Shown piece after piece: positions 1 to 64,000 of a DNA stretch of 64,000 nt. The stretch covers positions 1 to 64,000 of the forward strand of contig NZ_CP095390.1 in the NCBI RefSeq assembly GCF_023008585.1, read 5' to 3'. The notes under the pieces were generated by a model, which made no database searches, was not told where the DNA came from, and saw only the letters and a program-made list of their open reading frames with translations. Source of the DNA: Natribaculum breve. GTDB taxonomy: Archaea > Halobacteriota > Halobacteria > Halobacteriales > Natrialbaceae. Position numbers and translations under genes: made by a program. Each line of letters starts with the position of its first letter. Within the stretch, counting starts at the first letter, position 1.

Positions 1-57
1 GATTTGCAAAGGATAAAAATCGTCAGCAACTAATACAGTGTCTGGTTGCTATATCGT

Positions 58-1065
58 ATGATAACGGACGCTCGAGCCCTCCAGCGGTCGTTCGTCCCCC
101 AGGAACTCCAGCACCGGGACGGGCAGATCTCGTACCTCTCGGCAGCACTCCGGCCGATCACTCGGGGATCGCCGGGTGAACACACGTTCATCTACGGACC
201 GAGTGGCTCGGGAAAGACGACGCTCGCGAAGTACGTCGCCGAGCAGCTCCAGGCTGCGGCCTTCGGCTTCCGTTGGGGCTACGTCAACTGCATGTCAGAC
301 TCGTCGATCAACGCCGTCCTTCAGCGGTTGGTTCGTGACGCTGGACTCGCGGCCCATCTCTCGACCGACGGCACACCCGCGAGTGAGTTCTACGACCAGT
401 TCCGCGAGTTCGACGGACAGGTACTCGTAATCCTCGACGAAGTCGACTGCCTCGAGGACGAATCGGTCCTCCACGCACTCTACGACCTCGAGAACGTGAC
501 GATGGTCGTGATTACAATCAGCGAAGACAACCTCCTCGTGCGGTGTGACAGTCGCGTCCAGAGTCGGCTTCGATCCATGACGACGGTCGCACTCGAGAAG
601 TACAGCCACGCCCAGCTGGTCGACATCCTCCGGGCGCGTATCCGGGCTGGGTTGGCCCCCGGCGTGATCACGTCGGCTGCGATCGCGGAGATCGCCGACC
701 GGGCAGCCGGTGACGCTCGCGAGGCGATCGCGATTCTTCGCCAGGCCGTGATGGTCGTCGACTCGAGCCAGGAGCGGGAGATTACCGTCGACGTCGTCCG
801 CCGTGTCGAGGACGACGCCCGCGAGGAGATCCGACGCGATCGGGTCGACGACCTCGGGACGCACAAGCGATTGCTCTACGACATCATCGAAGCGGCCGGC
901 GAGATCGGGGCAACGGAACTCCGCGAAACCTACGAGCAACGCTGTTCCGAGCCCAAGGCAGGGAGTACGCGACGACGGTACCTGGCGTCACTCGAGGACA
1001 AATACGAGTTGATCTCCTCGAGTGGGAACGGGAAAGGGAGGGTCTACCGTGTGACTGAGCCGTGA
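58..1065 (+). CDS. Orc1/Cdc6-family AAA+ ATPase
   Basis: Replication-initiator type AAA+ ATPase of the archaeal Orc1/Cdc6 family. Walker A (GPSGSGKTT) lies at residues 47-55 and Walker B (ILDEVD) near 125-130, followed by a lid region rich in RAAGDAREA-type residues and a C-terminal winged helix. At about 335 aa it is shorter than chromosomal Orc1 proteins, as is common for plasmid or provirus paralogues. The ATG at 58 is preferred; an in-frame TTG at 46 would add four residues. Context (toxin-antitoxin pair, phage-type repressor, integrase) suggests it belongs to an integrated replicon. Whether it initiates at an origin in this window is not shown; repeats at 1608-1769 are a candidate target. 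Confidence 0.88.
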   Translation: MITDARALQRSFVPQELQHRDGQISYLSAALRPITRGSPGEHTFIYGPSGSGKTTLAKYVAEQLQAAAFGFRWGYVNCMSDSSINAVLQRLVRDAGLAAHLSTDGTPASEFYDQFREFDGQVLVILDEVDCLEDESVLHALYDLENVTMVVITISEDNLLVRCDSRVQSRLRSMTTVALEKYSHAQLVDILRARIRAGLAPGVITSAAIAEIADRAAGDAREAIAILRQAVMVVDSSQEREITVDVVRRVEDDAREEIRRDRVDDLGTHKRLLYDIIEAAGEIGATELRETYEQRCSEPKAGSTRRRYLASLEDKYELISSSGNGKGRVYRVTEP

Positions 1066-1323
1066 TCTTGAGTCAGCACTCGTTCCCGTTCATTTCTCTA
1101 TTAGAGCTCTAAACTAGCGATAGATTCCAGGTTTATCCAGGAAAATCCTATGGTGAGGCACGCGGGAGTTCTGTGAAAGTGTTTGTGCGGTTATAACATC
1201 AAATACGCAGTGATCTATATCAATCTACAATAATATAACGATTCATTATGGCTCTCTGATACTGCTTGGCCGAGTCCTACATACCAAAAAGCTAAGTTAA
1301 TTTGGATGAGATTTACCACAAAT

Positions 1324-1437
1324 ATGCTCGAAGCGTTGCTGTACTTTTATGCGATTGGATTAGTTATCGCAGTGGTGTATATTCCAGTGAAAATCATCCT
1401 TGGGGATCGGTCACTTGGGTCGCTATTCTCGATGTAA
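1324..1437 (+). CDS. possible 37-aa single-span membrane peptide
   Basis: A short reading frame starting ATG and ending TAA encodes 37 residues beginning MLEALLYFYAIGLVIAVVY. Residues 4-26 form one strongly hydrophobic stretch followed by a short basic/polar tail, as in haloarchaeal single-span miniproteins. An overlapping 76-aa frame from a TTG at 1302 is less convincing because of its composition. No homologue is recognised and there is no clear ribosome-binding site. The surrounding DNA is AT-richer than its neighbours, as is typical of plasmid-derived sequence. Confidence 0.35.
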   Translation: MLEALLYFYAIGLVIAVVYIPVKIILGDRSLGSLFSM

Positions 1438-1607
1438 TCATAATTCGGCTTTGGAATCGACGCCTTTCCAGCGAAGCGAGAGATCTTGGACAGAAAGTAT
1501 CCGCGGCCTTCCGCTTCAATTCCTTAGATTGAGTTATAAATTCCAGTAGTATACAAAATCCATCAAAATACACTCTGACTCGGAGAGGATTTCATAGGGC
1601 CACTCAC

Positions 1608-1769
1608 TTCCGCCCATTCGAGTAGAGCCCTCGAATCAGCCGATTATAGCCAGTAGAGAGATTCCGTTCGTTTTCCGCCCACGATTTCGGTTTTCCGTCC
1701 ACCGGCAGAGAGACGTTGAAACACCTAGATTCAGACGGCAGAGCGGTTTTAGGGTGATTTTCCGCCCAC
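1608..1769 (+). repeat. direct repeats of TTTTCCGCCCAC in a gene-free stretch
   Basis: The 374-bp gap between 1438 and 1811 has no gene, but it contains copies of a 12-mer at 1671-1682, 1691-1702 (one mismatch) and 1758-1769, plus a shorter match (TTCCGCCCA) at 1608-1616. All lie on the same strand. Such iteron-like repeats near an Orc1/Cdc6 gene may be initiator or regulator binding sites; this is inference. A TATA-like GTTTATT near 1780 probably serves the gene starting at 1812. Confidence 0.45.
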
Positions 1770-1811
1770 TCGCGGGTCAGCGTTTATTCCATATCCTCCC
1801 TCCACCCACAC

Positions 1812-2099
1812 ATGTCTGTCAAAACAGGCGATAGCACCAGCCGTAAGCCGCGACGGCTCACGACCGACCTCAAGGACGGGCGGTCAGTCGAGGTCGAGAT
1901 CTCTGGAGAACCAGACAACCACGCGCGTGTCGACGTTCGCCTCGAGTGCGGCCGACGATGGGTCTTCGGTGTGAACGATGACGTCGCCGTTCCGCTGTTC
2001 GACCTGGACGCCGACGGATACGGGAACCGTAGTGAGGAGCTACCGACGTGGATCGAACCGCTGTTGCGCCGGCTCGGACTCAAGGGGGTGGACCAGTGA
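1812..2099 (+). CDS. hypothetical acidic protein, 95 aa
   Basis: Not recognised beyond the general look of a haloarchaeal plasmid/provirus protein. It has a basic N-terminal segment (KPRRLTTD), then acidic sequence with alternating hydrophobic residues suggesting small beta strands, and ends in WIEPLLRRLGLKGVDQ. A TATA-like GTTTATT about 30 bp before the ATG indicates a nearly leaderless transcript. It is convergent with hicBA, whose last gene ends 3 bp away on the opposite strand. No catalytic or binding motif is visible. Confidence 0.6.
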   Translation: MSVKTGDSTSRKPRRLTTDLKDGRSVEVEISGEPDNHARVDVRLECGRRWVFGVNDDVAVPLFDLDADGYGNRSEELPTWIEPLLRRLGLKGVDQ

Positions 2100-2101
2100 T
2101 T

Positions 2102-2353
2102 TCAACGGTTTTCGTCGATCCATTGGCACCAGGCGCGAAAATCCTCCGCGCCAGCCTGGTTGGCGATCGACTTCAGTGTCCCTGTGGGGATCTTGTCTTC
2201 GGATTTCATCGGGACGGTGACGATCCGGACCTCACCAGTTTCCGGGTGCTCGTAGCGGAGTTTCAGGTGACTACCAGTCCGGTCGACCGGCTTGAAGCCG
2301 TGGTTCTGCAGGACTTTTGCGATCTCCTGACCAGAAAAGGACGTCCGAACCAT
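2102..2353 (-). CDS. hicA: HicA-family mRNA interferase toxin
   Basis: An 83-aa protein with the dsRBD-like HicA (YcfA) layout: an N-terminal helix with FSGQEIAKVLQNHGF, then the GSH motif carrying the presumed catalytic histidine (GSHLKLRY), a strand with RIVTVPM, and a C-terminal helix (TLKSIANQAG). HicA toxins cleave mRNA and are neutralised by HicB. It starts at the base immediately after the hicB stop codon, so the pair is translated from one message with the antitoxin first. Transcription runs leftward from the palindrome at 2615-2629. Confidence 0.88.
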   Translation of the reverse strand: MVRTSFSGQEIAKVLQNHGFKPVDRTGSHLKLRYEHPETGEVRIVTVPMKSEDKIPTGTLKSIANQAGAEDFRAWCQWIDENR

Positions 2354-2611
2354 TCACTGCATGAACTCGGGGAGTTCCTTCTCGCCCTGCGCGTCGGGGT
2401 CGAGCCCCAGCTCTTCGAGGTCGTCGTCGGTGACCGGCTCGCCACCACCCTCGTGCAACTCGAGGGCTTCCGCGAGCATCGCGAGTGCTTCGGACTTCGT
2501 GTCACCGAACGACGCGACACCCGTCTCGAGATCGATAGCGGTGATCCTCCCGTCGTCCTCGTGGATGAACTCAACACCTTCCGATCGACCGTTTCGGGTT
2601 GCGCTCGCCAT
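2354..2611 (-). CDS. hicB: HicB-family antitoxin
   Basis: An 85-aa partner of the adjacent HicA. It shows the partial RNase-H-like HicB core: FIHEDDGRITAIDLETGVASFG followed by the conserved helix that begins KSEALAMLAEALEL, then an acidic C-terminal tail. HicB antitoxins bind HicA and often repress their own promoter. The stop codon abuts the hicA start. A perfect palindrome lies 4-18 bp upstream of the ATG, where autorepression would be expected. I see no separate ribbon-helix-helix domain, so DNA binding may involve the tail or the complex. Confidence 0.85.
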   Translation of the reverse strand: MASATRNGRSEGVEFIHEDDGRITAIDLETGVASFGDTKSEALAMLAEALELHEGGGEPVTDDDLEELGLDPDAQGEKELPEFMQ

Positions 2612-2614
2612 CTA

Positions 2615-2629
2615 TCCCCGAATAGGGGA
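2615..2629. promoter_or_regulatory. palindromic operator candidate upstream of hicBA
   Basis: TCCCC-GAATA-GGGGA is a perfect inverted repeat just upstream of the hicB start. On the minus strand a TATA-like CGTTTATCA lies about 15 bp further upstream, so the palindrome falls at the expected transcription start. This is where an autoregulatory HicB complex would block initiation. Confidence 0.5.
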
Positions 2630-2671
2630 AAGACGCTGATAAACGTTCGTTCCGACTCGAGCGCGTCGGAT

Positions 2672-2941
2672 TCACTCGTCGACGGGCTCGAGGTCGTCCG
2701 CGTCGAGATCTCCCTCGAGGTAATCTTCACCTTCCGAAGTGATTCGATAATAACCAACCTCGTCGGCTTTCTCGATAAGTCCGTACTCAACAAGCACGGG
2801 AAGGCGTTCCTGAACGGTTGTTCTTGCTTTCCCGATATTGTGTGCGATGGCCGACGGTTTAAGCTCCAGGCCGGTGGCGAGGGCTTCCAGAATCTGGTTA
2901 TCAGTTGGAAGTTGCATCCAGCCACCGGGTTGTCTCATCAA
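2672..2941 (-). CDS. PhiH1-repressor-like winged-helix regulator
   Basis: An 89-aa winged helix-turn-helix protein with the N-terminal signature MRQPGGWM typical of haloarchaeal PhiH1-type repressors, then DNQILEALATGLELKPSAIAHNIG as the first helices, a recognition helix TTVQERLPVLVEYGLIEK and a wing ending GYYRITSEG. The acidic C-terminal tail is ordinary for halophiles. It is divergent from the PadR-like gene at 3173, with clustered TACT/AGTA half-sites between them, so it probably represses one or both genes, as phage lysogeny repressors do. The start could be the first or second Met. Confidence 0.82.
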   Translation of the reverse strand: MMRQPGGWMQLPTDNQILEALATGLELKPSAIAHNIGKARTTVQERLPVLVEYGLIEKADEVGYYRITSEGEDYLEGDLDADDLEPVDE

Positions 2942-2992
2942 TTGTCAATCACAGACTGTGCTTTTGAAAGAATCGCATGGTCACCATTAACC

Positions 2993-3027
2993 TACTATAT
3001 AGTACGAAAAGACGTACTACTTAGTAC
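2993..3027. promoter_or_regulatory. clustered AGTAC/GTACT half-sites (operator candidate)
   Basis: The intergenic region between the divergent PhiH1-like and PadR-like genes contains a perfect 12-bp palindrome TACTATATAGTA (2993-3004), then GTACT (3014-3018) and AGTAC (3023-3027). The half-sites alternate in orientation. The TATATA core could also be a promoter element, so binding would block transcription. Confidence 0.5.
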
Positions 3028-3172
3028 GAATCTTTATTGTGGTCGAGTAGAGACTGATTGGATAACGCGAGTTTCACGTGGACCTGACTGTCTGTTGGGT
3101 CCGTACGAGAATTGCGGGCCGGTGCTGGAGACACCGGGTCCGCGCGGCTCGCGTAGTGCAGGTACGCAAGCC

Positions 3173-3583
3173 ATGTACGACGACAATTCGCGGGGTCTTG
3201 AAAGCCCCGACCGACCAGCAGCATCGACTACTACTGACCAGCGACTCGTGGCCGACGGCGGTACCGCCTGGGGCGACCTCACCGGTTTCCAGCGCGACGC
3301 CCTCGAGGCGATCGCCCGCCTCGAGCGCGCTGACGAGAGGACCTACGGGATGGCGATCGGCCGCGCCCTCGAGGCGAAACACGGCGATGTCAACCACGGC
3401 CGTCTCTACCCGAACCTCAACGATCTCGTTGACGCCGGGTTCGTGGAGAAGTCGGCTCTCGACCACCGGACGAACTGCTACACACTCACCGACGAGGCGC
3501 GGGCGATGCTCGAAGAGCGCGTCCTCGAGTTGGCCGACGTCTGCGGGATGGCCGTCGCCGCGATCGACGGAGGTGGCCGATGA
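3173..3583 (+). CDS. PadR-family transcriptional regulator
   Basis: A 136-aa protein with the PadR winged-helix domain: LTGFQRDALEAIARLE, a helix with YGMAIGRALEAKHGDVNHGRLYPNLNDLVDAGFVEK, and the wing NCYTLTDEARAML. The phrase GRLYPNLNDLVDAG is a hallmark of haloarchaeal PadR-like plasmid proteins. The frame stays open far upstream, but the coding signature begins at this ATG; the upstream part is antisense to hicBA. Its stop overlaps the ATG of the next gene (ATGA), starting a run of four overlapping genes that ends in the integrase. Confidence 0.85.
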   Translation: MYDDNSRGLESPDRPAASTTTDQRLVADGGTAWGDLTGFQRDALEAIARLERADERTYGMAIGRALEAKHGDVNHGRLYPNLNDLVDAGFVEKSALDHRTNCYTLTDEARAMLEERVLELADVCGMAVAAIDGGGR

Positions 3584-3777
3584 GCGCAATCGACCCGCTC
3601 GTCTGTCCCCGCGGTCACCACGCCGTGCGGATTCACGCCCGTCGGTTCGACTGTGAGACCTGTCGACGCCAGGGCCGTGAGACGACCGCCTGGGACCGCT
3701 CGGAGCTTGTCAACTTGCGCGAGGAAGAGCCGCCACTGCGCGACGAACCGTACGCTACTTCGGGGCGATCAGCATGA
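3580..3777 (+). CDS. small zinc-finger-like protein, 65 aa
   Basis: A short protein with CPRGH near residue 9 and CETC near residue 25, spaced as a single four-ligand zinc site (Cys, His, Cys, Cys), followed by a charged, probably disordered tail. It overlaps the PadR-like gene upstream and the next gene downstream by 4 nt each, so translation is coupled. Small CPxGH/CxxC proteins of this kind sit next to integrases in many haloarchaeal elements. Its role is unknown; nucleic-acid or protein contacts are plausible. Confidence 0.65.
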   Translation: MSAIDPLVCPRGHHAVRIHARRFDCETCRRQGRETTAWDRSELVNLREEEPPLRDEPYATSGRSA

Positions 3778-4058
3778 GCGGCGATCCCGCCGAACGTCAG
3801 GCCGACGCCCTCGAGGCGATCGCGACGGAACTGCGCTATCAGAACGCGGTTCTGTGCGAACTCCTCGCCTCGATGGACGACCTCGCCGCTCGCGTCGACG
3901 ACTACCACTGTCCGGAGTCCGAACCACGGCAGCGCTCCGGGCGAGCGATCCAGACGGCGATCGCCGACCAACTGTACGAGCGCGACGACGTCGAAGAGAA
4001 CGCGTCCGTGGGCTTTGGGCCGAAAGGCTGCGCGTCGAACTGGGGTGAGGATCGGTGA
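3774..4058 (+). CDS. hypothetical protein of integrase operon, 94 aa
   Basis: Not recognised. The first ~45 residues look like an amphipathic helix pair (AERQADALEAIATELRYQNAVLCELLASMDDLAARV), suggesting a coiled coil or dimerisation unit. The rest is charged and ends in GFGPKGCASNWGED. The gene lies between the zinc-finger-like gene and the integrase, overlapping both by 4 nt. Its position suggests an accessory factor for recombination, but nothing in the sequence shows this directly. Confidence 0.6.
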   Translation: MSGDPAERQADALEAIATELRYQNAVLCELLASMDDLAARVDDYHCPESEPRQRSGRAIQTAIADQLYERDDVEENASVGFGPKGCASNWGEDR

Positions 4059-5098
4059 GCGACCTCGAGCCGATCTCGCCCTCGAAGGCCGTCGAGTTGC
4101 ACCTCGACGCGATGAAAGACGGGTCCGCCGCGTGGACGCAGACGAGTCACAAGAGCGACCTTCGGGCGTTCGTCGAGTGGTGCCGCGAGGAAGCCGGGAT
4201 CGACAACATGAACGAACTGAACGGCCGGCACCTCTACGAGTTCCGCGTCTGGAGACGCGAGGGCGGGTACTCCAACGGGAAAGACGGCGAACTCGCGAAG
4301 AAGACGCTACACTCGAATCTCACCACGATCCGGGCGTTTCTCCGGTTCTGTGGTGACATCGAGGCCGTTCACGATGACCTGTACCTCAAAGTCCCGCTAC
4401 CGGACCTCTCGATCGGTGACGAGGTTAGTGACAGCAAGATCGTTCCCGAGCGGGTGCCGCCGATCCTCGAGTACCTCTCTCGGTACGAGTACGCGAGCAG
4501 GGATCACGTCGTCTGGACGTTGCTCTGGGAAACAGGTGCCCGCCTCGGTGGTATCCGGGCGATCGACGTCCAGGACTGCGAACTCGAGGGACGCGACCCT
4601 GGGATCGATTTCGTTCATCGGCCAGACACCGAGACGCCGCTAAAGAACGACGAGGGCGGTGAGCGGTACAACCGGATCAACGAACAGACCGCGAGGATGT
4701 TGCAGGATTACATCGACGGACCACGCGATGACGTGACCGACGATCACGGTCGCGATCCGCTCCTTACGACGAGACAGGGACGGGTGAGTCGGAGCTGCAT
4801 TCGGGATACGATCTACCGATGGACCCGGCCGTGCCACCGTGGTGAGGGGTGCCCGCACGATCGTGATCCCGACACCTGCCAGGCGATCGATCACACCCAC
4901 ATGAGCAAGTGTCCCTCGAGTCGGTCACCCCACGACGTTCGGAAAGCGAGGGTGACGAAGTACCGGAACGACGGGGTTCCTCGAGGCGTTGTTTCCGATC
5001 GCCTCGACGCCTCAGAGGAGATTCTCGACAAGCATTACGACCGCGCCAGCCGGCGCGAAAGAGCAGCGCGACGCTGGAAAATTATTAAAGGAAAATGA
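4055..5098 (+). CDS. tyrosine recombinase (XerC/D-type integrase)
   Basis: A 347-aa site-specific recombinase. The N-terminal SAM-like domain covers about residues 1-105 (KSDLRAFVEWCREEAG, TTIRAFLRFCGD). The catalytic domain has Arg163 (TGARLGG), the His-x-x-Arg box at 293-296 (PHDVR) and the nucleophile Tyr328 (KHYDRAS). Between 260 and 286 is a Cys/His-rich insert, probably zinc-binding, that is common in haloarchaeal integrases. The start is GTG at 4055, overlapping the previous stop. It ends 49 bp before copy 1 of the long direct repeat, so that repeat is a natural attachment-site candidate. All catalytic residues seen are intact. Confidence 0.92.
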   Translation: MSDLEPISPSKAVELHLDAMKDGSAAWTQTSHKSDLRAFVEWCREEAGIDNMNELNGRHLYEFRVWRREGGYSNGKDGELAKKTLHSNLTTIRAFLRFCGDIEAVHDDLYLKVPLPDLSIGDEVSDSKIVPERVPPILEYLSRYEYASRDHVVWTLLWETGARLGGIRAIDVQDCELEGRDPGIDFVHRPDTETPLKNDEGGERYNRINEQTARMLQDYIDGPRDDVTDDHGRDPLLTTRQGRVSRSCIRDTIYRWTRPCHRGEGCPHDRDPDTCQAIDHTHMSKCPSSRSPHDVRKARVTKYRNDGVPRGVVSDRLDASEEILDKHYDRASRRERAARRWKIIKGK

Positions 5099-5147
5099 CT
5101 ATGAAAACTGCAAGCAGGAAGGCAGTTACGACCCGACCACGCAAGGC

Positions 5148-5292
5148 CTGCAGCGCCCATCATTCTGCGTGACGGGCAACATTTGGCAGACGGCAGTACG
5201 GCGTTTATAAAAGAACCCCTCTTCGGCCGATCTGATTTCATCACGTTTCGGAACGGGGGTCGCCAGTGTCATGCGATTCGCTTGCATTTGAA
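5148..5292 (+). repeat. long direct repeat copy 1 (attachment-site candidate)
   Basis: The first 47 bp (5148-5194) are identical to 40629-40675, and similarity continues for about 100 bp more. Both copies carry a TATA-like TTATAAA, the phrase GAACCCCTCTTCGGCCGAT, and a short hairpin whose arms differ in sequence between copies. It lies just after the integrase stop codon. This copy could be an att site, an outward promoter, or a small RNA gene. The flanking stretch 5293-5435 shows nothing else. Confidence 0.6.
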
Positions 5293-5435
5293 TGACACCG
5301 CGAGGACATAATACTTGGGTAGAGAGTGTAATTGGCGGCGCGCGCGAGAGACTTTGGCGTCCAACTTCGGCCCCCTCCACTCAACTCAGCACTTCAGATA
5401 TAGATCCCGTCTGCATCCGCGCAGTTCCTCGTACC

Positions 5436-5762
5436 TCACAGTTCCTGTTCCATCTTCTCGAAAAGGGTACGCCATCGTTCAGGCACGTCGTCAGTGTCGT
5501 ACACCCCTTCGTTCGCCAATTCTAAGAGGCGGATGGCTTCCTCCTCGGTGAGGTTCTGAAGATTCAGCTCCTCCACGGTCTTTTCGCGCGCCCACTCCGT
5601 GCTCATTGGTCGGTCGCGTTTGATCGCTCCGTAGAAATGGAACCAGAACATGAGATTGCCTTCGGACGGAACGGGTTGGCGCTTATCCTGACGGACTTGG
5701 TCGGGGATCAGCGGAAGTGACGGTACTGCTGAGAGAGTCCCGAGGAACGACCGTCGAAACAT
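5436..5762 (-). CDS. hypothetical protein, up to 108 aa
   Basis: Not recognised. The longest form begins MFRRSFLGTLSAVPSLPL, which resembles a weak signal or membrane segment. An internal Met (MSTEWAREK, start at 5606) would give a compact 56-residue helical protein with the motif LTEEEAIRLLELANEGVY and an acidic C-terminus. The second half looks like genuine halophilic coding sequence; the first half is less certain. It is the last gene of the leftward-reading side of the island and has no clear partner. Confidence 0.5.
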   Translation of the reverse strand: MFRRSFLGTLSAVPSLPLIPDQVRQDKRQPVPSEGNLMFWFHFYGAIKRDRPMSTEWAREKTVEELNLQNLTEEEAIRLLELANEGVYDTDDVPERWRTLFEKMEQEL

Positions 5763-5824
5763 GCCGTCGACAAAGTGACTCCCCTCCTAAAATCTACCTC
5801 CGCCTAGGGTACGTGCCTATGTAC

Positions 5825-5860
5825 GTACTCACGTAGATACGCAGGTGCGTGTGTGAGTAC
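5825..5860. repeat. inverted repeat GTACTCAC/GTGAGTAC
   Basis: Perfect 8-bp arms at 5825-5832 and 5853-5860 are separated by 20 bp, within a 197-bp gap between two leftward genes. Neighbouring sequence also repeats TACGTA-like words. It could be an operator for the gene ending at 5436 or a terminator-like hairpin for the gene ending at 5960. Confidence 0.35.
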
Positions 5861-5959
5861 TCGCCTGGTGGTGTAGGCTGGTCGGAGTATTGTCTAACGG
5901 AATTCGTTCAGTAGACGCGACAACATATCCCTATTCGGGCAATGCTGCGAGTGACTCGG

Positions 5960-6223
5960 CTACTTCGATTTAGCGTCGGACTCGCTGCTCGCTTCGAGGA
6001 TCTCGGCCGCCACGTCCTTTACGTGTTGCTGATGAGACGCCGGGGTCTGTACGCTCTGGGCCGCATTGAGTTGGTCGTTGACGACAGCGTTTTGTTGTGG
6101 CCCCCATTTCTCGGGCGGCTCTGATTTGATGTAGTCGACCCACCGCTTGATGCTCTCGATGCGCTGCTCGCGGTTGCGTTCGTGCTTCGCGTCGAGGTGC
6201 TCAGGCGCGTTTGAGTCGCTCAT
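5960..6223 (-). CDS. hypothetical protein, 87 aa
   Basis: Not recognised. A small hydrophilic, mostly helical protein beginning MSDSNAPEHLDAKHERNREQ, with a tryptophan-containing core (IKRWVDYIKSEPPEKWGP) and a Gln/Ala-rich second half. No Cys, no membrane segment and no known motif are visible. It is leftward like the rest of this block and sits 26 bp downstream of a winged-helix gene, so the two may be co-transcribed. Confidence 0.6.
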   Translation of the reverse strand: MSDSNAPEHLDAKHERNREQRIESIKRWVDYIKSEPPEKWGPQQNAVVNDQLNAAQSVQTPASHQQHVKDVAAEILEASSESDAKSK

Positions 6224-6249
6224 ATTTGTCTTCGACGTCGTTCCAACTG

Positions 6250-6591
6250 CTACTCATCACCGACGCTGTTGAGCGCGCCGTTCAACTCGAAGAGTTCTCG
6301 GACGACATTGCTGTCTGCGACCCGGTATCGACGTGGAGACGTATTCGGGACCTCCTCAATAAGCTCGACTTCAAGCAGAAGGTCGGTGTAGTTACCAACG
6401 GTCTGGCGTGTGACGCCGGCGTGTCCTGCGAGTTCAGTTTTGTTGAACTCACAGTTCGGCGGAAGATCGAGTAACGCATCTACGAGGATCGGGATCGCGT
6501 CGTGCTGCGTAAGGTAGAGCCATCCGCTAGGATGCTCCCGACGGAGTTCCTTCTTATCCCCGCGGTCACCCGCGTATTCCATGTTGCTCAT
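6250..6591 (-). CDS. winged-helix transcriptional regulator
   Basis: A 113-aa DNA-binding protein. Residues from about 50 carry the helix-turn-helix NKTELAGHAGVTRQTVGNYTDLLLEVELIEEV, followed by a wing with SPRRYRVADSN. The N-terminal HPSGWLYLTQHDAIPILVDALLDLP resembles other haloarchaeal virus/plasmid regulators. The ATG at 6591 is chosen: a TATA-like GATTTATG lies about 25 bp upstream, and the longer frame (start 6666) would overlap the preceding gene. It likely controls neighbouring island genes; the target is unknown. Confidence 0.72.
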   Translation of the reverse strand: MSNMEYAGDRGDKKELRREHPSGWLYLTQHDAIPILVDALLDLPPNCEFNKTELAGHAGVTRQTVGNYTDLLLEVELIEEVPNTSPRRYRVADSNVVRELFELNGALNSVGDE

Positions 6592-6640
6592 ACAGAGAGC
6601 CAACCGCATAAATCGTCGGGAGAGGCGTGTTCTTGACACC

Positions 6641-6934
6641 TCATCCGATCCGCTCAATTGACTCAAGGCCAGGGACCTCGGCGAGCCGTCTCCTCACCTG
6701 CGCATCGGTCATTGTCGTGGTCCAACGAATGGTGATGCCGACGGTGATGGTCGTTGCCGAAAGCTTCGGAGCGATACCGTGCAGGTCGTCAACCGTGACG
6801 GCATCGATGTCCTCGGGACGTGAGATGCGCTCTTCAGCGTCGGTGACGAGGTCGCCGTCTGCGCCACACGGGATGCGGATCGTGACGACAGCAGTCGTCA
6901 TCGGCTCTGGGTCGTTGTCACTGGAGATTGCCAT
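6641..6934 (-). CDS. hypothetical protein downstream of Ro60 and tRNA-Gly, 97 aa
   Basis: Not recognised. Composition is beta-rich, with alternating hydrophobics (TTAVVTIRIPCG, TTITVGITIRW) and a C-terminal helix-strand (DAQVRRRLAEVPGLESIERIG), suggesting a small alpha/beta ferredoxin-like fold. The ATG at 6934 has a GAGGTGA ribosome-binding site 5 bp upstream; a longer frame exists to 6979. It is the first gene after tRNA-Gly and Ro60 on the same strand, so it may be part of that transcript. Confidence 0.6.
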   Translation of the reverse strand: MAISSDNDPEPMTTAVVTIRIPCGADGDLVTDAEERISRPEDIDAVTVDDLHGIAPKLSATTITVGITIRWTTTMTDAQVRRRLAEVPGLESIERIG

Positions 6935-6994
6935 GATGTCACCTCTGTTGAAGAGCGTCGCTCGGGCTGTCTGATTCACGAGCTGCGCTCCGAG

Positions 6995-7067
6995 TGCGCG
7001 AGGGACGATTCGAACGCCCGTCTCGGTCGTGGCACGACCGCGTGATACCGAACTACACTACTCGCAC
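6995..7067 (-). tRNA. tRNA-Gly (GCC)
   Basis: Complete cloverleaf on the minus strand: a 7-bp acceptor stem with one G-U pair, a D-arm, an anticodon stem CGGTC/GACCG with loop GTGCCAC, and T-arm loop TTCGAAT. The discriminator is A and CCA is not encoded. It lies 27 bp downstream of the Ro60 stop codon, so a shared transcript is likely. Confidence 0.92.
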
Positions 7068-7094
7068 TTGACGGGGAAAGATGAGAGGGCAACA

Positions 7095-8624
7095 CTATGC
7101 AGGTTCGAAGGCCTCGATTTCATCGATGACCTGCTTCGGATTTTCGGCGTGTTCGATGAACGAGAGGACGTTCTCCGACCAGCCGGAAACGTTGTAGACG
7201 TTCTCGTATCCCTCCGGCGTCACGAGGTCGCCGTAGGACGCGAGATCGACGAGATACAATGCGGTGTCCGAGGAGACCTCGTCCCGATACGCGTCGAACG
7301 CCGCCTTGACCGTCTGGGTATCGCGTGCCGTGAATGGCGTGCTGTCCCAAATCTGCATGTCGGTGAAGACGACGATACGCTCGACCGGCTCGCCTCGGTC
7401 GCGGAGGTACTCCAGTGCCTTCCAGCCGTTCGTCGAGTTCCCGACGTCCTCGTCGATGGCCAGTACCGCACCTTGACGCTGCAGTACTGGCGTGTCCACG
7501 TGCATCGGAACGGTCTGGAAGTCGTCACCGAACCCGCCAACCTCGGCACCTTGGTCGGCCAGGATCGCACCGAACAACGCACCGATTTCCTTCAGCCTGA
7601 GCGTGCTGTTCGTGGATAGCGCCATGTCCATCGACCCTGAGAGGTCCACGGCGACGAACGTGTCTCCGAGTCCGTCAGGCACCGTCTCGACAGCGACGTC
7701 GATTGCGTCCTCCAGCCACCGCTCGACCGCTGGTGCTTGGACGTCAGCATTCTGGAGCGCGGTGTACGCCTGGTAGTACCGGAACGGGTACAGCGGCGCG
7801 TACCGGACTGCTTCCAAGTCAAGGTGCCCTACGACGGTGTCCTCGTCGACGCCGGCTTCGAGCATGTTCCGGAGGTTCCGGATCGACGCGAAGATCGGCA
7901 GCGTGTATTCGTCGTCTTCGAGGAGCGTCTCCCAAGCGTCCTGAGTGTTGCCGCGCTCGGAGATGACGGTTTCCCAGGTGTTGGGCGATGGCAACGGTTC
8001 GACGTCGGGATAGTCGTCGAGGTCGCCGCGCATGAACTCCTCGAATAGCACCTCCTGGTCGGCGTCGACCGGCTTCGGGTGGACGCGATTGAACACGTCG
8101 TGCAGCGTTACCTCACGCCGCGACAGCTCGTATTTGCCCAGCGTGTAGGCGTCCGCCATCGAAACGAGCGCGTCTTCGATGCCGCGTCGAAGCGGCCACG
8201 GGGCAGTCCCGCCGAACAACTGGTCGTGGATAGCGAGGGCGGTCGCCGTTTCATCCATCCGCTGGATGATCGCCGGTGCCCACTCGCGGATGAGTGACTC
8301 GGGTGAGTCATCCTTGAACCGGTCGTCGTTGGCTGCCAGTACGAGCAGGACCTGTGGAATGTCCCGCAGGTAGAGTTCCTGGCGCGCGTACGCGGCGAGC
8401 TTCAGGACGAACTCCGGATCCTCGTCTGCCGCGGCGTCGAACCGCCGGACGACAGCAGCGAGTTGCTCGTCATCGGTTTCGTAGAACGAGCCCTCCAGCA
8501 GTTGGTTGATCGTGCGCTTGTACAGTGCGAGTCGAGGGTCGGCAGGGTCGAACGCTTCCCCACCTTCGTAGTTGGTGGTTCGCGTCGCCTCCGCGACCGT
8601 TTGCTTTGGCTTGTTGAATTCCAT
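7095..8624 (-). CDS. Ro60-like RNA-binding protein (TROVE + vWA)
   Basis: A 509-aa orthologue of the Ro60/Rsr family. Residues ~1-300 are the alpha-helical TROVE repeat ring that holds Y RNAs on its outer surface and misfolded RNA 3' ends in its cavity. Residues ~320-500 are a von Willebrand A domain with an intact metal site (VDLSGS at 326-331, and TDMQ near 421). Family knowledge: Ro proteins take part in non-coding RNA quality control with exonucleases, and bacterial Y RNAs can mimic tRNAs. Here it is embedded in a minus-strand tRNA array, between tRNA-Arg/tRNA-like genes and tRNA-Gly. Length and motifs are complete. Such proteins are uncommon in archaea. Confidence 0.93.
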   Translation of the reverse strand: MEFNKPKQTVAEATRTTNYEGGEAFDPADPRLALYKRTINQLLEGSFYETDDEQLAAVVRRFDAAADEDPEFVLKLAAYARQELYLRDIPQVLLVLAANDDRFKDDSPESLIREWAPAIIQRMDETATALAIHDQLFGGTAPWPLRRGIEDALVSMADAYTLGKYELSRREVTLHDVFNRVHPKPVDADQEVLFEEFMRGDLDDYPDVEPLPSPNTWETVISERGNTQDAWETLLEDDEYTLPIFASIRNLRNMLEAGVDEDTVVGHLDLEAVRYAPLYPFRYYQAYTALQNADVQAPAVERWLEDAIDVAVETVPDGLGDTFVAVDLSGSMDMALSTNSTLRLKEIGALFGAILADQGAEVGGFGDDFQTVPMHVDTPVLQRQGAVLAIDEDVGNSTNGWKALEYLRDRGEPVERIVVFTDMQIWDSTPFTARDTQTVKAAFDAYRDEVSSDTALYLVDLASYGDLVTPEGYENVYNVSGWSENVLSFIEHAENPKQVIDEIEAFEPA

Positions 8625-8692
8625 GCTATCACTCGGAGCCGCAACAGGCGACTCCGATACCAGTGCTGCTCACCCGCGGTGCAAGCAGCGAA

Positions 8693-8767
8693 CGTCCCCG
8701 GCACGATTCGAACGTGCGACACCCGGCTTCGAAGGCCGGTGCTCTGTCCAGGCTGAGCTACGGGAAC
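8693..8767 (-). tRNA. tRNA-Arg (TCG)
   Basis: Full cloverleaf: acceptor GTTCCCG/CGGGGAC with one G-U pair, anticodon stem CCGGC/GCCGG with loop CTTCGAA, and T-loop TTCGAAT. CCA is not encoded. It is the tRNA nearest the Ro60 start codon (69 bp away). The motif CAGTTTTCCG lies about 12 bp before its 5' end. Confidence 0.92.
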
Positions 8768-8839
8768 ATGAGAGTGGCCGGAAAACTGCTGGAGCCGGAA
8801 CAGCGTGCTACCTGGTTACACTACGGTGGACGAACGGAT

Positions 8840-8909
8840 TCCACCGCCGGGATTCGAACCCGGACTTCCGGCTCCAGAGGCGAAGGATGGCTCCAACTCG
8901 ACGGCCACG
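8840..8909 (-). tRNA. degenerate tRNA-like gene (Gln CTG-like)
   Basis: The 3' half is tRNA-like: a perfect T-arm (CCGGG-TTCGAAT-CCCGG) and a loop CTCTGGA that would read CTG, but with a weak anticodon stem. The 5' half cannot form a 7-bp acceptor stem with the 3' strand (CGGTGG), and the D-arm is abnormal. It shares the 5' words CGTGGC and CGTCGAGT with the tRNA-like gene at 9004 and has the same CAGTTTCCCG motif upstream. It is either a decayed tRNA or a tRNA-mimicking RNA. Confidence 0.5.
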
Positions 8910-9003
8910 GGATGAGTGATGGCGACCGGGAAACTGTCGAGGCGGGATCCGGTGTCGAGAGCACCCACGTGCTCTCTTTGTCCGGGATGTTCTCGATGGA
9001 CGG

Positions 9004-9066
9004 GGCCACCGACAGGATTTGAACCTGCGAGTTCCTGGCGAAGCAACGCCCCGACTCGACGGTCGC
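9004..9066 (-). tRNA. D-armless tRNA-like RNA
   Basis: An acceptor-like helix (GCGACCG with CGGTGGC, one mismatch) and a T-arm (GCAGG-TTCAAAT-CCTGT) enclose a long hairpin instead of separate D and anticodon arms: GAGT pairs with ACTC on the outside and GGCG with CGCC inside, around a TTGCTT loop. Total length is about 62 nt. No anticodon stem of normal 5-bp/7-nt geometry can be drawn. A tRNA mimic of the Y-RNA type is one reading; a tRNA pseudogene is the other. Confidence 0.5.
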
Positions 9067-9192
9067 CACGTGCGGTCGGGAAACTGACGGCGCGACGGGC
9101 TATGACTCCCGATGTGCCTTGCGGGCTGAAGGAACGCACCGTCTCGTCGACCGCACGCTATGGGAACCGACAGGGGACGCGTCACCGGTCTA

Positions 9193-9215
9193 CGTCGCTA
9201 CCTCGTGGTACGACG
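9193..9215. other. stem-loop between tRNA genes
   Basis: CGTCG-(C bulge)-TACC-TCGT-GGTA-CGACG forms a 9-bp hairpin in the otherwise featureless 182-bp spacer between the tRNA-like gene at 9004 and tRNA-Glu. It may be a processing signal or part of a small RNA. Confidence 0.35.
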
Positions 9216-9248
9216 CAGAGCGTCGCTGTCCACTGCCAGTTCCCGAGT

Positions 9249-9324
9249 GCTCCCGAGGGGAATCGAACCCCCGACCTCCAGTTTGAAAGACTGGCGTCCC
9301 TCGCCAACGGAGACTCCGGGAGCA
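9249..9324 (-). tRNA. tRNA-Glu (TTC)
   Basis: Perfect acceptor GCTCCCG/CGGGAGC, anticodon stem CCAGT/ACTGG with loop CTTTCAA, T-arm with loop TTCGATT. The D-stem has a small bulge. The discriminator is A and CCA is not encoded. Confidence 0.92.
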
Positions 9325-9345
9325 TCACTGCAATTGGTTCCGAGC

Positions 9346-9419
9346 GCCTGAGGAAGGACTCGAACCTCCCGCGACCGGGGTAACAGCCCGGCACCCCCAC
9401 CAGGGGGGTCTCCCAGGCA
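9346..9419 (-). tRNA. tRNA-Asn (GTT)
   Basis: Acceptor GCCTGGG/CTCAGGC with one G-U pair, D-arm ACCCC/GGGGT, anticodon stem CCGGG/CCCGG with loop CTGTTAC, T-loop TTCGAGT. The discriminator is G. Confidence 0.93.
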
Positions 9420-9425
9420 TCGAGA

Positions 9426-9498
9426 GGGCCCGACGGGATTCGAACCCGCTATCCTGCGGTTAAAAGCCGCTCGCCTGTCCTCATAGGCTCCGGGCCCA
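9426..9498 (-). tRNA. tRNA-Lys (TTT)
   Basis: Perfect acceptor GGGCCCG/CGGGCCC, D-arm GCCT/AGGC, anticodon loop CTTTTAA on a GCGG/CCGC stem (outermost A-A mismatch), T-loop TTCGAAT. Confidence 0.92.
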
Positions 9499-9501
9499 CA
9501 T

Positions 9502-9574
9502 GCTCCAGCCCGGATTCGAACCGGGGGCTCGGCCGTGAGAGGGCCGTGAGTTTGGCCGCTACTCCACTGGTGCG
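9502..9574 (-). tRNA. tRNA-Glu (CTC)
   Basis: Acceptor GCACCAG/CTGGAGC has one A-A mismatch. D-arm GAGT/ACTC, anticodon stem CGGCC/GGCCG with loop CTCTCAC, T-arm CCCGG-TTCGAAT-CCGGG. It is the second glutamate isoacceptor in the array. Confidence 0.88.
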
Positions 9575-9607
9575 GGTTGGCCTCTCCTGGAAAGGGTCAT
9601 CGGCCAG

Positions 9608-9674
9608 TGGGACGGGCAGGATTCGAACCTGCGTGTTCTCGTTACAAGTGAGATGAAGGAGCCCTCACCGTCGC
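9608..9674 (-). tRNA. tRNA-like gene with truncated D-arm (Thr TGT-like)
   Basis: Acceptor GCGACGG/CCGTCCC (one mismatch), T-arm GCAGG-TTCGAAT-CCTGC, and anticodon-like loop CTTGTAA on TCTCA/CGAGA (one mismatch), which would read TGT. The D-arm region is only 12 nt and can form just a minihelix (GAGG-GCT-CCTT). Total length is about 66 nt. Its 5' word GCGAC-GGT-GAG resembles the D-armless gene at 9004. Confidence 0.5.
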
Positions 9675-9736
9675 ACCGGATCTCCGGTAAAAACTCGGCG
9701 AGAGCGTGAATGCCAGGCTCTTCCACCGTCCCGCAG

Positions 9737-9808
9737 TCTCCCCGGCACGACTCGAACGTGCGTCTCCTCCTCTACAGGGAGGCATCGTAGCCGCTAGACC
9801 ACAGGGAG
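9737..9808 (-). tRNA. tRNA-Tyr (GTA)
   Basis: Acceptor CTCCCTG/CGGGGAG with one G-U pair and the archaeal C1-G72 pair typical of tRNA-Tyr. Anticodon stem CCTCC/GGAGG with loop CTGTAGA, T-loop TTCGAGT, discriminator A. Confidence 0.93.
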
Positions 9809-9811
9809 AAA

Positions 9812-9894
9812 TGTCGCCGCGAGGATTCGAACCTCGGAAGGACCTACGCCAGCGGTTCTGAGCCGCTTCCCGTTGACCACTTGGGTACGGCGAC
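9812..9894 (-). tRNA. tRNA-Leu (CAG)
   Basis: Class II tRNA with a long variable arm. Perfect acceptor GTCGCCG/CGGCGAC, anticodon stem AGCGG/CCGCT with loop CTCAGAA, T-arm CGAGG-TTCGAAT-CCTCG. Confidence 0.93.
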
Positions 9895-9934
9895 AGGGAA
9901 TACAGGGAATCGTGTACCGGTACAGTGACCGGCA

Positions 9935-10016
9935 TGCCGCCACCAGGATTCGAACCTGGGAAGGACTAACCACACGGTCCTCGACCGTGTCCGTTTGACC
10001 ACTCTGGCATGGCGGC
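9935..10016 (-). tRNA. tRNA-Leu (GAG) with C at position 33
   Basis: Class II tRNA with perfect acceptor GCCGCCA/TGGCGGC, a long variable arm similar to the neighbouring tRNA-Leu, and discriminator A (leucine-type; serine tRNAs of this array have G). Anticodon stem CACGG/CCGTG leaves loop TCGAGGA, giving anticodon GAG but cytosine where uridine 33 is nearly universal. A shifted reading would give CGA (Ser), but the stem and discriminator argue against it. Confidence 0.85.
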
Positions 10017-10063
10017 ACAATTCGAGAATCGCTAACGACTCTGCGAATCATTTCGGCACGCAG

Positions 10064-10149
10064 CGGCGGGAGAGTGATTTGAACACTCGTGCCCTTGCGG
10101 ACGCCGCGCTTCCAACGCGGTCCCTTGGCCAGGCTAGGGAAATCCCGCC
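10064..10149 (-). tRNA. tRNA-Ser (GGA)
   Basis: Class II tRNA: perfect acceptor GGCGGGA/TCCCGCC, discriminator G, D-arm TCCCT/AGGGA, anticodon stem CCGCG/CGCGG with loop TTGGAAG, long variable arm, T-loop TTCAAAT. Confidence 0.93.
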
Positions 10150-10151
10150 AA

Positions 10152-10233
10152 CAGTGAGACGGAGAGTCGAACTCCGAAGCCTCGCGGCTCTCGGTTTCAA
10201 ACCGAGCGCAGTCACCAATCTGCTTGTCTCACC
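10152..10233 (-). tRNA. tRNA-Ser (TGA)
   Basis: Class II tRNA: acceptor GGTGAGA/TCTCACT (one G-U), discriminator G, D-stem GCAG/CTGC, anticodon stem CTCGG/CCGAG with loop TTTGAAA, long variable arm, T-arm CGGAG-TTCGACT-CTCCG. It is only 2 bp from tRNA-Ser (GGA). Confidence 0.92.
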
Positions 10234-10316
10234 ACACGCCGTCGGAGCAAGCCCCAACGAGCCCCCTTCGCGCTACTCACGGGATGTCGGAAGATGCGTA
10301 TTGCTCAGCTTCTGAC

Positions 10317-10339
10317 CCTCGCTTTTGGAGTAAGCGAGG
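10317..10339 (-). other. 8-bp hairpin downstream of the zinc-ribbon gene
   Basis: CCTCGCTT and AAGCGAGG form a perfect 8-bp stem with a 7-nt loop, 36 bp after the stop codon of the small leftward gene at 10376. No T-run follows. It is a candidate 3'-end or processing structure; the rest of the 10234-10375 spacer shows nothing. Confidence 0.4.
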
Positions 10340-10375
10340 TCACCAACACCCAGTCACGGCAGGGCCGAATGGCGG

Positions 10376-10516
10376 TCACCTCGTTCCGTGGAAGTAAGCG
10401 CCGTCGCCGGTGACGCAGATTCTCACACTTCCAATCGTGTCGATGGACGTTGTTTCACCGAGCGGGACGTGGCGGAACGCTTCCTCGTTGCAGTCAGGGC
10501 AGACATTCTTTGTCAT
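10376..10516 (-). CDS. 46-aa zinc-ribbon-like protein within the tRNA array
   Basis: A tiny protein beginning MTKNVCPDCNEEAF. One CPDC knuckle is present and a lone Cys (VRICVTGD) lies near residue 34, so the zinc site is incomplete or formed by dimerisation. Its ATG lies 2 bp after the 3' end of tRNA-Ser (GCT) on the same strand, so the message must be made as a tRNA-mRNA dicistron, with the tRNA cut out by RNase P and 3' processing. Function unknown; it is the only protein gene inside the main tRNA run. Confidence 0.6.
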   Translation of the reverse strand: MTKNVCPDCNEEAFRHVPLGETTSIDTIGSVRICVTGDGAYFHGTR

Positions 10517-10518
10517 CA

Positions 10519-10601
10519 CGCCGTGTCCCGGAGTCGAACCGGGAACCCGTGGCCGGGGCTGGCGTAGCAGGCCAGTGGGGTCACCATTCCCCAGACACGG
10601 C
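10519..10601 (-). tRNA. tRNA-Ser (GCT)
   Basis: Class II tRNA: perfect acceptor GCCGTGT/ACACGGC, discriminator G, D-arm GGGG/CCCC, anticodon stem CTGGC/GCCAG with loop CTGCTAC, T-arm CCCGG-TTCGACT-CCGGG. It is the third serine isoacceptor in the array. Confidence 0.94.
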
Positions 10602-10605
10602 ACAC

Positions 10606-10678
10606 TGAGCCGACGAGGATTCGAACCTCGGTCCTGTGCGTCCAAGGCACAGATCGTCGCCCGCTGGACTATCGGCTC
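10606..10678 (-). tRNA. tRNA-Pro (TGG)
   Basis: Perfect acceptor GAGCCGA/TCGGCTC, anticodon stem TGTGC/GCACA with loop CTTGGAC, T-arm CGAGG-TTCGAAT-CCTCG. It lies 4 bp from tRNA-Ser (GCT). Confidence 0.93.
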
Positions 10679-10819
10679 ACGGGTACTGCCGAGCGTTCGG
10701 CAGTTGATTATCTATCTGTACGACTTTCCAACTGCGCAACTGCGACCGAGTGGTCGTGATTGCGCGTCTCATCGCGGGGGCGTACTTCGGGTGCTCCCGG
10801 GAATACCACACCGGCTCAT

Positions 10820-10890
10820 GTAGGTTGCAGACCCTGCTGGGCCCAGCATCGTGGGAACGATCCAGCTGATCGCACCAACGGGCTGCCTAC
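10820..10890 (-). ncRNA. structured 71-nt RNA candidate (possible Y RNA)
   Basis: The ends pair in an 11-bp helix interrupted by bulges (read 5'-3' on the minus strand: GTAGG, CAG, CCC opposite GGG, CTG, CCTAC, with CAA and T bulged). Inside are a TGCTG-GGCC-CAGCA hairpin and either ATCGT-TCCC-ACGAT or CGATC-AGCTG-GATCG. The bulged terminal helix plus internal hairpins is the general plan of Y RNAs. On the minus strand a TATA-like GGATAAAC sits about 25 bp upstream. On the plus strand one loop would be a GNRA tetraloop, so orientation is unsettled. It is not a tRNA. Confidence 0.5.
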
Positions 10891-10928
10891 CTCGATGGGT
10901 ATCCCCACGTGGTTTATCCACGCGTCCA

Positions 10929-11002
10929 CGCCGACGCCGGGATTCGAACCCGGATCACGGCCGTGACAGGACCGTATGCTCGCCGGATTACACCACGTCG
11001 GC
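10929..11002 (-). tRNA. tRNA-Asp (GTC)
   Basis: Perfect acceptor GCCGACG/CGTCGGC, discriminator G, anticodon stem CGGTC/GGCCG with one T-G pair and loop CTGTCAC, T-arm CCGGG-TTCGAAT-CCCGG. Confidence 0.94.
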
Positions 11003-11006
11003 ATGT

Positions 11007-11080
11007 CGCCCCGGCCGGAATCGAACCGGCGGCCTCCGGATTCAAAGTCCGGCGTCCCTCGCCAGCGGAGACTCCGGGGC
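11007..11080 (-). tRNA. tRNA-Gln (TTG)
   Basis: Perfect acceptor GCCCCGG/CCGGGGC, anticodon stem CCGGA/TCCGG with loop CTTTGAA, T-arm GCCGG-TTCGATT-CCGGC. It is the first tRNA of the minus-strand array (highest coordinate). Its D-arm resembles that of tRNA-Glu (TTC). Confidence 0.94.
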
Positions 11081-11311
11081 TCGACGTAGCCGCAGCTAAC
11101 GCTGCGGAGATGTGTGCTAGCGACTCTTCGTACGCTCAGCGCGTACTGAATCGCTCGTTCGTTCCATTGTCAGGAACTAACGCAGACCAAACTGCCGCGA
11201 GCTTCAGTCGCCGTACTCGCGTGGCGCTGTGAGCTGAGCGAGTACTGGACGAAAGCAGGCGGCAATCCCGTGTTCCCTAGCCCCTGACGGGTAGTCCGCG
11301 TGGGAGCCGGG

Positions 11312-11536
11312 TTATGCGGGTGAGAGTGTCCGGAGATCGCCGGACTGCGTCGCACTTTCGCGTTCGATGGCGACGCAGACCCAGTGATTCCCGGCCGGAC
11401 TCTTCGCACGCTGGTCTTGTAGATACTCGCCGAACACGCGACCCGCGGCTAAGCGAGAACGAGCACGCCGCGGTTTGAAGCGAGTATCGACCATGTAGCG
11501 AAATTCTCCGTTTTCGGGATTTGTTTCGGACGTCAA
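11312..11536 (-). CDS. hypothetical basic/acidic protein, 74 aa
   Basis: Not recognised. The sequence begins MTSETNPENGEFRYMVDTRF and has a basic patch (KPRRARSRLAAGRV) before a conserved-looking core (GNHWVCVAIERE). The start is TTG at 11536; a TATA-like CTTTAATA lies about 27 bp upstream on the minus strand, consistent with a leaderless transcript. The in-frame ATG 14 codons later is an alternative. It lies upstream of the tRNA array in the same orientation, separated by 231 bp with short inverted repeats (CCGCAG/CTGCGG near 11090). Confidence 0.5.
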   Translation of the reverse strand: MTSETNPENGEFRYMVDTRFKPRRARSRLAAGRVFGEYLQDQRAKSPAGNHWVCVAIERESATQSGDLRTLSPA

Positions 11537-11692
11537 TTACGGAATATCGTGGCAACTGTATTAAAGTTAGTCAGGGTGTGCTAACCACAGACAAGAAGGT
11601 CGTGAAGTCCTGTGCCAGGTACATTATTAGAGGTCACTGCTGAAGCGCACAGAAACTATTTACAGCAAACTGCTGTCTATTATTGTAGATGG

Positions 11693-11767
11693 TTGGTCTA
11701 CCGTCAGTCCGGTTCTAGCCGGGAACCCAGTCACAGGCGTGACTGATGGTTCTCGGTTAGAGACCAA
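11693..11767 (+). promoter_or_regulatory. structured leader ending at the start codon of the next gene
   Basis: A three-way-junction-like fold can be drawn: closing helix TTGGTCT (11693-11699) with AGACCAA (11761-11767), a CCGG-TTCTAG-CCGG hairpin, and a CAGTCA-CAGGCG-TGACTG hairpin. The last paired base is the A of the ATG. TATA-like words at 11655-11664 and 11678-11685 could start a transcript containing the fold. Most haloarchaeal mRNAs are leaderless, so a structured leader hints at regulation or at a separate small RNA. Confidence 0.45.
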
Positions 11768-12399
11768 TGACCGAGAATACTGACGCAGGCAAGTCTGAAC
11801 AGACAGAGTGTAGCGACGCGCCTCCTCAACCGATTGACCCTACCGACTGTTCTTCGTGTCGGGAGACAAGCTCCATCCTGGCGTGCGATGCGTGCGACAC
11901 CACGCACTATGCCGAACTCCACGATGTCTCGCTTGGTGACTCTGAGTACGATGTGTGTAGCGACTGCCTCCAGTTGCTCGTCGATCAGGTCGAGCGATAC
12001 TACTGGTGGGAACGCCTGACTGAGGCGCACTACAATCGCGCAGCGGAATTTCTCCGGTCACTCGATGAAGTTTGGTGCGTCAAGGATCAGGCGTACGCTG
12101 GCGGCGAGCTGTGGATTCACACGCCCTATTGTGATGCGGCAGTCGTCAGAGATGTTTGCGATCACTTCGGGTTCCAAATCCGGTGGTTCAGCGTCGTTTC
12201 TCCCTGCGACGAAGGATTTGATTGCATCTCCGAGCATGGTCGCTGTATCGAAATCAACCTCACCTACACGAATCGCCCCTCGAATCCGCTTCCGTTAGAA
12301 TACGACATCCAGGATGACGTGACGTACCACGAGGTCGAATGGCTCGAAAACCATCACCGCCTGTTCGACCGAACGACTGATCGGAGTAGGCCACCGTAA
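11767..12399 (+). CDS. hypothetical Cys-rich protein, 210 aa
   Basis: Not recognised as a family. The N-terminal ~70 residues contain CSSC, CDACD and CSDC pairs spaced as one or two treble-clef or zinc-ribbon sites. The rest is an acidic alpha/beta domain with further Cys and His (YCDAAVV, SPCDEGFDC). No membrane segment is present. It reads rightward, away from the tRNA array, and is preceded by the structured leader. The zinc region suggests nucleic-acid or protein binding; no catalytic motif is visible. Confidence 0.65.
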   Translation: MTENTDAGKSEQTECSDAPPQPIDPTDCSSCRETSSILACDACDTTHYAELHDVSLGDSEYDVCSDCLQLLVDQVERYYWWERLTEAHYNRAAEFLRSLDEVWCVKDQAYAGGELWIHTPYCDAAVVRDVCDHFGFQIRWFSVVSPCDEGFDCISEHGRCIEINLTYTNRPSNPLPLEYDIQDDVTYHEVEWLENHHRLFDRTTDRSRPP

Positions 12400-12449
12400 A
12401 CAAATTCTCAAGAACACTTATTACTGATTCACTATTTTGTTTTACAGCA

Positions 12450-13400
12450 GTGCTTACGAACGCGGGAATCGAACTCCTTGACGCCCTTCACCGTGGGCGT
12501 GAAGCGACCGTGCACGAGCTCGCAGACGAAACGGGGCTCAGCACTTCGCAGATCTACCGGACGGCCGACGAGCTACGCACCGAAGGGCTCATTGACGAGT
12601 CTAGGGGGCACCACAATCAGCGGCTTCTGCGCGTTACTAGCCATCCCGTGATCGAAGCGTACCGAAGTCTGGTCTCTAAGCTAGGGCACGTCGACTGGCC
12701 CGATTTGCTCTCGCCGGCAACAATACGCATTTGCTGGTTTCTGGATGAACCACGACGCGCAACAACAATCGCAGATCGACTTGACATCACGCGACAGGCG
12801 GTCCATCACGCGTTGGATCCGTTGAAATCTCGCGCGATGCTCTCCCCATCCGGGCCGGAGTATACGCTCGTCCCCGGCCTCCAACCGCTACACGACTTCG
12901 CAGAAGCCGTTATTCTCCACGAGCACCGCACCCGTGTCCGGCGTCTCGCACCAAGTGCGACAGTCGAGTGGTTCGACCCCGAGCGGGCACTCGTCCACGT
13001 CCACACCAAAGACGATACTACTGCTCTGCAGGCCGCTGACGAGTGGGCGATGACCGGGCTTGCGCGGTTCGCCGCATTCGACCTGCAGTTCTTCCTGGCC
13101 GGTGAACCCGCTTTCTGGTACGCACCGGACGAGCATCTCAGGCCCGCCCAAGTTGTCTGTCACAGTCTCGTGAACGATACTGGGTCGAGGCGAGTGAGCT
13201 ACGCGCTCCTCCTCATCGAACACGCGGACATCGACGAGAATGATCTGCGCAATACTGCACCGTGGTACGATTTAGAATCCACAGTCTCGGATATGTACGC
13301 GTTTCTCAACGGTGAGGTTGAACAGCGAGACAGCCGTGAGACTGTGCTTCCAGACCCGGCCGAGTATGAGTCATTGAAGTCTCAGTACGGAGTGAGGTGA
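12450..13400 (+). CDS. two-domain winged-helix regulator, 316 aa
   Basis: The first domain (residues 1-70) is a winged helix: ELLDALHRGREATVHELADETGLSTSQIYRTADELRTEGLI. A second (about 85-140) repeats the fold: TIRICWFLDEPRRATTIADRLDITRQAVHHALDPLK. The C-terminal ~170 residues form an alpha/beta domain with no recognised catalytic site. Regulators of this layout sit beside defence or toxin-antitoxin genes. The start is GTG at 12450; no better ATG exists. It is convergent with the DNA methylase gene, whose stop is 22 bp away. Confidence 0.65.
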   Translation: MLTNAGIELLDALHRGREATVHELADETGLSTSQIYRTADELRTEGLIDESRGHHNQRLLRVTSHPVIEAYRSLVSKLGHVDWPDLLSPATIRICWFLDEPRRATTIADRLDITRQAVHHALDPLKSRAMLSPSGPEYTLVPGLQPLHDFAEAVILHEHRTRVRRLAPSATVEWFDPERALVHVHTKDDTTALQAADEWAMTGLARFAAFDLQFFLAGEPAFWYAPDEHLRPAQVVCHSLVNDTGSRRVSYALLLIEHADIDENDLRNTAPWYDLESTVSDMYAFLNGEVEQRDSRETVLPDPAEYESLKSQYGVR

Positions 13401-13422
13401 GCCACAGGATAGAGCGATACCG

Positions 13423-15882
13423 CTACAACTCCCGTTCGAGCACTGAATCGATTCGACTGATGATGGATTCTTTGTCCTCGTTACGTCGTGCGGCTTCCCG
13501 AAGGTCGTCGAAGGAATCGGCGAGCGTGGAGACAACAGCATCGGGTACCTCTCCCGGATCGATGACAGGGATGTCTTTCGCGTCTCCCGGTTCGATTTTC
13601 TCCAATCCGCCTGACAACGTGTGTAGCTCACGAGAGATGATCTTGTTGACGAAAGTGGAGTTCAGATACGCCAAGAGCGCTTTCTGCTCGATTCGTCCAA
13701 TCGCCGGGTCAGGATAGATTCCATAATAACTGTTCAGGTGTCGTGCGTTGGTCTCGTTCAGCAGGAAGCGGAGGCCCGACCGGCTCATCGGTGCTATCAG
13801 TATCGGCGCGACATCACCGCGCTCAACACGGTACCAGGGTTCCCGACGGTGGACGGTTGACCGTGTCGAGAGCGTTTTATGCTCAGGTAGCCCGTGCCGT
13901 AGATACTCCACTACCGAGAACGCTGGTTCTTCGGCTGTTGCAGCTTCACTCCAGTCTGCACGGCCAGCCTCGTCATCGTAAGTCGTTGCAGGCACTCCTT
14001 CGATGCGCTCGGTATGGTACAGAAGCCACGTAGGCCGTTCGTCATCGCGGTAGTGTTCCCAATCGTCTGAACGAATCTCGTATCCTTCGACGTACTCCGG
14101 CTTCGGAACCATCCGTTCGAGGAATCGCGGTTCGATTCCCCACGCGTCGACGGTCTCCTGGGTGAGGCAAAAGAAATCGTTCTCGCCGGTCTGTAATCCG
14201 CGGCGAACGTCTGCGAGTTCTGAGAGCGGTGTGAGATGAGGGGACGTTTCGACGTTAATCGGGTCGAACAAGGGGTCCCACTTCTGTTCGGGATTCAAGT
14301 CTGCCTGTTCAACGCAGTGTACGACTCCCCAGTCCGGGTCCCGTCGCTCGCCGTTTCGGACCGCGTCGACGAGGCTCGGAACATCCTGCCTCTCGTCGAC
14401 GCGAACGAATCGTGTCACATCCGTCTCCTCACTCTCACTTCGTGCTTCGAGAAACAGGATCAGCTCGGTCGTCTGCGCGTTCTCGAATGCCGACTCGGTG
14501 TTCGGATCAAACATGAGGAGCGCGTTCACGTGAAATTCCCGCAGCAGGAACCGCTTGAGTGGCGTTCCGTAGGCGCGTGCCAGGAAGGCGTGTGGGACGA
14601 TGACCGCTGCCCGATCCCCAGGGTCGAGGAACTGCCGCAAGTGGTACAGGAAGTACGCGTACAGCGGCGAGGTGCCGGGGATGTCTAATCCTGTCCGGTC
14701 TTTGGCTTGGGCGTTGCGTTCGGTTCTGTACGCTGTGGGGAGTTCCTGATATCGTGTATACGGCGGGTTACACACCACTGCGTCGACGTCGTGATCCAGA
14801 TCTTCTGGGGAGAGATTGAGGAAATCTGTCTGTTGGGCCGTCGTGGCTTGTCGGGCGAGTGTCTGCGCTGTGATCCCCATACGGGCGGTGATAGGACTCC
14901 GATCAATCCCTGTGACGTGTCCTGGGTCAGTGCTCACGTCCCATCGTGGATGAAACGGCGTCGACAAGCCGCTGGCACCCATGCCCGGATCGAGGACGGC
15001 GTCTCCACCGCTGGTCGCCCACGTCTGCATTAGGTTCCCAATTTCTGGCGGGGTTCTGTGTTGGCCAATCTTCCTGCGGCACTCGTTGGGGAGCAGCGCT
15101 TCGTAGAGTCTCCCGATGGCCTCTGCGGGCTGGCCCGAATACAACACCCTGTGACGTTCGCCGAGTACCGCCTCTAGATCCGTCGCCTCGAATAGCTGCA
15201 CGACGTCATCAAGCACACAGGCTTCGAATCCAAGGTGTCCTGTTCGTTCCTCGATTTGGCGAAGTGCGTTCTTCGAAGTAGTATCGAGTGCTGGCCACCC
15301 GTGCTGCTGCCGCAGTCGTTCGTAGAGTACCGCCTGTAGGAGGACACTCAGGACTGCCTGGCGTGCAATAATCGTCTGAACGGCTGTGTGTTCCAGTGAC
15401 TCGAAGCCGTGTAACTCACACCAGTCTTGGAGCCGTCTGCGAAGCGACTGAGGTAGCTCTGAATTCAGAGTTGGGACGACGGTCTCGGCGGCAGTTTTGA
15501 TGATCTCAACCAAGCCCTTTCCGACTACCGGTACGAACGTTTGGGCGACTGTGTCCCGTTCGTAGTTGAGTTCGTCGAGTATCCGGCCAGTGAAACGCTT
15601 CTTCACCTCTGGTTCCCAGACTGGTATCCCGACATCTGCGGCTGTCCGATAGAGCTCTGATTCGGAGAACGGTGGTGGGTGGTCGTGGTCGTCACCGGTG
15701 AGCCGTTCGATGACCTCTTTGATCTGCTCACGTCGACGGGCTTCTAACCCCACCGGTGTGATCGGTAATTCGTCTCTCCCGTCGCTCGATCCTACGAATG
15801 GTTCGGGGGTCGGATGGTACGTGCGCGTGTCGCACTTTGTCCCTCGTCGCTGAAGGCGATTGATACGCCTGGGTTCCGGCAT
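13423..15882 (-). CDS. N6-adenine DNA methylase, Eco57I/type IIG-like
   Basis: An 819-aa protein with an AdoMet-binding motif (VLDPGMGASGLS, residues 296-307) and the amino-methylase catalytic motif NPPY at 372-375. The ~280-residue N-terminal region is helical, and the C-terminal half (GLQTGENDFFCL, HLNSYYGIYP) resembles target-recognition regions of Eco57I-type enzymes. No PD-(D/E)XK nuclease is evident, so it may only methylate or work with a separate nuclease such as the Mrr-like gene nearby. The ATG at 15882 is preferred over an upstream extension to 15921. It is a BREX/PglX-like size but lacks BREX partners here. Confidence 0.85.
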   Translation of the reverse strand: MPEPRRINRLQRRGTKCDTRTYHPTPEPFVGSSDGRDELPITPVGLEARRREQIKEVIERLTGDDHDHPPPFSESELYRTAADVGIPVWEPEVKKRFTGRILDELNYERDTVAQTFVPVVGKGLVEIIKTAAETVVPTLNSELPQSLRRRLQDWCELHGFESLEHTAVQTIIARQAVLSVLLQAVLYERLRQQHGWPALDTTSKNALRQIEERTGHLGFEACVLDDVVQLFEATDLEAVLGERHRVLYSGQPAEAIGRLYEALLPNECRRKIGQHRTPPEIGNLMQTWATSGGDAVLDPGMGASGLSTPFHPRWDVSTDPGHVTGIDRSPITARMGITAQTLARQATTAQQTDFLNLSPEDLDHDVDAVVCNPPYTRYQELPTAYRTERNAQAKDRTGLDIPGTSPLYAYFLYHLRQFLDPGDRAAVIVPHAFLARAYGTPLKRFLLREFHVNALLMFDPNTESAFENAQTTELILFLEARSESEETDVTRFVRVDERQDVPSLVDAVRNGERRDPDWGVVHCVEQADLNPEQKWDPLFDPINVETSPHLTPLSELADVRRGLQTGENDFFCLTQETVDAWGIEPRFLERMVPKPEYVEGYEIRSDDWEHYRDDERPTWLLYHTERIEGVPATTYDDEAGRADWSEAATAEEPAFSVVEYLRHGLPEHKTLSTRSTVHRREPWYRVERGDVAPILIAPMSRSGLRFLLNETNARHLNSYYGIYPDPAIGRIEQKALLAYLNSTFVNKIISRELHTLSGGLEKIEPGDAKDIPVIDPGEVPDAVVSTLADSFDDLREAARRNEDKESIISRIDSVLEREL

Positions 15883-15957
15883 AAGCCTCGCTCCGGGAAT
15901 GATCCGAAGTACGCCGCCCACCTACCGGGTTGTGGGCTTCCGAGGCGACTTCTGGAG

Positions 15958-16269
15958 CTACGTTTCGACTAAGTGGCCGAACTCGTCGACGACGATCTCG
16001 CCGTCAATGGCTCGCTCTTCACACCAGTCCAGCGCTTCTTCGTCGGTCAACAGCCGGATCTCTTCGCCAGGCGTGCGCTGATTGCTGATTTTTTCTGCCC
16101 ATTTCGTGGCTGCGCCGCCGTCGCCGTGAAGGAAGTATTCGCCGTCGGCGGTCTTGTACAGGGTTTCGATCAGGTAGTTGAAATCGCCCCTGTCGGTCAG
16201 CGGTGCGTACCTAGCGATCTGTTCGGCTTGGTCTGTATCGTACAGCTTGCGGTCGATGACTCGCTGCAT
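15958..16269 (-). CDS. small protein upstream of the DNA methylase, 103 aa
   Basis: Not firmly assigned. The sequence MQRVIDRKLYDTDQAEQIARY followed by LIETLYKTADGEYFLHGDGG resembles small proteins encoded beside restriction or toxin-antitoxin genes in bacteria and archaea. The C-terminal LTDEEALDWCEERAIDGE looks like a helical antitoxin-type tail. A TATA-like CGTTTATAC lies about 30 bp upstream, giving a short leader. It is co-directional with and 75 bp upstream of the methylase. The 288 bp further upstream (16270-16557) hold only promoter-like AT-rich sequence. Confidence 0.6.
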   Translation of the reverse strand: MQRVIDRKLYDTDQAEQIARYAPLTDRGDFNYLIETLYKTADGEYFLHGDGGAATKWAEKISNQRTPGEEIRLLTDEEALDWCEERAIDGEIVVDEFGHLVET

Positions 16270-16557
16270 GCACACCGGCAAAACCCGTGGGTATGTATAA
16301 ACGTTAGCCCGCGATTTCTAACTCCTCAGGCCGTTAGAAGCCGAATCCGGACTCACAGCACGACTACCCGACTGACAGCACGACCATACCGCCAATAGTG
16401 ATAATTATCCAACTAAATCGCACCCGTAGAGGCGATGCATCAAGAATGGAACCGCGCGCGTCGGGAAACCGACGTGGTTTCGTGAACGATGTTTTTGTAA
16501 TCCCGGTACGAGACAGTGGAGACCCACCGAAGAAACGTCTGATCTTTGCAACGGGAG

Positions 16558-17922
16558 TTAAAGCCCGCCAACGCTAGCCAGCACCCCGAGAAGTACGAGT
16601 ACGGCGAACACGACTGCGCTGACGACCAGCCACGTGTTCTCCTTCGCTTTCTCGTAGAACGGCATCGCCTCGTACTCTTCCCGGAACGCGTCACGGTTCG
16701 CCTCGTCGTAGAAGTACTTCGTTTTGAACGCAAAGCGCTCGGTTACGGCACATCCGGTACAGACCGGTGTTTCTTCCAGTCGCTCAGTTTTGATGTGTGA
16801 GTCGCAGTTAATGCTCCCGCAGTTCGCACAGTACGTGTAAGTGTTGTCGGTGCCGGCTGTATCGCAGTGGACGCACTGATGGATCTCGTCTTCGCTCGTC
16901 ACGCGTGATGGCCCCGCCGCGAAATACTCGTACGGATACGAGTATGCCTGCAGGTCGGTCGTGTGTCGTACCAGCGGTAAATACACCGGGTCGATTGACT
17001 CCACCGAGATGTCTGATCGGTTGGGCTCGCAGGTCTTGTTGTAGGTGACGTTGTTGTCGCCTGTATAGGAGACGGTCGTCGTGTGGTGGTCTTGCAGTCG
17101 CTCGACGGCCCACTCCTTGTACTCTGTCTGAGTCTGTCCGAACCGTCGTTCCTCGACAGCGTCAAACACGCCATCGAACTGGTCTGCAACAAGGTCGATA
17201 GTCGCGTGGCGGTTCGCCAACACGAGATTCGATACCTCTCCGGACGCGGTTCGGGGCTGACCGCGTTCTGCGAAGACGACGAACTGTGACCGGTCGTTGA
17301 TACGGTGAATCACGCCAACCGACGTCTCGAAGACGGCGTTCGTGTTCGCAGTCACAACGACGACCGGACGGAACGTCACTCGTGAATACGGCGCAGGAAG
17401 GTTCGACGAATCGATGTTTTCGACGTCCTGGAACGCCTCCGTGACGGGCGTAGTCACCGACGTTGCTGAGTCGTACGGACGAAGCGTCTCATCGCACAGG
17501 ATTTCGATTCGGCCGTTGTAGAGATCGAGTCCGATTTCGTCGGCGATCTCACGGAGCTCTTCGCCGTCAATGAGTTCGATTGGATACGGATCGTCGTTCC
17601 GTTGGAGTCGCTGGGCATACTCGATAGCCGGATTGGTGAATCGCCCAGTCGTCACCGCTATTCCACGTTTCGACCCGTCGAACTCGAAGGTCGAAATCGC
17701 CGAGTGGAGTTTCTGCACCACCGGCCGCCCGACTGTCCCCGTGTGTTTGCACTCGACGACAATGCCTCTCCGAGTCCCGTCCACGACCTCCTCCATGAGG
17801 ATGTCACGCCCCTCGTCAGCCGTCCGTTCAGCTTGCCGAACGTTCTCGTAGCCAAGATTCCGGAACACATCTTCCATTACGTCCTCGAACTCGAACCCGG
17901 AGAGATCGTCCAGAACAGGCAT
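16558..17922 (-). CDS. Mrr-type restriction endonuclease with zinc ribbon and membrane anchor
   Basis: A 454-aa protein. Residues 1-130 form an Mrr-like PD-(D/E)XK domain: FEFEDVMEDVFRNLGYENV, then the catalytic Asp in EGRDILM and the E-x-K box in VVECKH. A middle region is unassigned. Around residues 345-400 are Cys pairs (CVHC, CANC, CTGC) of a zinc ribbon. The last ~25 residues are one transmembrane helix (WLVVSAVVFAVLVLLGVL). Mrr enzymes cut modified DNA. A membrane tether is unusual and may place it at the site of DNA entry. It is leftward, 65 bp downstream of the DUF234-type ATPase gene. Confidence 0.82.
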   Translation of the reverse strand: MPVLDDLSGFEFEDVMEDVFRNLGYENVRQAERTADEGRDILMEEVVDGTRRGIVVECKHTGTVGRPVVQKLHSAISTFEFDGSKRGIAVTTGRFTNPAIEYAQRLQRNDDPYPIELIDGEELREIADEIGLDLYNGRIEILCDETLRPYDSATSVTTPVTEAFQDVENIDSSNLPAPYSRVTFRPVVVVTANTNAVFETSVGVIHRINDRSQFVVFAERGQPRTASGEVSNLVLANRHATIDLVADQFDGVFDAVEERRFGQTQTEYKEWAVERLQDHHTTTVSYTGDNNVTYNKTCEPNRSDISVESIDPVYLPLVRHTTDLQAYSYPYEYFAAGPSRVTSEDEIHQCVHCDTAGTDNTYTYCANCGSINCDSHIKTERLEETPVCTGCAVTERFAFKTKYFYDEANRDAFREEYEAMPFYEKAKENTWLVVSAVVFAVLVLLGVLASVGGL

Positions 17923-17987
17923 TTTGATATGTTCTATGTGTTGGTTATTCGTCTCGTATATACGTTCCCTTGGGTGAGTATCAGCAC

Positions 17988-19379
17988 TTAGGACGGCGTG
18001 AGTAGGTCGTCGATGTCCGTTACGCTGAACAGGGACCAGGAGTCGTCGAGTTGTGCTTCGAGTCCGTCGACGAACCCGCTTTTCGAGAACATGGCGAACC
18101 GCTCGTCTCGGTCAGCCGGCCCCCAGCGGACGTGCTCGGCCTTCGCTCGTAGACTCTCGACGAGGTCTTCCCCAACCGGATCCGTCGTCCATTTACATTC
18201 GGCGAGGAGGACCCGGTCGTCGTTCGGGGCCAGCCCGACGATGTCGATCTCTTCTTCACCGTACCACCAGCGACCGACCTCCGAGTACGGGTCGAACGTG
18301 CCGCGTCGAATCCCTTCCCAGACGGCTTCTTGGCACACATCTTCGAACGTGGTTGCGACGTGCGTTGGGAGGTCCGGCTGGATCGTCCCGTCGTACACGA
18401 TCTCCGGTGCTTCCTCGATACTGGATCGATTCGGCTCGACGTACCGAAACCAGAACCGAAGGAACTCGTCCGCAACCCGGTACCGCGACCGCTTCGATTT
18501 CTTCCCCGAGGCCGTGACTGGTACGTCTCGTTCGATGAGCCTGAGTCGGCGAAGTGTCTGGAGGTACTTCGAGAGTGGTCCCGAGTCGATCCCCGTTGCA
18601 CCGGAGATCTCGTTCGGTGTCGTATGGCCCAGCGCGACCGCTTCGAGGATACTCATGTACCGGGCCGGGTTTCGGAGCTCAGTTCGCAGGAGGAACTCTG
18701 GTTCGTTGTACAGCACTGCAGACGGTGACAGTACGTGCGACTGAATATTCGCCGCGAGTGACTGTGTGTAGTCGAACAACGTGAGGTACATCGGGGTGCC
18801 ACCCGTGACGGCATACGAGCGAATCGCATCCTGGATGTCGTACGAGATGACTTCTCGGGCTTGTTGAAACGAAAACGGGGTCACGTCGAGTTGTGCCGTT
18901 CGTCGGCCGTATAGTGGGCTCTCGTGTCCTAGGATCTCTGACTCCATCGTACTCACGCTCGATCCACAGAGTACGAGCATCGAATCCGTCCCATCGAGTT
19001 CCTGGTCGACGAACCCTTGCACGTACGATGGGAGCGAGTCGTTTTCTGCGACCAGGTACGGGAACTCGTCGATGACGACGACGAGATCCTCTCGTTGGAG
19101 TTGCTCCCCGAGGTACTCGAACGCCTCGTCCCACCCGTCGATTCGCGGGACGCGCTCGTCGAAGTGGTCTGCGATCTGGTCGAGGAACTTCTGTCGCTGT
19201 CGATGTTCGGCCTCCTGCGCGGCGAGGAAGTAAATGTGGGGGCGATTGGTACAGAATTCTTTGAGGAGCTCCGTCTTCCCGACTCGACGTCGCCCGTAAA
19301 CAACGATGAAGTCCGCACCAGGGGACTCCACCGCGTCGGTGAGGGTATCGAGTTCCGCCTCCCGGTCGTAGAAGGTCAT
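17988..19379 (-). CDS. archaeal AAA ATPase with C-terminal DUF234 nuclease-like domain
   Basis: A 463-aa protein of the archaeal MJ/PF-type ATPase group. Walker A is GRRRVGKTELL near residue 35, Walker B is VVVIDEFPYL near residue 100, and a winged helix (PNEISGATGIDSGPLSKYLQTLRRLRLI) lies around residues 255-290. The C-terminal DUF234 domain keeps PD-(D/E)XK residues (EEEIDIV ... LLAECKW), so it could be a nuclease. Such ATPases are frequent in mobile and defence loci but poorly characterised. It reads leftward after the Argonaute operon, separated from the helicase stop by 153 bp, probably with its own promoter. Confidence 0.85.
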   Translation of the reverse strand: MTFYDREAELDTLTDAVESPGADFIVVYGRRRVGKTELLKEFCTNRPHIYFLAAQEAEHRQRQKFLDQIADHFDERVPRIDGWDEAFEYLGEQLQREDLVVVIDEFPYLVAENDSLPSYVQGFVDQELDGTDSMLVLCGSSVSTMESEILGHESPLYGRRTAQLDVTPFSFQQAREVISYDIQDAIRSYAVTGGTPMYLTLFDYTQSLAANIQSHVLSPSAVLYNEPEFLLRTELRNPARYMSILEAVALGHTTPNEISGATGIDSGPLSKYLQTLRRLRLIERDVPVTASGKKSKRSRYRVADEFLRFWFRYVEPNRSSIEEAPEIVYDGTIQPDLPTHVATTFEDVCQEAVWEGIRRGTFDPYSEVGRWWYGEEEIDIVGLAPNDDRVLLAECKWTTDPVGEDLVESLRAKAEHVRWGPADRDERFAMFSKSGFVDGLEAQLDDSWSLFSVTDIDDLLTPS

Positions 19380-19532
19380 ACTCTGGGTAATGATTACTGC
19401 GATAATGACTTAAACGTTCGGTCAACCAGGCCCAACCGAGAGTTGCTCGGACTGCGAACAGAGTACCGAACCAAGCCCGGTGAAAGATCCAAGCGAAACA
19501 GGGCTGGAGAGACGGGAATGCCGGCCGTCAGT

Positions 19533-22500
19533 TCAATCGCGCGGTTCCGACTGGTCACTCCTCGAATCCTGGACCGACAGTGAACGAGTCCGGCGCGCAG
19601 GGCAGTTGGTTGTGTTGACACCACCGACAGTGAACGAGTCCGGCGCGCAGGGCAGTTGGTTGTGTTGACACCACCGACAGTGCTCACCAGCAGTGTACCG
19701 ACCGAACGAGAACTCGGCAATGCGGGTCATTGACGCCGTCACATCGCCCCTGACCGCCGCCAGGTCACCGTCGCTGAACGTCCGCGTTTCGACCTTCGGC
19801 CCGATTTCGCCGACGTACGCGTACCCAGCACGCGTCACTGGCTCGCCGTACAGGTCACGACACGCTAACAAGTAGATCGGGAGTTGCTTATCGTCCTCCA
19901 AATCGCGGTGACGTTCCGTTGCCTTGTAGTCGATGACAAGGAGCTCATCGTCCGGCGTCCGGTAGACGGCGTCGATGTAGCCGACGAGTTCGTGCCCGTC
20001 GATGTCGAGTTCGAACTCCCGCTCTGCGTCGATAATCTCGTAACTGGGAAGATCTAACTCGAAGTATCGGTCAATACACTGCTTTGCCGCCGGGAGCGCG
20101 TCCTCGGAACGGCGCTGGCTGGCGAGCCGGTCACAAATCTCGTACCAGCCCTCAAGGTTGCTCACACCCTGATTTGCGGCTTGCTCTGCAGAGTCGTGGA
20201 ACAGCAACCCGATTTCACGCTGAGACACGCCATCATCAGATCCGTTCGTAGCCGCGGTCTCCTGATAATCGGGGAATGCGTTGACCACGTAGTCCAAGTA
20301 GTGGCTCCGCGGGCACTCCTCATAGGCTGCCAGCGACGTGTAGCTGTGCGAGAGCGACGGTGCTGGCGTCGATGGGCCGGTCAGCGACGCAACCTGGAGT
20401 GTCTCCCGCTCGGCTCTCGGAGAGAGGTTCCCGTTGAGGGTGGCAGTTGCGAGGTCTAACACGCGGTCGCGCGCCGCTTCGACTGCGAGTTCCTCTCCGT
20501 CGTGAGTGACGGTACCACCAACGTGCCCGACAGTCTCGCTGGCCAATGTCTCAGTCCAGTCTACCGCGTCATCCGGGAGACACTCCTGTACGTCGGCCCA
20601 GAGCGGGAGCTGTCCTCGCTCTGGCTGCCACGGGATTCGGGACGGGAGGCTCTCGTCAACCATCTCTGAAACCGGGTGCACGTCCGCAGCATCGTCGTCC
20701 TCGCTGCCGCCCTGGAGCACGAGGACGTCTTCGGCGCGCGTGATGCCGACGTGGAACACGCGGCGAGTCTCACGGGCGTCACGCTCGACGAAGTCCTCGG
20801 CAAACGCAGCCGCTGGGCCATCCGAGAGGCTGGTTTCGAGCGCGTCGTAAGTGCGTGAACTCGGTGCCCACTCGTCGGCCGTGACTTGCGGGATGAGGAC
20901 GACCGGGAAATCCAGGCCCTTGCTCTTGTGGATGGTCATCACGTTCACCGCGTCGTCGGCGACATCCGGCTGACTCGTCGGGGAAGAGCCGCTTTCGTCG
21001 AACAGGGAGTCGTAGTGTTCGAGCGAGTCGATGAACTCCGGTGTGAGCGGCGGTTGAACGGCACTATCCCCGTACTGTTCGATGACGTTCTCTAGCTGGG
21101 CGAGGTCACGGCGCTCCTGCTCGCTGAGATACCACTCGATATTCGTGATGTCTGTGAGATCGCGGTACAGGTGACTGAGTGACGCCGAATCTCGGATGTC
21201 GAGGAGTTCCGTGACGTGCTTACGGGCCTCCGCGACGCGGTCGGATTCCTCGAACTCGTCGAGCGGCGTCTCGCGCAGCGTGTCTACGAGGGAGTCGTCG
21301 CCCGCGTGGAGGGTGCGGAGGTCCGCGTCGCAGAGCCGGTACCGCATTAGGAGGACGCGATTCCAGCTCACCTCGTCTTCGGGACGTGCGAGTGCCTTCA
21401 GGTAGGCGGTCACGGTGCCGACGCCGACTGATTCCGTGGCCAGATCGCCAGCAACCTGGTACGGGATGCCAGCGTCTTCGAATTCCTCGATGACTGGTGT
21501 CGCATGGTCGTTTTTCCGGACGAGTAACGCGATGTCGCCTGGGTCGTACGCCTCGTCGAGGTTCGCTGCTGCACCGCTCAGTAAATTCTGGACGACGGTG
21601 CGAAGTTGGGTCGCACCGTCCTCGTCGTCTTCGTCCGGTAATTCGACGGTAGCGACAGTGTCCCCGTCGTACGTGGGTTCGTCGACGCGTTTCAGTGTCT
21701 TGTGTCGTTGCCGGTGATTGAGCTTCTGAATCGCCTCGTTCGCCAAGTCGAGAATCGGCTGTCGAGAGCGGAAGTTCTCCTCTAACGGTTCATCTTCGAG
21801 CGCGGCGAACGCGCGGTCGAGCTCGTCGGTGATGTTGGCGACGTGTGCGCCGCGCCACTCGTAGATTGCCTGGTCGTCGTCACCAACGACGAACAGGTTG
21901 TCGTCGGTGACGAGTGACGTGACGAGGTCGAACTGGAGGCGGTCGGTGTCCTGGAACTCGTCACAGAACACGTAGTCCCACCGCTCAGCGATTTCCTCGC
22001 CGACCGGCGACTCCATCAGTGCGGCCGTCTCCACGACAAGACCGTCAAAGTCGATGAGGTTCCGTTCGTCGAGCTCACGCTCGTACGCTGCGTACCCCGC
22101 AGTCAGGTCTCGGGCCGTGAGGCAGTCCGAGAGGAACGAGTCGAGGTGGTCCGTGAGTTCGAGGTCCAGATCATCCGGGATGCCTGTCGGCGCACCGCTC
22201 GCATATCCACCGAGCAGGTATTTCGGGAGCTTGTATGCGTTGTCCGGCAACTCCTGGTCGCCTGTCTCATGGGCTTCGAACGCTGCTTCCAGCGCGTCGC
22301 AAAGATCCACGAGCCGGTCGAGGAAGTCTCGCGCGCTGGCCTCCATTCCGTCCGTCCCGAGCGCGTCGCGTTCAGCGACGAGGTCAGCGCGTGCGTCTGG
22401 GAGCGAGTCCAGCACGCTCGACACGGACCGTCCGCCCAAATGGTCGCTAGCAATGTCCTCGACGCGCTCCGAGAGGTCAGCGAGTTCGTAGACGCGGTCA

Positions 22501-23060
22501 GCAGGCCCGAGGAAGGCGTCGATATCGTCGGGCGTGATGCCGCTGCGCTTCATCGACCCGATGAAGTTGAGCAGCTTCGACGCAGCCCCTGACGCGTACC
22601 CGTCGCTCCCGTACACGTTGGGTTTCACAGACCGGTACTCGATGTCGTCCAGGACGTCAAGCACGATGGCGTACTTCTCGGCGTCCGTGGCGACCTCGAA
22701 GTCCGGATCGATCCCGGCTTCGTACGCGTAGTCGGTGAGGATCTCGTTACAGATCGAGTGGTACGTGTACGCGTCGATGTCGTATCCCGCTGTCCCGAGT
22801 TTCGCGTTGAGCTTCTCCCGCATCGAGTCCGCGGCATTGTTCGTGAACGTCAACGCGAGAATCCGGTCCGGGGACACGTCCTCCTCATCGATGAGGTGCT
22901 CGATCTTCCGCACCATCGTGAACGTCTTTCCCGTCCCCGCACCGGCGAGCACACGCATCGGGTACGCGTCGGAATCGATGATCGTCTCTTGCTGGGGTTC
23001 CGGGGTTACATCCTCTTCCGGGACCGGGTACCACGACGGGTAGTCATCACCGTCGCTCAT
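19533..23060 (-). CDS. AddA/RecB-like UvrD helicase-nuclease
   Basis: A 1175-aa SF1A helicase fused to a RecB-type nuclease. Walker A is AGAGTGKT (residues 39-46), motif II is DEFQD (367-371), and later helicase motifs include GDDDQAIYEWRG and VMTIHKSKGLDFP. From about residue 925 a PD-(D/E)XK nuclease follows (SLAAYEECP, YIDAVYR, VIDYKAT, QLPIYLLA) and ends in an Fe-S-type Cys set (ECP ... HCRWCQ ... LPC), as in AddB/Cas4-like enzymes. Its ATG overlaps the stop of the Cas4-like gene. A 50-bp tandem duplication has replaced the final residues with a 31-residue frameshifted tail. It should unwind and digest DNA ends with its AddB-like partner. Confidence 0.92.
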   Translation of the reverse strand: MSDGDDYPSWYPVPEEDVTPEPQQETIIDSDAYPMRVLAGAGTGKTFTMVRKIEHLIDEEDVSPDRILALTFTNNAADSMREKLNAKLGTAGYDIDAYTYHSICNEILTDYAYEAGIDPDFEVATDAEKYAIVLDVLDDIEYRSVKPNVYGSDGYASGAASKLLNFIGSMKRSGITPDDIDAFLGPADRVYELADLSERVEDIASDHLGGRSVSSVLDSLPDARADLVAERDALGTDGMEASARDFLDRLVDLCDALEAAFEAHETGDQELPDNAYKLPKYLLGGYASGAPTGIPDDLDLELTDHLDSFLSDCLTARDLTAGYAAYERELDERNLIDFDGLVVETAALMESPVGEEIAERWDYVFCDEFQDTDRLQFDLVTSLVTDDNLFVVGDDDQAIYEWRGAHVANITDELDRAFAALEDEPLEENFRSRQPILDLANEAIQKLNHRQRHKTLKRVDEPTYDGDTVATVELPDEDDEDGATQLRTVVQNLLSGAAANLDEAYDPGDIALLVRKNDHATPVIEEFEDAGIPYQVAGDLATESVGVGTVTAYLKALARPEDEVSWNRVLLMRYRLCDADLRTLHAGDDSLVDTLRETPLDEFEESDRVAEARKHVTELLDIRDSASLSHLYRDLTDITNIEWYLSEQERRDLAQLENVIEQYGDSAVQPPLTPEFIDSLEHYDSLFDESGSSPTSQPDVADDAVNVMTIHKSKGLDFPVVLIPQVTADEWAPSSRTYDALETSLSDGPAAAFAEDFVERDARETRRVFHVGITRAEDVLVLQGGSEDDDAADVHPVSEMVDESLPSRIPWQPERGQLPLWADVQECLPDDAVDWTETLASETVGHVGGTVTHDGEELAVEAARDRVLDLATATLNGNLSPRAERETLQVASLTGPSTPAPSLSHSYTSLAAYEECPRSHYLDYVVNAFPDYQETAATNGSDDGVSQREIGLLFHDSAEQAANQGVSNLEGWYEICDRLASQRRSEDALPAAKQCIDRYFELDLPSYEIIDAEREFELDIDGHELVGYIDAVYRTPDDELLVIDYKATERHRDLEDDKQLPIYLLACRDLYGEPVTRAGYAYVGEIGPKVETRTFSDGDLAAVRGDVTASMTRIAEFSFGRYTAGEHCRWCQHNQLPCAPDSFTVGGVNTTNCPARRTRSLSVQDSRSDQSEPRD
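19581..19680. repeat. 50-bp exact tandem duplication in the helicase 3' end
   Basis: 19581-19630 and 19631-19680 are identical. Because 50 is not a multiple of three, the second copy is read in another frame. Without it the helicase would end ...DSFTVGPGFEE-stop; with it the protein gains about 31 different residues. The Cys cluster lies just before the shift and survives. Confidence 0.9.
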
Positions 23061-23962
23061 CGCCGCACCTCCGTCGACAGGCGATCCGCACACATCTCTC
23101 GATAGTCACAGTCCGGGCACGCCTCCTCGTTGAGGAGATTGAACGGTTCTGGCTCGTGGGCTCCGTTCGTGATTCCGTCGTGTGCGGCGCGAATGAGCCC
23201 CCAAATCGTCTCGTAGTGGTCTTCGTAGATCTCCGTCGTTTCCCGCGGCCATCCACGCGCAGACACGTCATATCCAGACGCTGTGCTCTCGAACGACGTT
23301 TTGTTGAGGAGGCCGTAGAAACTGAATCGGACCTCCATCCCATCCTCGTAGAACGGTTCGTTCTTCACGCCCTCGATGTACGTCGCCGTCTGGAACGCGT
23401 TCCGCACACGCTTCGGCTCGTGGGCCTCCCCGTCGAGGTGGTCGCCAAGGTACTCGGCTGTCCCATCAGAGAGCATCCCGTGTGTTTTCCGCTTGTAATC
23501 GACGATGTGGAGACCCTCGTCTGTCCGGATGACGTTGTCTGCTTTCCCGTGAAGCCCTCGACCATTTACTTCACATTCTACCCAGCATTCTGTTGTGATT
23601 GAGCGGCGTGCGTGTTCGATGCCGACCCCGTCGTCGGGATCGAAGAACGACTCGATGGCAGCCCGGTTCTCGGCGCGCTGATACTCCCGGTGTGCTCGTG
23701 ATTCGTAGTCGTCCGCGCTGCTGTGTTCGTCCCATTTCGCATCGAAAATCCGCATCGCCCGGTCGTGAATCACCTCCGGGGCATCGTCGCGGTCGGTCTC
23801 GTCACACGTGTCTTCGATAGTCTCGTGGTAAATCGTTCCCTGATTGAGGTAGAGTTCAGTCCTGTCTGGCGCGTTCACGTCCTGTACGTACCGGTAATCG
23901 TACAACCGCGGACACGTCGCGTAGTTCGCCAGCCGCGACGGTGAGAGCGACTTCTGGCTCAT
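23057..23962 (-). CDS. Cas4-like RecB-family Fe-S nuclease
   Basis: A 301-aa stand-alone PD-(D/E)XK exonuclease. Visible motifs: first cluster Cys at C17 (YATCPRLY), His46 (YHETIED), Asp142 (GKADNV), the core D155-Y-K157 (IVDYKRK), the QTATY helix, and three C-terminal Cys (CPDCDYREMC) completing a 4Fe-4S cluster. The family trims DNA ends with defined polarity. No cas1 or CRISPR is present, so a CRISPR role is unlikely. Both ends overlap neighbours by 4 nt (ATGA), so it is translationally coupled between the AddB-like and AddA-like genes. Confidence 0.9.
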   Translation of the reverse strand: MSQKSLSPSRLANYATCPRLYDYRYVQDVNAPDRTELYLNQGTIYHETIEDTCDETDRDDAPEVIHDRAMRIFDAKWDEHSSADDYESRAHREYQRAENRAAIESFFDPDDGVGIEHARRSITTECWVECEVNGRGLHGKADNVIRTDEGLHIVDYKRKTHGMLSDGTAEYLGDHLDGEAHEPKRVRNAFQTATYIEGVKNEPFYEDGMEVRFSFYGLLNKTSFESTASGYDVSARGWPRETTEIYEDHYETIWGLIRAAHDGITNGAHEPEPFNLLNEEACPDCDYREMCADRLSTEVRR

Positions 23963-26019
23963 CGCCGCACCTCCCCGTTAGCGAACTCGACACGCGCACG
24001 CAATGCCTTCCGGAGTTCCTCGCCCCGCGCCCCGCTCTTATCGAGCAGATCCTGAACCTCCCCGAGTTCCGCTTCCAGGTCGTCGAGCGACACCGTCACG
24101 TCCCGGCTGTTGGCGCGGCGGACCTCCGCGAGGGCGTCGTCGACGCGCGACAACAGGTAGTCCTCCGCTGCTTGCTCGCTCGTGATGTGTGGGTCGTCGG
24201 ATTCGGTGACCCATGGCAGGCGGTCGTACGCGTCTGTGAGGAACCGCGACGCCTGCGCACGCTCTTCGAGCGCGGTGTCCTCGTACTCGTAGAGACAACA
24301 GTACAGGTGCTCGTCCGCAGCACCAGCCCCAACCGCCAGTCGTCGCCGCGCGTGTTCCGTGTGATACCGCGCGAACGGCCGACTCGACGCCGTGGACGTC
24401 GTCGGGAACGTCGCATCCACGTCCGGCGCGTCGAGTTCCGTTACACCAGGGTAGTCCGGCATCGATGCGACCCGCTCGGTCGGGAACAACCGCGTCAGGA
24501 ACGGGCCACCCGGGTACTCGCCGTCGACGAGATTCACAAGAAAGACCGCGCGGAAGGACTCGTTCTTGATCGCTTGTAAGTGATCGACGCGGACACCGCC
24601 GTTGAGATCCGTCGCGCTCGTCTGGTTTTGTTGGGGTGCGTACTCGTGGGCGCGTTCGAGCATCTCTTCGAAGGACTCCCACGTCGCATCCACGAACTCG
24701 GTCTCTTCGAGGAACTCAGCCATCCGGAATGTCCGCCGGACGTTCCCGAACTGCGCCCGTGCATCTAATGGAGTCGAGCGCTCTGCAATTCTCTCTTTTA
24801 ATCCCGAGTCTGTTGCCCACCAGCGGACCGCATCTTCGAGGCTGTCAATATCGCTGACGCGGTCTAAGCGCTCTGTATCGAGTTCTGGGCCACGGTCGGG
24901 TATCTCATCCTCCTCATCTGCGGCAAGATGTCGAACGACAGCGAGGAGTTCTCGAATCGCGGGGTCGTCACCGAATCCAGTGACGGTCGTTGATTCCGCC
25001 GGAATTCCGGTTCGTTCGAGCACTTCGATGGTGTCCGTAACAGTACTCCCACTTTGCTTCGTAGCAACAGCGATGTCGTCGTAATTCCAGTTTGGCTGCG
25101 CAACGAGTTCTTCGATCTCGTTGGCAACCTCGGCGAGTTGCTCGTCACTGGAGTCCGTAGCGAGGATCGAGACCGACCCTGCTTCCGGGTCTACCGGAAC
25201 CGTTTCTTCGGCGAAATACGCTGCTGTGGCAGCCGGTCGCGTCGACGGTGCCTCCGATGCCCCGCGACGAGACTCGCTGAACGAGACATAGTCCGTGATT
25301 GGCCCAGACTCGACCCACGTACGGCGCACACTCGCGTTCTCTTCGGCGATACAGACGAGGTCGCAGTCGCCCGCGAGCGCGTCGAGATACGCGCGGTCGA
25401 GCGGGAAGAACTCCTCAAACTCGACTGCGAGCACCGCCTCGAAATCGACGACATCGTCGCGGTCCTCTCCGGTGAGGACATCGAGCGCTTCCGAAATTAG
25501 TTTTCCACGCTCCATATGGCCGTGCTCGGCCAGCCACTCGTGGAACCCGTCGAGCGCAGCCGTGATGTCGCGGAGTTCCGGGGTTTCCTCGGGCGTGACC
25601 GTCTGCCAGGTGATCGTGCTCATTACGGCGTCCACGTCCTCGATGAACGACGGCTGTTCAGACGCCTGCTGGAGGTACTCCGTTTCCCACTCGTAGTCTG
25701 CGAGGAATCGATGAAGGAGTTCTCGCCGTAGCGCGTCGGAGAGAATGACGCGGTCATCGGTCTGATTGAGGACATCGGTCGCGTGCACGACGAGCGACGT
25801 CACGTACGGCGTCGCTGCACCCGGCAACTCCTTACCCAAGGTCCCCCGGAACGTGTTCGTACTCGTCGGTGCACCTGTGATGACGAGCACATCCTCAGAA
25901 TCGTGGTCGCTGAGGAGCGTTCGGTATTCGTCCCGCGCTGTCTGTTCGACGTTTTCGCCCCCGAACGGTGCAGTGACTAAGGTACCGTCGAATCGCCGGT
26001 GAGATGAGTAGTCAGACAT
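23959..26019 (-). CDS. AddB/RecC-like inactivated helicase subunit
   Basis: A 686-aa protein with an SF1-helicase-like layout but no functional Walker A: the region expected to bind phosphate reads ITGAPTSTNTFRG (47-59) instead of a GxxGxGKT loop. Downstream segments (FEEFFPLDRAYLDALAG, VFLVNLVDGEYPGG) match AddB/RecC-type folds, where the dead helicase forms a structural channel for single-stranded DNA. It lacks its own nuclease domain; the next gene supplies a separate Cas4-like nuclease, as though AddB were split. It lies 5 bp after the PLD-ATPase gene in the Argonaute operon. Confidence 0.72.
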   Translation of the reverse strand: MSDYSSHRRFDGTLVTAPFGGENVEQTARDEYRTLLSDHDSEDVLVITGAPTSTNTFRGTLGKELPGAATPYVTSLVVHATDVLNQTDDRVILSDALRRELLHRFLADYEWETEYLQQASEQPSFIEDVDAVMSTITWQTVTPEETPELRDITAALDGFHEWLAEHGHMERGKLISEALDVLTGEDRDDVVDFEAVLAVEFEEFFPLDRAYLDALAGDCDLVCIAEENASVRRTWVESGPITDYVSFSESRRGASEAPSTRPAATAAYFAEETVPVDPEAGSVSILATDSSDEQLAEVANEIEELVAQPNWNYDDIAVATKQSGSTVTDTIEVLERTGIPAESTTVTGFGDDPAIRELLAVVRHLAADEEDEIPDRGPELDTERLDRVSDIDSLEDAVRWWATDSGLKERIAERSTPLDARAQFGNVRRTFRMAEFLEETEFVDATWESFEEMLERAHEYAPQQNQTSATDLNGGVRVDHLQAIKNESFRAVFLVNLVDGEYPGGPFLTRLFPTERVASMPDYPGVTELDAPDVDATFPTTSTASSRPFARYHTEHARRRLAVGAGAADEHLYCCLYEYEDTALEERAQASRFLTDAYDRLPWVTESDDPHITSEQAAEDYLLSRVDDALAEVRRANSRDVTVSLDDLEAELGEVQDLLDKSGARGEELRKALRARVEFANGEVRR

Positions 26020-26024
26020 GGCTG

Positions 26025-28145
26025 TTACCCTCGGACGAGCCGCGTGACCCGAGACAGAACACCGGTGTTGTCAGCGGCTGTTTCAGCGTCGCGTCGTGAA
26101 TTTTCGATGATATTGGGCTCATCTATCCAATTTTGGAACCTGTTTGCGCTTTCAAACTGGACTGCCGGCCCGTAAATACTGGCCCGAATATGGGCTGGCG
26201 TAGCCTTCTGGAATTCCCAACACTGCTGCTGATCCAGATTTGCTGAAAAATCAGCGATAACACGCCCGTCGTCCTTGAAATCGAGTTCACATAGCCCGTC
26301 GGATAGCGCGCTGATCCACTTCCGACGCCCCGGGTCGTGTTCCTGCTCGGCAGGTTTCTCCAGCGGCACGTACTCCGGCGGTTCCTTCTCGGCGTACGCG
26401 TACAGCTCCGCGAACACGTCCCGAGCATCCGCGAGCCGGTCTGACTGGTCTGGCAGCGAGATATCCCGCTGCAAGAACAGGTGGGCGAACCACGGGAACA
26501 GATTACAACTGTCCGCCTGGCCCGCAATCTGCGCGGCTGCTTCTCGTTCGTCCTTCTCCAGTTCGGAGAAGTTGACGTTGAAATCCAGCGTTTTCATCCG
26601 GGTCCGGAGTTCGGATTTCGGCTTCGTCGAGTCGTTCGAGGAGAAGATAAACGTCGGCATCTGGATGGAGCCGTCCCACTTCCCCTCCCAGTACGACTTG
26701 ATTATGTCACGGTCGATCTTCGACTTCGCCACGTCGTCAACGATGTACGGAAAAACGGTGTCCGACGCACGAGCACGCTCGATGTTGTTTTTGACAAAGT
26801 CGTCGCCGGTCGTGACTTCCTGCACGTACCCGTTCGAGATGAGCCGCGCCCCGAACCGCAGGAACATACCTTTCCCGCTGTCGTTGTCGCCGTGAAGGAA
26901 CAGGAACGGTAGGTCCTTGTCGAGCTCTGCGGATTCGTATTCGGCGTAGTGATGGGCGCAGTAGTTAGCGAACGGGGCCCAGCAGAAGTAGATAATCCCT
27001 TCGTAGAAGTGCGCCCGCGTCTCCTTCTCGGTTCGCGTCTCTCCAAACTTGCCGACCGTTTCGACGTACTGCTCGATCAAATCAAGCTCGTCAGCGACTT
27101 TCTGCGGATCGTCCGGGAGAGGAGCCGTTAATTCGAGGACGGAGTCGTCAACCCGTAACCCGACCTTTTTTTCTTCCCTGTCGACGTTGAGGTCTGGATA
27201 CCCGGTGAAGGTCTCTTTGTAACGTGCGATACCGGCTGGAGTCGCTACGATTTCACCGTCGTTGACTCGGATGTTATTAGCGGACAGGGTGTCGTCCAGA
27301 TTCGAGATGGCGTCTTCGAGACCCTGCGGAGAGAGGCGCACACGCTTGTCTGGACTGATCTCTGTTGGATCGGTATCCGTATCTTCGGCGGCGAACACCG
27401 CCTTCTCTGCTTCTTCGGCGTCGGTGACGACGTTGTACGTATTGACTTGGTCGTCGTCAACCGCTTCGTCGAGCCGGGCGTTTAGTTCGGCGACCGGGTC
27501 GTCACTGAACTCGTCGCCACCCAGCCAGATGTCGTAGATCTTCGCCTCTTCTTCTGCCGTTTCTGCGTCCTCAATCTCCTCGGTGAGGTCCTCCATGAAC
27601 GGCGTCGCGTAGTCCTTGTGGAACGCGTAGAGTCGTTCGAACCACTCGTCGACGGGCGTGTCCCCGTCGGTACGCCAGGCCATGTTGACGTTGGTTTGTT
27701 TGCTCCCCTGCCAAGCCTGCTTAGAGAGGTTCGCCGACCCACAGATGAGTGTGCGAGACCCGTCCTGGTTCTCGACGATGTAGAGCTTCGTATGGAGGAG
27801 GACGCGCGCGGAATCGACGGTATGGATGAGGAGGTTGCCGTCTCGCCGCAGTGATTCCAGCTGAGCGGCGATTTTCTTCGCGTTGTTCGTGTTCTTCAGC
27901 GACCGCCGGTAGTCGTCGTGCTGGTTGTCCCCGACGATGACCTCCAGAGAATCCACTGCGAGGTCCCGGTTCTGAAACATCTTGTAGATGAACGCGGGAG
28001 ACTGACTGTACGTGACGCAGTAGACGTGCTGGGCGTCACCGAAGTAGTTCAGGAAACTGTCCCATGATTTGTCGGCAGCCATCTCCAGGCCGGCGGTGCT
28101 GCCGTCATCGAACTCGACTGTTGCTTCGAATTCTGTTTTGGTCAT
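26025..28145 (-). CDS. PLD-nuclease/ATPase fusion protein
   Basis: A 706-aa protein. The N-terminal domain has one phospholipase-D catalytic motif (HTK at 118-120 and GSANLS at 136-141), so a dimer would make a full active site, as in PLD-type nucleases. A linker of ~200 residues leads to a phage-primase/SF3-like ATPase with Walker A GDNDSGKG (419-426), Walker B FPYIVDD (465-471) and a sensor SSND near 504. The partner domain suggests DNA remodelling coupled to cleavage. It is the second gene of the Argonaute operon, 63 bp after the Argonaute stop. I do not recognise a named family with this fusion. Confidence 0.78.
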   Translation of the reverse strand: MTKTEFEATVEFDDGSTAGLEMAADKSWDSFLNYFGDAQHVYCVTYSQSPAFIYKMFQNRDLAVDSLEVIVGDNQHDDYRRSLKNTNNAKKIAAQLESLRRDGNLLIHTVDSARVLLHTKLYIVENQDGSRTLICGSANLSKQAWQGSKQTNVNMAWRTDGDTPVDEWFERLYAFHKDYATPFMEDLTEEIEDAETAEEEAKIYDIWLGGDEFSDDPVAELNARLDEAVDDDQVNTYNVVTDAEEAEKAVFAAEDTDTDPTEISPDKRVRLSPQGLEDAISNLDDTLSANNIRVNDGEIVATPAGIARYKETFTGYPDLNVDREEKKVGLRVDDSVLELTAPLPDDPQKVADELDLIEQYVETVGKFGETRTEKETRAHFYEGIIYFCWAPFANYCAHHYAEYESAELDKDLPFLFLHGDNDSGKGMFLRFGARLISNGYVQEVTTGDDFVKNNIERARASDTVFPYIVDDVAKSKIDRDIIKSYWEGKWDGSIQMPTFIFSSNDSTKPKSELRTRMKTLDFNVNFSELEKDEREAAAQIAGQADSCNLFPWFAHLFLQRDISLPDQSDRLADARDVFAELYAYAEKEPPEYVPLEKPAEQEHDPGRRKWISALSDGLCELDFKDDGRVIADFSANLDQQQCWEFQKATPAHIRASIYGPAVQFESANRFQNWIDEPNIIENSRRDAETAADNTGVLSRVTRLVRG

Positions 28146-28208
28146 GCGAGGGTTACCGGTGTGTTGACGGGTGCGTGAGTGGTTTCGTGGATCTGTACTG
28201 GCGCATGG

Positions 28209-30896
28209 TTAGATGTACGGGACACCGCGGATGACGCTCCCCTTGGTGAGGTAGCCCTTCATGGCGAAGTCGGCGCACTTGTCGGCGTAGTACGTGGTGA
28301 TAGGGAGCCGAGTGGACCGGCTCAGCGACCCGACGTGCGCTTCAGACAGCCAGTAGGTCTGTTCCGTGAGCGTGTCGAGGTCTGTCGATCCGTGGCGTTT
28401 CACGATCTGCAGCGGCCGCGGCGTGCCAGGACTCCCCTCCTTCCCACCGGTCGTGGTCAGGTAGGAGTGGTCGCCGTTGTGGACGTGGAAGGCGACGCCT
28501 TTGTCCGCGATATCGAACCGTGATTTCGACTCGTCGTACTCGGCGATACGGGGGTTCCCGGATTTCCGGATCTCGACGAGGTCGAACCGCTGAATGAGAT
28601 CCCGGGCTTTGTCGAGACGGTTGATGAGGCTCTCGACGTCGAGGTAGAACTTCCCGTCCCGATGAATGACTACGTGCCGCGGTGGTCGGCCTTCCTCTTC
28701 GGCGAAGATTTCCAGGACGTGTTTGATGACGTTCGCTACGTCATCCTCGTCGAACGTTTCGCCAGCCTGCTTTGTGACGGCCTCGGACGCGAGGATGGTT
28801 CCGTCGGCCATGATGACGTTCGCGGCTGCGCCGAGGTGTTGCTTGGTCGCGTGGTCGTACGTCACGTCGAGACCGACGAACGCGTCAACGCCCCCGGGGA
28901 CGTCGTTGATCCGCCACGGCACACCGCCCGCTTTCCCGATGAGGGACGAGCAGATGTTCCCGCGGTAGTTGTCGTTGCCGAGATTGTCGACGGAGATCAT
29001 CTGACTCGGCACGCCGAGTTGTCCGAGCCGCCGCTTGAACTCGGGATACGGGTCGTCGTAGTCCGCTGCCGCAGCCTCGTCTGCATCGGGCACCACGATC
29101 AATGCCGCATCGTAATCGCTTGCTTTCTGCGCGTGCTGGGAGTAGTGGAACTCTGAGCCGAGTTCATACGTCTCTTCGTCGAATGCTGTCGGATTCGCAC
29201 CGTAGTCTGCGAGTTTATTGAGCAGCGTGAGGACGTACCGGTGAGCCGGATCTTTCTCTTCCTCAGGATACAGCGCGATGATGTCGAACGGCTCAGGGGG
29301 TTTGTACACGTCGTACCCCTTACGTTCGAGTCCCCCGGCACCGTAGAACCCGGTCTGTCCATCCCCAAAGCGGAGATTCGGTCGGTTCCGTATCTGGTGT
29401 TCTCGGTACCCGACGTTCGTGGGCTGTGGGACCGGGTCGAAGCCGAAGTACGGCGTCGGGCCGAGGAGGTCGACGAACGACGTGACGACGTTGAACCGTT
29501 CCTCGGGTTTCATCCGGCTCTCGTTGTGGATGACGTCCAGGAACGCGTCATCGACGCGGCCCAACTGGTCGAACGTCGGGATGACCTTACAGTACTCTAG
29601 GAGCTGCGGGAAGATCGAATCCTCGCCGCTTCCGTACTGCAGATCAGCGATGATCGGGTCGCCGGCCCGCATCGAGTCGATGACCTCCTGCTCGACGTAC
29701 TTCTCGTGGTACTCCGACATCGGGACCCCTGGCCCGTCCAGCACATCGTCGTAGTCCATATCGATGATCTCCTTGACCGTCGCCGTGCGAGCACTGTCGT
29801 ACAGATCCGTGTCGTGCTCGACAGTCACCTCGGCGATATCGTGTCCACGCCGCACCCACTCGGCCGCAGAGAATGTCGATTCTAGATGGTACGCGACGTT
29901 CACGCCGCAAATCACGGTCCCGTCAGCATCGACGCGAATCCTGCACTTGTACTTCCGATAGGCCTCGAACAACCCGCTGTTCGCGGTTCGCTGCGGGGTG
30001 GGCTCGATGATCGAATCGATCCCGGACACCTCGAAGCGACCAGCAACGGCTCGTTTCACGTCCTGCTTGACGAACTCCTGGAGCGGCCCATCGTCCATGT
30101 ACGAGCGCGCTTCCAGCGTCGTCTCGCCCTGATGCACCGGCTTGACCGTGTACCCGTGAATCGAGATCGTATCGTGGAGTTTCTCGGTCGCGTAGATGCG
30201 CCGCCGGGACGCGTTGGCAGTCGTCACGGGACTCTGGATCCGTGACTGGTAGTAGTTCGCCGCTTTCGCCGTGAACCCCTCAATGCCGTTCGTGAAATCG
30301 TCAGGGTCGATCCCGCCACTCCCGGTCGCCCGGAGTTCGTACTCGTGGACCGGTAGCTCCGGCAACGACCCGAGTTCGAACTGCAGCAAGTAGTTCCCGT
30401 CCGAGAGCGGCTGTTGATGCAGGAGCTCGCCGCCACCATCAGCCGTCGGCCGCGAACTACCATCGACCTCGCTTCCGCGAACGAATTCTTCGTGATTGGA
30501 CGCATCCGATGTCACCGCGGCAGCACCACTCGAACCCCTCTCCCCTGACTGCTCGACCGGTTCTTCCGAGGGTTCACTACCGGGTGACTCGTCGTTCTCG
30601 GCAGCGGCTGGAGGGTCGTCTAACAGCGTGACGGTGAGGTCATACCCCGGATTGAGTTGCATCTCTCCTCGGAACTCGTTCCCGACGACGTTCTCCAGGA
30701 GATACCACTCCCCGACCTGCCACTCGAAATCCGCGACGTCGTTGTTGTGGAATACTGTCAGATCTACCGCTGCGCCGTCGACATCCTCCAAGTGGATTTT
30801 CCGAGCGATGGCATCGTGCTCCCACTCGTCAATCCCCGTGGCGCGCAGCGCGATGTCGATCTCTTCCCCATCCTCGATATCGGCCTTGACTGACAT
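28209..30896 (-). CDS. long prokaryotic Argonaute with N-terminal OB-fold domain
   Basis: An 895-aa guide-directed nuclease of the NgAgo type. Residues ~1-95 are an OB-fold (RPA-like) single-strand binding domain, then a Ser/Glu-rich linker (to ~165), N/PAZ region (~170-500), MID (~530-660, with YPEFKRR and SQMI) and PIWI. The catalytic set is intact: D677 (GLDVTYD), glutamate finger candidate E713 (AGETF), D747 (HRDGK) and D872 (YADKC). Catalytic long Argonautes use small nucleic-acid guides to cut invading DNA. It is the first gene of a five-gene operon with nucleases and helicase subunits. A TATTTATT box lies about 30 bp upstream of the ATG. Confidence 0.95.
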   Translation of the reverse strand: MSVKADIEDGEEIDIALRATGIDEWEHDAIARKIHLEDVDGAAVDLTVFHNNDVADFEWQVGEWYLLENVVGNEFRGEMQLNPGYDLTVTLLDDPPAAAENDESPGSEPSEEPVEQSGERGSSGAAAVTSDASNHEEFVRGSEVDGSSRPTADGGGELLHQQPLSDGNYLLQFELGSLPELPVHEYELRATGSGGIDPDDFTNGIEGFTAKAANYYQSRIQSPVTTANASRRRIYATEKLHDTISIHGYTVKPVHQGETTLEARSYMDDGPLQEFVKQDVKRAVAGRFEVSGIDSIIEPTPQRTANSGLFEAYRKYKCRIRVDADGTVICGVNVAYHLESTFSAAEWVRRGHDIAEVTVEHDTDLYDSARTATVKEIIDMDYDDVLDGPGVPMSEYHEKYVEQEVIDSMRAGDPIIADLQYGSGEDSIFPQLLEYCKVIPTFDQLGRVDDAFLDVIHNESRMKPEERFNVVTSFVDLLGPTPYFGFDPVPQPTNVGYREHQIRNRPNLRFGDGQTGFYGAGGLERKGYDVYKPPEPFDIIALYPEEEKDPAHRYVLTLLNKLADYGANPTAFDEETYELGSEFHYSQHAQKASDYDAALIVVPDADEAAAADYDDPYPEFKRRLGQLGVPSQMISVDNLGNDNYRGNICSSLIGKAGGVPWRINDVPGGVDAFVGLDVTYDHATKQHLGAAANVIMADGTILASEAVTKQAGETFDEDDVANVIKHVLEIFAEEEGRPPRHVVIHRDGKFYLDVESLINRLDKARDLIQRFDLVEIRKSGNPRIAEYDESKSRFDIADKGVAFHVHNGDHSYLTTTGGKEGSPGTPRPLQIVKRHGSTDLDTLTEQTYWLSEAHVGSLSRSTRLPITTYYADKCADFAMKGYLTKGSVIRGVPYI

Positions 30897-31154
30897 CTAC
30901 GCCGACCAACGAACGCCCAGAATAAATATGTTTCCACTAGGCGAATCTCAAACACGGTAACTCAATTTTAGCTCCAACCCACTCCAAGAAAGAGTCTCCT
31001 CCACACCAATGAGGCAATTCTGAGGGAGTGTCGAACGACACCGAGGGTTGGAAATCTGCTACACCGGGCCTGAGAGACAGCAGGACTACAGTAGAATCTG
31101 AATAGCGACATCGAGATGCGTGAATATTTGTACTAGCCCATAATAATCGTCTTT
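30897..31154. promoter_or_regulatory. divergent promoter region of Argonaute operon and ATPase gene
   Basis: A 258-bp AT-richer gap separates the leftward Argonaute operon from the rightward AAA ATPase. On the minus strand CATATTTATT (30921-30930) is correctly placed for the Argonaute start. On the plus strand CATAATAAT just before 31155 may serve the ATPase. No palindromic operator or coding sequence is apparent. Confidence 0.55.
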
Positions 31155-32834
31155 ATGCTTGGGACAGGGAGCGCTGAAGAGTTCATTAACGACGCCGAAC
31201 ACCACAACCAGTGGTGGAGTGACAGTACCTCTCCAGAACTATCGCAAGCCACAGACCTTACCCCTCGATCTGATTTCCACCGCGTTCTCAAAACGACGAA
31301 CTCCCACTACACTGACGGCGTCGAGAGCCTCGTCTACGCAATTCACGGCCAGACCGGCATCGGTAAAACCACTCTTCTCCACCAACTCGTCGCAGCACTC
31401 CTCAACACGACCGACTTCCCACAACAAAACCAAGACCTCGAACTCACCTCCGCAATCGAACCACGGCAAATCCTCTATATCCCCCTAGAAGACTCACTAT
31501 ACCAACTCGAACGCACAAGCGACGCCATCAAACGCCTAAACCAGGTCATCGACTACTTCCAAACGCATGTCGCACCCCGTCACGGACAGAAATTCATCCT
31601 CCTCGACGACGTCCAAGCCCTCGATCTCGACGAGGACCGCAAAGCAGAACTCGTAGACCTCATCGACGAAAACACGTACCTATTCCTGACCGGCATCGTC
31701 GAGTCCCAGGTTGATCTCTCAACCGTCGAACCTGCCGGCGCCATCGAAGAATACGAAGGCCCATGGCCGATTCTCCCGATGAAATTTATTGACACAGTCC
31801 AAACCGGCGAAGGCCTCGGTGTCGATTTTAACGAAGAATTCCGAAACCGGCTCGAACAATACCAATCAACCGACTTGGAGGGCCCATCGCCGATCAAAAC
31901 CATTCGAACCGGGCTTGCTGGACAGAGTTCTGAAACCAGTCTCGATACTGCGGTAGAGACACTCTCGGAACTCTGCTTCAGCGTTTTCGACGCCGACGAT
32001 CGAAATAACCTCCACGACGCCGCGCGCGCATACCTGCGCACAGGCGGCACGCTCCATCAAACGGACGACCCTTCGATTCGGAACGAACTCTCAAAATCCC
32101 ATTACCTCCTCTTCCTGTACAAGGAACTCGCCAAGTATCGATCCATCCAACAACCCGAAAACCTCCACCGCCTCAGTGCTATCGCTGCCACCAACGCCGG
32201 CGAAGAACTCCAGTACACGGATCTCGCTGATCAAATCGGAGTTGACAGGCGAACCGTCGATAGCTACCTTGATGTCCTCGATGAAGGCATCGCTGTCACC
32301 GAATCTCATGACTACTCCTTACGACGCTACCGCCGCACCCGCCTGTACCTCCGGAACCCACGTCACCTTGTCCTCCTCTCTCAACGACAGGAACACTATG
32401 GCTTCGAAAACTACGAACAACAAGACACCCTCAACCACGAATTCGAATACAAACTCGCCCGCACTGTTGCCTTCGATCACGCCAAACGCCTCGCATTCAA
32501 CATCGGGGCATACGACGTCGAATACACAGAAACCGAGTCCGGCCTCGTTGACTACATCCTCCACCACAACGGAAGCGTTCTCCCCTTCATCCTCTCTTAC
32601 CATCCATACACCGACGACGCAGAAACAATCGCCAAAGAATTCGATCCCGAAGCCGGCCAGCACACCAAATCAGACAGCGAAGATCTTCGGGACTTGGACT
32701 ACGAGGCACCGTATCGGTTCATCATCACCGACAGCCTGCCGAAGGAAGTCAGAAAGGACGAGTCTTTGGTCATTGAGAATGACGAGACCAGTATCTGCTA
32801 CCTTCCATTCTGGTTGTTCTTACTGATCTGCTGA
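31155..32834 (+). CDS. AAA ATPase with winged helix and degenerate DUF4143-like tail
   Basis: A 559-aa protein: Walker A GQTGIGKTTLL near residue 70, Walker B FILLDDVQAL near residue 150, a winged helix DLADQIGVDRRTVDSYLDVL around residues 360-380, and a C-terminal region laid out like DUF4143 in AAA_14/DUF4143 proteins. The nuclease-like signature there is broken (VDYILHHNGSVLPFILSY lacks E-x-K). Family members occur in mobile elements and defence loci. It is divergent from the Argonaute operon and has a codon style (many CTC/ACC/AAA) and lower GC unlike its neighbours, suggesting separate acquisition. The C-terminal end is hydrophobic (FWLFLLIC). Confidence 0.78.
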   Translation: MLGTGSAEEFINDAEHHNQWWSDSTSPELSQATDLTPRSDFHRVLKTTNSHYTDGVESLVYAIHGQTGIGKTTLLHQLVAALLNTTDFPQQNQDLELTSAIEPRQILYIPLEDSLYQLERTSDAIKRLNQVIDYFQTHVAPRHGQKFILLDDVQALDLDEDRKAELVDLIDENTYLFLTGIVESQVDLSTVEPAGAIEEYEGPWPILPMKFIDTVQTGEGLGVDFNEEFRNRLEQYQSTDLEGPSPIKTIRTGLAGQSSETSLDTAVETLSELCFSVFDADDRNNLHDAARAYLRTGGTLHQTDDPSIRNELSKSHYLLFLYKELAKYRSIQQPENLHRLSAIAATNAGEELQYTDLADQIGVDRRTVDSYLDVLDEGIAVTESHDYSLRRYRRTRLYLRNPRHLVLLSQRQEHYGFENYEQQDTLNHEFEYKLARTVAFDHAKRLAFNIGAYDVEYTETESGLVDYILHHNGSVLPFILSYHPYTDDAETIAKEFDPEAGQHTKSDSEDLRDLDYEAPYRFIITDSLPKEVRKDESLVIENDETSICYLPFWLFLLIC

Positions 32835-32979
32835 TAAATCCCCTACCGTCTGTGTCGAGGGCCTATTCTGTGCTCCAAGTCGTGCCCCTATGCCTCTCTT
32901 AGAAGGCGTATTTGTTCCAGCCTCGCAGTTTGTCGGCAAAGCATCTATACCTCCACGCTGAATTGTCCGGAGATGATGG

Positions 32980-34389
32980 ATGACTGAGACAGACAACTTA
33001 CGGCGGGAATTAAAGACGTTTACACGCCGGTGGGAGCAACTCACCGCGATTCCCGAAACACCCCGGTCGCTGATGAACGTGATCGAATACTCGTTAGGAA
33101 CACAACGGAAGGCCGAGGTGTACATCAACCGACTCTTCGCATACCTCCTCAACCCGGAGCAGCCACACCGAATGAACTCGGAGTTTCTCCGCGCATTTCT
33201 CAATGACCTACCCGACACGTGTGGATTCGAGGAGGATATCCACGACTTGGCGGACGTCGCCGTTGACGATCAAGTACGGCTCACCAAGCGGGTCGATGGA
33301 GAAACAGTGTCGTCAGGATTCGTCGATTTGGCTGTTCAAGTCCCCAACGAATGGTTCCTTCTAATCGAACTCAAATTCTCTGCTGAGGACACTCAGACGG
33401 AGTTCTATCGGCAGGAAGTCACTCACATCGACGGTGTTCCGAAGGACGACTACGAGTCTGGCGCGTACTATCTTTATCTGCATCAAGACGACCGGCCCGG
33501 CGCGAACGACCCAGAGTTCAGCAACTGGACGTGGACAGCCTTCGTCGAAACCGTCCTGAACGGTTTTATCATCGACAAAGCACCACGATACCCACAACGA
33601 ACCGTCGTACAGCTCCACGATTTCGCAGACGATATTCGATCCATCACAGGTATGTCAGACCCCACCAACGACGTTGACGAGAAAATTGAACTGTATCTCG
33701 ACCACTACGAGGCCATCGCAGACGTAACAGCAACGTTCGAGAACCAGTGGGAGACCTTCTCTCATAACTGGCCCTCTCATCTTTCTGATCGTCTCGTAAC
33801 CGCCGAACAGGGATCGATCGAATCGGAGAGCGACTACCACGTACTGTTCGAATGTGCGAGCGACGCTATCGGAGACTGGTGGTTCCGCTCAACCAGTTCC
33901 GATTGGGGGATGATCTTCAAACACGGCTGGTGGCGACACACCAATGACCTCACAGACGTGCTCCACGAGCGACCCGACAATCGGAACGATGCCAGAATCG
34001 GGTTCCACCACCGACTCGAAAACGACCGTGAGCAGGCACTCCGAGACAACACACTCACACTTTACTTCCGAAACATGGGTGCCAACGATCAACCGTTCAT
34101 CGATGCTGTGTGTGAACGACTCGATGCGCGAACCGACGCTATCAAAGCCACGCTTCCAGAGACCGCCAGTCTCACCGGAACTAAACGGGATTTGATCTCG
34201 GCTGAGTACAAGATCGCCCCCGATAAACACGAAGATTTCTTCGCAGCCTACGTCGCTGCACTCGAACGAGGGTTTTCAGACTTAGTCGTTGAGAATCCAG
34301 AGTTAGTCACTATTCTCGACAATATTTACATTGATGCCGTCGCAGAGGTCTACGGTACCGAGATCGAAATGACCTCACACCGAAACTGA
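32980..34389 (+). CDS. PD-(D/E)XK nuclease-superfamily protein, 469 aa
   Basis: The N-terminal half carries a PDDEXK_4-type core: FVDLAVQVPNEWFLLIELKF (about residues 111-130) with the Asp and the E-L-K catalytic box, preceded by RLFAYLLNPEQPHRMNSEFL, a common start of these proteins. The C-terminal ~240 residues are a mixed domain with no recognised motif. Such proteins act as DNA nucleases in defence islands. It follows the AAA ATPase gene by 145 bp and may be its effector. It is convergent with mcrC, 24 bp away. Confidence 0.75.
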   Translation: MTETDNLRRELKTFTRRWEQLTAIPETPRSLMNVIEYSLGTQRKAEVYINRLFAYLLNPEQPHRMNSEFLRAFLNDLPDTCGFEEDIHDLADVAVDDQVRLTKRVDGETVSSGFVDLAVQVPNEWFLLIELKFSAEDTQTEFYRQEVTHIDGVPKDDYESGAYYLYLHQDDRPGANDPEFSNWTWTAFVETVLNGFIIDKAPRYPQRTVVQLHDFADDIRSITGMSDPTNDVDEKIELYLDHYEAIADVTATFENQWETFSHNWPSHLSDRLVTAEQGSIESESDYHVLFECASDAIGDWWFRSTSSDWGMIFKHGWWRHTNDLTDVLHERPDNRNDARIGFHHRLENDREQALRDNTLTLYFRNMGANDQPFIDAVCERLDARTDAIKATLPETASLTGTKRDLISAEYKIAPDKHEDFFAAYVAALERGFSDLVVENPELVTILDNIYIDAVAEVYGTEIEMTSHRN

Positions 34390-34413
34390 GCCCAGCCGCC
34401 ATATCGAGTCCAT

Positions 34414-35808
34414 TTACACCACTGGCCCTGGTGACTGTGGATACTGGATGATCCTTATATCATCGTCGTATTCAACGGACGTTTCGCGGGCTAACTCGTC
34501 GACGAATAGCAGGCCCTTGACGGTAACCGATTCTAATATCTCGTCAGCGGATTCGACGTACTCGTCAGTCGTGGAGCGTTTGACGAACGCCATATACTCC
34601 AGTAGTTCGCGGAGTCCAGTTGCGACGTAATCAATATTCTGCGTGTACTTCACTTCGCCAAGGAACACCTGTTCGAGTTCCCAGCTACCAGCCTCCGTTT
34701 CCCGGTATCGTTCCAGGACGATATCGGGGCGACCACCCCACAGCGAGTCACTGCCTCCGCGCCCGAGGAGATCCTCGGAGAGGGAATGCCAGCGGGAGAG
34801 AACCTCGTTCATCCGGTACAAGTAGCCGTCCGGTTCGATGTCTGCTGAGCCGATGGATTCGCTGAACATGAGACTCTCCCCAGTCGCATCGTGAGACAAG
34901 ACGAACCGTGACTCGTCTTGTTCCCACGTAGCGATTGTTGAAGGGTGGTCCCGACCGTCAGTCAACACCCGGTACTCGACACCATCGTAGGCAGCGAGTA
35001 CCCGGAACACCCAATATAACTCAAACAACGTCTCCGCGTTCTTCGGCGCGATGAGTGTATGGTTCAAGAGATCGCGCGCTTCTGCACTGTCCAACTCGTA
35101 GTTCATCAACTGGCGGTACCGATCTAGGAGTACGGCTGCGTCCTGGTAGAACTGCGAACGCGAACGCTTGACTGATTCGATAGTTCGATCCGTGATGTCT
35201 GCGTCAGCGACGTTGATTCGCTGCAAATAGATATTCTGCTCGTAAATCCGGTCGAGCATCTCTGCTGCTGATTCCACGTCCCGACCCCCTGCGCTACTAC
35301 TCGGCTTCACCCATGCGTCTAGCCAGTCGTACCCGTCTGGATTGTTCAGCGCATACGCAAGGTCGTCCGTGATGATATCGTGGAGGATTGTCAAGAGCCG
35401 CTTCAACACGAGATTCTCGTCGATGTTGTAGTGCTCTTCAGGTTGTGTGCATACGAACACTGGTTCGTCAAGCTGGCCGGCACGCGCCCGCGTCTTCACC
35501 GTCCCTTGCCAGTCGATTCGCCCGCGGATCTCACCGTGATACTGGAACGACTCAGGAGATGTCGTTGTCTTCATCCGCCGAATCCGATCTTCTAGTTGCC
35601 GCATGAAATCCAACACACCAACCTTCGAGGCATCGTCCTCAACATCGGTCAAGACAAAGTGAATCCGCAGTAGCGTCTCAATGTCGTCGATATCGAGATC
35701 CGTATGCGCCGACCCGATGACTCGGTCGAACCGAACCCCTTTGCGGAGGTATGTGTGGAAGTCGTCGGCAATTGCATCCAGTAACGCGTCCTCAGTCGTT
35801 TTCGCCAT
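34414..35808 (-). CDS. mcrC: McrC-family subunit of an McrBC restriction system
   Basis: A 464-aa protein with the McrC C-terminal nuclease: GGRPDIVLERYRE carries the catalytic Asp, and VFLGEVKYTQ the E-V-K box (about residues 360-390). The N-terminal part is the McrB-contacting region. McrC stimulates the McrB GTPase and cuts modified DNA between recognition sites. It is immediately downstream of mcrB (6 bp), in the same direction. The nuclease residues look intact, so loss of function would come from mcrB. Confidence 0.85.
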   Translation of the reverse strand: MAKTTEDALLDAIADDFHTYLRKGVRFDRVIGSAHTDLDIDDIETLLRIHFVLTDVEDDASKVGVLDFMRQLEDRIRRMKTTTSPESFQYHGEIRGRIDWQGTVKTRARAGQLDEPVFVCTQPEEHYNIDENLVLKRLLTILHDIITDDLAYALNNPDGYDWLDAWVKPSSSAGGRDVESAAEMLDRIYEQNIYLQRINVADADITDRTIESVKRSRSQFYQDAAVLLDRYRQLMNYELDSAEARDLLNHTLIAPKNAETLFELYWVFRVLAAYDGVEYRVLTDGRDHPSTIATWEQDESRFVLSHDATGESLMFSESIGSADIEPDGYLYRMNEVLSRWHSLSEDLLGRGGSDSLWGGRPDIVLERYRETEAGSWELEQVFLGEVKYTQNIDYVATGLRELLEYMAFVKRSTTDEYVESADEILESVTVKGLLFVDELARETSVEYDDDIRIIQYPQSPGPVV

Positions 35809-35814
35809 CGTTAG

Positions 35815-38800
35815 TCACTCTCCGCCGCCTAGCTGTAGGTCAACTTGGAAGAAGTCCCGTGCGACGACCCACAACTCGCCAGTTTCGTCGTCAACAATCG
35901 CGTCAAGTCGCTCTATCAGCCTCTCCAACTCGTTTCGTCGTAGTCCTTCCAATTGCGGAAACACGTACATGATGATCGGCGAGACGTAATCTGCATCTTC
36001 GGGCGAAGGAGCGGCTGCGACGTACTCGTAAATATCCTCAACGATGGCTGGTCCAATAGCCCGCTCTTCGTTTACCGCTCGCCAGATCCGCCCGACAGTC
36101 TCGTAGTGTTGTTCTGCCTCCGGCACCTCGCCGTTCGCTGCCCAGACTGCGACATAATCTGCAACAAGCGCTTCCAGTTCTGAGTCATCGCCATCGTCCC
36201 GCTTGGGTAGTTCCGGAATCCCAACCGGAACGAACGCCCAGCGTCGCATAAACGCGTAACTCATCTCGTACAGCGATGTCTTATCGAGCGTATTCATCGT
36301 CGCCAGCATCCGCCAATCCTCGGGGATATAGAACCGGTTCGCCTCGACTTCTTCGTGACTCCGAGACGCGTCAAGAATCTGAATGGGTTCACCGTCAGAG
36401 CCGTCGAACGGGAGTGTGACGCTTTCCCCGGTCAACGCCGAGAACATTGAGCCGAACGCCTTGTCGATATCCGCTCGGTTGAGTTCGTCAATGACCAACC
36501 ACTCGTTAGCTGGCGTCCCGTCCTCGTCACGCTGGAACCGATCCAACACGACACCGGGTTCGAATTCCAGCGTATTCTGAGTCGTCGTCTGGTACCCGCC
36601 GACCGTATCGAACGTTGACCAGTCTGCCGACGCTGTCACGAGCTCGTAATCCTCAGCACCCACAGTCGCTTCACAGACCTGCCGTGCCAGTTTCGTCTTC
36701 CCCGTCCCCGGCGGTCCGAACAATAGCACGTGGTTCCCGTTCACGAGCGCCTGTTTGATGCGGGACTGTAGCCGATCCCATTCCCCTTCTGGGAAGTGGA
36801 GGTTCCCTTGTTCGACAGTAACCTTCGACGCCGGGACAGCGAGTTCCTCCTCGTACTCTTCGAACCTGGTGATCTCCCCCAATTCAAGAATCCGGTTGTA
36901 CTCTTGTTCGGTCAGCTCAGTGATGTAGTAGCTATTATCGGACGTTACGACTTCGCTCTCGGCCAGCTCTGGATCCGATGCCACATCACTCCACTGCGCC
37001 CCATCTAACGACGCCTCCCATTGGAACGTAATCCCCTCGACTGGTTCGTCACGCCCCTCCGGTACTTCCTCGTGCAGTCCCTCGACCACGCGCACTCGCC
37101 CGATAACCTGCTTAGCTGTCGAAACTCGATACACGATCCCCTCATCCCCGGGATTGGCACGTTCGTACGCCTCTTGATTCCGTCGTTCTGTTCCATCGGC
37201 ACTCTCTAGAGCATAGAACGCCTCCCCACCCTCCTCGTGCCAGTCCGTGTTCGCCGCATTCACCCAGAAATAGCGCTTCTCGCCATCTTCTCGTTTCTTC
37301 TTCCGATCGGGGATCGATGCGTCTGCGACATCTAGCAGAAACGCGCCTGCAGCGGGCGTCAAGTGACAGAGATACGCCTGAATAACGCCCCCATTCTTAT
37401 CGATTGGATACCGCGACTGCTCCTTGCGGATCTCCGGCTTTTGTAGCGCCTCAGTAACCGTCTCTCGCGGGACCGGCTCGTCGAACCATTCTGTGTTGAG
37501 CTCAACGAAATAGTGCTGTTCGCCATCGTACTTGTCTCGATACGGGTCGTCCACCACCGCCGACACCGCATGGAGCGCTTGGTCGGTGTAATGAAACACC
37601 ACATCTCCCGGTTCCAACACCGTCAAATCCCGCTGCCACTTCGTATCCCGCGACCGCAAATACTCCTTTTCGAGTTCCTCCGTATGCGTCTGGTTCACCC
37701 AATAGAACGCAACTTCGTCAGGAGCTGCCTCCCGAAATTCCTCCGCAGACACATCCGCGGCAAGCAAAAGATCCTCCCAACTCCAGATCATCGACTGAAC
37801 GTGCAGCATCGACGGATCCTCCACCCGTCCCTCAAGCCGCTCTCGAAGCTGCTCACACGCCTGGTTTAACTCCTGGTACTGTTCCGGATCGAACCCTTGT
37901 CTCACCGTGTATTCCGAAAACTCCGCGAAGAACTTCCGCATCTGCGTCCACTTATAATGGATGTACTGGTCCGGGTAGACAAACATGAGCAGACACGCTG
38001 CCAGCGCGAGCAGTGACCCCGGAGCCGTATCGATCTCCGCATAGAACTCACGAAACGCTTCGAGTCGCTCCTCGACATCCTCCGTCGCATCGAAAAAGAA
38101 CGACAGCATCTCCGCGGCTGCCTCCGGATCCTCCAACGAGATTTCCGTGAAATCGCGCCACGCAATTCCACCATTCGCACCGCCTCCCAGCATGTATACC
38201 GGGATCCGATTCCCGATACTCACCTTCTCATCGAGCACTTCTACTAAGAGCTCCACATCGTCCGGCGAAAGATCTGTGATCTCATGGTCGTTCAGAAACC
38301 TCTCTTGAAGATGCTGCTGATAATCCCACTTCCAGGTTTCCCATCCAACGGGCGACTCTGTATCTTCCTCGTACCCACCTGCCTGCCACACATCAACGAA
38401 TCGATCAATAAGCGCTTCAATCTCTTCAAACTTGATCACATCATCTAATCCTGGACCATCTATCTGCTCGGATCCACTTTCGGCAAGCGATGCCGACCGC
38501 CGTTCGAGGTCCTCAAACCCGGCTTTGAATCCACGCGCTTCGAGAATTTGCCGTTTTACCTCTTCGTAGTCAATGTCATCGATCGTCCACTGTTGGATAA
38601 GTACATTAGGTTGAAACCGGCCTTCTTCACTAGATTCCAAATCGATAACCCAGTCGACTTGTCGATGATGGTGATTCTCTGTTCCCGCTATTTCGTCTGG
38701 TAGACTATCATACCACTCCTCTGCTTGACTATATTGATATCCACCAGTAACGACACCAATAGCCGGAATCTCAGCGCCACCAGCCCACGACTCGCCGTCT

Positions 38801-39037
38801 TCGTATCGCTGTCCATCTTTGATTACGAGTATGTCGCCGATCCGCATCTCGTGTGCGAACTTTCGTAACTGCTCTGCTGGATTCCGAGGATGCTTAGAAT
38901 CGTCCTCAAGCCCGGTATTGCTAACAATCGCCTCTAGATCGGTTAACTCAGAGAGATCAGTATTGGCTCCAGGAAAGCCAATACTCACACAATTGTTCTC
39001 TCGAAATAGTGCGGCTTCAATCGTGATTTGTTGGATA
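35815..39037 (-). pseudogene. mcrB: McrB-like motor with EVE-like domains, 5' end removed by IS
   Basis: The C-terminal AAA+ GTPase has Walker A (GPPGTGKTKLA), Walker B (WLVIDELNRADIDK) and the MNTLDKTS sensor region. Upstream are two EVE-like modified-base-reader repeats (EVAFYWVNQTHTEEL..., KRYFWVNAANTDW...) and a third, N-terminal one (ALFRENNCVSIGF, GDILVIKDG). The gene normally starts some 15-20 residues before ALFRENN; that part is missing because IS630-like DNA begins at 39038. The frame stays open into the IS, so a fused start is possible. McrB motors recognise modified DNA and translocate it for McrC. Confidence 0.82.
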
Positions 39038-39682
39038 TAGCTGGCGGAGCTTGATTCGAGCGTCGTCGGTCGTGAATTGCCAGTCAATCGTTGATTCGTC
39101 CTCGTTTCGAGTACGTTCCCACGCAGCGACCTCCGCATGGAGTGTCGCTGCGTCAGGAATGCGCCGATCAAGACATTCCGTCCACAGGGCGCTGAACTCA
39201 ATCTCTGCCATGTTCAGCCAACTTCCGTGTTCCGGCGTGAAGTGAAATTCGAGCTTGTTGAGCAATCGACGAGCTTCCTCTGGCGGGAGATGTTCATAGA
39301 AGGCGTACCGTTGGTGCGTGTTCAGATTGTCCATTACTACCCGGATGCAGTCGGCATCCGGGTAGTGATCATCCACGAGTGATTGTATTTGCTGGACGAA
39401 CTCCTGTTTGCGCCGCCGTTTCGTTACCTCGACGTGCCGCCAGCCGGTCAGCGGTTCGCTCATCACGAAGAGGTTGCGTGTTCCATTCCGTTCGTACGTG
39501 TAGTCGTACCGAGCGACCGCTCCCGGACGTGCCGGGAGCGGGTCGCGGACCTCTTTGTGCAGTTCCTTGTTGGACTCGTCAAAACAGACGACCGGGCGGC
39601 GTGGATCGTAGGGTTCGTGATAGAGATCGAGGACTTCCTCCATCTGGCAGACAAAGGCGGCGCTGTTTTCAGGCGTAATCAC
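39017..39682 (-). CDS. IS630-type transposase, C-terminal DDE part
   Basis: A 221-aa frame with the DDE catalytic residues: VVCFDESN (first Asp), VVMDNLNTH (second Asp) and HGSWLNMAEIE (Glu). These are typical of IS630/Tc1 transposases. It begins at a GTG overlapping the stop of the upstream frame, so the transposase is split in two. The final codons and stop lie ~20 bp beyond the apparent IS end, in former mcrB sequence. It may be made by frameshifting or be inactive. Confidence 0.85.
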   Translation of the reverse strand: MITPENSAAFVCQMEEVLDLYHEPYDPRRPVVCFDESNKELHKEVRDPLPARPGAVARYDYTYERNGTRNLFVMSEPLTGWRHVEVTKRRRKQEFVQQIQSLVDDHYPDADCIRVVMDNLNTHQRYAFYEHLPPEEARRLLNKLEFHFTPEHGSWLNMAEIEFSALWTECLDRRIPDAATLHAEVAAWERTRNEDESTIDWQFTTDDARIKLRQLYPTNHD

Positions 39683-40203
39683 CCACGATTTTGACCGGTG
39701 AGGGTGCAGTCGTGTTTTTTTAGAACCTGTCGAACAGTCTCGTGAGAGATCGACTCGACGTCGATCTCGGTGAGGGCGACAAAGTGCTCGGCTAGAAGAT
39801 GCAGCGACCAGCGAGACCGTCCTTCCGGTGGGTCGCTGCAGGCCAATGCAATGAGATGTGCTTCTTCACGTCCGTCGAGTTTACGCTCGTAGACGCGGTC
39901 GGCCTTGCGGCGAGTGATCGCCGCGAGGCCGTCCTCAGTGTAGCGTTTCCGGACGCGTCCAACTGTGCCGGGATGACAGCCGACGGCTTCACTGACCTGC
40001 TGGTCAGTCAAGCCGTCATCCGAGTGCAAGAGACACCGTGCGCGTGTGAGTTCCCGCGTTTTGTACGTGCCCGCTGAAAGCATCGCATTCAACTCCGCTC
40101 GTTCATCGGCAGACAGATCGACAGAGTACTGTTGTGTTCGTGGCATGATTTCTTCAGAAATTTTCTGAACACACTCTAGAGACGCTCTACGCAGATAAAG
40201 CTA
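39038..40203 (-). mobile_element. IS630-family insertion in mcrB
   Basis: About 1.17 kb bounded by TA dinucleotides (39038-39039 and 40202-40203), as expected for IS630 TA targets. Both ends read TAGCT inward and share GAGCGTC further in; the terminal repeats are otherwise imperfect, so boundaries are approximate to a few bases. It contains the two transposase frames and interrupts the start of mcrB. Confidence 0.7.
39679..40146 (-). CDS. IS630-type transposase, N-terminal HTH part
   Basis: A 155-aa frame carrying the helix-turn-helix region of an IS630 transposase (LTDQQVSEAVGCHPGTVGRVRKRY) and a second homeodomain-like helix set ending HETVRQVLKKHDCTLTGQ. It runs out of frame at CAAAATCG, where one more A would join it to the DDE frame (TGQ-KSW-VITPEN). 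This is either a programmed frameshift site or a one-base deletion. Confidence 0.82.
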   Translation of the reverse strand: MPRTQQYSVDLSADERAELNAMLSAGTYKTRELTRARCLLHSDDGLTDQQVSEAVGCHPGTVGRVRKRYTEDGLAAITRRKADRVYERKLDGREEAHLIALACSDPPEGRSRWSLHLLAEHFVALTEIDVESISHETVRQVLKKHDCTLTGQNRG

Positions 40204-40509
40204 GCAGTTCAGGGCTGAAGCCGCAATAGGCATGCGGCATGCTGCTGCGGGGAACCCGCTCACGCTCAACGTGGCTACGAGTAGGTCTCACACGACTACA
40301 CACAAACACACCCTTCGCAGCCCAACCAGCAGTGTGGTTGGCATGCCACTCGACGACCCCCACTCGTGGTTGGAATCGAGGGTCAGGCCGATGGCGCGGC
40401 CCACTGCCCAGTGCGCTGGACGCCGCTGGGAGCCACTCCCTCGTCGGGCGGGCTACGCCGAGCAGATACCCAAGACCACCACGACCCTCCGTGTGAGGGC
40501 TGAAGGCGC

Positions 40510-40607
40510 GTCAGTGAACCCGCAAGTTCACAGCCGGGGTGGAGCCCGCGTCTGCGGGCCGTGATACCCACGGAGGAATCCCACGGCGTTCGCCGTGCGG
40601 AGGACGT
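40510..40607 (+). ncRNA. omega-RNA-like IS200/IS605 right-end remnant without TnpB
   Basis: Three consecutive hairpins: GTGAAC-CCGCAA-GTTCAC (40512-40529), GCCCGC-GTCT-GCGGGC (40543-40558) and CACGGC-GTTC-GCCGTG (40582-40597), followed by GGAGGACGTCAA. This matches the conserved right end of haloarchaeal IS1341/IS605-type elements, where the TnpB guide RNA scaffold ends. No tnpB remains between here and the IS630 element; only a left-end-like hairpin (GCCGC/GCGGC near 40220) is seen. Confidence 0.45.
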
Positions 40608-40628
40608 CAAGACGACTTCCTGAACGAT

Positions 40629-40775
40629 CTGCAGCGCCCATCATTCTGCGTGACGGGCAACATTTGGCAGACGGCGGTACGACGCTTATAAAGGAACCCC
40701 TCTTCGGCCGATTTGATTTCATCACGCTGCGTGATGGGGGTCGCCGGTGTCATGCACGCATTTGAACGATAACGC
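40629..40775 (+). repeat. long direct repeat copy 2 (attachment-site candidate)
   Basis: The first 47 bp are identical to 5148-5194 in the same orientation, and similarity continues through the TATA-like TTATAAA and the CTCTTCGGCCGAT phrase. Here the following hairpin is a perfect CATCACG-CTG-CGTGATG. It marks the boundary between accessory DNA (left) and core metabolic genes (right). Confidence 0.6.
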
Positions 40776-40897
40776 AGGCACAGAACCAGGGAGGGCACTG
40801 CCGCGGACGCGGGCCACCCGTCGGTATCGTCGATTCCCGGGGAGTGAAAATCGGCACGCGGGGTATTATTTTACGGGACAAACTATCGAGAGAAGCC

Positions 40898-41083
40898 ATG
40901 ACCGTGCACGATGCACCCGTCGGACGGCCAGACGAGTCGTCGACTTCCGAATCGCTCGAGTTGCTCACCGACGACGAGGAGTGGTGGACGGTCGTTCCGG
41001 TCGACGCGACGAGCGACGAGCGGATGACGCAGTGGATCTCCGTCGAGCGTGACGGACTCTGTAACCTCGAGGAGTGGCGCTGA
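40898..41083 (+). CDS. small conserved haloarchaeal protein, 61 aa
   Basis: Residues 20-61 (SLELLTDDEEWWTVVPVDATS, ERMTQWISVERDGLCNLEEWR) match a short domain found in many haloarchaea, often with a longer acidic N-terminus. A TATA-like TATTATTTTA about 30 bp upstream supports the ATG at 40898. It is the first core-type gene after the repeat. Function unknown; no catalytic residues or membrane segments. Confidence 0.7.
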   Translation: MTVHDAPVGRPDESSTSESLELLTDDEEWWTVVPVDATSDERMTQWISVERDGLCNLEEWR

Positions 41084-41152
41084 GGCGAGAACCATACTCA
41101 CGCGGGCGGACGTATCGTACTGTTTATAGCCCGCCGCTTTACACTTCCGGCA

Positions 41153-42010
41153 ATGACTGCGGCGGAGACGATACGCGGGTTGTTCGAGTTGACGCGGCCG
41201 ATAAACGCGATCGCAGCGGGAGTGTTGACGTTCATCGGCGCGTACGTCGCCGGCGGGATCGCAACGTACCCGTACGAGTCGCTCGCCGCGGTCGGTGCGA
41301 CCGTCCTGGCGACCGGCGCTGGAAACGCGATCAACGATTACTTCGACCGGGAGATCGATCGTATCAACCGGCCGGAGCGAGCGATCCCTCGCGGGGCGGT
41401 CAGTCCGCGGGGAGCACTCGCGTTCAGTCTCGGTCTCTTCGTGGGTGCGGTCGTGCTTGCGCTGGCGTTGCCGCTTTTGGCGATCGCCATCGCGGTGGTG
41501 AATCTGATCGCCCTCGTCGCCTACACGGAGTTTTTCAAGGGGTTGCCCGGCGTTGGAAACGTCGTCGTCGCCTACCTCGGCGGGAGTACGTTCCTGTTCG
41601 GTGCCGCGGCGGTCGGGAACGTCGGGGCCGCGGTCGTCCTGTTCTTGCTGGCCGCACTGTCGACGGTCACACGCGAAATCGTCAAAGACGTCGAGGACGT
41701 CGAGGGCGATCGGGAAGAAGGGCTGAACACCCTGCCGATCGCGATCGGCGAGCGGCGGGCCTTGCTCGTCGGCACGGTGCTGCTAGTCGTCGCCGTCCTC
41801 GCGGCACCCCTGCCGTACGTCCTCGAGTACTTCGGCGTCGCCTACCTGGTCGTCGTCGTGCCGGCCGTCGGACTCATGCTCTACGCTGCCGTCGAGAGCT
41901 TCGACGATCCGACTGCGGGCCAGGAACATCTCAAGTACGGCATGTTCCTCGCTGCGCTCGCGTTCGTCGTCGGGCGCATCGCGGTCGACGCGACGGTACT
42001 TCCCGTCTGA
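41153..42010 (+). CDS. ubiA: digeranylgeranylglyceryl phosphate synthase (UbiA family)
   Basis: A 285-aa integral membrane prenyltransferase. It transfers the second geranylgeranyl group to geranylgeranylglyceryl phosphate in archaeal ether-lipid synthesis, at the cytoplasmic membrane. Both Asp-rich motifs are present: NAINDYFDREID near residue 58 and DVEDVEGDREEG near residue 182, with about eight hydrophobic helices. Length is normal. A UbiA paralogue acting on a quinone or another acceptor cannot be excluded, but the NDYFDxxID signature fits the archaeal lipid enzyme. Confidence 0.88.
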   Translation: MTAAETIRGLFELTRPINAIAAGVLTFIGAYVAGGIATYPYESLAAVGATVLATGAGNAINDYFDREIDRINRPERAIPRGAVSPRGALAFSLGLFVGAVVLALALPLLAIAIAVVNLIALVAYTEFFKGLPGVGNVVVAYLGGSTFLFGAAAVGNVGAAVVLFLLAALSTVTREIVKDVEDVEGDREEGLNTLPIAIGERRALLVGTVLLVVAVLAAPLPYVLEYFGVAYLVVVVPAVGLMLYAAVESFDDPTAGQEHLKYGMFLAALAFVVGRIAVDATVLPV

Positions 42011-42116
42011 TCGATCACAAGGATTATACCCTGGTTGCCGAATTTTACAGCAGATACGAACGAGTCGGTGCCAGAAACAGTCGCAAGGTGGCTGTCCATG
42101 GATGTGAGTAACTGGT

Positions 42117-42752
42117 ATGTATGACTTCGCAACCGTCCTGCCGGACGCCGAAATCGATCCCGGGACGAACGTTCTCGTCGCTGGCGCGCCGCTGACCGGA
42201 AAGCGCCGAATCGCACTCGACGTCCTCGCGGGCGGGGTCGAGTGGGGTGATGGGGCGCTCATCGTCACGACGAAAGACGATGCAGAGACGGTACTGTCGG
42301 GGTTCGAAAGTTTTCTCGAGGGCGAGACGACGCTCGAGGACGTCGACGTGGGGGTCGTCGACTGCGTGACGAAACAACGCGGCGTCGGGACCGTCCAGGA
42401 CGATTCGCGGATCAAGTACGCCTCGTCGCCGGTCGATATGACCGGCATCGGGATCAAGCTCTCGGAGTTTCTCCAGGAGTTCTACGAGGAGCGCGGAATT
42501 GCCAGAAACCGGATTCTGTTACACTCGATTTCGACGCTGCTGATGTACTCGGACCTCCAGACTGTCTTTCGATTCCTCCACGTCTTCACCGGTCGCGTCC
42601 AGAGCGCCGACGCGATGGGAATCTACGTCATCGACTCGACCGCCCACGACGAGCAGACGATGAACACGCTCAAGCAACTGTTCGACGCCGTCGTCGAGGT
42701 CGAAGAGGGCGAGGACGCAGAGCCGGAACTCCACACGGTGGGTATCTCGTAG
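42117..42752 (+). CDS. RecA-superfamily ATPase-like protein, 211 aa
   Basis: A KaiC/RadA-fold protein found across haloarchaea. The P-loop is degenerate but recognisable (GAPLTGKRRIALDVL, residues 23-37), and the strand before the putative Walker B reads RILLHSISTLLMYSDL. The second half aligns with the RecA core (VFRFLHVFTGRVQSADAMGIYVID). It probably senses or regulates rather than recombines. It lies 106 bp after ubiA, with a TATA-poor gap, so co-transcription is possible. Confidence 0.75.
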   Translation: MYDFATVLPDAEIDPGTNVLVAGAPLTGKRRIALDVLAGGVEWGDGALIVTTKDDAETVLSGFESFLEGETTLEDVDVGVVDCVTKQRGVGTVQDDSRIKYASSPVDMTGIGIKLSEFLQEFYEERGIARNRILLHSISTLLMYSDLQTVFRFLHVFTGRVQSADAMGIYVIDSTAHDEQTMNTLKQLFDAVVEVEEGEDAEPELHTVGIS

Positions 42753-42838
42753 CGAGGTTCGAACCGGGCGGCCAGTCCGTCGGCGGAACTGACGTGTCGA
42801 CCACGGGAGATTTACGTATGCGGATCGTTCGATCGGTC

Positions 42839-43249
42839 ATGCCAGTCGAGAACGACGCCGTCCTCCGGGAAATTCTCGGATTCCAGGCCGTCGCGGTCGT
42901 CGGCTGTTCGCGATCGCCGGGCAAAGCCGCCCACGACGTTCCGAGGTACCTCGACGAACGCGGCTACGAGGTGATTCCGGTCAACCCGTACGCAGAGGAG
43001 ATCCTGGGTCGACGAGCGTACGACTCGCTCGACGACGTCGACGAGGAGATCGACGTCGTCTGCGTGTTTCGTCCGAGCGACGAGGTTTCGGGCGTCGTCG
43101 ACCAGGCCATCGACCGCGACGACGTACGCGTGATCTGGACGCAACTCGGCATCCGCGACCCGGAGGCGACCCGTCGGGCGGAATCGGCGGGACTGACCGT
43201 CGTCGAAGATCGATGTCTGAAGGTCGATCACCGTCGGCTGTACGGCTAG
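42839..43249 (+). CDS. CoA-binding domain protein
   Basis: A 136-aa Rossmann-fold protein of the YccU/CoA-binding family. It has the glycine-rich loop AVVGCSRSPGKAAHDVPRYL (residues 18-37), VIPVNPYAEEILGRRAY, and a C-terminal VVEDRCLKVDHRRL typical of the stand-alone form. It binds CoA or a nucleotide; the exact reaction is unknown. The ATG at 42839 is preferred over an upstream ATG at 42818, because the family usually starts just before the first helix. Its stop overlaps the cysteine synthase stop on the other strand. Confidence 0.85.
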   Translation: MPVENDAVLREILGFQAVAVVGCSRSPGKAAHDVPRYLDERGYEVIPVNPYAEEILGRRAYDSLDDVDEEIDVVCVFRPSDEVSGVVDQAIDRDDVRVIWTQLGIRDPEATRRAESAGLTVVEDRCLKVDHRRLYG

Positions 43250-44226
43250 CCCTCCCACTCCTCGAACGAGCGGTAGATCCCCTTCGAGAGGTACCGCTCG
43301 CTCGAGTCCGGAAACACCGTCACGACGGCGTCGTGGGGAGCGTCGATCGCGCCGGCGGCGATTCCCTCGGCGACGCGTTTCGCGGCGACGCTGGCTGCGG
43401 CCGCACTCGAGGCGACCAGGTGACCTTCCTCGCTGGCGAGACGACGGAGCTCCTCGTGTGCCGCCCGGTCGGAAACGGCGTAGATCTCGTCGACGAGGTC
43501 GGGTTCGAACAGTTCGTTCGTGGCGGTGTCGTGGGTGCCGATCCCCTCGATCTTGTACGCGCCTTCCTCGCGCCTGTCGCCGAGGAACTCGCCGTACAGC
43601 GATCCCTCGGGTTCGACGGCGGCGACGTACGTCTCGGCGTCGCGCTCGAGTGCGTACCGTGCGATTCCCACGAGCGTCCCGGCGGTGCCACAGCCAGCGA
43701 CGACCGCACCGACCTCACCGGCGAGCGCCTCGTAGATCTCCGGGGCGGTCGTCTCGTAGTGCGCTTCGGTGTTCAACGGGTTGGAAAACTGCTGGGGGAC
43801 GACGGCGTCGTCGAGCTCGTCGGCGAGCTGGTGGGCGCGGTCGATCGCGCCGCCCATCCCGTCGTCGGTGGGCGTGTTGACGATCTCGGCCCCGAGGGCG
43901 GCCATCAGCTGCTGTTTCTCGACGCTGAACCGTTCGGGGACGACGAAGATCGCGTTCAACTCGAGCTGGCCCGCCGCGATCGCCAGCCCGATGCCGGTGT
44001 TGCCCGCCGTCGGCTCGATCACCGTCCCGCCGGGTGAGAGGTCGCCACGCTCTAGCATCCGTTCGAGCATGTACCGGCCGATCCGGTCTTTGACGCTCGC
44101 ACCGGGGTTGAACGACTCGAGTTTCGCGTAGACGGGGACGGCCTCGGGGGCGTCGTGGACGCGGACCAGCGGCGTCTGCCCGATCGTCTCGAGCACCGAC
44201 TCCAGTGGTCGGTCGTAGGAGGTCAT
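43246..44226 (-). CDS. cysK: PLP-dependent cysteine synthase-like enzyme
   Basis: A 326-aa fold-type II PLP enzyme. It makes cysteine from O-acetylserine (or a related activated serine) and sulfide, or cystathionine in the CBS-like variants. The PLP lysine is in GASVKDRIG (residues 43-51), the substrate loop in EPTAGNTGIGLA, and the phosphate-binding loop in GCGTAGT. No C-terminal CBS domain is present. The end FPDSSERYLSKGIY is classic for CysK/CysM. Convergent with the CoA-binding gene. Confidence 0.9.
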   Translation of the reverse strand: MTSYDRPLESVLETIGQTPLVRVHDAPEAVPVYAKLESFNPGASVKDRIGRYMLERMLERGDLSPGGTVIEPTAGNTGIGLAIAAGQLELNAIFVVPERFSVEKQQLMAALGAEIVNTPTDDGMGGAIDRAHQLADELDDAVVPQQFSNPLNTEAHYETTAPEIYEALAGEVGAVVAGCGTAGTLVGIARYALERDAETYVAAVEPEGSLYGEFLGDRREEGAYKIEGIGTHDTATNELFEPDLVDEIYAVSDRAAHEELRRLASEEGHLVASSAAAASVAAKRVAEGIAAGAIDAPHDAVVTVFPDSSERYLSKGIYRSFEEWEG

Positions 44227-44295
44227 CGTTCGGGAAAATGTCGCACCCGTTGTTAGCTCTTGTCGTGCGAGCGGTCACACTCGAGGCGAGCCGCG

Positions 44296-44649
44296 TTATT
44301 CGCCGGTCTCGGCCGTCGCGTCTGTCGTCTCCTCGCTCGCGTCGCCCTCGTTCGTCTCGGCGTCGGCGGTCTCGACGTCGGGCGCGTCTGCGTCGGGCGC
44401 TTCCGCCTCCTCGATCGCCGCTTCCGCGAGGATCTCCTCACCGTCGAGGCCCTGCTGTTCGGCGATGGCGACGAGCAGCGCGCGCTGTTCTCGGACCTGG
44501 TGTTCGAGTTTCGTCACCCTGTCGCTGGTCTCGTCGACTCCCTCCTCGAGGCCGACGATCCGTTCCTGGAGTGCCTGTACCTGCCTGTACATCTGTTCGG
44601 CGCGGTCGGAGAGGCTCTGAATCTTCTTGGCAGTGCTGCCGAGTCCCAT
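44296..44649 (-). CDS. coiled-coil protein with acidic tail (DUF5798-like)
   Basis: A 117-aa haloarchaeal protein. Residues 1-65 form a long coiled coil (KKIQSLSDRAEQMYRQVQALQERIVGLEE...), then a short LLVAIAEQQGLDGEEI and a very acidic Ala/Glu/Asp/Thr tail of ~45 residues. It matches the haloarchaeal DUF5798 pattern. No enzymatic motif; it probably oligomerises. It stands alone between cysK and a membrane protein gene. Confidence 0.75.
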   Translation of the reverse strand: MGLGSTAKKIQSLSDRAEQMYRQVQALQERIVGLEEGVDETSDRVTKLEHQVREQRALLVAIAEQQGLDGEEILAEAAIEEAEAPDADAPDVETADAETNEGDASEETTDATAETGE

Positions 44650-44801
44650 ACGTGACAGGTCGGCCTCCAGCTAGTTGGTCCTTTCTTTGCTGCAATTCGA
44701 TGGTTCCGATCGTGCCGGTCGTCGGCTGGCCACGACGCGGGACGCGTCTGTCACTCGACGAGACCGTCGGTCTTAAGCGACCCCGCTTCGACGCCTCGAG
44801 T

Positions 44802-45221
44802 ATGCGCCCCGAGCAGCGCCCGCCGACGGTCGGTATCGTCGCCGCCCTTTCGTACGTTCTCCTCGCGTTCGCACCGTACGTCTTGCTCCCCGAGACGGAG
44901 ACGCCGGGGCTGGCTATCTACTACGACTACGGAATCGCCGGGCCGCCGTTTCTCACGCTGCTCGTGGTCGTCGCCGTCGTCCTGTTCGCGGCGGGACGCG
45001 AGCGACGAACCGAACCCGACTTCGTCGCTGGACTGGTCATCGTCCTCAGCGCGGTCCTCTCGTTGCTCGTGTTCGTCTGGGCGCTCGCCGTCCCGGAGTC
45101 GGTCGTCACGGGACTCGGCGAGGCGCTGTGGCTTGAGTACCACCGCTGGCTGCTCGTGCTGACGTCGCTGGCGACGCTCGCCTGTTCGGTGTGGTACGCG
45201 CGGGTGCTCTCGCTGTTCTGA
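44802..45221 (+). CDS. four-helix membrane protein, 139 aa
   Basis: Conserved haloarchaeal integral membrane protein without known function. Four hydrophobic segments are visible: IVAALSYVLLAFAPYVLL, FLTLLVVVAVVLFAA, VAGLVIVLSAVLSLLVFVWA and WLLVLTSLATLACSVWY. The ATG at 44802 is chosen; the longer open frame upstream is out-of-register DNA rather than protein-like. No cofactor or transport motif. Gap 44650-44801 holds only promoter-like sequence. Confidence 0.72.
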   Translation: MRPEQRPPTVGIVAALSYVLLAFAPYVLLPETETPGLAIYYDYGIAGPPFLTLLVVVAVVLFAAGRERRTEPDFVAGLVIVLSAVLSLLVFVWALAVPESVVTGLGEALWLEYHRWLLVLTSLATLACSVWYARVLSLF

Positions 45222-45359
45222 CGGCGGACTCCGTTCTCTCCTTCTGGTCCCGAACTCGCCGTTCGGTCGTCGTCGCCTGCTCGATCCCGACGTGGCGAAT
45301 ATCGAAATATTTATTACGAACTCCACACATAGCACTGTTTGCAATCGAGGTGATCAGCC

Positions 45360-45731
45360 ATGGCCCTGCCCATGAGTCCATCCAGCACCTGGATGCAGAA
45401 TCTCGAGTTCCCGTCCCGACTGTTCGAGACCGTCAGTAGCGACTACGAACTGTACGAGGAGGACGACGAGTTCGTCCTCACCATCGACATGCCCGGCTTC
45501 GAGGCGGACGAGATCGACCTCGCGTGGGACGACGGCGTCCTCAACGTCGCGGCCGAGCACGTCGACGAGCAGCGCGGGCAGAAGAAGACCTACCACCGTC
45601 GGTTCCGCTTCCCCCGGGACGTCGACGAGGACGCCATCGCCGCGACCTACACGAACGGCGTTCTCGAGGTGACCCTTCCGGTCGTCGAGGACACCGAGGT
45701 CCGCGGCAAGTCCATCCCCGTCGAGAGTTGA
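45360..45731 (+). CDS. hsp20: Hsp20/alpha-crystallin small heat-shock protein
   Basis: A 123-aa chaperone that holds unfolded proteins in large oligomers. The alpha-crystallin domain covers residues ~30-115: DEFVLTIDMPGFEADEIDLAWDDG, KTYHRRFRFPRDVDEDAIAATY and the GVLEVTLPV strand. The C-terminal I-x-V anchor is IPV. Upstream, AAATATTTATTA (about 50 bp before the ATG) is a strong TATA element, fitting heat-inducible expression. Confidence 0.93.
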   Translation: MALPMSPSSTWMQNLEFPSRLFETVSSDYELYEEDDEFVLTIDMPGFEADEIDLAWDDGVLNVAAEHVDEQRGQKKTYHRRFRFPRDVDEDAIAATYTNGVLEVTLPVVEDTEVRGKSIPVES

Positions 45732-45889
45732 GCCGCGGCTAGCGGTAGTCGGGTATCCCACGTCACATTCTTTGTGTAGTCCTCTACCGGACAACACGGT
45801 TCAGCCGTCGATCGCACTCGAGACGCTGTCGTCGCTGCCGACAGCCGTCGAGGCGCGATCGAGTATGCACTGACGGTTTTCCGGTAGTA

Positions 45890-45967
45890 TACTGCCGGAC
45901 GTAAGTCGTGAAAGATTCTCGCCGTCCCGGGGTGGCGAGAATCTTCACACAGTTACGTCCGATAGTA
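45890..45967 (+). mobile_element. 78-bp palindromic MITE-like element, copy 1
   Basis: Identical over all 78 bp to copies at 47664 and (inverted) 56395. Outer arms TACTGCCGGACGTAA / TTACGTCCGATAGTA are imperfectly complementary, and the centre is a perfect 11-bp stem AGATTCTCGCC/GGCGAGAATCT. It has no coding capacity. It sits between hsp20 and the AI-2E gene, in a 278-bp gap otherwise without features; its left flank CCGGTAGTA looks like a partial second terminus. Confidence 0.85.
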
Positions 45968-46009
45968 TATCAGTTCGACCATCCACTCGTAGCGTTCCCG
46001 TGGAGGATT

Positions 46010-47137
46010 CTACGACCGCCCGTCGTCTCGAGCGTCGCCCGCCGGCGTTCGGGGAGACTCCATCGCGCCAGGTCGGATCCCGACGAGTCCGACCGGCACC
46101 TGCGGGTGCGGTCCGTCTCGTTCTCTCGCGTACAGTTCGAACGTGGTCTTGAACGCGCCGAGGATCATCGGACCGAAAAAAAGCCCCATGACGCCGAAGA
46201 GTGCGACGCCGCCGAAGATGCCGACGACGACGGCGGCCGCGCTGAGATCGACGCTCCGTCCGACGGTGATCGGCCGGAGGAAGTTGTCTGCGAGACTCAC
46301 GACGACGGCCCCGTAGGCGAACAGGAACGCCCCCGCGAACGGCTGGCCGACGACGACCAGATAGACCGCGATCGGTGCCCAGACGACGAACGCGCCGATC
46401 AGCGGGAGTAACGCGAGGACGAACGTGAGGATGCCGAAGAACGCGAGCCCCGGGATGCCGACGACCGCCAGCCCGATCGTCGTGAGGATCGCCTGGACGG
46501 CCGCGACGAACACGCTCGCGACGATCGACGCCCACATCAACCGATCGATGCGCGTGACGAGTTCGTCCTGGAGGTCGTCGCGCAGCGGAAGGACGGACGT
46601 ACTCCAGGCCACGAGCCGGTCGCCGTCCCGGAGAAGCGAGTAGAGGACGAAAAGCAGGACGGTCACGCCGATCAGGAACCCCGGAAGTCCGCCGACGATC
46701 CCGAGGGCGTCGGCAGCGAGGCCACGAGCGCCGGCGCCGATCGGCTCCTGGAACGTTCCGTACAGCGTCTGGAGGTCGACCTCGAGGCCGTGTGCCGCTA
46801 GCTGGCTCTCGAGCGATTCGACGTCGAAATCACCAGCGCTGATCGCCGCCGCGAGCGTGATCGCCTGGTCGATCGCGACGGAGACGAGGACGCCGACCGG
46901 AAACAGGATCGCGACCGTCGCGACCACGAGGCCGACGACGGCGGCGACGGTTCGACCGAGGCGGGGTTCGAGTCGTCGCTGGAGAGGCGCGAGGACGTAC
47001 GCGAGGACGATCGCAGCGAGGACGTACGACAGGTACGGTAACACGAGCAGCAACGAGAGGACGCCGACGGTGGCGACGAGCAGTACCAGCACTCGCCGAT
47101 CGGTGAGGTCGCGTCCGGGCACGGTGTGCGTCGTCAT
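46010..47137 (-). CDS. AI-2E (PerM) family membrane transporter
   Basis: A 375-aa protein with about eight transmembrane helices in the PerM/AI-2 exporter arrangement: an N-terminal pair (VLVLLVATVGVLSLLLVLPY, YVLAAIVLAYVLAPL), a soluble loop (~residues 110-190), then helices ending in ILTFVLALLPLIGAFVVWAP and VGIFGGVALFGVMGLFFGPMILG, the family's most conserved block. The ATG at 47137 is preferred (MTTHTVPGRDL); an upstream 27-residue extension looks non-coding. Substrate unknown; some relatives exchange Na+/H+. Confidence 0.88.
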   Translation of the reverse strand: MTTHTVPGRDLTDRRVLVLLVATVGVLSLLLVLPYLSYVLAAIVLAYVLAPLQRRLEPRLGRTVAAVVGLVVATVAILFPVGVLVSVAIDQAITLAAAISAGDFDVESLESQLAAHGLEVDLQTLYGTFQEPIGAGARGLAADALGIVGGLPGFLIGVTVLLFVLYSLLRDGDRLVAWSTSVLPLRDDLQDELVTRIDRLMWASIVASVFVAAVQAILTTIGLAVVGIPGLAFFGILTFVLALLPLIGAFVVWAPIAVYLVVVGQPFAGAFLFAYGAVVVSLADNFLRPITVGRSVDLSAAAVVVGIFGGVALFGVMGLFFGPMILGAFKTTFELYARERDGPHPQVPVGLVGIRPGAMESPRTPAGDARDDGRS

Positions 47138-47308
47138 CGGCGTCGAATACGTCGGCGACGGACATGATTCTGGGTGCCCAACGAAATGCCACACGCCGGT
47201 TCTCGGCCGGTCGCACACGCCGGGGGCGTTCGCGGCGATCTCGAGCAGTTCGACACCGTGGTTCCGAAGACGAAAGGCCCTTAAGAGGTCACGACCTACG
47301 TGGAACTG

Positions 47309-47600
47309 GACTAGGTCGGGCAGTTAGGCCCTGCTCACAACCCGCAGTATGGCCTTTAGCGGGGGCCGAATCCCGCGGGCGTCCGGTCAGACCGGCCGGG
47401 GCCCCGGGAGCCAACGTGGAAGCCTCGTCCGTCGGGGACAGCGGGCTCCGGTGACCGTCCGCAGGGACGACTCATCGGGGCTAATCGGCGACAGCCCATC
47501 AGGCGCGGAAGCGAGCAGTGGACCGCCGGACACCTGTCGCTCGACGGGTCGCGGGGTGGAGGAGGCAACCGGGATTCCCCCGGTCGGAACGCCGGGCAAT
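47309..47600 (+). ncRNA. ffs: SRP RNA (7S RNA)
   Basis: Archaeal signal recognition particle RNA. The helix-8 signature is clear: CAGGCGC-GGAA-GCGAGCAG with the GGAA tetraloop at 47507-47510, where SRP54 binds. The 5' domain (CTAGGTCGGGCAGTTAGGC, CTCACAACCCGC) has the pattern of archaeal Alu-domain helices. A TATA-like CCCTTAAG at 47278-47285 places the start near 47309. Boundaries are approximate. It scaffolds SRP19/SRP54 for membrane targeting. Confidence 0.92.
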
Positions 47601-47663
47601 CGTGGGCGTCCGCATTCATACGTTATTCTACGGGTACGAGCGACGGCGCTGTCGTCTCGCTCA

Positions 47664-47741
47664 TACTGCCGGACGTAAGTCGTGAAAGATTCTCGCCGTC
47701 CCGGGGTGGCGAGAATCTTCACACAGTTACGTCCGATAGTA
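47664..47741 (+). mobile_element. 78-bp palindromic MITE-like element, copy 2
   Basis: Identical and in the same orientation as the copy at 45890. It is flanked on both sides by TCA, a possible 3-bp target duplication. It lies between the SRP RNA gene and the end of the MscS gene. Confidence 0.85.
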
Positions 47742-47816
47742 TCAGCCGCCGATCTTGCTCTCCTCGTGGGTGTTCCAAAAGCGAGGCCGAGCACCGCGAA
47801 CAGCGCGGCACCCGTG

Positions 47817-48746
47817 TTATTCTGCCGGTTCGACGACGCTCTGACTGCTCTCGCTCTCGAGCGAGAGCCCGCCCTCGAGCGTCCGGACGGGGTAGGGGAT
47901 GTCGATGCCTTCCTCGTCGAACCGCTCTTTGACCGCCGTGACGTACTCGCCGCGGATCCGCACGAAGTCGGCTCTCGAGGGATCGGCGATCCAGATGCGA
48001 GACTGGAGGCCGACGGAGGAGTCTCCCAGTTCGGTCAGACGGACGGACGGGGCGGGATCGTCGAGGATCTCCCGGTGATTCCGTGCTTCCTCGACGACGA
48101 TGTCGCTCGCCTGCTCGATGTCGTCGCCGTAGCCGATACCGAAGACGAACTTCAGACGGAGTTTGTCCGCCTCGACGGGGTTTTTGATCACGCCGCTGGT
48201 GAGCGCAGAGTTCGGCACGGTCAACAGTTCGTTGTCGAACGTTCGCACGCGAGTGACGCGGAGGCTGATGTCCTCGACGACGCCCGAGTACGTGCCGTCG
48301 TCCCACTCGATCCAGTCGCCGATCCGGAACGGTTTGTCCGTGTAGATGAAGACGCCGGCGACGAAGTTCGCGATGACGTTTTGCATCGCCAGCCCGACGG
48401 CGAACGCACCGGCGGCGGCGATCCCGGCCATCGAGACGAGGAAGTCACCGTAGTCGGCGACGCCGAACGCGACCGCGACCGCGACGAAGAGGACGCCGAT
48501 CCTCGCCACGAGCACGAGCGGCTTCCTGGCGTGGTCGTCGAGGTCTCGCCGATCGAACGTCCGTTCGAGAAACGGCAGGAACACCGCTCGCCCGAGAGCG
48601 TAGACGACGACGAATCCGAGCACGAAGAAGATCACTCCCTCGAGTGTCCCTGCGAGCGTCGCGCCGAGGCCCGCCTCGTCGAGCGCGCTGCCGATCGGGC
48701 CGAGATTCGCCTCGACGCCGGTCTCCTGTAACGGGAATCCGGTCAT
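47817..48746 (-). CDS. mscS: MscS-family mechanosensitive channel
   Basis: A 309-aa channel that opens under membrane tension to release osmolytes. Three transmembrane segments occupy residues ~30-135. The pore-lining TM3 carries the Gly/Ala pattern (GIAAAGAFAVGLAMQNVIANFVAGVFI), followed by the beta domain (FRIGDWIEWDDGTYSGVVEDISLRVT, VPNSALTSGVI). A cytoplasmic alpha/beta vestibule follows. Its start overlaps the stop of the YhbY gene (ATGA), so the two are coupled. Confidence 0.93.
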   Translation of the reverse strand: MTGFPLQETGVEANLGPIGSALDEAGLGATLAGTLEGVIFFVLGFVVVYALGRAVFLPFLERTFDRRDLDDHARKPLVLVARIGVLFVAVAVAFGVADYGDFLVSMAGIAAAGAFAVGLAMQNVIANFVAGVFIYTDKPFRIGDWIEWDDGTYSGVVEDISLRVTRVRTFDNELLTVPNSALTSGVIKNPVEADKLRLKFVFGIGYGDDIEQASDIVVEEARNHREILDDPAPSVRLTELGDSSVGLQSRIWIADPSRADFVRIRGEYVTAVKERFDEEGIDIPYPVRTLEGGLSLESESSQSVVEPAE

Positions 48747-48991
48747 CTGTACAGCACGGCGGTGTGTCCACGCACGTCGACGAGGTCGGCGTTCACCCGA
48801 TCGGCGAGGTCCGCAGCCTTCTCGTCTGTCGAACTCCCGGCTCTCGCCGCCCGGAGGAACTTCACCTTCACGAGGTCGTTCGTCGAGAGCTGATCGTCGA
48901 GTTCGTCGACGACCGACTCGAGGCCGCTCTTGCCGATCCAGACCGTCACGTCGAGATCGTGGGCACGCCGCTTCAGTTCCTGATCGTCCAT
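48743..48991 (-). CDS. YhbY/CRM-domain RNA-binding protein
   Basis: An 82-aa single CRM domain: LKRRAHDLDVTVWIGKSGLE with the GxxG-like IGKSG loop, then LVKVKFLRAARAG and a final strand HTAVLY. CRM proteins bind ribosome precursors. In haloarchaea the gene is clustered with RNase P component 4 and mscS, as here. The ATG at 48991 matches the family start; the upstream open frame belongs to antisense of the next gene. Confidence 0.9.
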   Translation of the reverse strand: MDDQELKRRAHDLDVTVWIGKSGLESVVDELDDQLSTNDLVKVKFLRAARAGSSTDEKAADLADRVNADLVDVRGHTAVLYR

Positions 48992-49058
48992 GGAACGAGG
49001 TAGTTGCGCGAACGGTTTGAATGTTCGCGAATCAGAAGAGAGCCGTTTCTGGCGGAGT

Positions 49059-49340
49059 TCACTGCTCCTCGTAGGGATACCGAGCCTGGTGCCCGCAATC
49101 GCAGGTGACGACGACGTGTCCGTCCTGGAGTCTGACGCGGGCGTTCTTCCCGGGGACGAGGTAGGCGTCGCATGCGTCGCAGGTGAACCGCTTGAACGTC
49201 CGCGGGAGCGAGAGGCGATTTCGCTCCGCGATCCGACGGGCGAGTCGGACGTAGTGGCGCGCCCGCTCGTGTTCACACTCCGACGCGGCTGCTCGAGCGA
49301 GGTCGTGTAGTCTGTCGATTCGCTCTTCGGCGACGCCCAT
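49059..49340 (-). CDS. rnp4: ribonuclease P protein component 4 (Rpp21/Rpr2)
   Basis: A 93-aa zinc protein of the archaeal RNase P holoenzyme, which removes tRNA 5' leaders. N-terminal helices (ERIDRLHDLARAAASECEHE, YVRLARRIAERNRLSL) are followed by a four-Cys zinc ribbon: CDACDAYL and CDCGHQARYPY. Length and start are normal. It lies 67 bp upstream of yhbY in the same direction. The island's tRNA array depends on this enzyme for 5' ends. Confidence 0.93.
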   Translation of the reverse strand: MGVAEERIDRLHDLARAAASECEHERARHYVRLARRIAERNRLSLPRTFKRFTCDACDAYLVPGKNARVRLQDGHVVVTCDCGHQARYPYEEQ

Positions 49341-49625
49341 ACTCGAGTGTTCGTCGTCGTCCCTATCCGCCTTGCGTTCCGCGACGTGCCGATCCGGACG
49401 GCTGTCACGTCCACCGTCGACCTGGTTCGACCGCGTTTCGCGGAGCTTACCTGTGACGGGAGTAGACCGGGAGATTCCCGCGTCCGACGTAGGCGACGTC
49501 TTCGGGTGGAGCCGGACACCCACGTCGGAACACGTTCTTCATCCCTGCCATTTGACAGTCATTCTACACCATGATTAAGTCCGCAATACTGTTATATCCC
49601 AATGAGAACTACATTGGCATACGTA

Positions 49626-51389
49626 ATGAATTGGGAACCGCCAGATTCGAACGGTGGTGTCAGCCGACGGTCCCTGCTTGCGGCGACGGCAGCCGGCGTC
49701 ACGGTTTCGACGAGCGGCTGCATGGACCTGGTGCAAGGCACCATCGGTCAAGACAACAGCGGTCAGCTGTCGCTCTCCATCACGACGGTCCCCGCCGACG
49801 GCGACCGCGAGGGCGTGCAACTCGCTCGAGCGCTCGCTGAAAACCTCGAGGCGGTCGGCATCGACGTCTCCTTCGACATGCGCTCTCCACTGGAGTTTCA
49901 CCGAGCGATCCTCCTCGACCACGACTTCGACCTCTACGTCGGCCGCCACCCGGGCGGTATCGACCCGGACTTCCTGTACGACGCCCTCCACTCGGCGTAC
50001 GCGACCGAGTCCGGCTGGCAGAACCCCTTCGGGTTCGCACGGATCGGGTTCGACGAACTCCTCGAGAGACAGCGATCGACCGACGGCGACGAGCGGCGGG
50101 AGGCCGTCGCGGAGCTGCTCAGACAGCTAACCAGAGAGTATCCGTACCCGTTCGTCCCGATCTGTTTCCCCGACGAGTTCCGTACCGTCCGACCGGATCG
50201 CTTCGAGGGGTGGGACGCTCGTCACCTCGGGACTCGGCTCGGCTACCTCGGCCTCGAACCACGGGACGACGCCACCGAGCTGACCGTGGCCGGGACCGAC
50301 TCGCGACCGTCGCGGAACCTCAATCCGCTGGCAGCGGCCTACCGCGGGCGAGGGACGATCGTCGACTTGCTGTACGATTCGCTCGTGACGCCCGCCTACG
50401 GCGACGACGGTGGCGAGTACCGCCTCTGGCTCGCGGAGGACCTCGACTGGGACGACGCCTCGGTGACGGTGACGCTCCGCGAGGACTGTCGATTCCACAA
50501 CGGCGACGCCTTAACCGCAAAGGACGTCGCGTTCACCTACCAGTTCCTCGCCGACACTGCACTCGGCCGTGCCGACGTGCCGTCCCCGTCGCCGCGCTAC
50601 CGCGGTCGTGCGGCCGCGGTGACGAACGTCGAGAGACACGACGAGCGAACGCTCACGCTCACCACGAAGGCCGGGCGAGCAGCCAGCGAACGGGCGCTCA
50701 CCGTCCCCATCCTGCCGAGAGACGTCTGGTGGAGCCAGGTCGAAGACGCGACCGACCAAAACCAGTCCATCTCGCAGGGAACGTGGGACGTCGTCACCGG
50801 GGACGTGCCAGCGATCGGCAGCGGCCCCTTCGAGCTAGAGGACCGGTCCGAGGGCGAGACGGTGACGCTTACGCGGTTCGAAGACCACTTTACCCTCCGC
50901 GAGGACGACCTCCCCGGGCCGACCGTCGATCGATTACGTCTCACGATCGATCCGGGAAGTCTGGCGGCGATCGAGACGGTCCAGAGCGGGTCGGCGGACG
51001 CGACGATGTCGAGTCTCGAGACCCACGCCCTCGACCAGGCGAGAGAGTACGAGAACGTCGAGTTGCTCGAGTCGCCCTCGCGGTCGTTCTACCACGTCGG
51101 GTTCAACGTCAGACACGCCCCGTTCAGCAACCCCCACTTCCGGCGCATCGTCGCGCGGCTGCTCGACAAGGCGCGGCTCGTCGAGGACGTGTTCGACGGA
51201 AACGCCACGCCGACCGCAGTGCCGGTGACCGACGAGTGGGTCCCGGACGACCTGGCGTGGAACGGCGAGGATCCGGTGGCACCCTTCCTCGGTTCGGACG
51301 GCGAACTCGACGTGGAGGCGGCCCGAACGAAGTTCGAGTCCGCCGGGTACCAGTACGACAGCGGGGGGAATCTGCTGGCGAGGTACTGA
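49626..51389 (+). CDS. circularly permuted family 5 solute-binding-like lipoprotein, copy 1
   Basis: A 587-aa secreted lipoprotein with a Tat signal (SRRSLLAATAAGVTVS) and lipobox (STSGC). After the signal, the first ~170 residues match what is normally the C-terminal lobe of SBP_bac_5 proteins (LAENLEAVGIDVSF, DFDLYVGRHPGGIDPDFLYDALHS). What follows is the usual N-terminal half (RNLNPLAAAY, LREDCRFHNGDALTAKDVAFTY), and the protein ends at SAGYQYDSGGNLLARY, normally mid-protein. Start chosen by alignment with copy 2. No permease or ATPase genes adjoin; the next gene overlaps it and encodes a PAP2 membrane protein. Confidence 0.88.
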   Translation: MNWEPPDSNGGVSRRSLLAATAAGVTVSTSGCMDLVQGTIGQDNSGQLSLSITTVPADGDREGVQLARALAENLEAVGIDVSFDMRSPLEFHRAILLDHDFDLYVGRHPGGIDPDFLYDALHSAYATESGWQNPFGFARIGFDELLERQRSTDGDERREAVAELLRQLTREYPYPFVPICFPDEFRTVRPDRFEGWDARHLGTRLGYLGLEPRDDATELTVAGTDSRPSRNLNPLAAAYRGRGTIVDLLYDSLVTPAYGDDGGEYRLWLAEDLDWDDASVTVTLREDCRFHNGDALTAKDVAFTYQFLADTALGRADVPSPSPRYRGRAAAVTNVERHDERTLTLTTKAGRAASERALTVPILPRDVWWSQVEDATDQNQSISQGTWDVVTGDVPAIGSGPFELEDRSEGETVTLTRFEDHFTLREDDLPGPTVDRLRLTIDPGSLAAIETVQSGSADATMSSLETHALDQAREYENVELLESPSRSFYHVGFNVRHAPFSNPHFRRIVARLLDKARLVEDVFDGNATPTAVPVTDEWVPDDLAWNGEDPVAPFLGSDGELDVEAARTKFESAGYQYDSGGNLLARY

Positions 51390-52228
51390 TGCTCGCACAG
51401 CTTCTGGCGCAGGTGGCTGCCGTCGTTGGCGTCCTGCTGGCGATCTCGATCGGCGTGTTCGTCGGGCAATCTCGACTGTCCACGACGAGAGTCGAGTGGC
51501 GATCACGCGTTCGCGACGCCGCACCGATCGCCGTCGTCCTGGTCCTCGTCTTGCTGTTCAACCGGACCGCCCGGGAGACGTTGCCGTCGCTCTCCTGGTC
51601 GATCGGCTGGAACCTGACGTCGACGTTCTACGAGATCGAGGGCCAGACCGTCCTCCTGTTTCAGGAGTACGCGACGCCGGAGTTGACGGCGTACTTCTCG
51701 TACGTCTACGTCTACGGCTACGTCTTCGTGTTGATCTTCCCGGTCGTCGCCTACTTCGCGCTGTCGGACACCAGACCGCTCCGGGAGCTACTGACGGCGT
51801 ACACGCTCAACTACACGCTGGGACTGCTCTGTTACGTCCTCGTCATCGCCTACGGGCCGCGAAACTGGATCCCGGACCTCGTCGAGACGACGATGCTGTA
51901 CAACCAGTACCCGCAGTATCAGGAACTCACCGGAGAGGTCAACCACAACACCAACGTCTTCCCGTCGTTGCACACGTCGCTTTCGGCCACGGTCGCGATG
52001 TTCGCCTACCGGACCCGCGACGTCTACCCGAAGTGGGTCCCCGTCGCCACCCTCCTCGCGGCCAGCGTCGCGGTCTCGACGATGTACCTCGCGATCCACT
52101 GGGCGATCGACGTCACGGCCGGTCTCTGTCTCGGCGCGATCAGCGTCGTTCTCTCGAGACGGCTCGTCGGGCGCTGGTCGCTCTCGGAGGAGTTCGACGA
52201 CTGGTGGCCCTCACTGCGTCGCGAGTGA
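51389..52228 (+). CDS. PAP2/Aur1-like membrane phosphatase or phosphotransferase, copy 1
   Basis: A 279-aa membrane protein with about six helices. The PAP2 signatures are FPSLHTSLSATVAMF (around 195-210) with the first His, and YLAIHWAIDVTAG (about 235-247) with the second His and the Asp; these resemble the inositolphosphotransferase (Aur1/Ipt1) branch. It would act on a lipid-linked phosphate at the outer face of the membrane. Its ATG overlaps the stop of the binding-protein gene (TGATG), showing coupled translation. The middle and last thirds share near-identical DNA with copy 2. Confidence 0.87.
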   Translation: MLAQLLAQVAAVVGVLLAISIGVFVGQSRLSTTRVEWRSRVRDAAPIAVVLVLVLLFNRTARETLPSLSWSIGWNLTSTFYEIEGQTVLLFQEYATPELTAYFSYVYVYGYVFVLIFPVVAYFALSDTRPLRELLTAYTLNYTLGLLCYVLVIAYGPRNWIPDLVETTMLYNQYPQYQELTGEVNHNTNVFPSLHTSLSATVAMFAYRTRDVYPKWVPVATLLAASVAVSTMYLAIHWAIDVTAGLCLGAISVVLSRRLVGRWSLSEEFDDWWPSLRRE

Positions 52229-52342
52229 GACGATCGGCCAGCACGGTTCGTCGTCCGACCTGGAGAAATCCTAGAGAGTCAACAGGTCGGAGCGATTGCG
52301 CAATACTGTTATACGTCAGTACCGAAGTGGCGGGAACGATAG

Positions 52343-54094
52343 ATGGACCGGGAATCGACTCTCGAGAACGGTGGTGTCAGCAGGCGTACGCTCCTGGCGG
52401 GAGCGGCAACCGGGCTGACGGTCGCGACGAGCGGTTGCGTTCGCCAGGTTCGCAGCGTCGTCAACCGCGACACCGTCGACCACCTCTCCGTGTCGATCGC
52501 GACTGTCCCCGCGGACGGCGACAGAGAGTCGGTCCAGATCGCGAATCTGCTGGCAGATAACCTCGAGACGGTCGGTATCGACGCCAGCGTCAACCTGCTG
52601 GCCGAAGAGGAGTTCCTCCGGGCGATCCTCGTCAACCACGACTTCGACCTCTACGTCGGGCGACACCCTGGTGGCACCGATCCGGACTTCCTCTACGAGA
52701 CGCTTCACTCGGTGTACGCCGACGAACCGGGCTGGCAGAACCCCTTCGGATTTACGAGCATGACGTTCGACGACCTCCTCGAACGCCAGCGCGTCCTGGA
52801 GGGCGACCGGCGCCGGGATGTGATCGAGCGGATCGCCGACTCCGTGGCAGCCGAACAGCCGTTCGTCCCGGTCTGCGTGCCAGACGAGAACCGACTCGTC
52901 CGCGAGGACCGGTTCGACGACTGGGACGACCACCTCGCGACTCGCCTGGGCTATCTCGGCCTCGAACCGCTCGACGGGGACGGGGAGCTACGTGGCATCA
53001 TCACCGACGTCCGCCCGACACAGAATCTCAACCCGCTTTCGGTCGAGTACCGAAATCGGGGGACGATCGTCAACTTCGTCTACGACTCGCTCGGAACCGT
53101 CGCCGGCGACGAGGTCCGGCCGTGGCTCGCGTCGTCCTGGGAGTGGAACGGGTCGGCGGCGACCGTCACGATCCGAGACGACGTCCAGTGGCACGACGGC
53201 GAGCCGCTGACGGCGGCCGACGTCAGGTTCACCTACCGGCTGCTCGAGGACACGTCGCTGGGAGACAGCGACGTTCCGGCGCCGTCGCCCCGGTATCGCG
53301 GACAGTCGTCGATCGTCGACTCGAACGCGATCGAGGTACACGACGAACGGACGCTCACGATCCCGATGACGGGTAGCCAGAACGTACGCGAGCGGGCGTT
53401 TACCGTCCCGATCCTCCCGAAACACGTCTGGACGGAGCGGACCGGCGGCGCCACCGTCCCCGGTCTCCCCGTCGAACAGGCCACGACGACCGCCGTCGTC
53501 GCGGAGAACGTCCCGCCGATCGGGAGCGGTCCGTTCCAGTTCGTGGACCGAACCGGTCGCGAGTCCATCCTGCTCGAACGCTTCGACGAGCACTTCTCGC
53601 GGGCCGACGACGAACTGCCGGAAGCGACCGTCGAGAGGTTTCGGGTGGCCGTCCACCCCGGAAGCCCGTCCGCGATCGAAGCGATCGAGAGCGGGAGCGC
53701 CGACGTGACGATCTCGACGCTCGAGGCGTACTCGGTCGACGAAGTGACCGAGTCCGAGTCGGTCCGACTGCTCGAGTCGTCCTCGCAGATGTTCTACCAC
53801 GTCGGGTTCAACGTCCGGAACGCACCGTTTAGCAACCCGTACTTCCGTCGCGTCGTCGCGCGATTGCTCGACAAAGAGCGGATCGTCGACGAACTGTTCG
53901 GCGGTCACGCAAGCCCCGTCGCGACGCCGCTCGCCGGCGAGTGGGTGCCCGACGACCTCGAGTGGGACGGCGACGATCCGTCGGTGCCGTTTTTCGGCGC
54001 GGACGGACAACTCGACGAGTCGGCGGCGCGAACCGCGTTCGAAGAGGCCGGGTTCAGATACGACGACGACGGAAAACTCCTCGCGAGGTACTGA
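52343..54094 (+). CDS. circularly permuted family 5 solute-binding-like lipoprotein, copy 2
   Basis: A 583-aa paralogue of the protein at 49626 with the same order: twin-Arg-type signal with a single conserved Arg pair (VSRRTLLAGAATGLT), lipobox ATSGC, C-terminal-lobe segment first, then the normal N-terminal and middle segments, ending AGFRYDDDGKLLARY. Binding-lobe phrases include WHDGEPLTAADVRFTYRLL and FYHVGFNVRNAPFSN. The promoter region shares CGCAATACTGTTATA with copy 1. Divergence is spread along the protein, so the duplication is not recent. Confidence 0.88.
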   Translation: MDRESTLENGGVSRRTLLAGAATGLTVATSGCVRQVRSVVNRDTVDHLSVSIATVPADGDRESVQIANLLADNLETVGIDASVNLLAEEEFLRAILVNHDFDLYVGRHPGGTDPDFLYETLHSVYADEPGWQNPFGFTSMTFDDLLERQRVLEGDRRRDVIERIADSVAAEQPFVPVCVPDENRLVREDRFDDWDDHLATRLGYLGLEPLDGDGELRGIITDVRPTQNLNPLSVEYRNRGTIVNFVYDSLGTVAGDEVRPWLASSWEWNGSAATVTIRDDVQWHDGEPLTAADVRFTYRLLEDTSLGDSDVPAPSPRYRGQSSIVDSNAIEVHDERTLTIPMTGSQNVRERAFTVPILPKHVWTERTGGATVPGLPVEQATTTAVVAENVPPIGSGPFQFVDRTGRESILLERFDEHFSRADDELPEATVERFRVAVHPGSPSAIEAIESGSADVTISTLEAYSVDEVTESESVRLLESSSQMFYHVGFNVRNAPFSNPYFRRVVARLLDKERIVDELFGGHASPVATPLAGEWVPDDLEWDGDDPSVPFFGADGQLDESAARTAFEEAGFRYDDDGKLLARY

Positions 54095-54954
54095 TGCTCG
54101 TTCGCGTCCTCCTCCAGTTGACCGTCGTCGTCGCGGTCATGACCGCCGTTTCGACGGCGGCCGTGGTCGGCCGCGACCGACTCTCGAAGACGCGCCGAGA
54201 GTACCGGGACCGCCTGAAGTCGGCGGCCCCGATCACTGGCATCCTCGCGATCAGCCTGCTTTTCAACAGCGTCGCCCGCGAGATCGTCCCGGACCTCTCC
54301 TGGATGATCGGCTGGGAGGTGACGGAGGCGTTCTACAACATCGAGGGCGGGTTCGTCCTCTGGGTGCAGTCGTACGCGACGCCGGTGGCGACGACGTACT
54401 TCTCGTTCGTCTACATCTACGGCTACGTGTTCTTGCTCGTCTTCCCGGTCGTCGCCTACTTCGCGCTGTCGGACACCAGACCGCTCCGGGAACTGCTGAC
54501 GGCGTACACGCTCAACTACACGCTGGGACTGCTCTGTTACGTCCTCGTCATCGCCTACGGGCCGCGGAACATGATTCCGGAACTCGCCGAGGCGTTACTC
54601 TACGATACGTATCCGCAGTACCAGCACCTCACCCGACAGGTCAACCGCAACACCAACGTCTTCCCGTCGTTGCACACGTCGCTTTCGGCCACGGTCGCGA
54701 TGTTCGCCTACCGGACCCGCGACGTCTACCCGAAGTGGATGCTCGCCGCCATCTTCCTCGCGGTCAGCGTCGCAGTCTCGACGATGTACCTCGCGATCCA
54801 CTGGACGATCGACGTCCTCGCTGGCCTCGTCCTGGCGTACGTGAGCATCACGCTCGCGGAACGGTTCGTCGGTCGCTGGTCGGCGTCGGACCTGATCGAG
54901 GAGTGGCCGCTGGTGAAGCGATTCGCAGAACGGTGGGAGTCGCTTCGACGATAA
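54094..54954 (+). CDS. PAP2/Aur1-like membrane protein, copy 2
   Basis: A 286-aa paralogue of the gene at 51389 with the same helices and catalytic boxes (FPSLHTSLSATVAMF; YLAIHWTIDVLAG). Overlaps the stop of its binding-protein partner (TGATG). Two stretches are nearly or fully identical in DNA to copy 1, including about 90 bp around the first PAP2 motif, while flanking parts differ, suggesting gene conversion over the catalytic region. C-terminal tail slightly longer than copy 1. Confidence 0.87.
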   Translation: MLVRVLLQLTVVVAVMTAVSTAAVVGRDRLSKTRREYRDRLKSAAPITGILAISLLFNSVAREIVPDLSWMIGWEVTEAFYNIEGGFVLWVQSYATPVATTYFSFVYIYGYVFLLVFPVVAYFALSDTRPLRELLTAYTLNYTLGLLCYVLVIAYGPRNMIPELAEALLYDTYPQYQHLTRQVNRNTNVFPSLHTSLSATVAMFAYRTRDVYPKWMLAAIFLAVSVAVSTMYLAIHWTIDVLAGLVLAYVSITLAERFVGRWSASDLIEEWPLVKRFAERWESLRR

Positions 54955-55002
54955 CGTGCCGACGCGTTCGGTCGGTCGAACCGCGCCGAGAATACGAGCG
55001 AC

Positions 55003-55350
55003 CTAGTCCTCGAGTGCGTCCGCGATGCGCTGGAGCTGGCGGGTCGCGTCTCGAACCTCGTCGCGAAGCTGTCGGACCTCTCGAGCGAGTTCTTCGTTAC
55101 CGGCTTCCTGTCCGCGAGCGCCGCCGGGGCCGCCGGGGCCGCCGCCCATCATGCCGCCCATCATCTGTGCGAAGGGATTCCCGCCCATTCCGCCGGGGCC
55201 GCCGCCACCGAACGGGTCGTCGGGACGTTCCTCGTCGCCCTCTTCGGCGCGCTTTTCTCGGATCTCCTCGACTCGCTCGCGGAAGGACTTCTCCTCACCG
55301 CCCTCGTCGTTTTCCTGTTCCGTGGCGTCGGTGTCGTTGTCGTCAGCCAT
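55003..55350 (-). CDS. acidic Gly/Met-rich protein with C-terminal coiled coil, 115 aa
   Basis: A conserved haloarchaeal small protein: acidic, charged N-terminus (ADDNDTDATEQENDEGGEE, FRERVEEIREKRAEEG), a Gly/Met/Pro-rich middle (FGGGGPGGMGGNPFAQMMGG), and a C-terminal coiled coil (ELAREVRQLRDEVRDATRQLQRIADAL). Probably a disordered linker plus oligomerisation helix. Function unknown. The ATG at 55350 is preferred to an upstream extension. Convergent with the second PAP2 gene. Confidence 0.75.
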   Translation of the reverse strand: MADDNDTDATEQENDEGGEEKSFRERVEEIREKRAEEGDEERPDDPFGGGGPGGMGGNPFAQMMGGMMGGGPGGPGGARGQEAGNEELAREVRQLRDEVRDATRQLQRIADALED

Positions 55351-55433
55351 GTCTGCGGGTTCTGTGCCAGTCCGGAAAAGGATTGTCATGTGGTCAGTCG
55401 ACCGGACACCGGTCACCGGTCACCGGTCACTGG

Positions 55434-56216
55434 TCACTCCCCGAACGACCCGAGCGACGACTGTACGCGTGGGGCAGCGCCGTCGGTCTCGAGTTCGTAG
55501 CCGACGAGATCGCGCATGTCGACCGCGTAGTTCGTCCCGCCGCGCTCGAGGACGAGGAGTCTCCCTTTCACGCCGACGACCGTTCCCGCGGCGATCGTCT
55601 CGTGGACGGGCCTGTTCGCGAGGTCGAGCCCGTACTCGAAGGCGTAGCGGTCGGTCGCGTCGTACTCCGCCGCGAGTGCGTCCCAGGCGTCGTCGTCGAC
55701 GGTCGCCGCGAGCGAGTCGATCTTCGTCGGCGTGCGAACGCGGTCGGTGATGCGGCGGGCGATCTCGGCCTCGAGTTCGCGGGCGATCCGTCCGTTCGAG
55801 ACGGTGTGGACGTGCGCGCCGCGGTCGGCCCCCTGTTCGCGGAGCCTGGTCTCGAGTCGCCAGCTCCGGGTGACGCCCACCTTGAACGTGTCGGGGGCGA
55901 AGGCGGCGAGATAGACGACGTGCTCGTCGTAACAGTCCATCTCGTCTTTCAGGCAGGTGCCCGTACAGCGCGCACAGACCCACGTGCGCGTGTGATATTC
56001 GCAGTATGGCGCGTCGCGGCGGTCGCACGCGCGATGGTTCTCCCCGTCGATCACCCCGGCGCAGTGGCGGGTTCCGAGCCCGTAGGCGAGTTCGTCACCG
56101 GCCTCGAGCGGTCGGCGGCGAATCTCGTCGCCGTCGCTCAGCAGTAGCGCCGAGCCGGTTCCGCTCGGTTCGTAGCCGACGACCTGCACGCCCTCCCGTA
56201 GGGTCGGTCTTCCCAT
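55434..56216 (-). CDS. DUF2797 protein with Cys-rich region
   Basis: A 260-aa protein of the DUF2797 family. The N-terminal third has a Cys/His-rich part (HCAGV, CDRR, YCEYH, CARCTGTCLKDEMDC) likely binding zinc. The central HVVYLAAFAPDTFKVGVTRSWR resembles a GIY-YIG-like core with conserved Arg. The C-terminal domain is beta-rich (GRLLVLERGGTNYAVDMRDLVGYELE). Nuclease activity has not been shown for the family as far as I know. Complete length. A free-standing gene. Confidence 0.82.
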   Translation of the reverse strand: MGRPTLREGVQVVGYEPSGTGSALLLSDGDEIRRRPLEAGDELAYGLGTRHCAGVIDGENHRACDRRDAPYCEYHTRTWVCARCTGTCLKDEMDCYDEHVVYLAAFAPDTFKVGVTRSWRLETRLREQGADRGAHVHTVSNGRIARELEAEIARRITDRVRTPTKIDSLAATVDDDAWDALAAEYDATDRYAFEYGLDLANRPVHETIAAGTVVGVKGRLLVLERGGTNYAVDMRDLVGYELETDGAAPRVQSSLGSFGE

Positions 56217-56394
56217 AGTCGTGACGATCGGGTGAATCGACAGCCGTCACGCGACAACACAACTCTTAATTACTACTGGTGGTGACTACCGATTGCATCC
56301 GGAAGCGGTCCGCTCGCTGACGCGTGGATGAGCTCCCTCCTTCGGAGAGCGACCCGAATCCGGGTCCGATCGGTTCTCTCGGCCAACAGTATCA

Positions 56395-56472
56395 TACTAT
56401 CGGACGTAACTGTGTGAAGATTCTCGCCACCCCGGGACGGCGAGAATCTTTCACGACTTACGTCCGGCAGTA
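56395..56472 (-). mobile_element. 78-bp palindromic MITE-like element, copy 3 (inverted)
   Basis: The exact reverse complement of the copies at 45890 and 47664. It is flanked by TCA on both sides. It lies in the 384-bp gap upstream of the first acetyl-CoA synthetase gene (56217-56600), which otherwise shows only a TATA-like TTTATTCG about 40 bp before the ATG. Confidence 0.85.
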
Positions 56473-56600
56473 TCACTTCCGCCTCGAGTGTCGGGTCGAC
56501 ACCGAACGTGGCCGCCCGCCCTCTGCTGGTCACGGCGCTCCGTCCTGCCCGTTCTGGAGGAACGTTTATTCGTTTCAGCAACTTGGCTCCAAACGAGAGT

Positions 56601-58574
<1,974 letters not shown>

Positions 58575-58720
58575 ACCGGCGGCGATCGCTCGGCCGGTTT
58601 CGCGATTCTAGCAAATCCGAAACGCAGTGACGGAGGGAACTGCGCTCTGACGCTCGAACGTGGACACGCCGATCGAATCGTAAGACATACCTGTTTTCGC
58701 CACGTCGGGAACTGCGAAGC

Positions 58721-60922
58721 ATGAGTGTCGATGTCGAGGAGGCGCAACCCGACGTCCTCTCACCCGACCAGTACGACGCGCTCCTCGATGCGGCGGCGAC
58801 GTACCGGGAAGTCCTCGTCGTTCGACTCGCAGGTGAGGTCGGTCTCCGCCCGGCGGAACTGGCTCGCCTCCGTCCCGGTGACGTAACGCGCGTGCAGGTC
58901 GACCCGCTGCGGTATCTCCTCGCCGTTCCACCGGCCGACGGTGACGACGACGAGCGGACCGCGTACCTGCCGACCGACGTCGAGCGGGAACTGCGGCGGT
59001 ACGTCCGGAGCAACGGAATCGGCGACGACGAGCGGATCTTCGACGTCACGCCGCGGCGACTCCAGATGCTCGTCTCCGAGGTCGGTGATCGGGCCGCAGA
59101 ACTGCGAAACGACTCGCGGCTCGCCGCCGTCTCGACGAGCGATCTGCGACGGTTTTTCGCCTACTCCTCGCTGGTCGAACACGAGGTCAACCCCCGCGTC
59201 GTGAAAGCCGTCGGCGGCTGGCGGAGCTTCGAGGGACTCGAGCCGTACCTCCCGGAACCGACCGACGAGACGATCGTCGATTCGTTCGAGACGGTCGAGG
59301 ACGCCGCCAACAGCCCCGCGGAGTCGACCCCGACCGCCGACGACAGTGCCGTCCGTTCGCTGCTGGCCGCGGGCGATAGGTGTGCGCTGCTCCGACTCGA
59401 CGAGGACGGCTACGTCGATCGCTGGAACCGAAACGCGGCGGCGCTGTTCGGGTACCGGGCCGGTGAAATCGTCGGCACCCACGTCTCTACGTTCTACACC
59501 GACGACGACGTCGACCGCGACCTTCCGGAGCGTACGCTGACCGCAGCGATCGACGGCTCCGGCGTCCAGGACGACGGCTGGCGCGTCCGGAAGGACGATT
59601 CGACGTTCTTCGCGACCGAAATCGTCTCCCCCGTCCGCGACGAGCGGGGCCGCCACTGTGGCTTTTCCGTGTTCGTCTGTGACGTCTCGGAGTTTCACGA
59701 CCGCCTCGAGTCCGCACGCACCGACCGCGACGAGGCCCGGCAGGCGCTGTCGATCGCTCGCCTCCAGCGGGCGGTCACACAGGCGCTGTTCGAGGCGTCG
59801 ACCCACGAGCAGATCGAGACGGACACCTGTGCAGTGATCGCCGACGCCGACGCCTACTCGTTCGCCTGGATCGATCGGCGAACGTTCTCCGGCCACCGCC
59901 TCGAGTGGCGTGCGACGAGCGGCATCGATCCCGACGACGTCGACCGGCTGGCGGCGACCCTCGACGACCCCGACGACTACGCGGACGACGATCCGTCGGT
60001 GGACCTCTCGATCGACCGCGACGTCGGTCTCGACCGGTCGACTGACGATCGGTTCGAGGGTGCCGTCGCAGCCGTCCCGCTCGTCTACGGCGACACGGTT
60101 TACGGAACGCTCCGGGTCGGCACGACCCGGACGGACGCCTTCGACGCCGACGAGCGCGAGTGGCTCGAGACGATCGGGCGACAGATCGGCTACGGCATCG
60201 CCGCCGTCAGGCGACGGAACCTCCTCCTGTCGGACACGCTGGTCGAACTCGAGTTCGCCTGCCACGACGACCGGTCGTTCTTCGTCGACGCCACAGAGCA
60301 GCTGGGCTGTCGGTTCGAACTCGACTCGCTCGTGCCGATCTCTGAGTCGACGCACCTCTACTACGTCCACCTCCAGGGTGCCTCGCCGGCCGAGGTCTTC
60401 GACCTGGCAGCGGACGATCCGGGGATCGAGGACTGTCGGCTGATCGAAACGTACGAAGACGGCTGTCGCGTCGAGTTCGTCGTCCACGGCTCCTCGCCGA
60501 CGTTGACGCTGACGGAGTACGGCGTGACCGTCCTCGAGAACGTCGTCGACGACGGCGAGGCGACGATCGTCGCCGAGTGTGCCGCCGACGCCGACCTCCG
60601 GACGATCGTCGACGGACTCCGGTCGAAGTTCCCCGGCTCGGAACTGCTCGGCAAACGCGAGGTCGAACGCTCCGTCCAGACCGCTCGCGAGTTCCGCGAG
60701 GGACTCGAGGATCGACTGACGGACAAACAGGAGGCTGCGCTGAGAGCCGCGTACTTCGGTGGCTACTACGACTGGCCCCGGGAGAGTACGGCCGAAGAGA
60801 TCGCCGACGCGATGGGCGTCTCGTCGCCGACGCTGCACAACCACTTGCGGAAAGCCCAGCACGAACTGCTCCGGACGTTCTTCGACGCGTCGTCCGTCGA
60901 GCACGGTGCGACCGACGTGTGA
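58721..60922 (+). CDS. Bat-like transcriptional regulator with integrase-like N-terminus, PAS and GAF
   Basis: A 733-aa regulator. Residues ~10-190 resemble the tyrosine-recombinase catalytic fold (LVVRLAGEVGLRPAELARLRPGDV; STSDLRRFFAYSSLVEHEV; VVKAVGGWRSFEGLEPYL) but lack the full catalytic set. Then come a PAS domain (~210-330, WNRNAAALFGYRAGEIVGTHV), a GAF domain (~350-500), the Bat-specific domain, and a C-terminal HTH_10 (LTDKQEAALRAAYFGGYYDWPRESTAEEIADAMG). It likely senses a small ligand or redox state and regulates the flanking acs genes; this is inferred from position. Confidence 0.88.
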   Translation: MSVDVEEAQPDVLSPDQYDALLDAAATYREVLVVRLAGEVGLRPAELARLRPGDVTRVQVDPLRYLLAVPPADGDDDERTAYLPTDVERELRRYVRSNGIGDDERIFDVTPRRLQMLVSEVGDRAAELRNDSRLAAVSTSDLRRFFAYSSLVEHEVNPRVVKAVGGWRSFEGLEPYLPEPTDETIVDSFETVEDAANSPAESTPTADDSAVRSLLAAGDRCALLRLDEDGYVDRWNRNAAALFGYRAGEIVGTHVSTFYTDDDVDRDLPERTLTAAIDGSGVQDDGWRVRKDDSTFFATEIVSPVRDERGRHCGFSVFVCDVSEFHDRLESARTDRDEARQALSIARLQRAVTQALFEASTHEQIETDTCAVIADADAYSFAWIDRRTFSGHRLEWRATSGIDPDDVDRLAATLDDPDDYADDDPSVDLSIDRDVGLDRSTDDRFEGAVAAVPLVYGDTVYGTLRVGTTRTDAFDADEREWLETIGRQIGYGIAAVRRRNLLLSDTLVELEFACHDDRSFFVDATEQLGCRFELDSLVPISESTHLYYVHLQGASPAEVFDLAADDPGIEDCRLIETYEDGCRVEFVVHGSSPTLTLTEYGVTVLENVVDDGEATIVAECAADADLRTIVDGLRSKFPGSELLGKREVERSVQTAREFREGLEDRLTDKQEAALRAAYFGGYYDWPRESTAEEIADAMGVSSPTLHNHLRKAQHELLRTFFDASSVEHGATDV

Positions 60923-60998
60923 GGACCGTACTGGCGAGTCTGAGCCGTCCCGTGAGCGTCGGGACTTCCCTCACGTATTACCCAGATAATATATTATA

Positions 60999-61041
60999 GT
61001 TGATACTAATACCCAGATTCGACATGATCGTTGATACTAAT
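60999..61041. promoter_or_regulatory. direct repeats upstream of the second acs gene
   Basis: GTTGATACTAAT occurs at 60999-61010 and 61030-61041, a 31-bp period (about three helical turns). TACCCAGAT also occurs twice, near 60979 and 61010. These lie in the AT-rich 344-bp gap 60923-61266 before acs copy 2, which has several TATA-like words (ATATAATC near 61180). A regulator binding in tandem, perhaps the Bat-like protein, is plausible. Confidence 0.45.
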
Positions 61042-61266
61042 CTTCTAGGGTAGCGCAGTCGGTTTGGTCACGCCGTTCCGAGAAACCCCGCGTGGCGTCT
61101 GCCCTCTGGACGGGAAATCACGTCGAGATGTGGTCGTGGCCCACCTGGAATAAATAACTACAGATTAGAATATAGAAAATATAATCCTATCTGGGTGGAA
61201 ACGGGCGGCTATTTTGTACACCTAGATTCGGTGTTTACTATCATAATCCCACATGGAATGCATACC

Positions 61267-63255
<1,989 letters not shown>

Positions 63256-63310
63256 TCACCATCCGATTTTCGAGAACGCAAGACGACGACAACACACGAT
63301 TCGAACACAT

Positions 63311-63754
63311 ATGCCAGATAACAACACTCACGATTCGACTGACAAACGAGCCGAGACGGACGGCGGCGTGGCCGGACAGGCCGGCCAGGCCCACCGAAAC
63401 ACCGATTACCTCAGTTCGGAGGTGAACATCATAAATCCGAGCACGCCGTTCATGCGTGACCACCTGCGGGTGGTCTGGACGGGCTTTGTCATCTGGGTGC
63501 TCGCCGTCTTCGGACCAGTGACGCTGACGTACCTGGCGACCGACGCGATGACGACCCCGATGCCGGTGCTTGGCTTCCCGCTGCACTACTTCCTGGTCGC
63601 GTTCGGCGCACCGACCAGCGCGTTGATCCTCTCGTTCTGGTACTCGCGCAAGCGCGACGCGCTCGATGAGAAGTACGGCATCGACCACGCGACCGTCGAA
63701 GAGACCAGTCACGGCAGCGAGGCCGCCGCCACCGACGGAGGTGTCGACGAATGA
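63311..63754 (+). CDS. DUF4212 small subunit of a sodium:solute symporter
   Basis: A 147-aa protein with two transmembrane helices: FVIWVLAVFGPVTLTYLAT and LHYFLVAFGAPTSALILSFWYS. The motif FPLHYFLVAFGAPTSAL followed by WYSRKRDALDEKYGI is the DUF4212 hallmark. It pairs with the following symporter gene, overlapping it by 4 nt (ATGA). In haloarchaea this pair is usually near acs and takes up acetate or other monocarboxylates. Confidence 0.93.
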   Translation: MPDNNTHDSTDKRAETDGGVAGQAGQAHRNTDYLSSEVNIINPSTPFMRDHLRVVWTGFVIWVLAVFGPVTLTYLATDAMTTPMPVLGFPLHYFLVAFGAPTSALILSFWYSRKRDALDEKYGIDHATVEETSHGSEAAATDGGVDE

Positions 63755-64000
63755 CCGGAGTCCCGGTCGTTCCGCTGCAGGAGAGCCTCCTTCCCGAGTC
63801 GCTCAACATCTCGTTCAAGCTGCTCCCGTCTATCCTCGTGCTGGGGATGCTGGGGCTGTTCCTCGCCATCGGGTTCGTCTTCCGCGTGGCCGACACCGAG
63901 AACATGTGGGTCGCCGGCCGCTCGATCGGGAACGTCGAGAACGGGATGGCCATCGGTGCGAACTGGATGTCGGCCGCATCCTATCTCGGGATGGCGGCCT
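63751..64000 (+). CDS. sodium:solute symporter (SSS family), 5' part
   Basis: Only the first ~83 residues lie in the window. They show the first transmembrane helix (LPSILVLGMLGLFLAIGFVF) and the conserved start of TM2 (GRSIGNVENGMAIGANWMSAASYLGMA), which is the substrate/sodium-site region of ActP/PutP-type carriers. The ATG overlaps the DUF4212 stop. By context an acetate or monocarboxylate carrier. Confidence 0.9.
   Translation, partial: MTGVPVVPLQESLLPESLNISFKLLPSILVLGMLGLFLAIGFVFRVADTENMWVAGRSIGNVENGMAIGANWMSAASYLGMAA

What the first reader, a model, noticed from the sequence alone, without database searches (positions are those of the whole stretch)
19533..30896. Argonaute operon with a dedicated RecBCD/AddAB-like machine and PLD-ATPase
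Five leftward genes, mostly overlapping, encode a catalytic OB-fold Argonaute, a PLD nuclease-ATPase fusion, an AddB/RecC-like protein with a dead Walker A, a Cas4-like Fe-S nuclease and an AddA/RecB-like helicase-nuclease. Established: some catalytic bacterial Argonautes work with the host RecBCD, which chews DNA ends and helps make guides. Inference: here the end-processing machinery is packaged with the Argonaute, giving a self-contained system that could generate guides and destroy invading DNA. The AddB appears split into a structural subunit and a free Cas4-like nuclease, and the PLD-ATPase adds a second cutting activity. I do not know of a described system with this composition.
Basis: partly seen in the sequence, partly recalled or inferred. 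Interest (0 to 1): 0.93.

Follow-up and report, generated by a model that had tools for sequence, protein, structure and literature searches.

The report
Argonaute operon with DNA-end-processing helicase–nuclease
A salt-loving archaeon carries, in one tightly packed operon, a DNA-cutting Argonaute, a partner nuclease and a complete AddAB-like machine of the kind that unwinds and chews DNA ends; related archaea often have other, unrelated end-chewing machines beside their Argonautes, which suggests that the two activities work together against invading DNA.

Summary
Window 19533-30896 holds five leftward genes, spaced 63, 5, -4 and -4 bp: a catalytic OB-fold Argonaute, a PLD-ATPase, an AddB-like protein without nuclease and with a lost Walker A, a four-cysteine Cas4-like nuclease, and an AddA-like helicase-nuclease. 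The Ago+PLD pair is already published for haloarchaea ("APAP", PMC11442185). The AddB-Cas4-AddA trio is what is new.

"Dedicated" is only half right. Of 18 genomes found with an intact Ago at least 80% identical, 17 carry the trio behind it (one across a contig break); the other has no AddB match in its genome. But only 13 of 35 close trios have an intact Ago beside them; 6 have a truncated Ago or PLD remnant, 16 neither.

Of 50 long Ago loci in 391 haloarchaeal genomes, 39 (40 with the contig break) lie within 10 kb of a DNA-end-processing machine, of at least six kinds (AddB-Cas4-AddA, AddB-AddA, Mre11-Rad50-NurA-HerA, Rad50-HerA, DNA2-like-Mre11-Rad50, MrfAB, SbcCD). In 20 genomes the rate was 15/20 for Ago against 4/62 and 4/27 for two other defence genes. 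The likely role, guide supply and/or target degradation, is untested, and APAP works in the laboratory without the trio.

The parts
28209..30896 (-). Long-A Argonaute, 895 aa, N-terminal OB-fold, catalytic tetrad D677/E713/D747/D872
26025..28145 (-). PLD-ATPase, 706 aa (AgaP-like): PLD nuclease (H118, K120, G136-S137-x-N139) fused to an AAA+ domain resembling Cch/SaPI/MCM-type helicases
23959..26019 (-). AddB-like subunit, 686 aa, helicase fold with lost Walker A, no nuclease domain
23057..23962 (-). Cas4/AddB-C-terminal-like PD-(D/E)XK nuclease, 301 aa, four conserved cysteines (Fe-S type)
19533..23093 (-). AddA/RecB-like UvrD helicase with C-terminal PD-(D/E)XK nuclease and four cysteines; start probably 23060 (4-bp overlap)
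30897..31154 (.). 258-bp divergent intergenic region (255-260 bp in 14 genomes), the only sizeable non-coding gap before the operon
31155..32834 (+). Divergent AAA ATPase (AAA_14/DUF4143), 559 aa, next to Ago in nearly all close relatives and next to Ago-less trios in another clade; role unknown

Best explanation
This is an APAP-like Argonaute defence operon that has recruited a split AddAB-type helicase-nuclease as its DNA-end-processing arm. Most likely: (a) AddA unwinds linear or broken invader DNA, with AddB-like as the structural partner and the AddA nuclease plus the free Cas4-like Fe-S nuclease trimming the two strands [from family and fold; activity inferred]. (b) The short single-stranded pieces load into the Argonaute as DNA guides [inferred]. 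(c) Ago, using its DEDD site, and the PLD-ATPase cut the matching circular or single-stranded invader [reported for the N. pellirubrum relatives in PMC11442185, inferred here]. (d) The new ends are fed back to the AddAB-like machine, so cutting and guide production amplify each other [inferred]. The trio is a pre-existing module that also exists without Ago. Haloarchaeal Argonautes as a group pair with interchangeable machines of this functional type.
For: Operon packing is conserved in 14 genomes. The trio follows Ago in 17 of 18 genomes with an intact Ago at least 80% identical, from many genera (16 on one contig; one, G278, split over two contigs). The same parts occur in a different order in two Halosimplex genomes (AddB-Cas4-AddA, an OB-fold gene, Ago 50-53%, PLD). 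Catalytic motifs are conserved, with purifying selection on every gene. AddB has the fold of the AddAB B subunit minus its nuclease, and a nuclease of that type is the next gene. Within 10 kb of Ago, 15/20 loci have UvrD/HerA/Rad50/MrfA genes, against 4/62 N6-methylase loci and 4/27 Mrr loci in the same genomes (Fisher 4.5e-9 and 5.5e-5; uniform placement at most 6.5%); at 6 kb it is 8/20 against 0/62 and 1/27. 39 of 50 long Ago loci have a machine within 10 kb (40 with G278), with at least 18 changes of machine type on the Ago tree, so this is not one inherited neighbourhood. Functional precedent: ago, cas4-like, uvrD and recJ-type genes all hinder RSF1010 plasmids in S. elongatus (PMC10653904 passages); RecBCD shapes pAgo guide distribution in E. 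coli (PMC10269773 passages).
Against: 22 of 35 close trios lack an intact Ago beside them, and none of the 11 loci at 57-63% AddB identity has one (L136-L146). One genome with an 80% identical Ago (L210) has neither PLD nor trio nearby and no AddB match in its 3.7 Mb, and an Ago-PLD pair at 48% on a Natrarchaeobaculum plasmid has no trio within 10 kb. The N. pellirubrum APAP works without it. Ten of 50 Ago loci show no machine (two of these on short contigs). AddB and Cas4 distances track Ago only moderately (r about 0.4, no better and no worse than PLD with Ago, 0.40). Nothing shows co-purification, guide formation or interference for this operon, and genomic linkage cannot separate guide supply from target degradation or from repair.
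Confidence: 0.58

Rival explanations
1. The trio is an independent defence or repair module (a mobile split-AddAB that degrades foreign linear DNA) and Ago-PLD is a second module that shares its promoter and site; the two act in parallel without exchanging guides or substrates.
For: 16 of 35 close trios have no Ago or PLD beside them (one, L126, has a 32%-identical Ago 9.5 kb away). In L125 PDDEXK4 lies 96 bp from AddB, where in Ago-bearing relatives and the window 6.9-7.0 kb lie between them. Ago presence changes at least 9 times on the AddB tree, though well-supported branches force only 2. The genome has a second, diverged trio at C1:2,607,337.
Against: The 5-bp PLD-AddB junction is kept in 13 of 14 genomes and the -4-bp Cas4-AddA overlap in 14 of 14; Ago occurs without the trio in only one of 18 close genomes; re-association in another order; the same functional class recurs with other Agos far above two defence-gene controls.
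Confidence: 0.25
2. The true functional pair is PLD-ATPase plus the end-processing machine; Argonaute is an optional targeting add-on.
For: Loci L136, L137, L139, L140, L142 and L143 have AddB-Cas4-AddA plus a PLD-ATPase and an OB-fold protein, without Ago in the stretch read. L156, L158 and L196 have PLD-Mre11-Rad50-NurA-HerA without Ago. In G304 and G332 Ago is broken or truncated while PLD and trio are intact. PLD is the most conserved of the five proteins (mean distance 0.047).
Against: Many Ago loci with machines have no PLD within three genes (L162, L163, L173-L175, L177, L181, L182, L184, L186, L191-L195).
Confidence: 0.2
3. The operon serves replication termination, decatenation or break repair of the host's own replicons rather than defence.
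For: TtAgo and other pAgos help complete replication, and the effect of SeAgo and LrAgo depends on recombination machinery (PMC10269773 passages); all attached machines are repair enzymes by family.
Against: Patchy distribution, lower-GC island rich in restriction-type genes, a plasmid-borne copy; characterised APAP restricts plasmid and virus.
Confidence: 0.1

Closest known systems
APAP: haloarchaeal long-A pAgo + AgaP (PLD), Natrinema pellirubrum (PMC11442185)
   Same: Catalytic long-A pAgo next to a PLD-family protein, 63-bp gap (published range 31-64 bp); same protein families (Ago 33% identical over the full length)
   Different: The PLD here has its catalytic residues close together instead of the split HxK(x)49GSxN motif, and an AddB-Cas4-AddA trio follows in the operon; the N. 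pellirubrum locus has none within 10 kb, only a DEAD/DEAH helicase further downstream
AddAB (Bacillus subtilis, recalled; PDB 4cej/3u4q)
   Same: AddA: UvrD helicase plus nuclease; AddB fold Z 26.4 over 614 residues; second Fe-S-type nuclease present
   Different: AddB is split: the nuclease is a free 301-aa protein; AddB Walker A lost; AddA nuclease also carries four cysteines; coupled to Argonaute
DdmDE and other pAgo-plus-helicase systems
   Same: pAgo working with a helicase-nuclease against plasmids (PMC12904381 passages)
   Different: The DdmDE pAgo is catalytically dead (recalled) and its helicase-nuclease is not an AddAB-type machine (recalled); here Ago is catalytic by sequence
pAgo with co-encoded guide-making nuclease (HEPN RNase, Alteromonas)
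   Same: Co-encoded nuclease that provides guides (PMC12904381 passages)
   Different: RNA guides and an RNase there; a DNA helicase-nuclease set here

Membership tests
APAP (pAgo-AgaP) | Long-A pAgo with complete DEDX tetrad | tested here: met
   D677, E713, D747, D872 invariant in 15 sequences
APAP (pAgo-AgaP) | Adjacent PLD-family gene, short gap, likely one operon | tested here: met
   63 bp in window, 54-64 bp in 14 genomes; transcription not tested
APAP (pAgo-AgaP) | AgaP split motif HxK(x)49GSxN | tested here: not met
   15 residues between HTK and GSAN; a long insert at this place occurs in homologues L136-L143. Filed as APAP-like variant, not as a typical AgaP
APAP (pAgo-AgaP) | Restricts plasmid and virus; PLD toxic alone | not testable with these tools
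   needs genetics
AddAB | AddA: SF1A helicase plus C-terminal nuclease | tested here: met
   UvrD and PDDEXK_1; motifs in 62 of 62; NCBIfam addA/recB models match but below their cut-offs
AddAB | AddB: inactive helicase fused to C-terminal Fe-S nuclease | tested here: not met
   Helicase part only; nuclease is a separate gene. AddAB-like, not AddAB
AddAB | Chi recognition | not testable with these tools
   no biochemical data
CRISPR Cas4 | Scores above family cut-off | tested here: not met
   TIGR00372 34.7 bits against a cut-off of 65
CRISPR Cas4 | Lies with other cas genes or a CRISPR array | tested here: inconclusive
   No cas model above its cut-off among the neighbouring proteins scanned (only weak Csa3-type regulator matches); CRISPR arrays were not searched
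DdmDE / long-B or short pAgo systems | Catalytically inactive pAgo | tested here: not met
   complete tetrad

The most novel reading that the evidence does not exclude
Haloarchaeal catalytic Argonautes form a general class of defence whose second half is an exchangeable DNA-end-resection machine (split AddAB, AddAB, Mre11-Rad50-NurA-HerA, Rad50-HerA, DNA2-like-Mre11-Rad50, SbcCD, MrfAB). The machine makes guides from, and destroys, invader DNA, so non-homologous resection engines have been swapped into the same slot many times.
Probability: 0.5. Interest if true: 0.88.

Novelty: new variant of a known kind. Interest (0 to 1): 0.77.

Why it matters
Where catalytic pAgos get their DNA guides, and how they dispose of double-stranded targets without a helicase of their own, remain open for most pAgos. 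The clues seen here are self-made guides in TtAgo, a co-encoded RNase for RNA guides, and pAgos placed in E. coli, where the host RecBCD shapes the guides. Here a candidate engine is co-encoded, in organisms with a genetically tractable relative (the H. hispanica host of the APAP work), and nature supplies swaps of the engine behind closely related Argonautes as ready-made controls. The 2018 census of pAgo operons reported no defined operon composition for specific pAgo groups (PMC6299218 passages); this is a defined one.

Tried and rejected
Cas4 of a CRISPR locus: not supported (score below cut-off, no cas gene above cut-off among neighbours scanned; arrays not searched). Gabija/GajB, suggested by many PADLOC hits of AddA: rejected as a generic UvrD match; none of the other four proteins matched GajA. 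Phage origin: no AddB match among 50,697 phage records. Sigma-70 promoter scan between AAA14 and Ago: uninformative, wrong promoter type for archaea. Chance co-location: rejected. A single frozen neighbourhood inherited with Ago: rejected, at least 18 changes of machine type on the tree; this is a quick tree in which long branches meet and 10 of 55 inner branches have support under 80.

Literature absence: no paper describing Ago with AddB/AddA or with Mre11/Rad50/HerA/NurA was seen in the listings (open-licence PMC only). Figure 1B of PMC11442185 could not be seen; the text says that it shows a helicase-encoding gene near some ago-agaP operons, which might be AddA in one of them.

Papers: PMC11442185 abstract, passages and part 1 of 3 of Results; PMC6299218, PMC2743648, PMC10269773, PMC12904381, PMC7776575, PMC10653904 passages only; other names and mechanisms recalled. 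The original CbAgo-RecBCD work was not read; it is cited only through PMC10269773.

Rows dropped or set by hand: Ago proteins under 560 aa and weak or OB-only hits were left out of the 50 (81 of 391 genomes had some match); one of the 50, L171, is a split Ago (577 + 262 aa). Genome tallies may be low, since only the best few candidates per genome were scored. In one search L115 was set to AddB-Cas4-AddA because its trio lies on contig G278:C370 (checked: PLD end, AddB, Cas4-like and the start of AddA, cut by the contig end), two rows on short contigs (L176, L189) were given no machine state, loci that repeat genomes already held were left out, and so was L223 (cyanobacterium). The list of what counts as a machine is mine; the DEAD/DEAH helicase of N. 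pellirubrum is not on it. In one search control loci within 30 kb of Ago were dropped, loci within 12 kb merged, start coordinates were used, and the 20 genomes (4 of them with the AddB-Cas4-AddA type) were chosen by me to cover the Ago types after I had seen their neighbourhoods; the count over all 50 loci does not depend on that choice. G257 and G320 count as misses although a Rad50 near the far end of G257's contig (possibly a circular molecule) and a MrfA at 10.4 kb in G320 are near.

Full report
WHAT IS THERE. Five leftward genes fill window 19533-30896. Reading from the Argonaute, the gaps are 63 bp, 5 bp, -4 bp and -4 bp. By called starts, 14 genomes keep this pattern closely: Ago-PLD 54-64 bp in all; PLD-AddB 5 bp in 13 (about 190 bp in L120); AddB-Cas4 -4 bp in 11 (+26 in three); Cas4-AddA -4 bp in all. 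The only long non-coding gap is the 258 bp between Ago and a divergent AAA_14/DUF4143 ATPase, 255-260 bp in all 14. Pairwise dN/dS is 0.04-0.20 for the five genes in four comparisons.

THE PROTEINS. The Ago has its MID-PIWI part closest to CpAgo and CbAgo among PDB sequences, a DEDD tetrad invariant in 15 aligned sequences and an N-terminal OB-like domain that also matches shorter proteins of about 330-430 aa in other genomes. The PLD protein has the HxK and GSxN residues, 15 residues apart, and a C-terminal P-loop ATPase. Its model (pLDDT 81) matches Nuc-type PLD nucleases at the N-terminus and, at the C-terminus, the SCCmec Cch helicase (Z 12.7 over 245 residues) and MCM/SaPI helicases (Foldseek also ranks the NrS-1 helicase region). 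The AddB-like model (pLDDT 84) matches the B subunit of AddAB best by Foldseek (E 4e-24). By VIA-align it covers AddB residues 2-769 of 1156 (Z 26.4), while smaller UvrD chains score higher (Z up to 32.6). Its Walker A is gone. The missing AddB nuclease domain corresponds to the next gene: a Cas4-like PD-(D/E)XK protein with four conserved cysteines. AddA is an intact UvrD-type helicase by motif with a nuclease that also has four cysteines.

IS THE TRIO TIED TO ARGONAUTE? In 391 haloarchaeal genomes AddB matches occur in 140, PLD matches in 98 and matches to the Ago query (including its OB domain alone) in 81. Among 35 AddB loci at 75% identity or more, 13 have an intact Ago next to the trio (one, G278, across a contig break), 6 have a truncated Ago or PLD remnant, and 16 have neither beside them (one of the 16, L126, has a 32%-identical Ago 9.5 kb away). 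In the 33 of these loci read as long stretches outside the window (L102-L135 without L115), AddB, Cas4-like and AddA are adjacent, AddA being cut by the contig end in L106. None of the 11 loci at 57-63% (L136-L146) has Ago. In the other direction, 18 genomes with an intact Ago at 80% identity or more were found (391-genome set): 16 have the trio on the same contig, G278 on a partner contig, and one (L210, YIM A00013) has neither PLD nor trio within 10 kb and no AddB match in its genome. One of the 16 (L107/L203, Halocatena pleomorpha) has a broken PLD. Two further genomes, G304 and G332, have a broken or truncated Ago with intact PLD and trio. Two Halosimplex genomes have the same parts in another order (L212, L214). 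So this Ago is tied to the trio more than the trio is tied to Ago. Ago presence changes at least 9 times on the AddB tree, but strongly supported branches force only 2. Distances of AddA follow Ago and PLD well (r 0.75, 0.74); those of AddB and Cas4 only moderately (0.29-0.42), but PLD follows Ago no better (0.40).

THE WIDER PATTERN. All 50 Ago proteins of 560 aa or more found in the 391 genomes were placed in their neighbourhoods. Machines within 10 kb: AddB-Cas4-AddA 12 (13 with G278), Rad50-d18-HerA 7, full AddB-AddA 5, Mre11-Rad50-NurA(-HerA) 5, MrfA(B) 5, DNA2-like with Mre11 and/or Rad50 3, SbcD-SbcC 1, AddA alone 1, none 11 (10 with G278), two of which lie on contigs under 8 kb. Some loci hold two kinds; each was filed under one. 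Family assignments. On a tree of 58 Ago proteins the machine type changes at least 18 times, and near neighbours differ, e.g. L168 SbcCD, L169 MrfAB, L170 none. Background: in 20 of these genomes UvrD, HerA, Rad50-like and MrfA matches number 290 in 77.5 Mb. Within 10 kb of Ago 15 of 20 loci have one, against 4 of 62 N6-methylase loci and 4 of 27 Mrr loci.

MECHANISM. Reported elsewhere: Ago and PLD of the N. pellirubrum APAP act against plasmid (PLD site) and ssDNA virus (Ago site) (PMC11442185). In E. coli, pAgo guides are enriched where RecBCD works, although for CbAgo RecBCD is reported as not required (PMC10269773). In S. elongatus, loss of ago, cas4-like, uvrD or recJcy favours RSF1010 transfer or maintenance (PMC10653904). 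Inferred here: the trio unwinds and trims DNA ends, feeds fragments to Ago as guides and degrades DNA that Ago and PLD have opened. The order of steps and the guide role are not tested, and APAP functions without the trio in the published assay.

KNOWN AND NEW. Known: the Ago-PLD pair (APAP), and that UvrD- and Cas4-type genes occur in some pAgo operons (PMC6299218). Not found in the searches listed: an Ago operon with AddB-Cas4-AddA, and the rule that haloarchaeal pAgos pair with exchangeable end-processing machines. The Mre11-Rad50-NurA-HerA set is of the type known from thermophilic archaea; HerA and NurA are reported absent from H. volcanii (PMC7776575). The PLD lacks the published split motif, so this is a variant of APAP rather than a typical member.

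VERDICT. Real, conserved and partly new; 'dedicated' and 'self-contained' should be dropped. New variant of a known kind, with a broader pattern that is the more interesting result.

Noticed in passing
window 6994-11081: 15 tRNA genes, all on the minus strand, packed in about 4 kb beside the lower-GC defence island.
   Followed up: no
genome G000 C1:2607337-2614000 (L152): A second, diverged AddB - Cas4-like - AddA trio (AddB about 35% identical) in the same genome, followed by a 161-aa gene also seen in L153 and L154; it may be the chromosomal version.
   Followed up: partly
L156, L158, L196; L160, L171: Thermophile-type Mre11-Rad50-NurA-x-HerA gene set in haloarchaea next to PLD-ATPase and/or Ago; the fourth protein (about 225 aa) has no Pfam match.
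   Followed up: partly
L136, L137, L139, L140, L142, L143: AddB-Cas4-AddA with a divergent 375-aa OB-fold-like protein and a PLD-ATPase with a long insert between its motif halves, but no Ago in the stretch read; the OB protein resembles the Ago N-terminal domain.
   Followed up: partly
L103, L105, L111, L115, L120, L128, L131, L132, L202, L224: Very large (about 1600-1670 aa) proteins beside Ago loci or Ago-less trios: a Sacsin/NO VEIN-like family (c16) and a second family of similar size with a similar N-terminus (c40, not scanned) (L224: similar length only, annotated ATP-binding protein).
   Followed up: no
window 31155-32834: AAA_14/DUF4143 ATPase borders Ago-PLD in several clades and also Ago-less trios; role unknown.
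   Followed up: partly
window 23057-26019: AddB distances among clade members follow only Cas4-like fairly well (r 0.60) and the other genes weakly (0.29-0.42), hinting at exchange of this inner pair by recombination; the evidence is weak, since PLD and Ago also correlate at only 0.40.
   Followed up: partly
window 39679-40146: A 155-aa ORF matching the first part of an IS630 transposase (NCBIfam positions 2-111 of 299), near the island edge where GC rises from 0.54 to 0.63.
   Followed up: no
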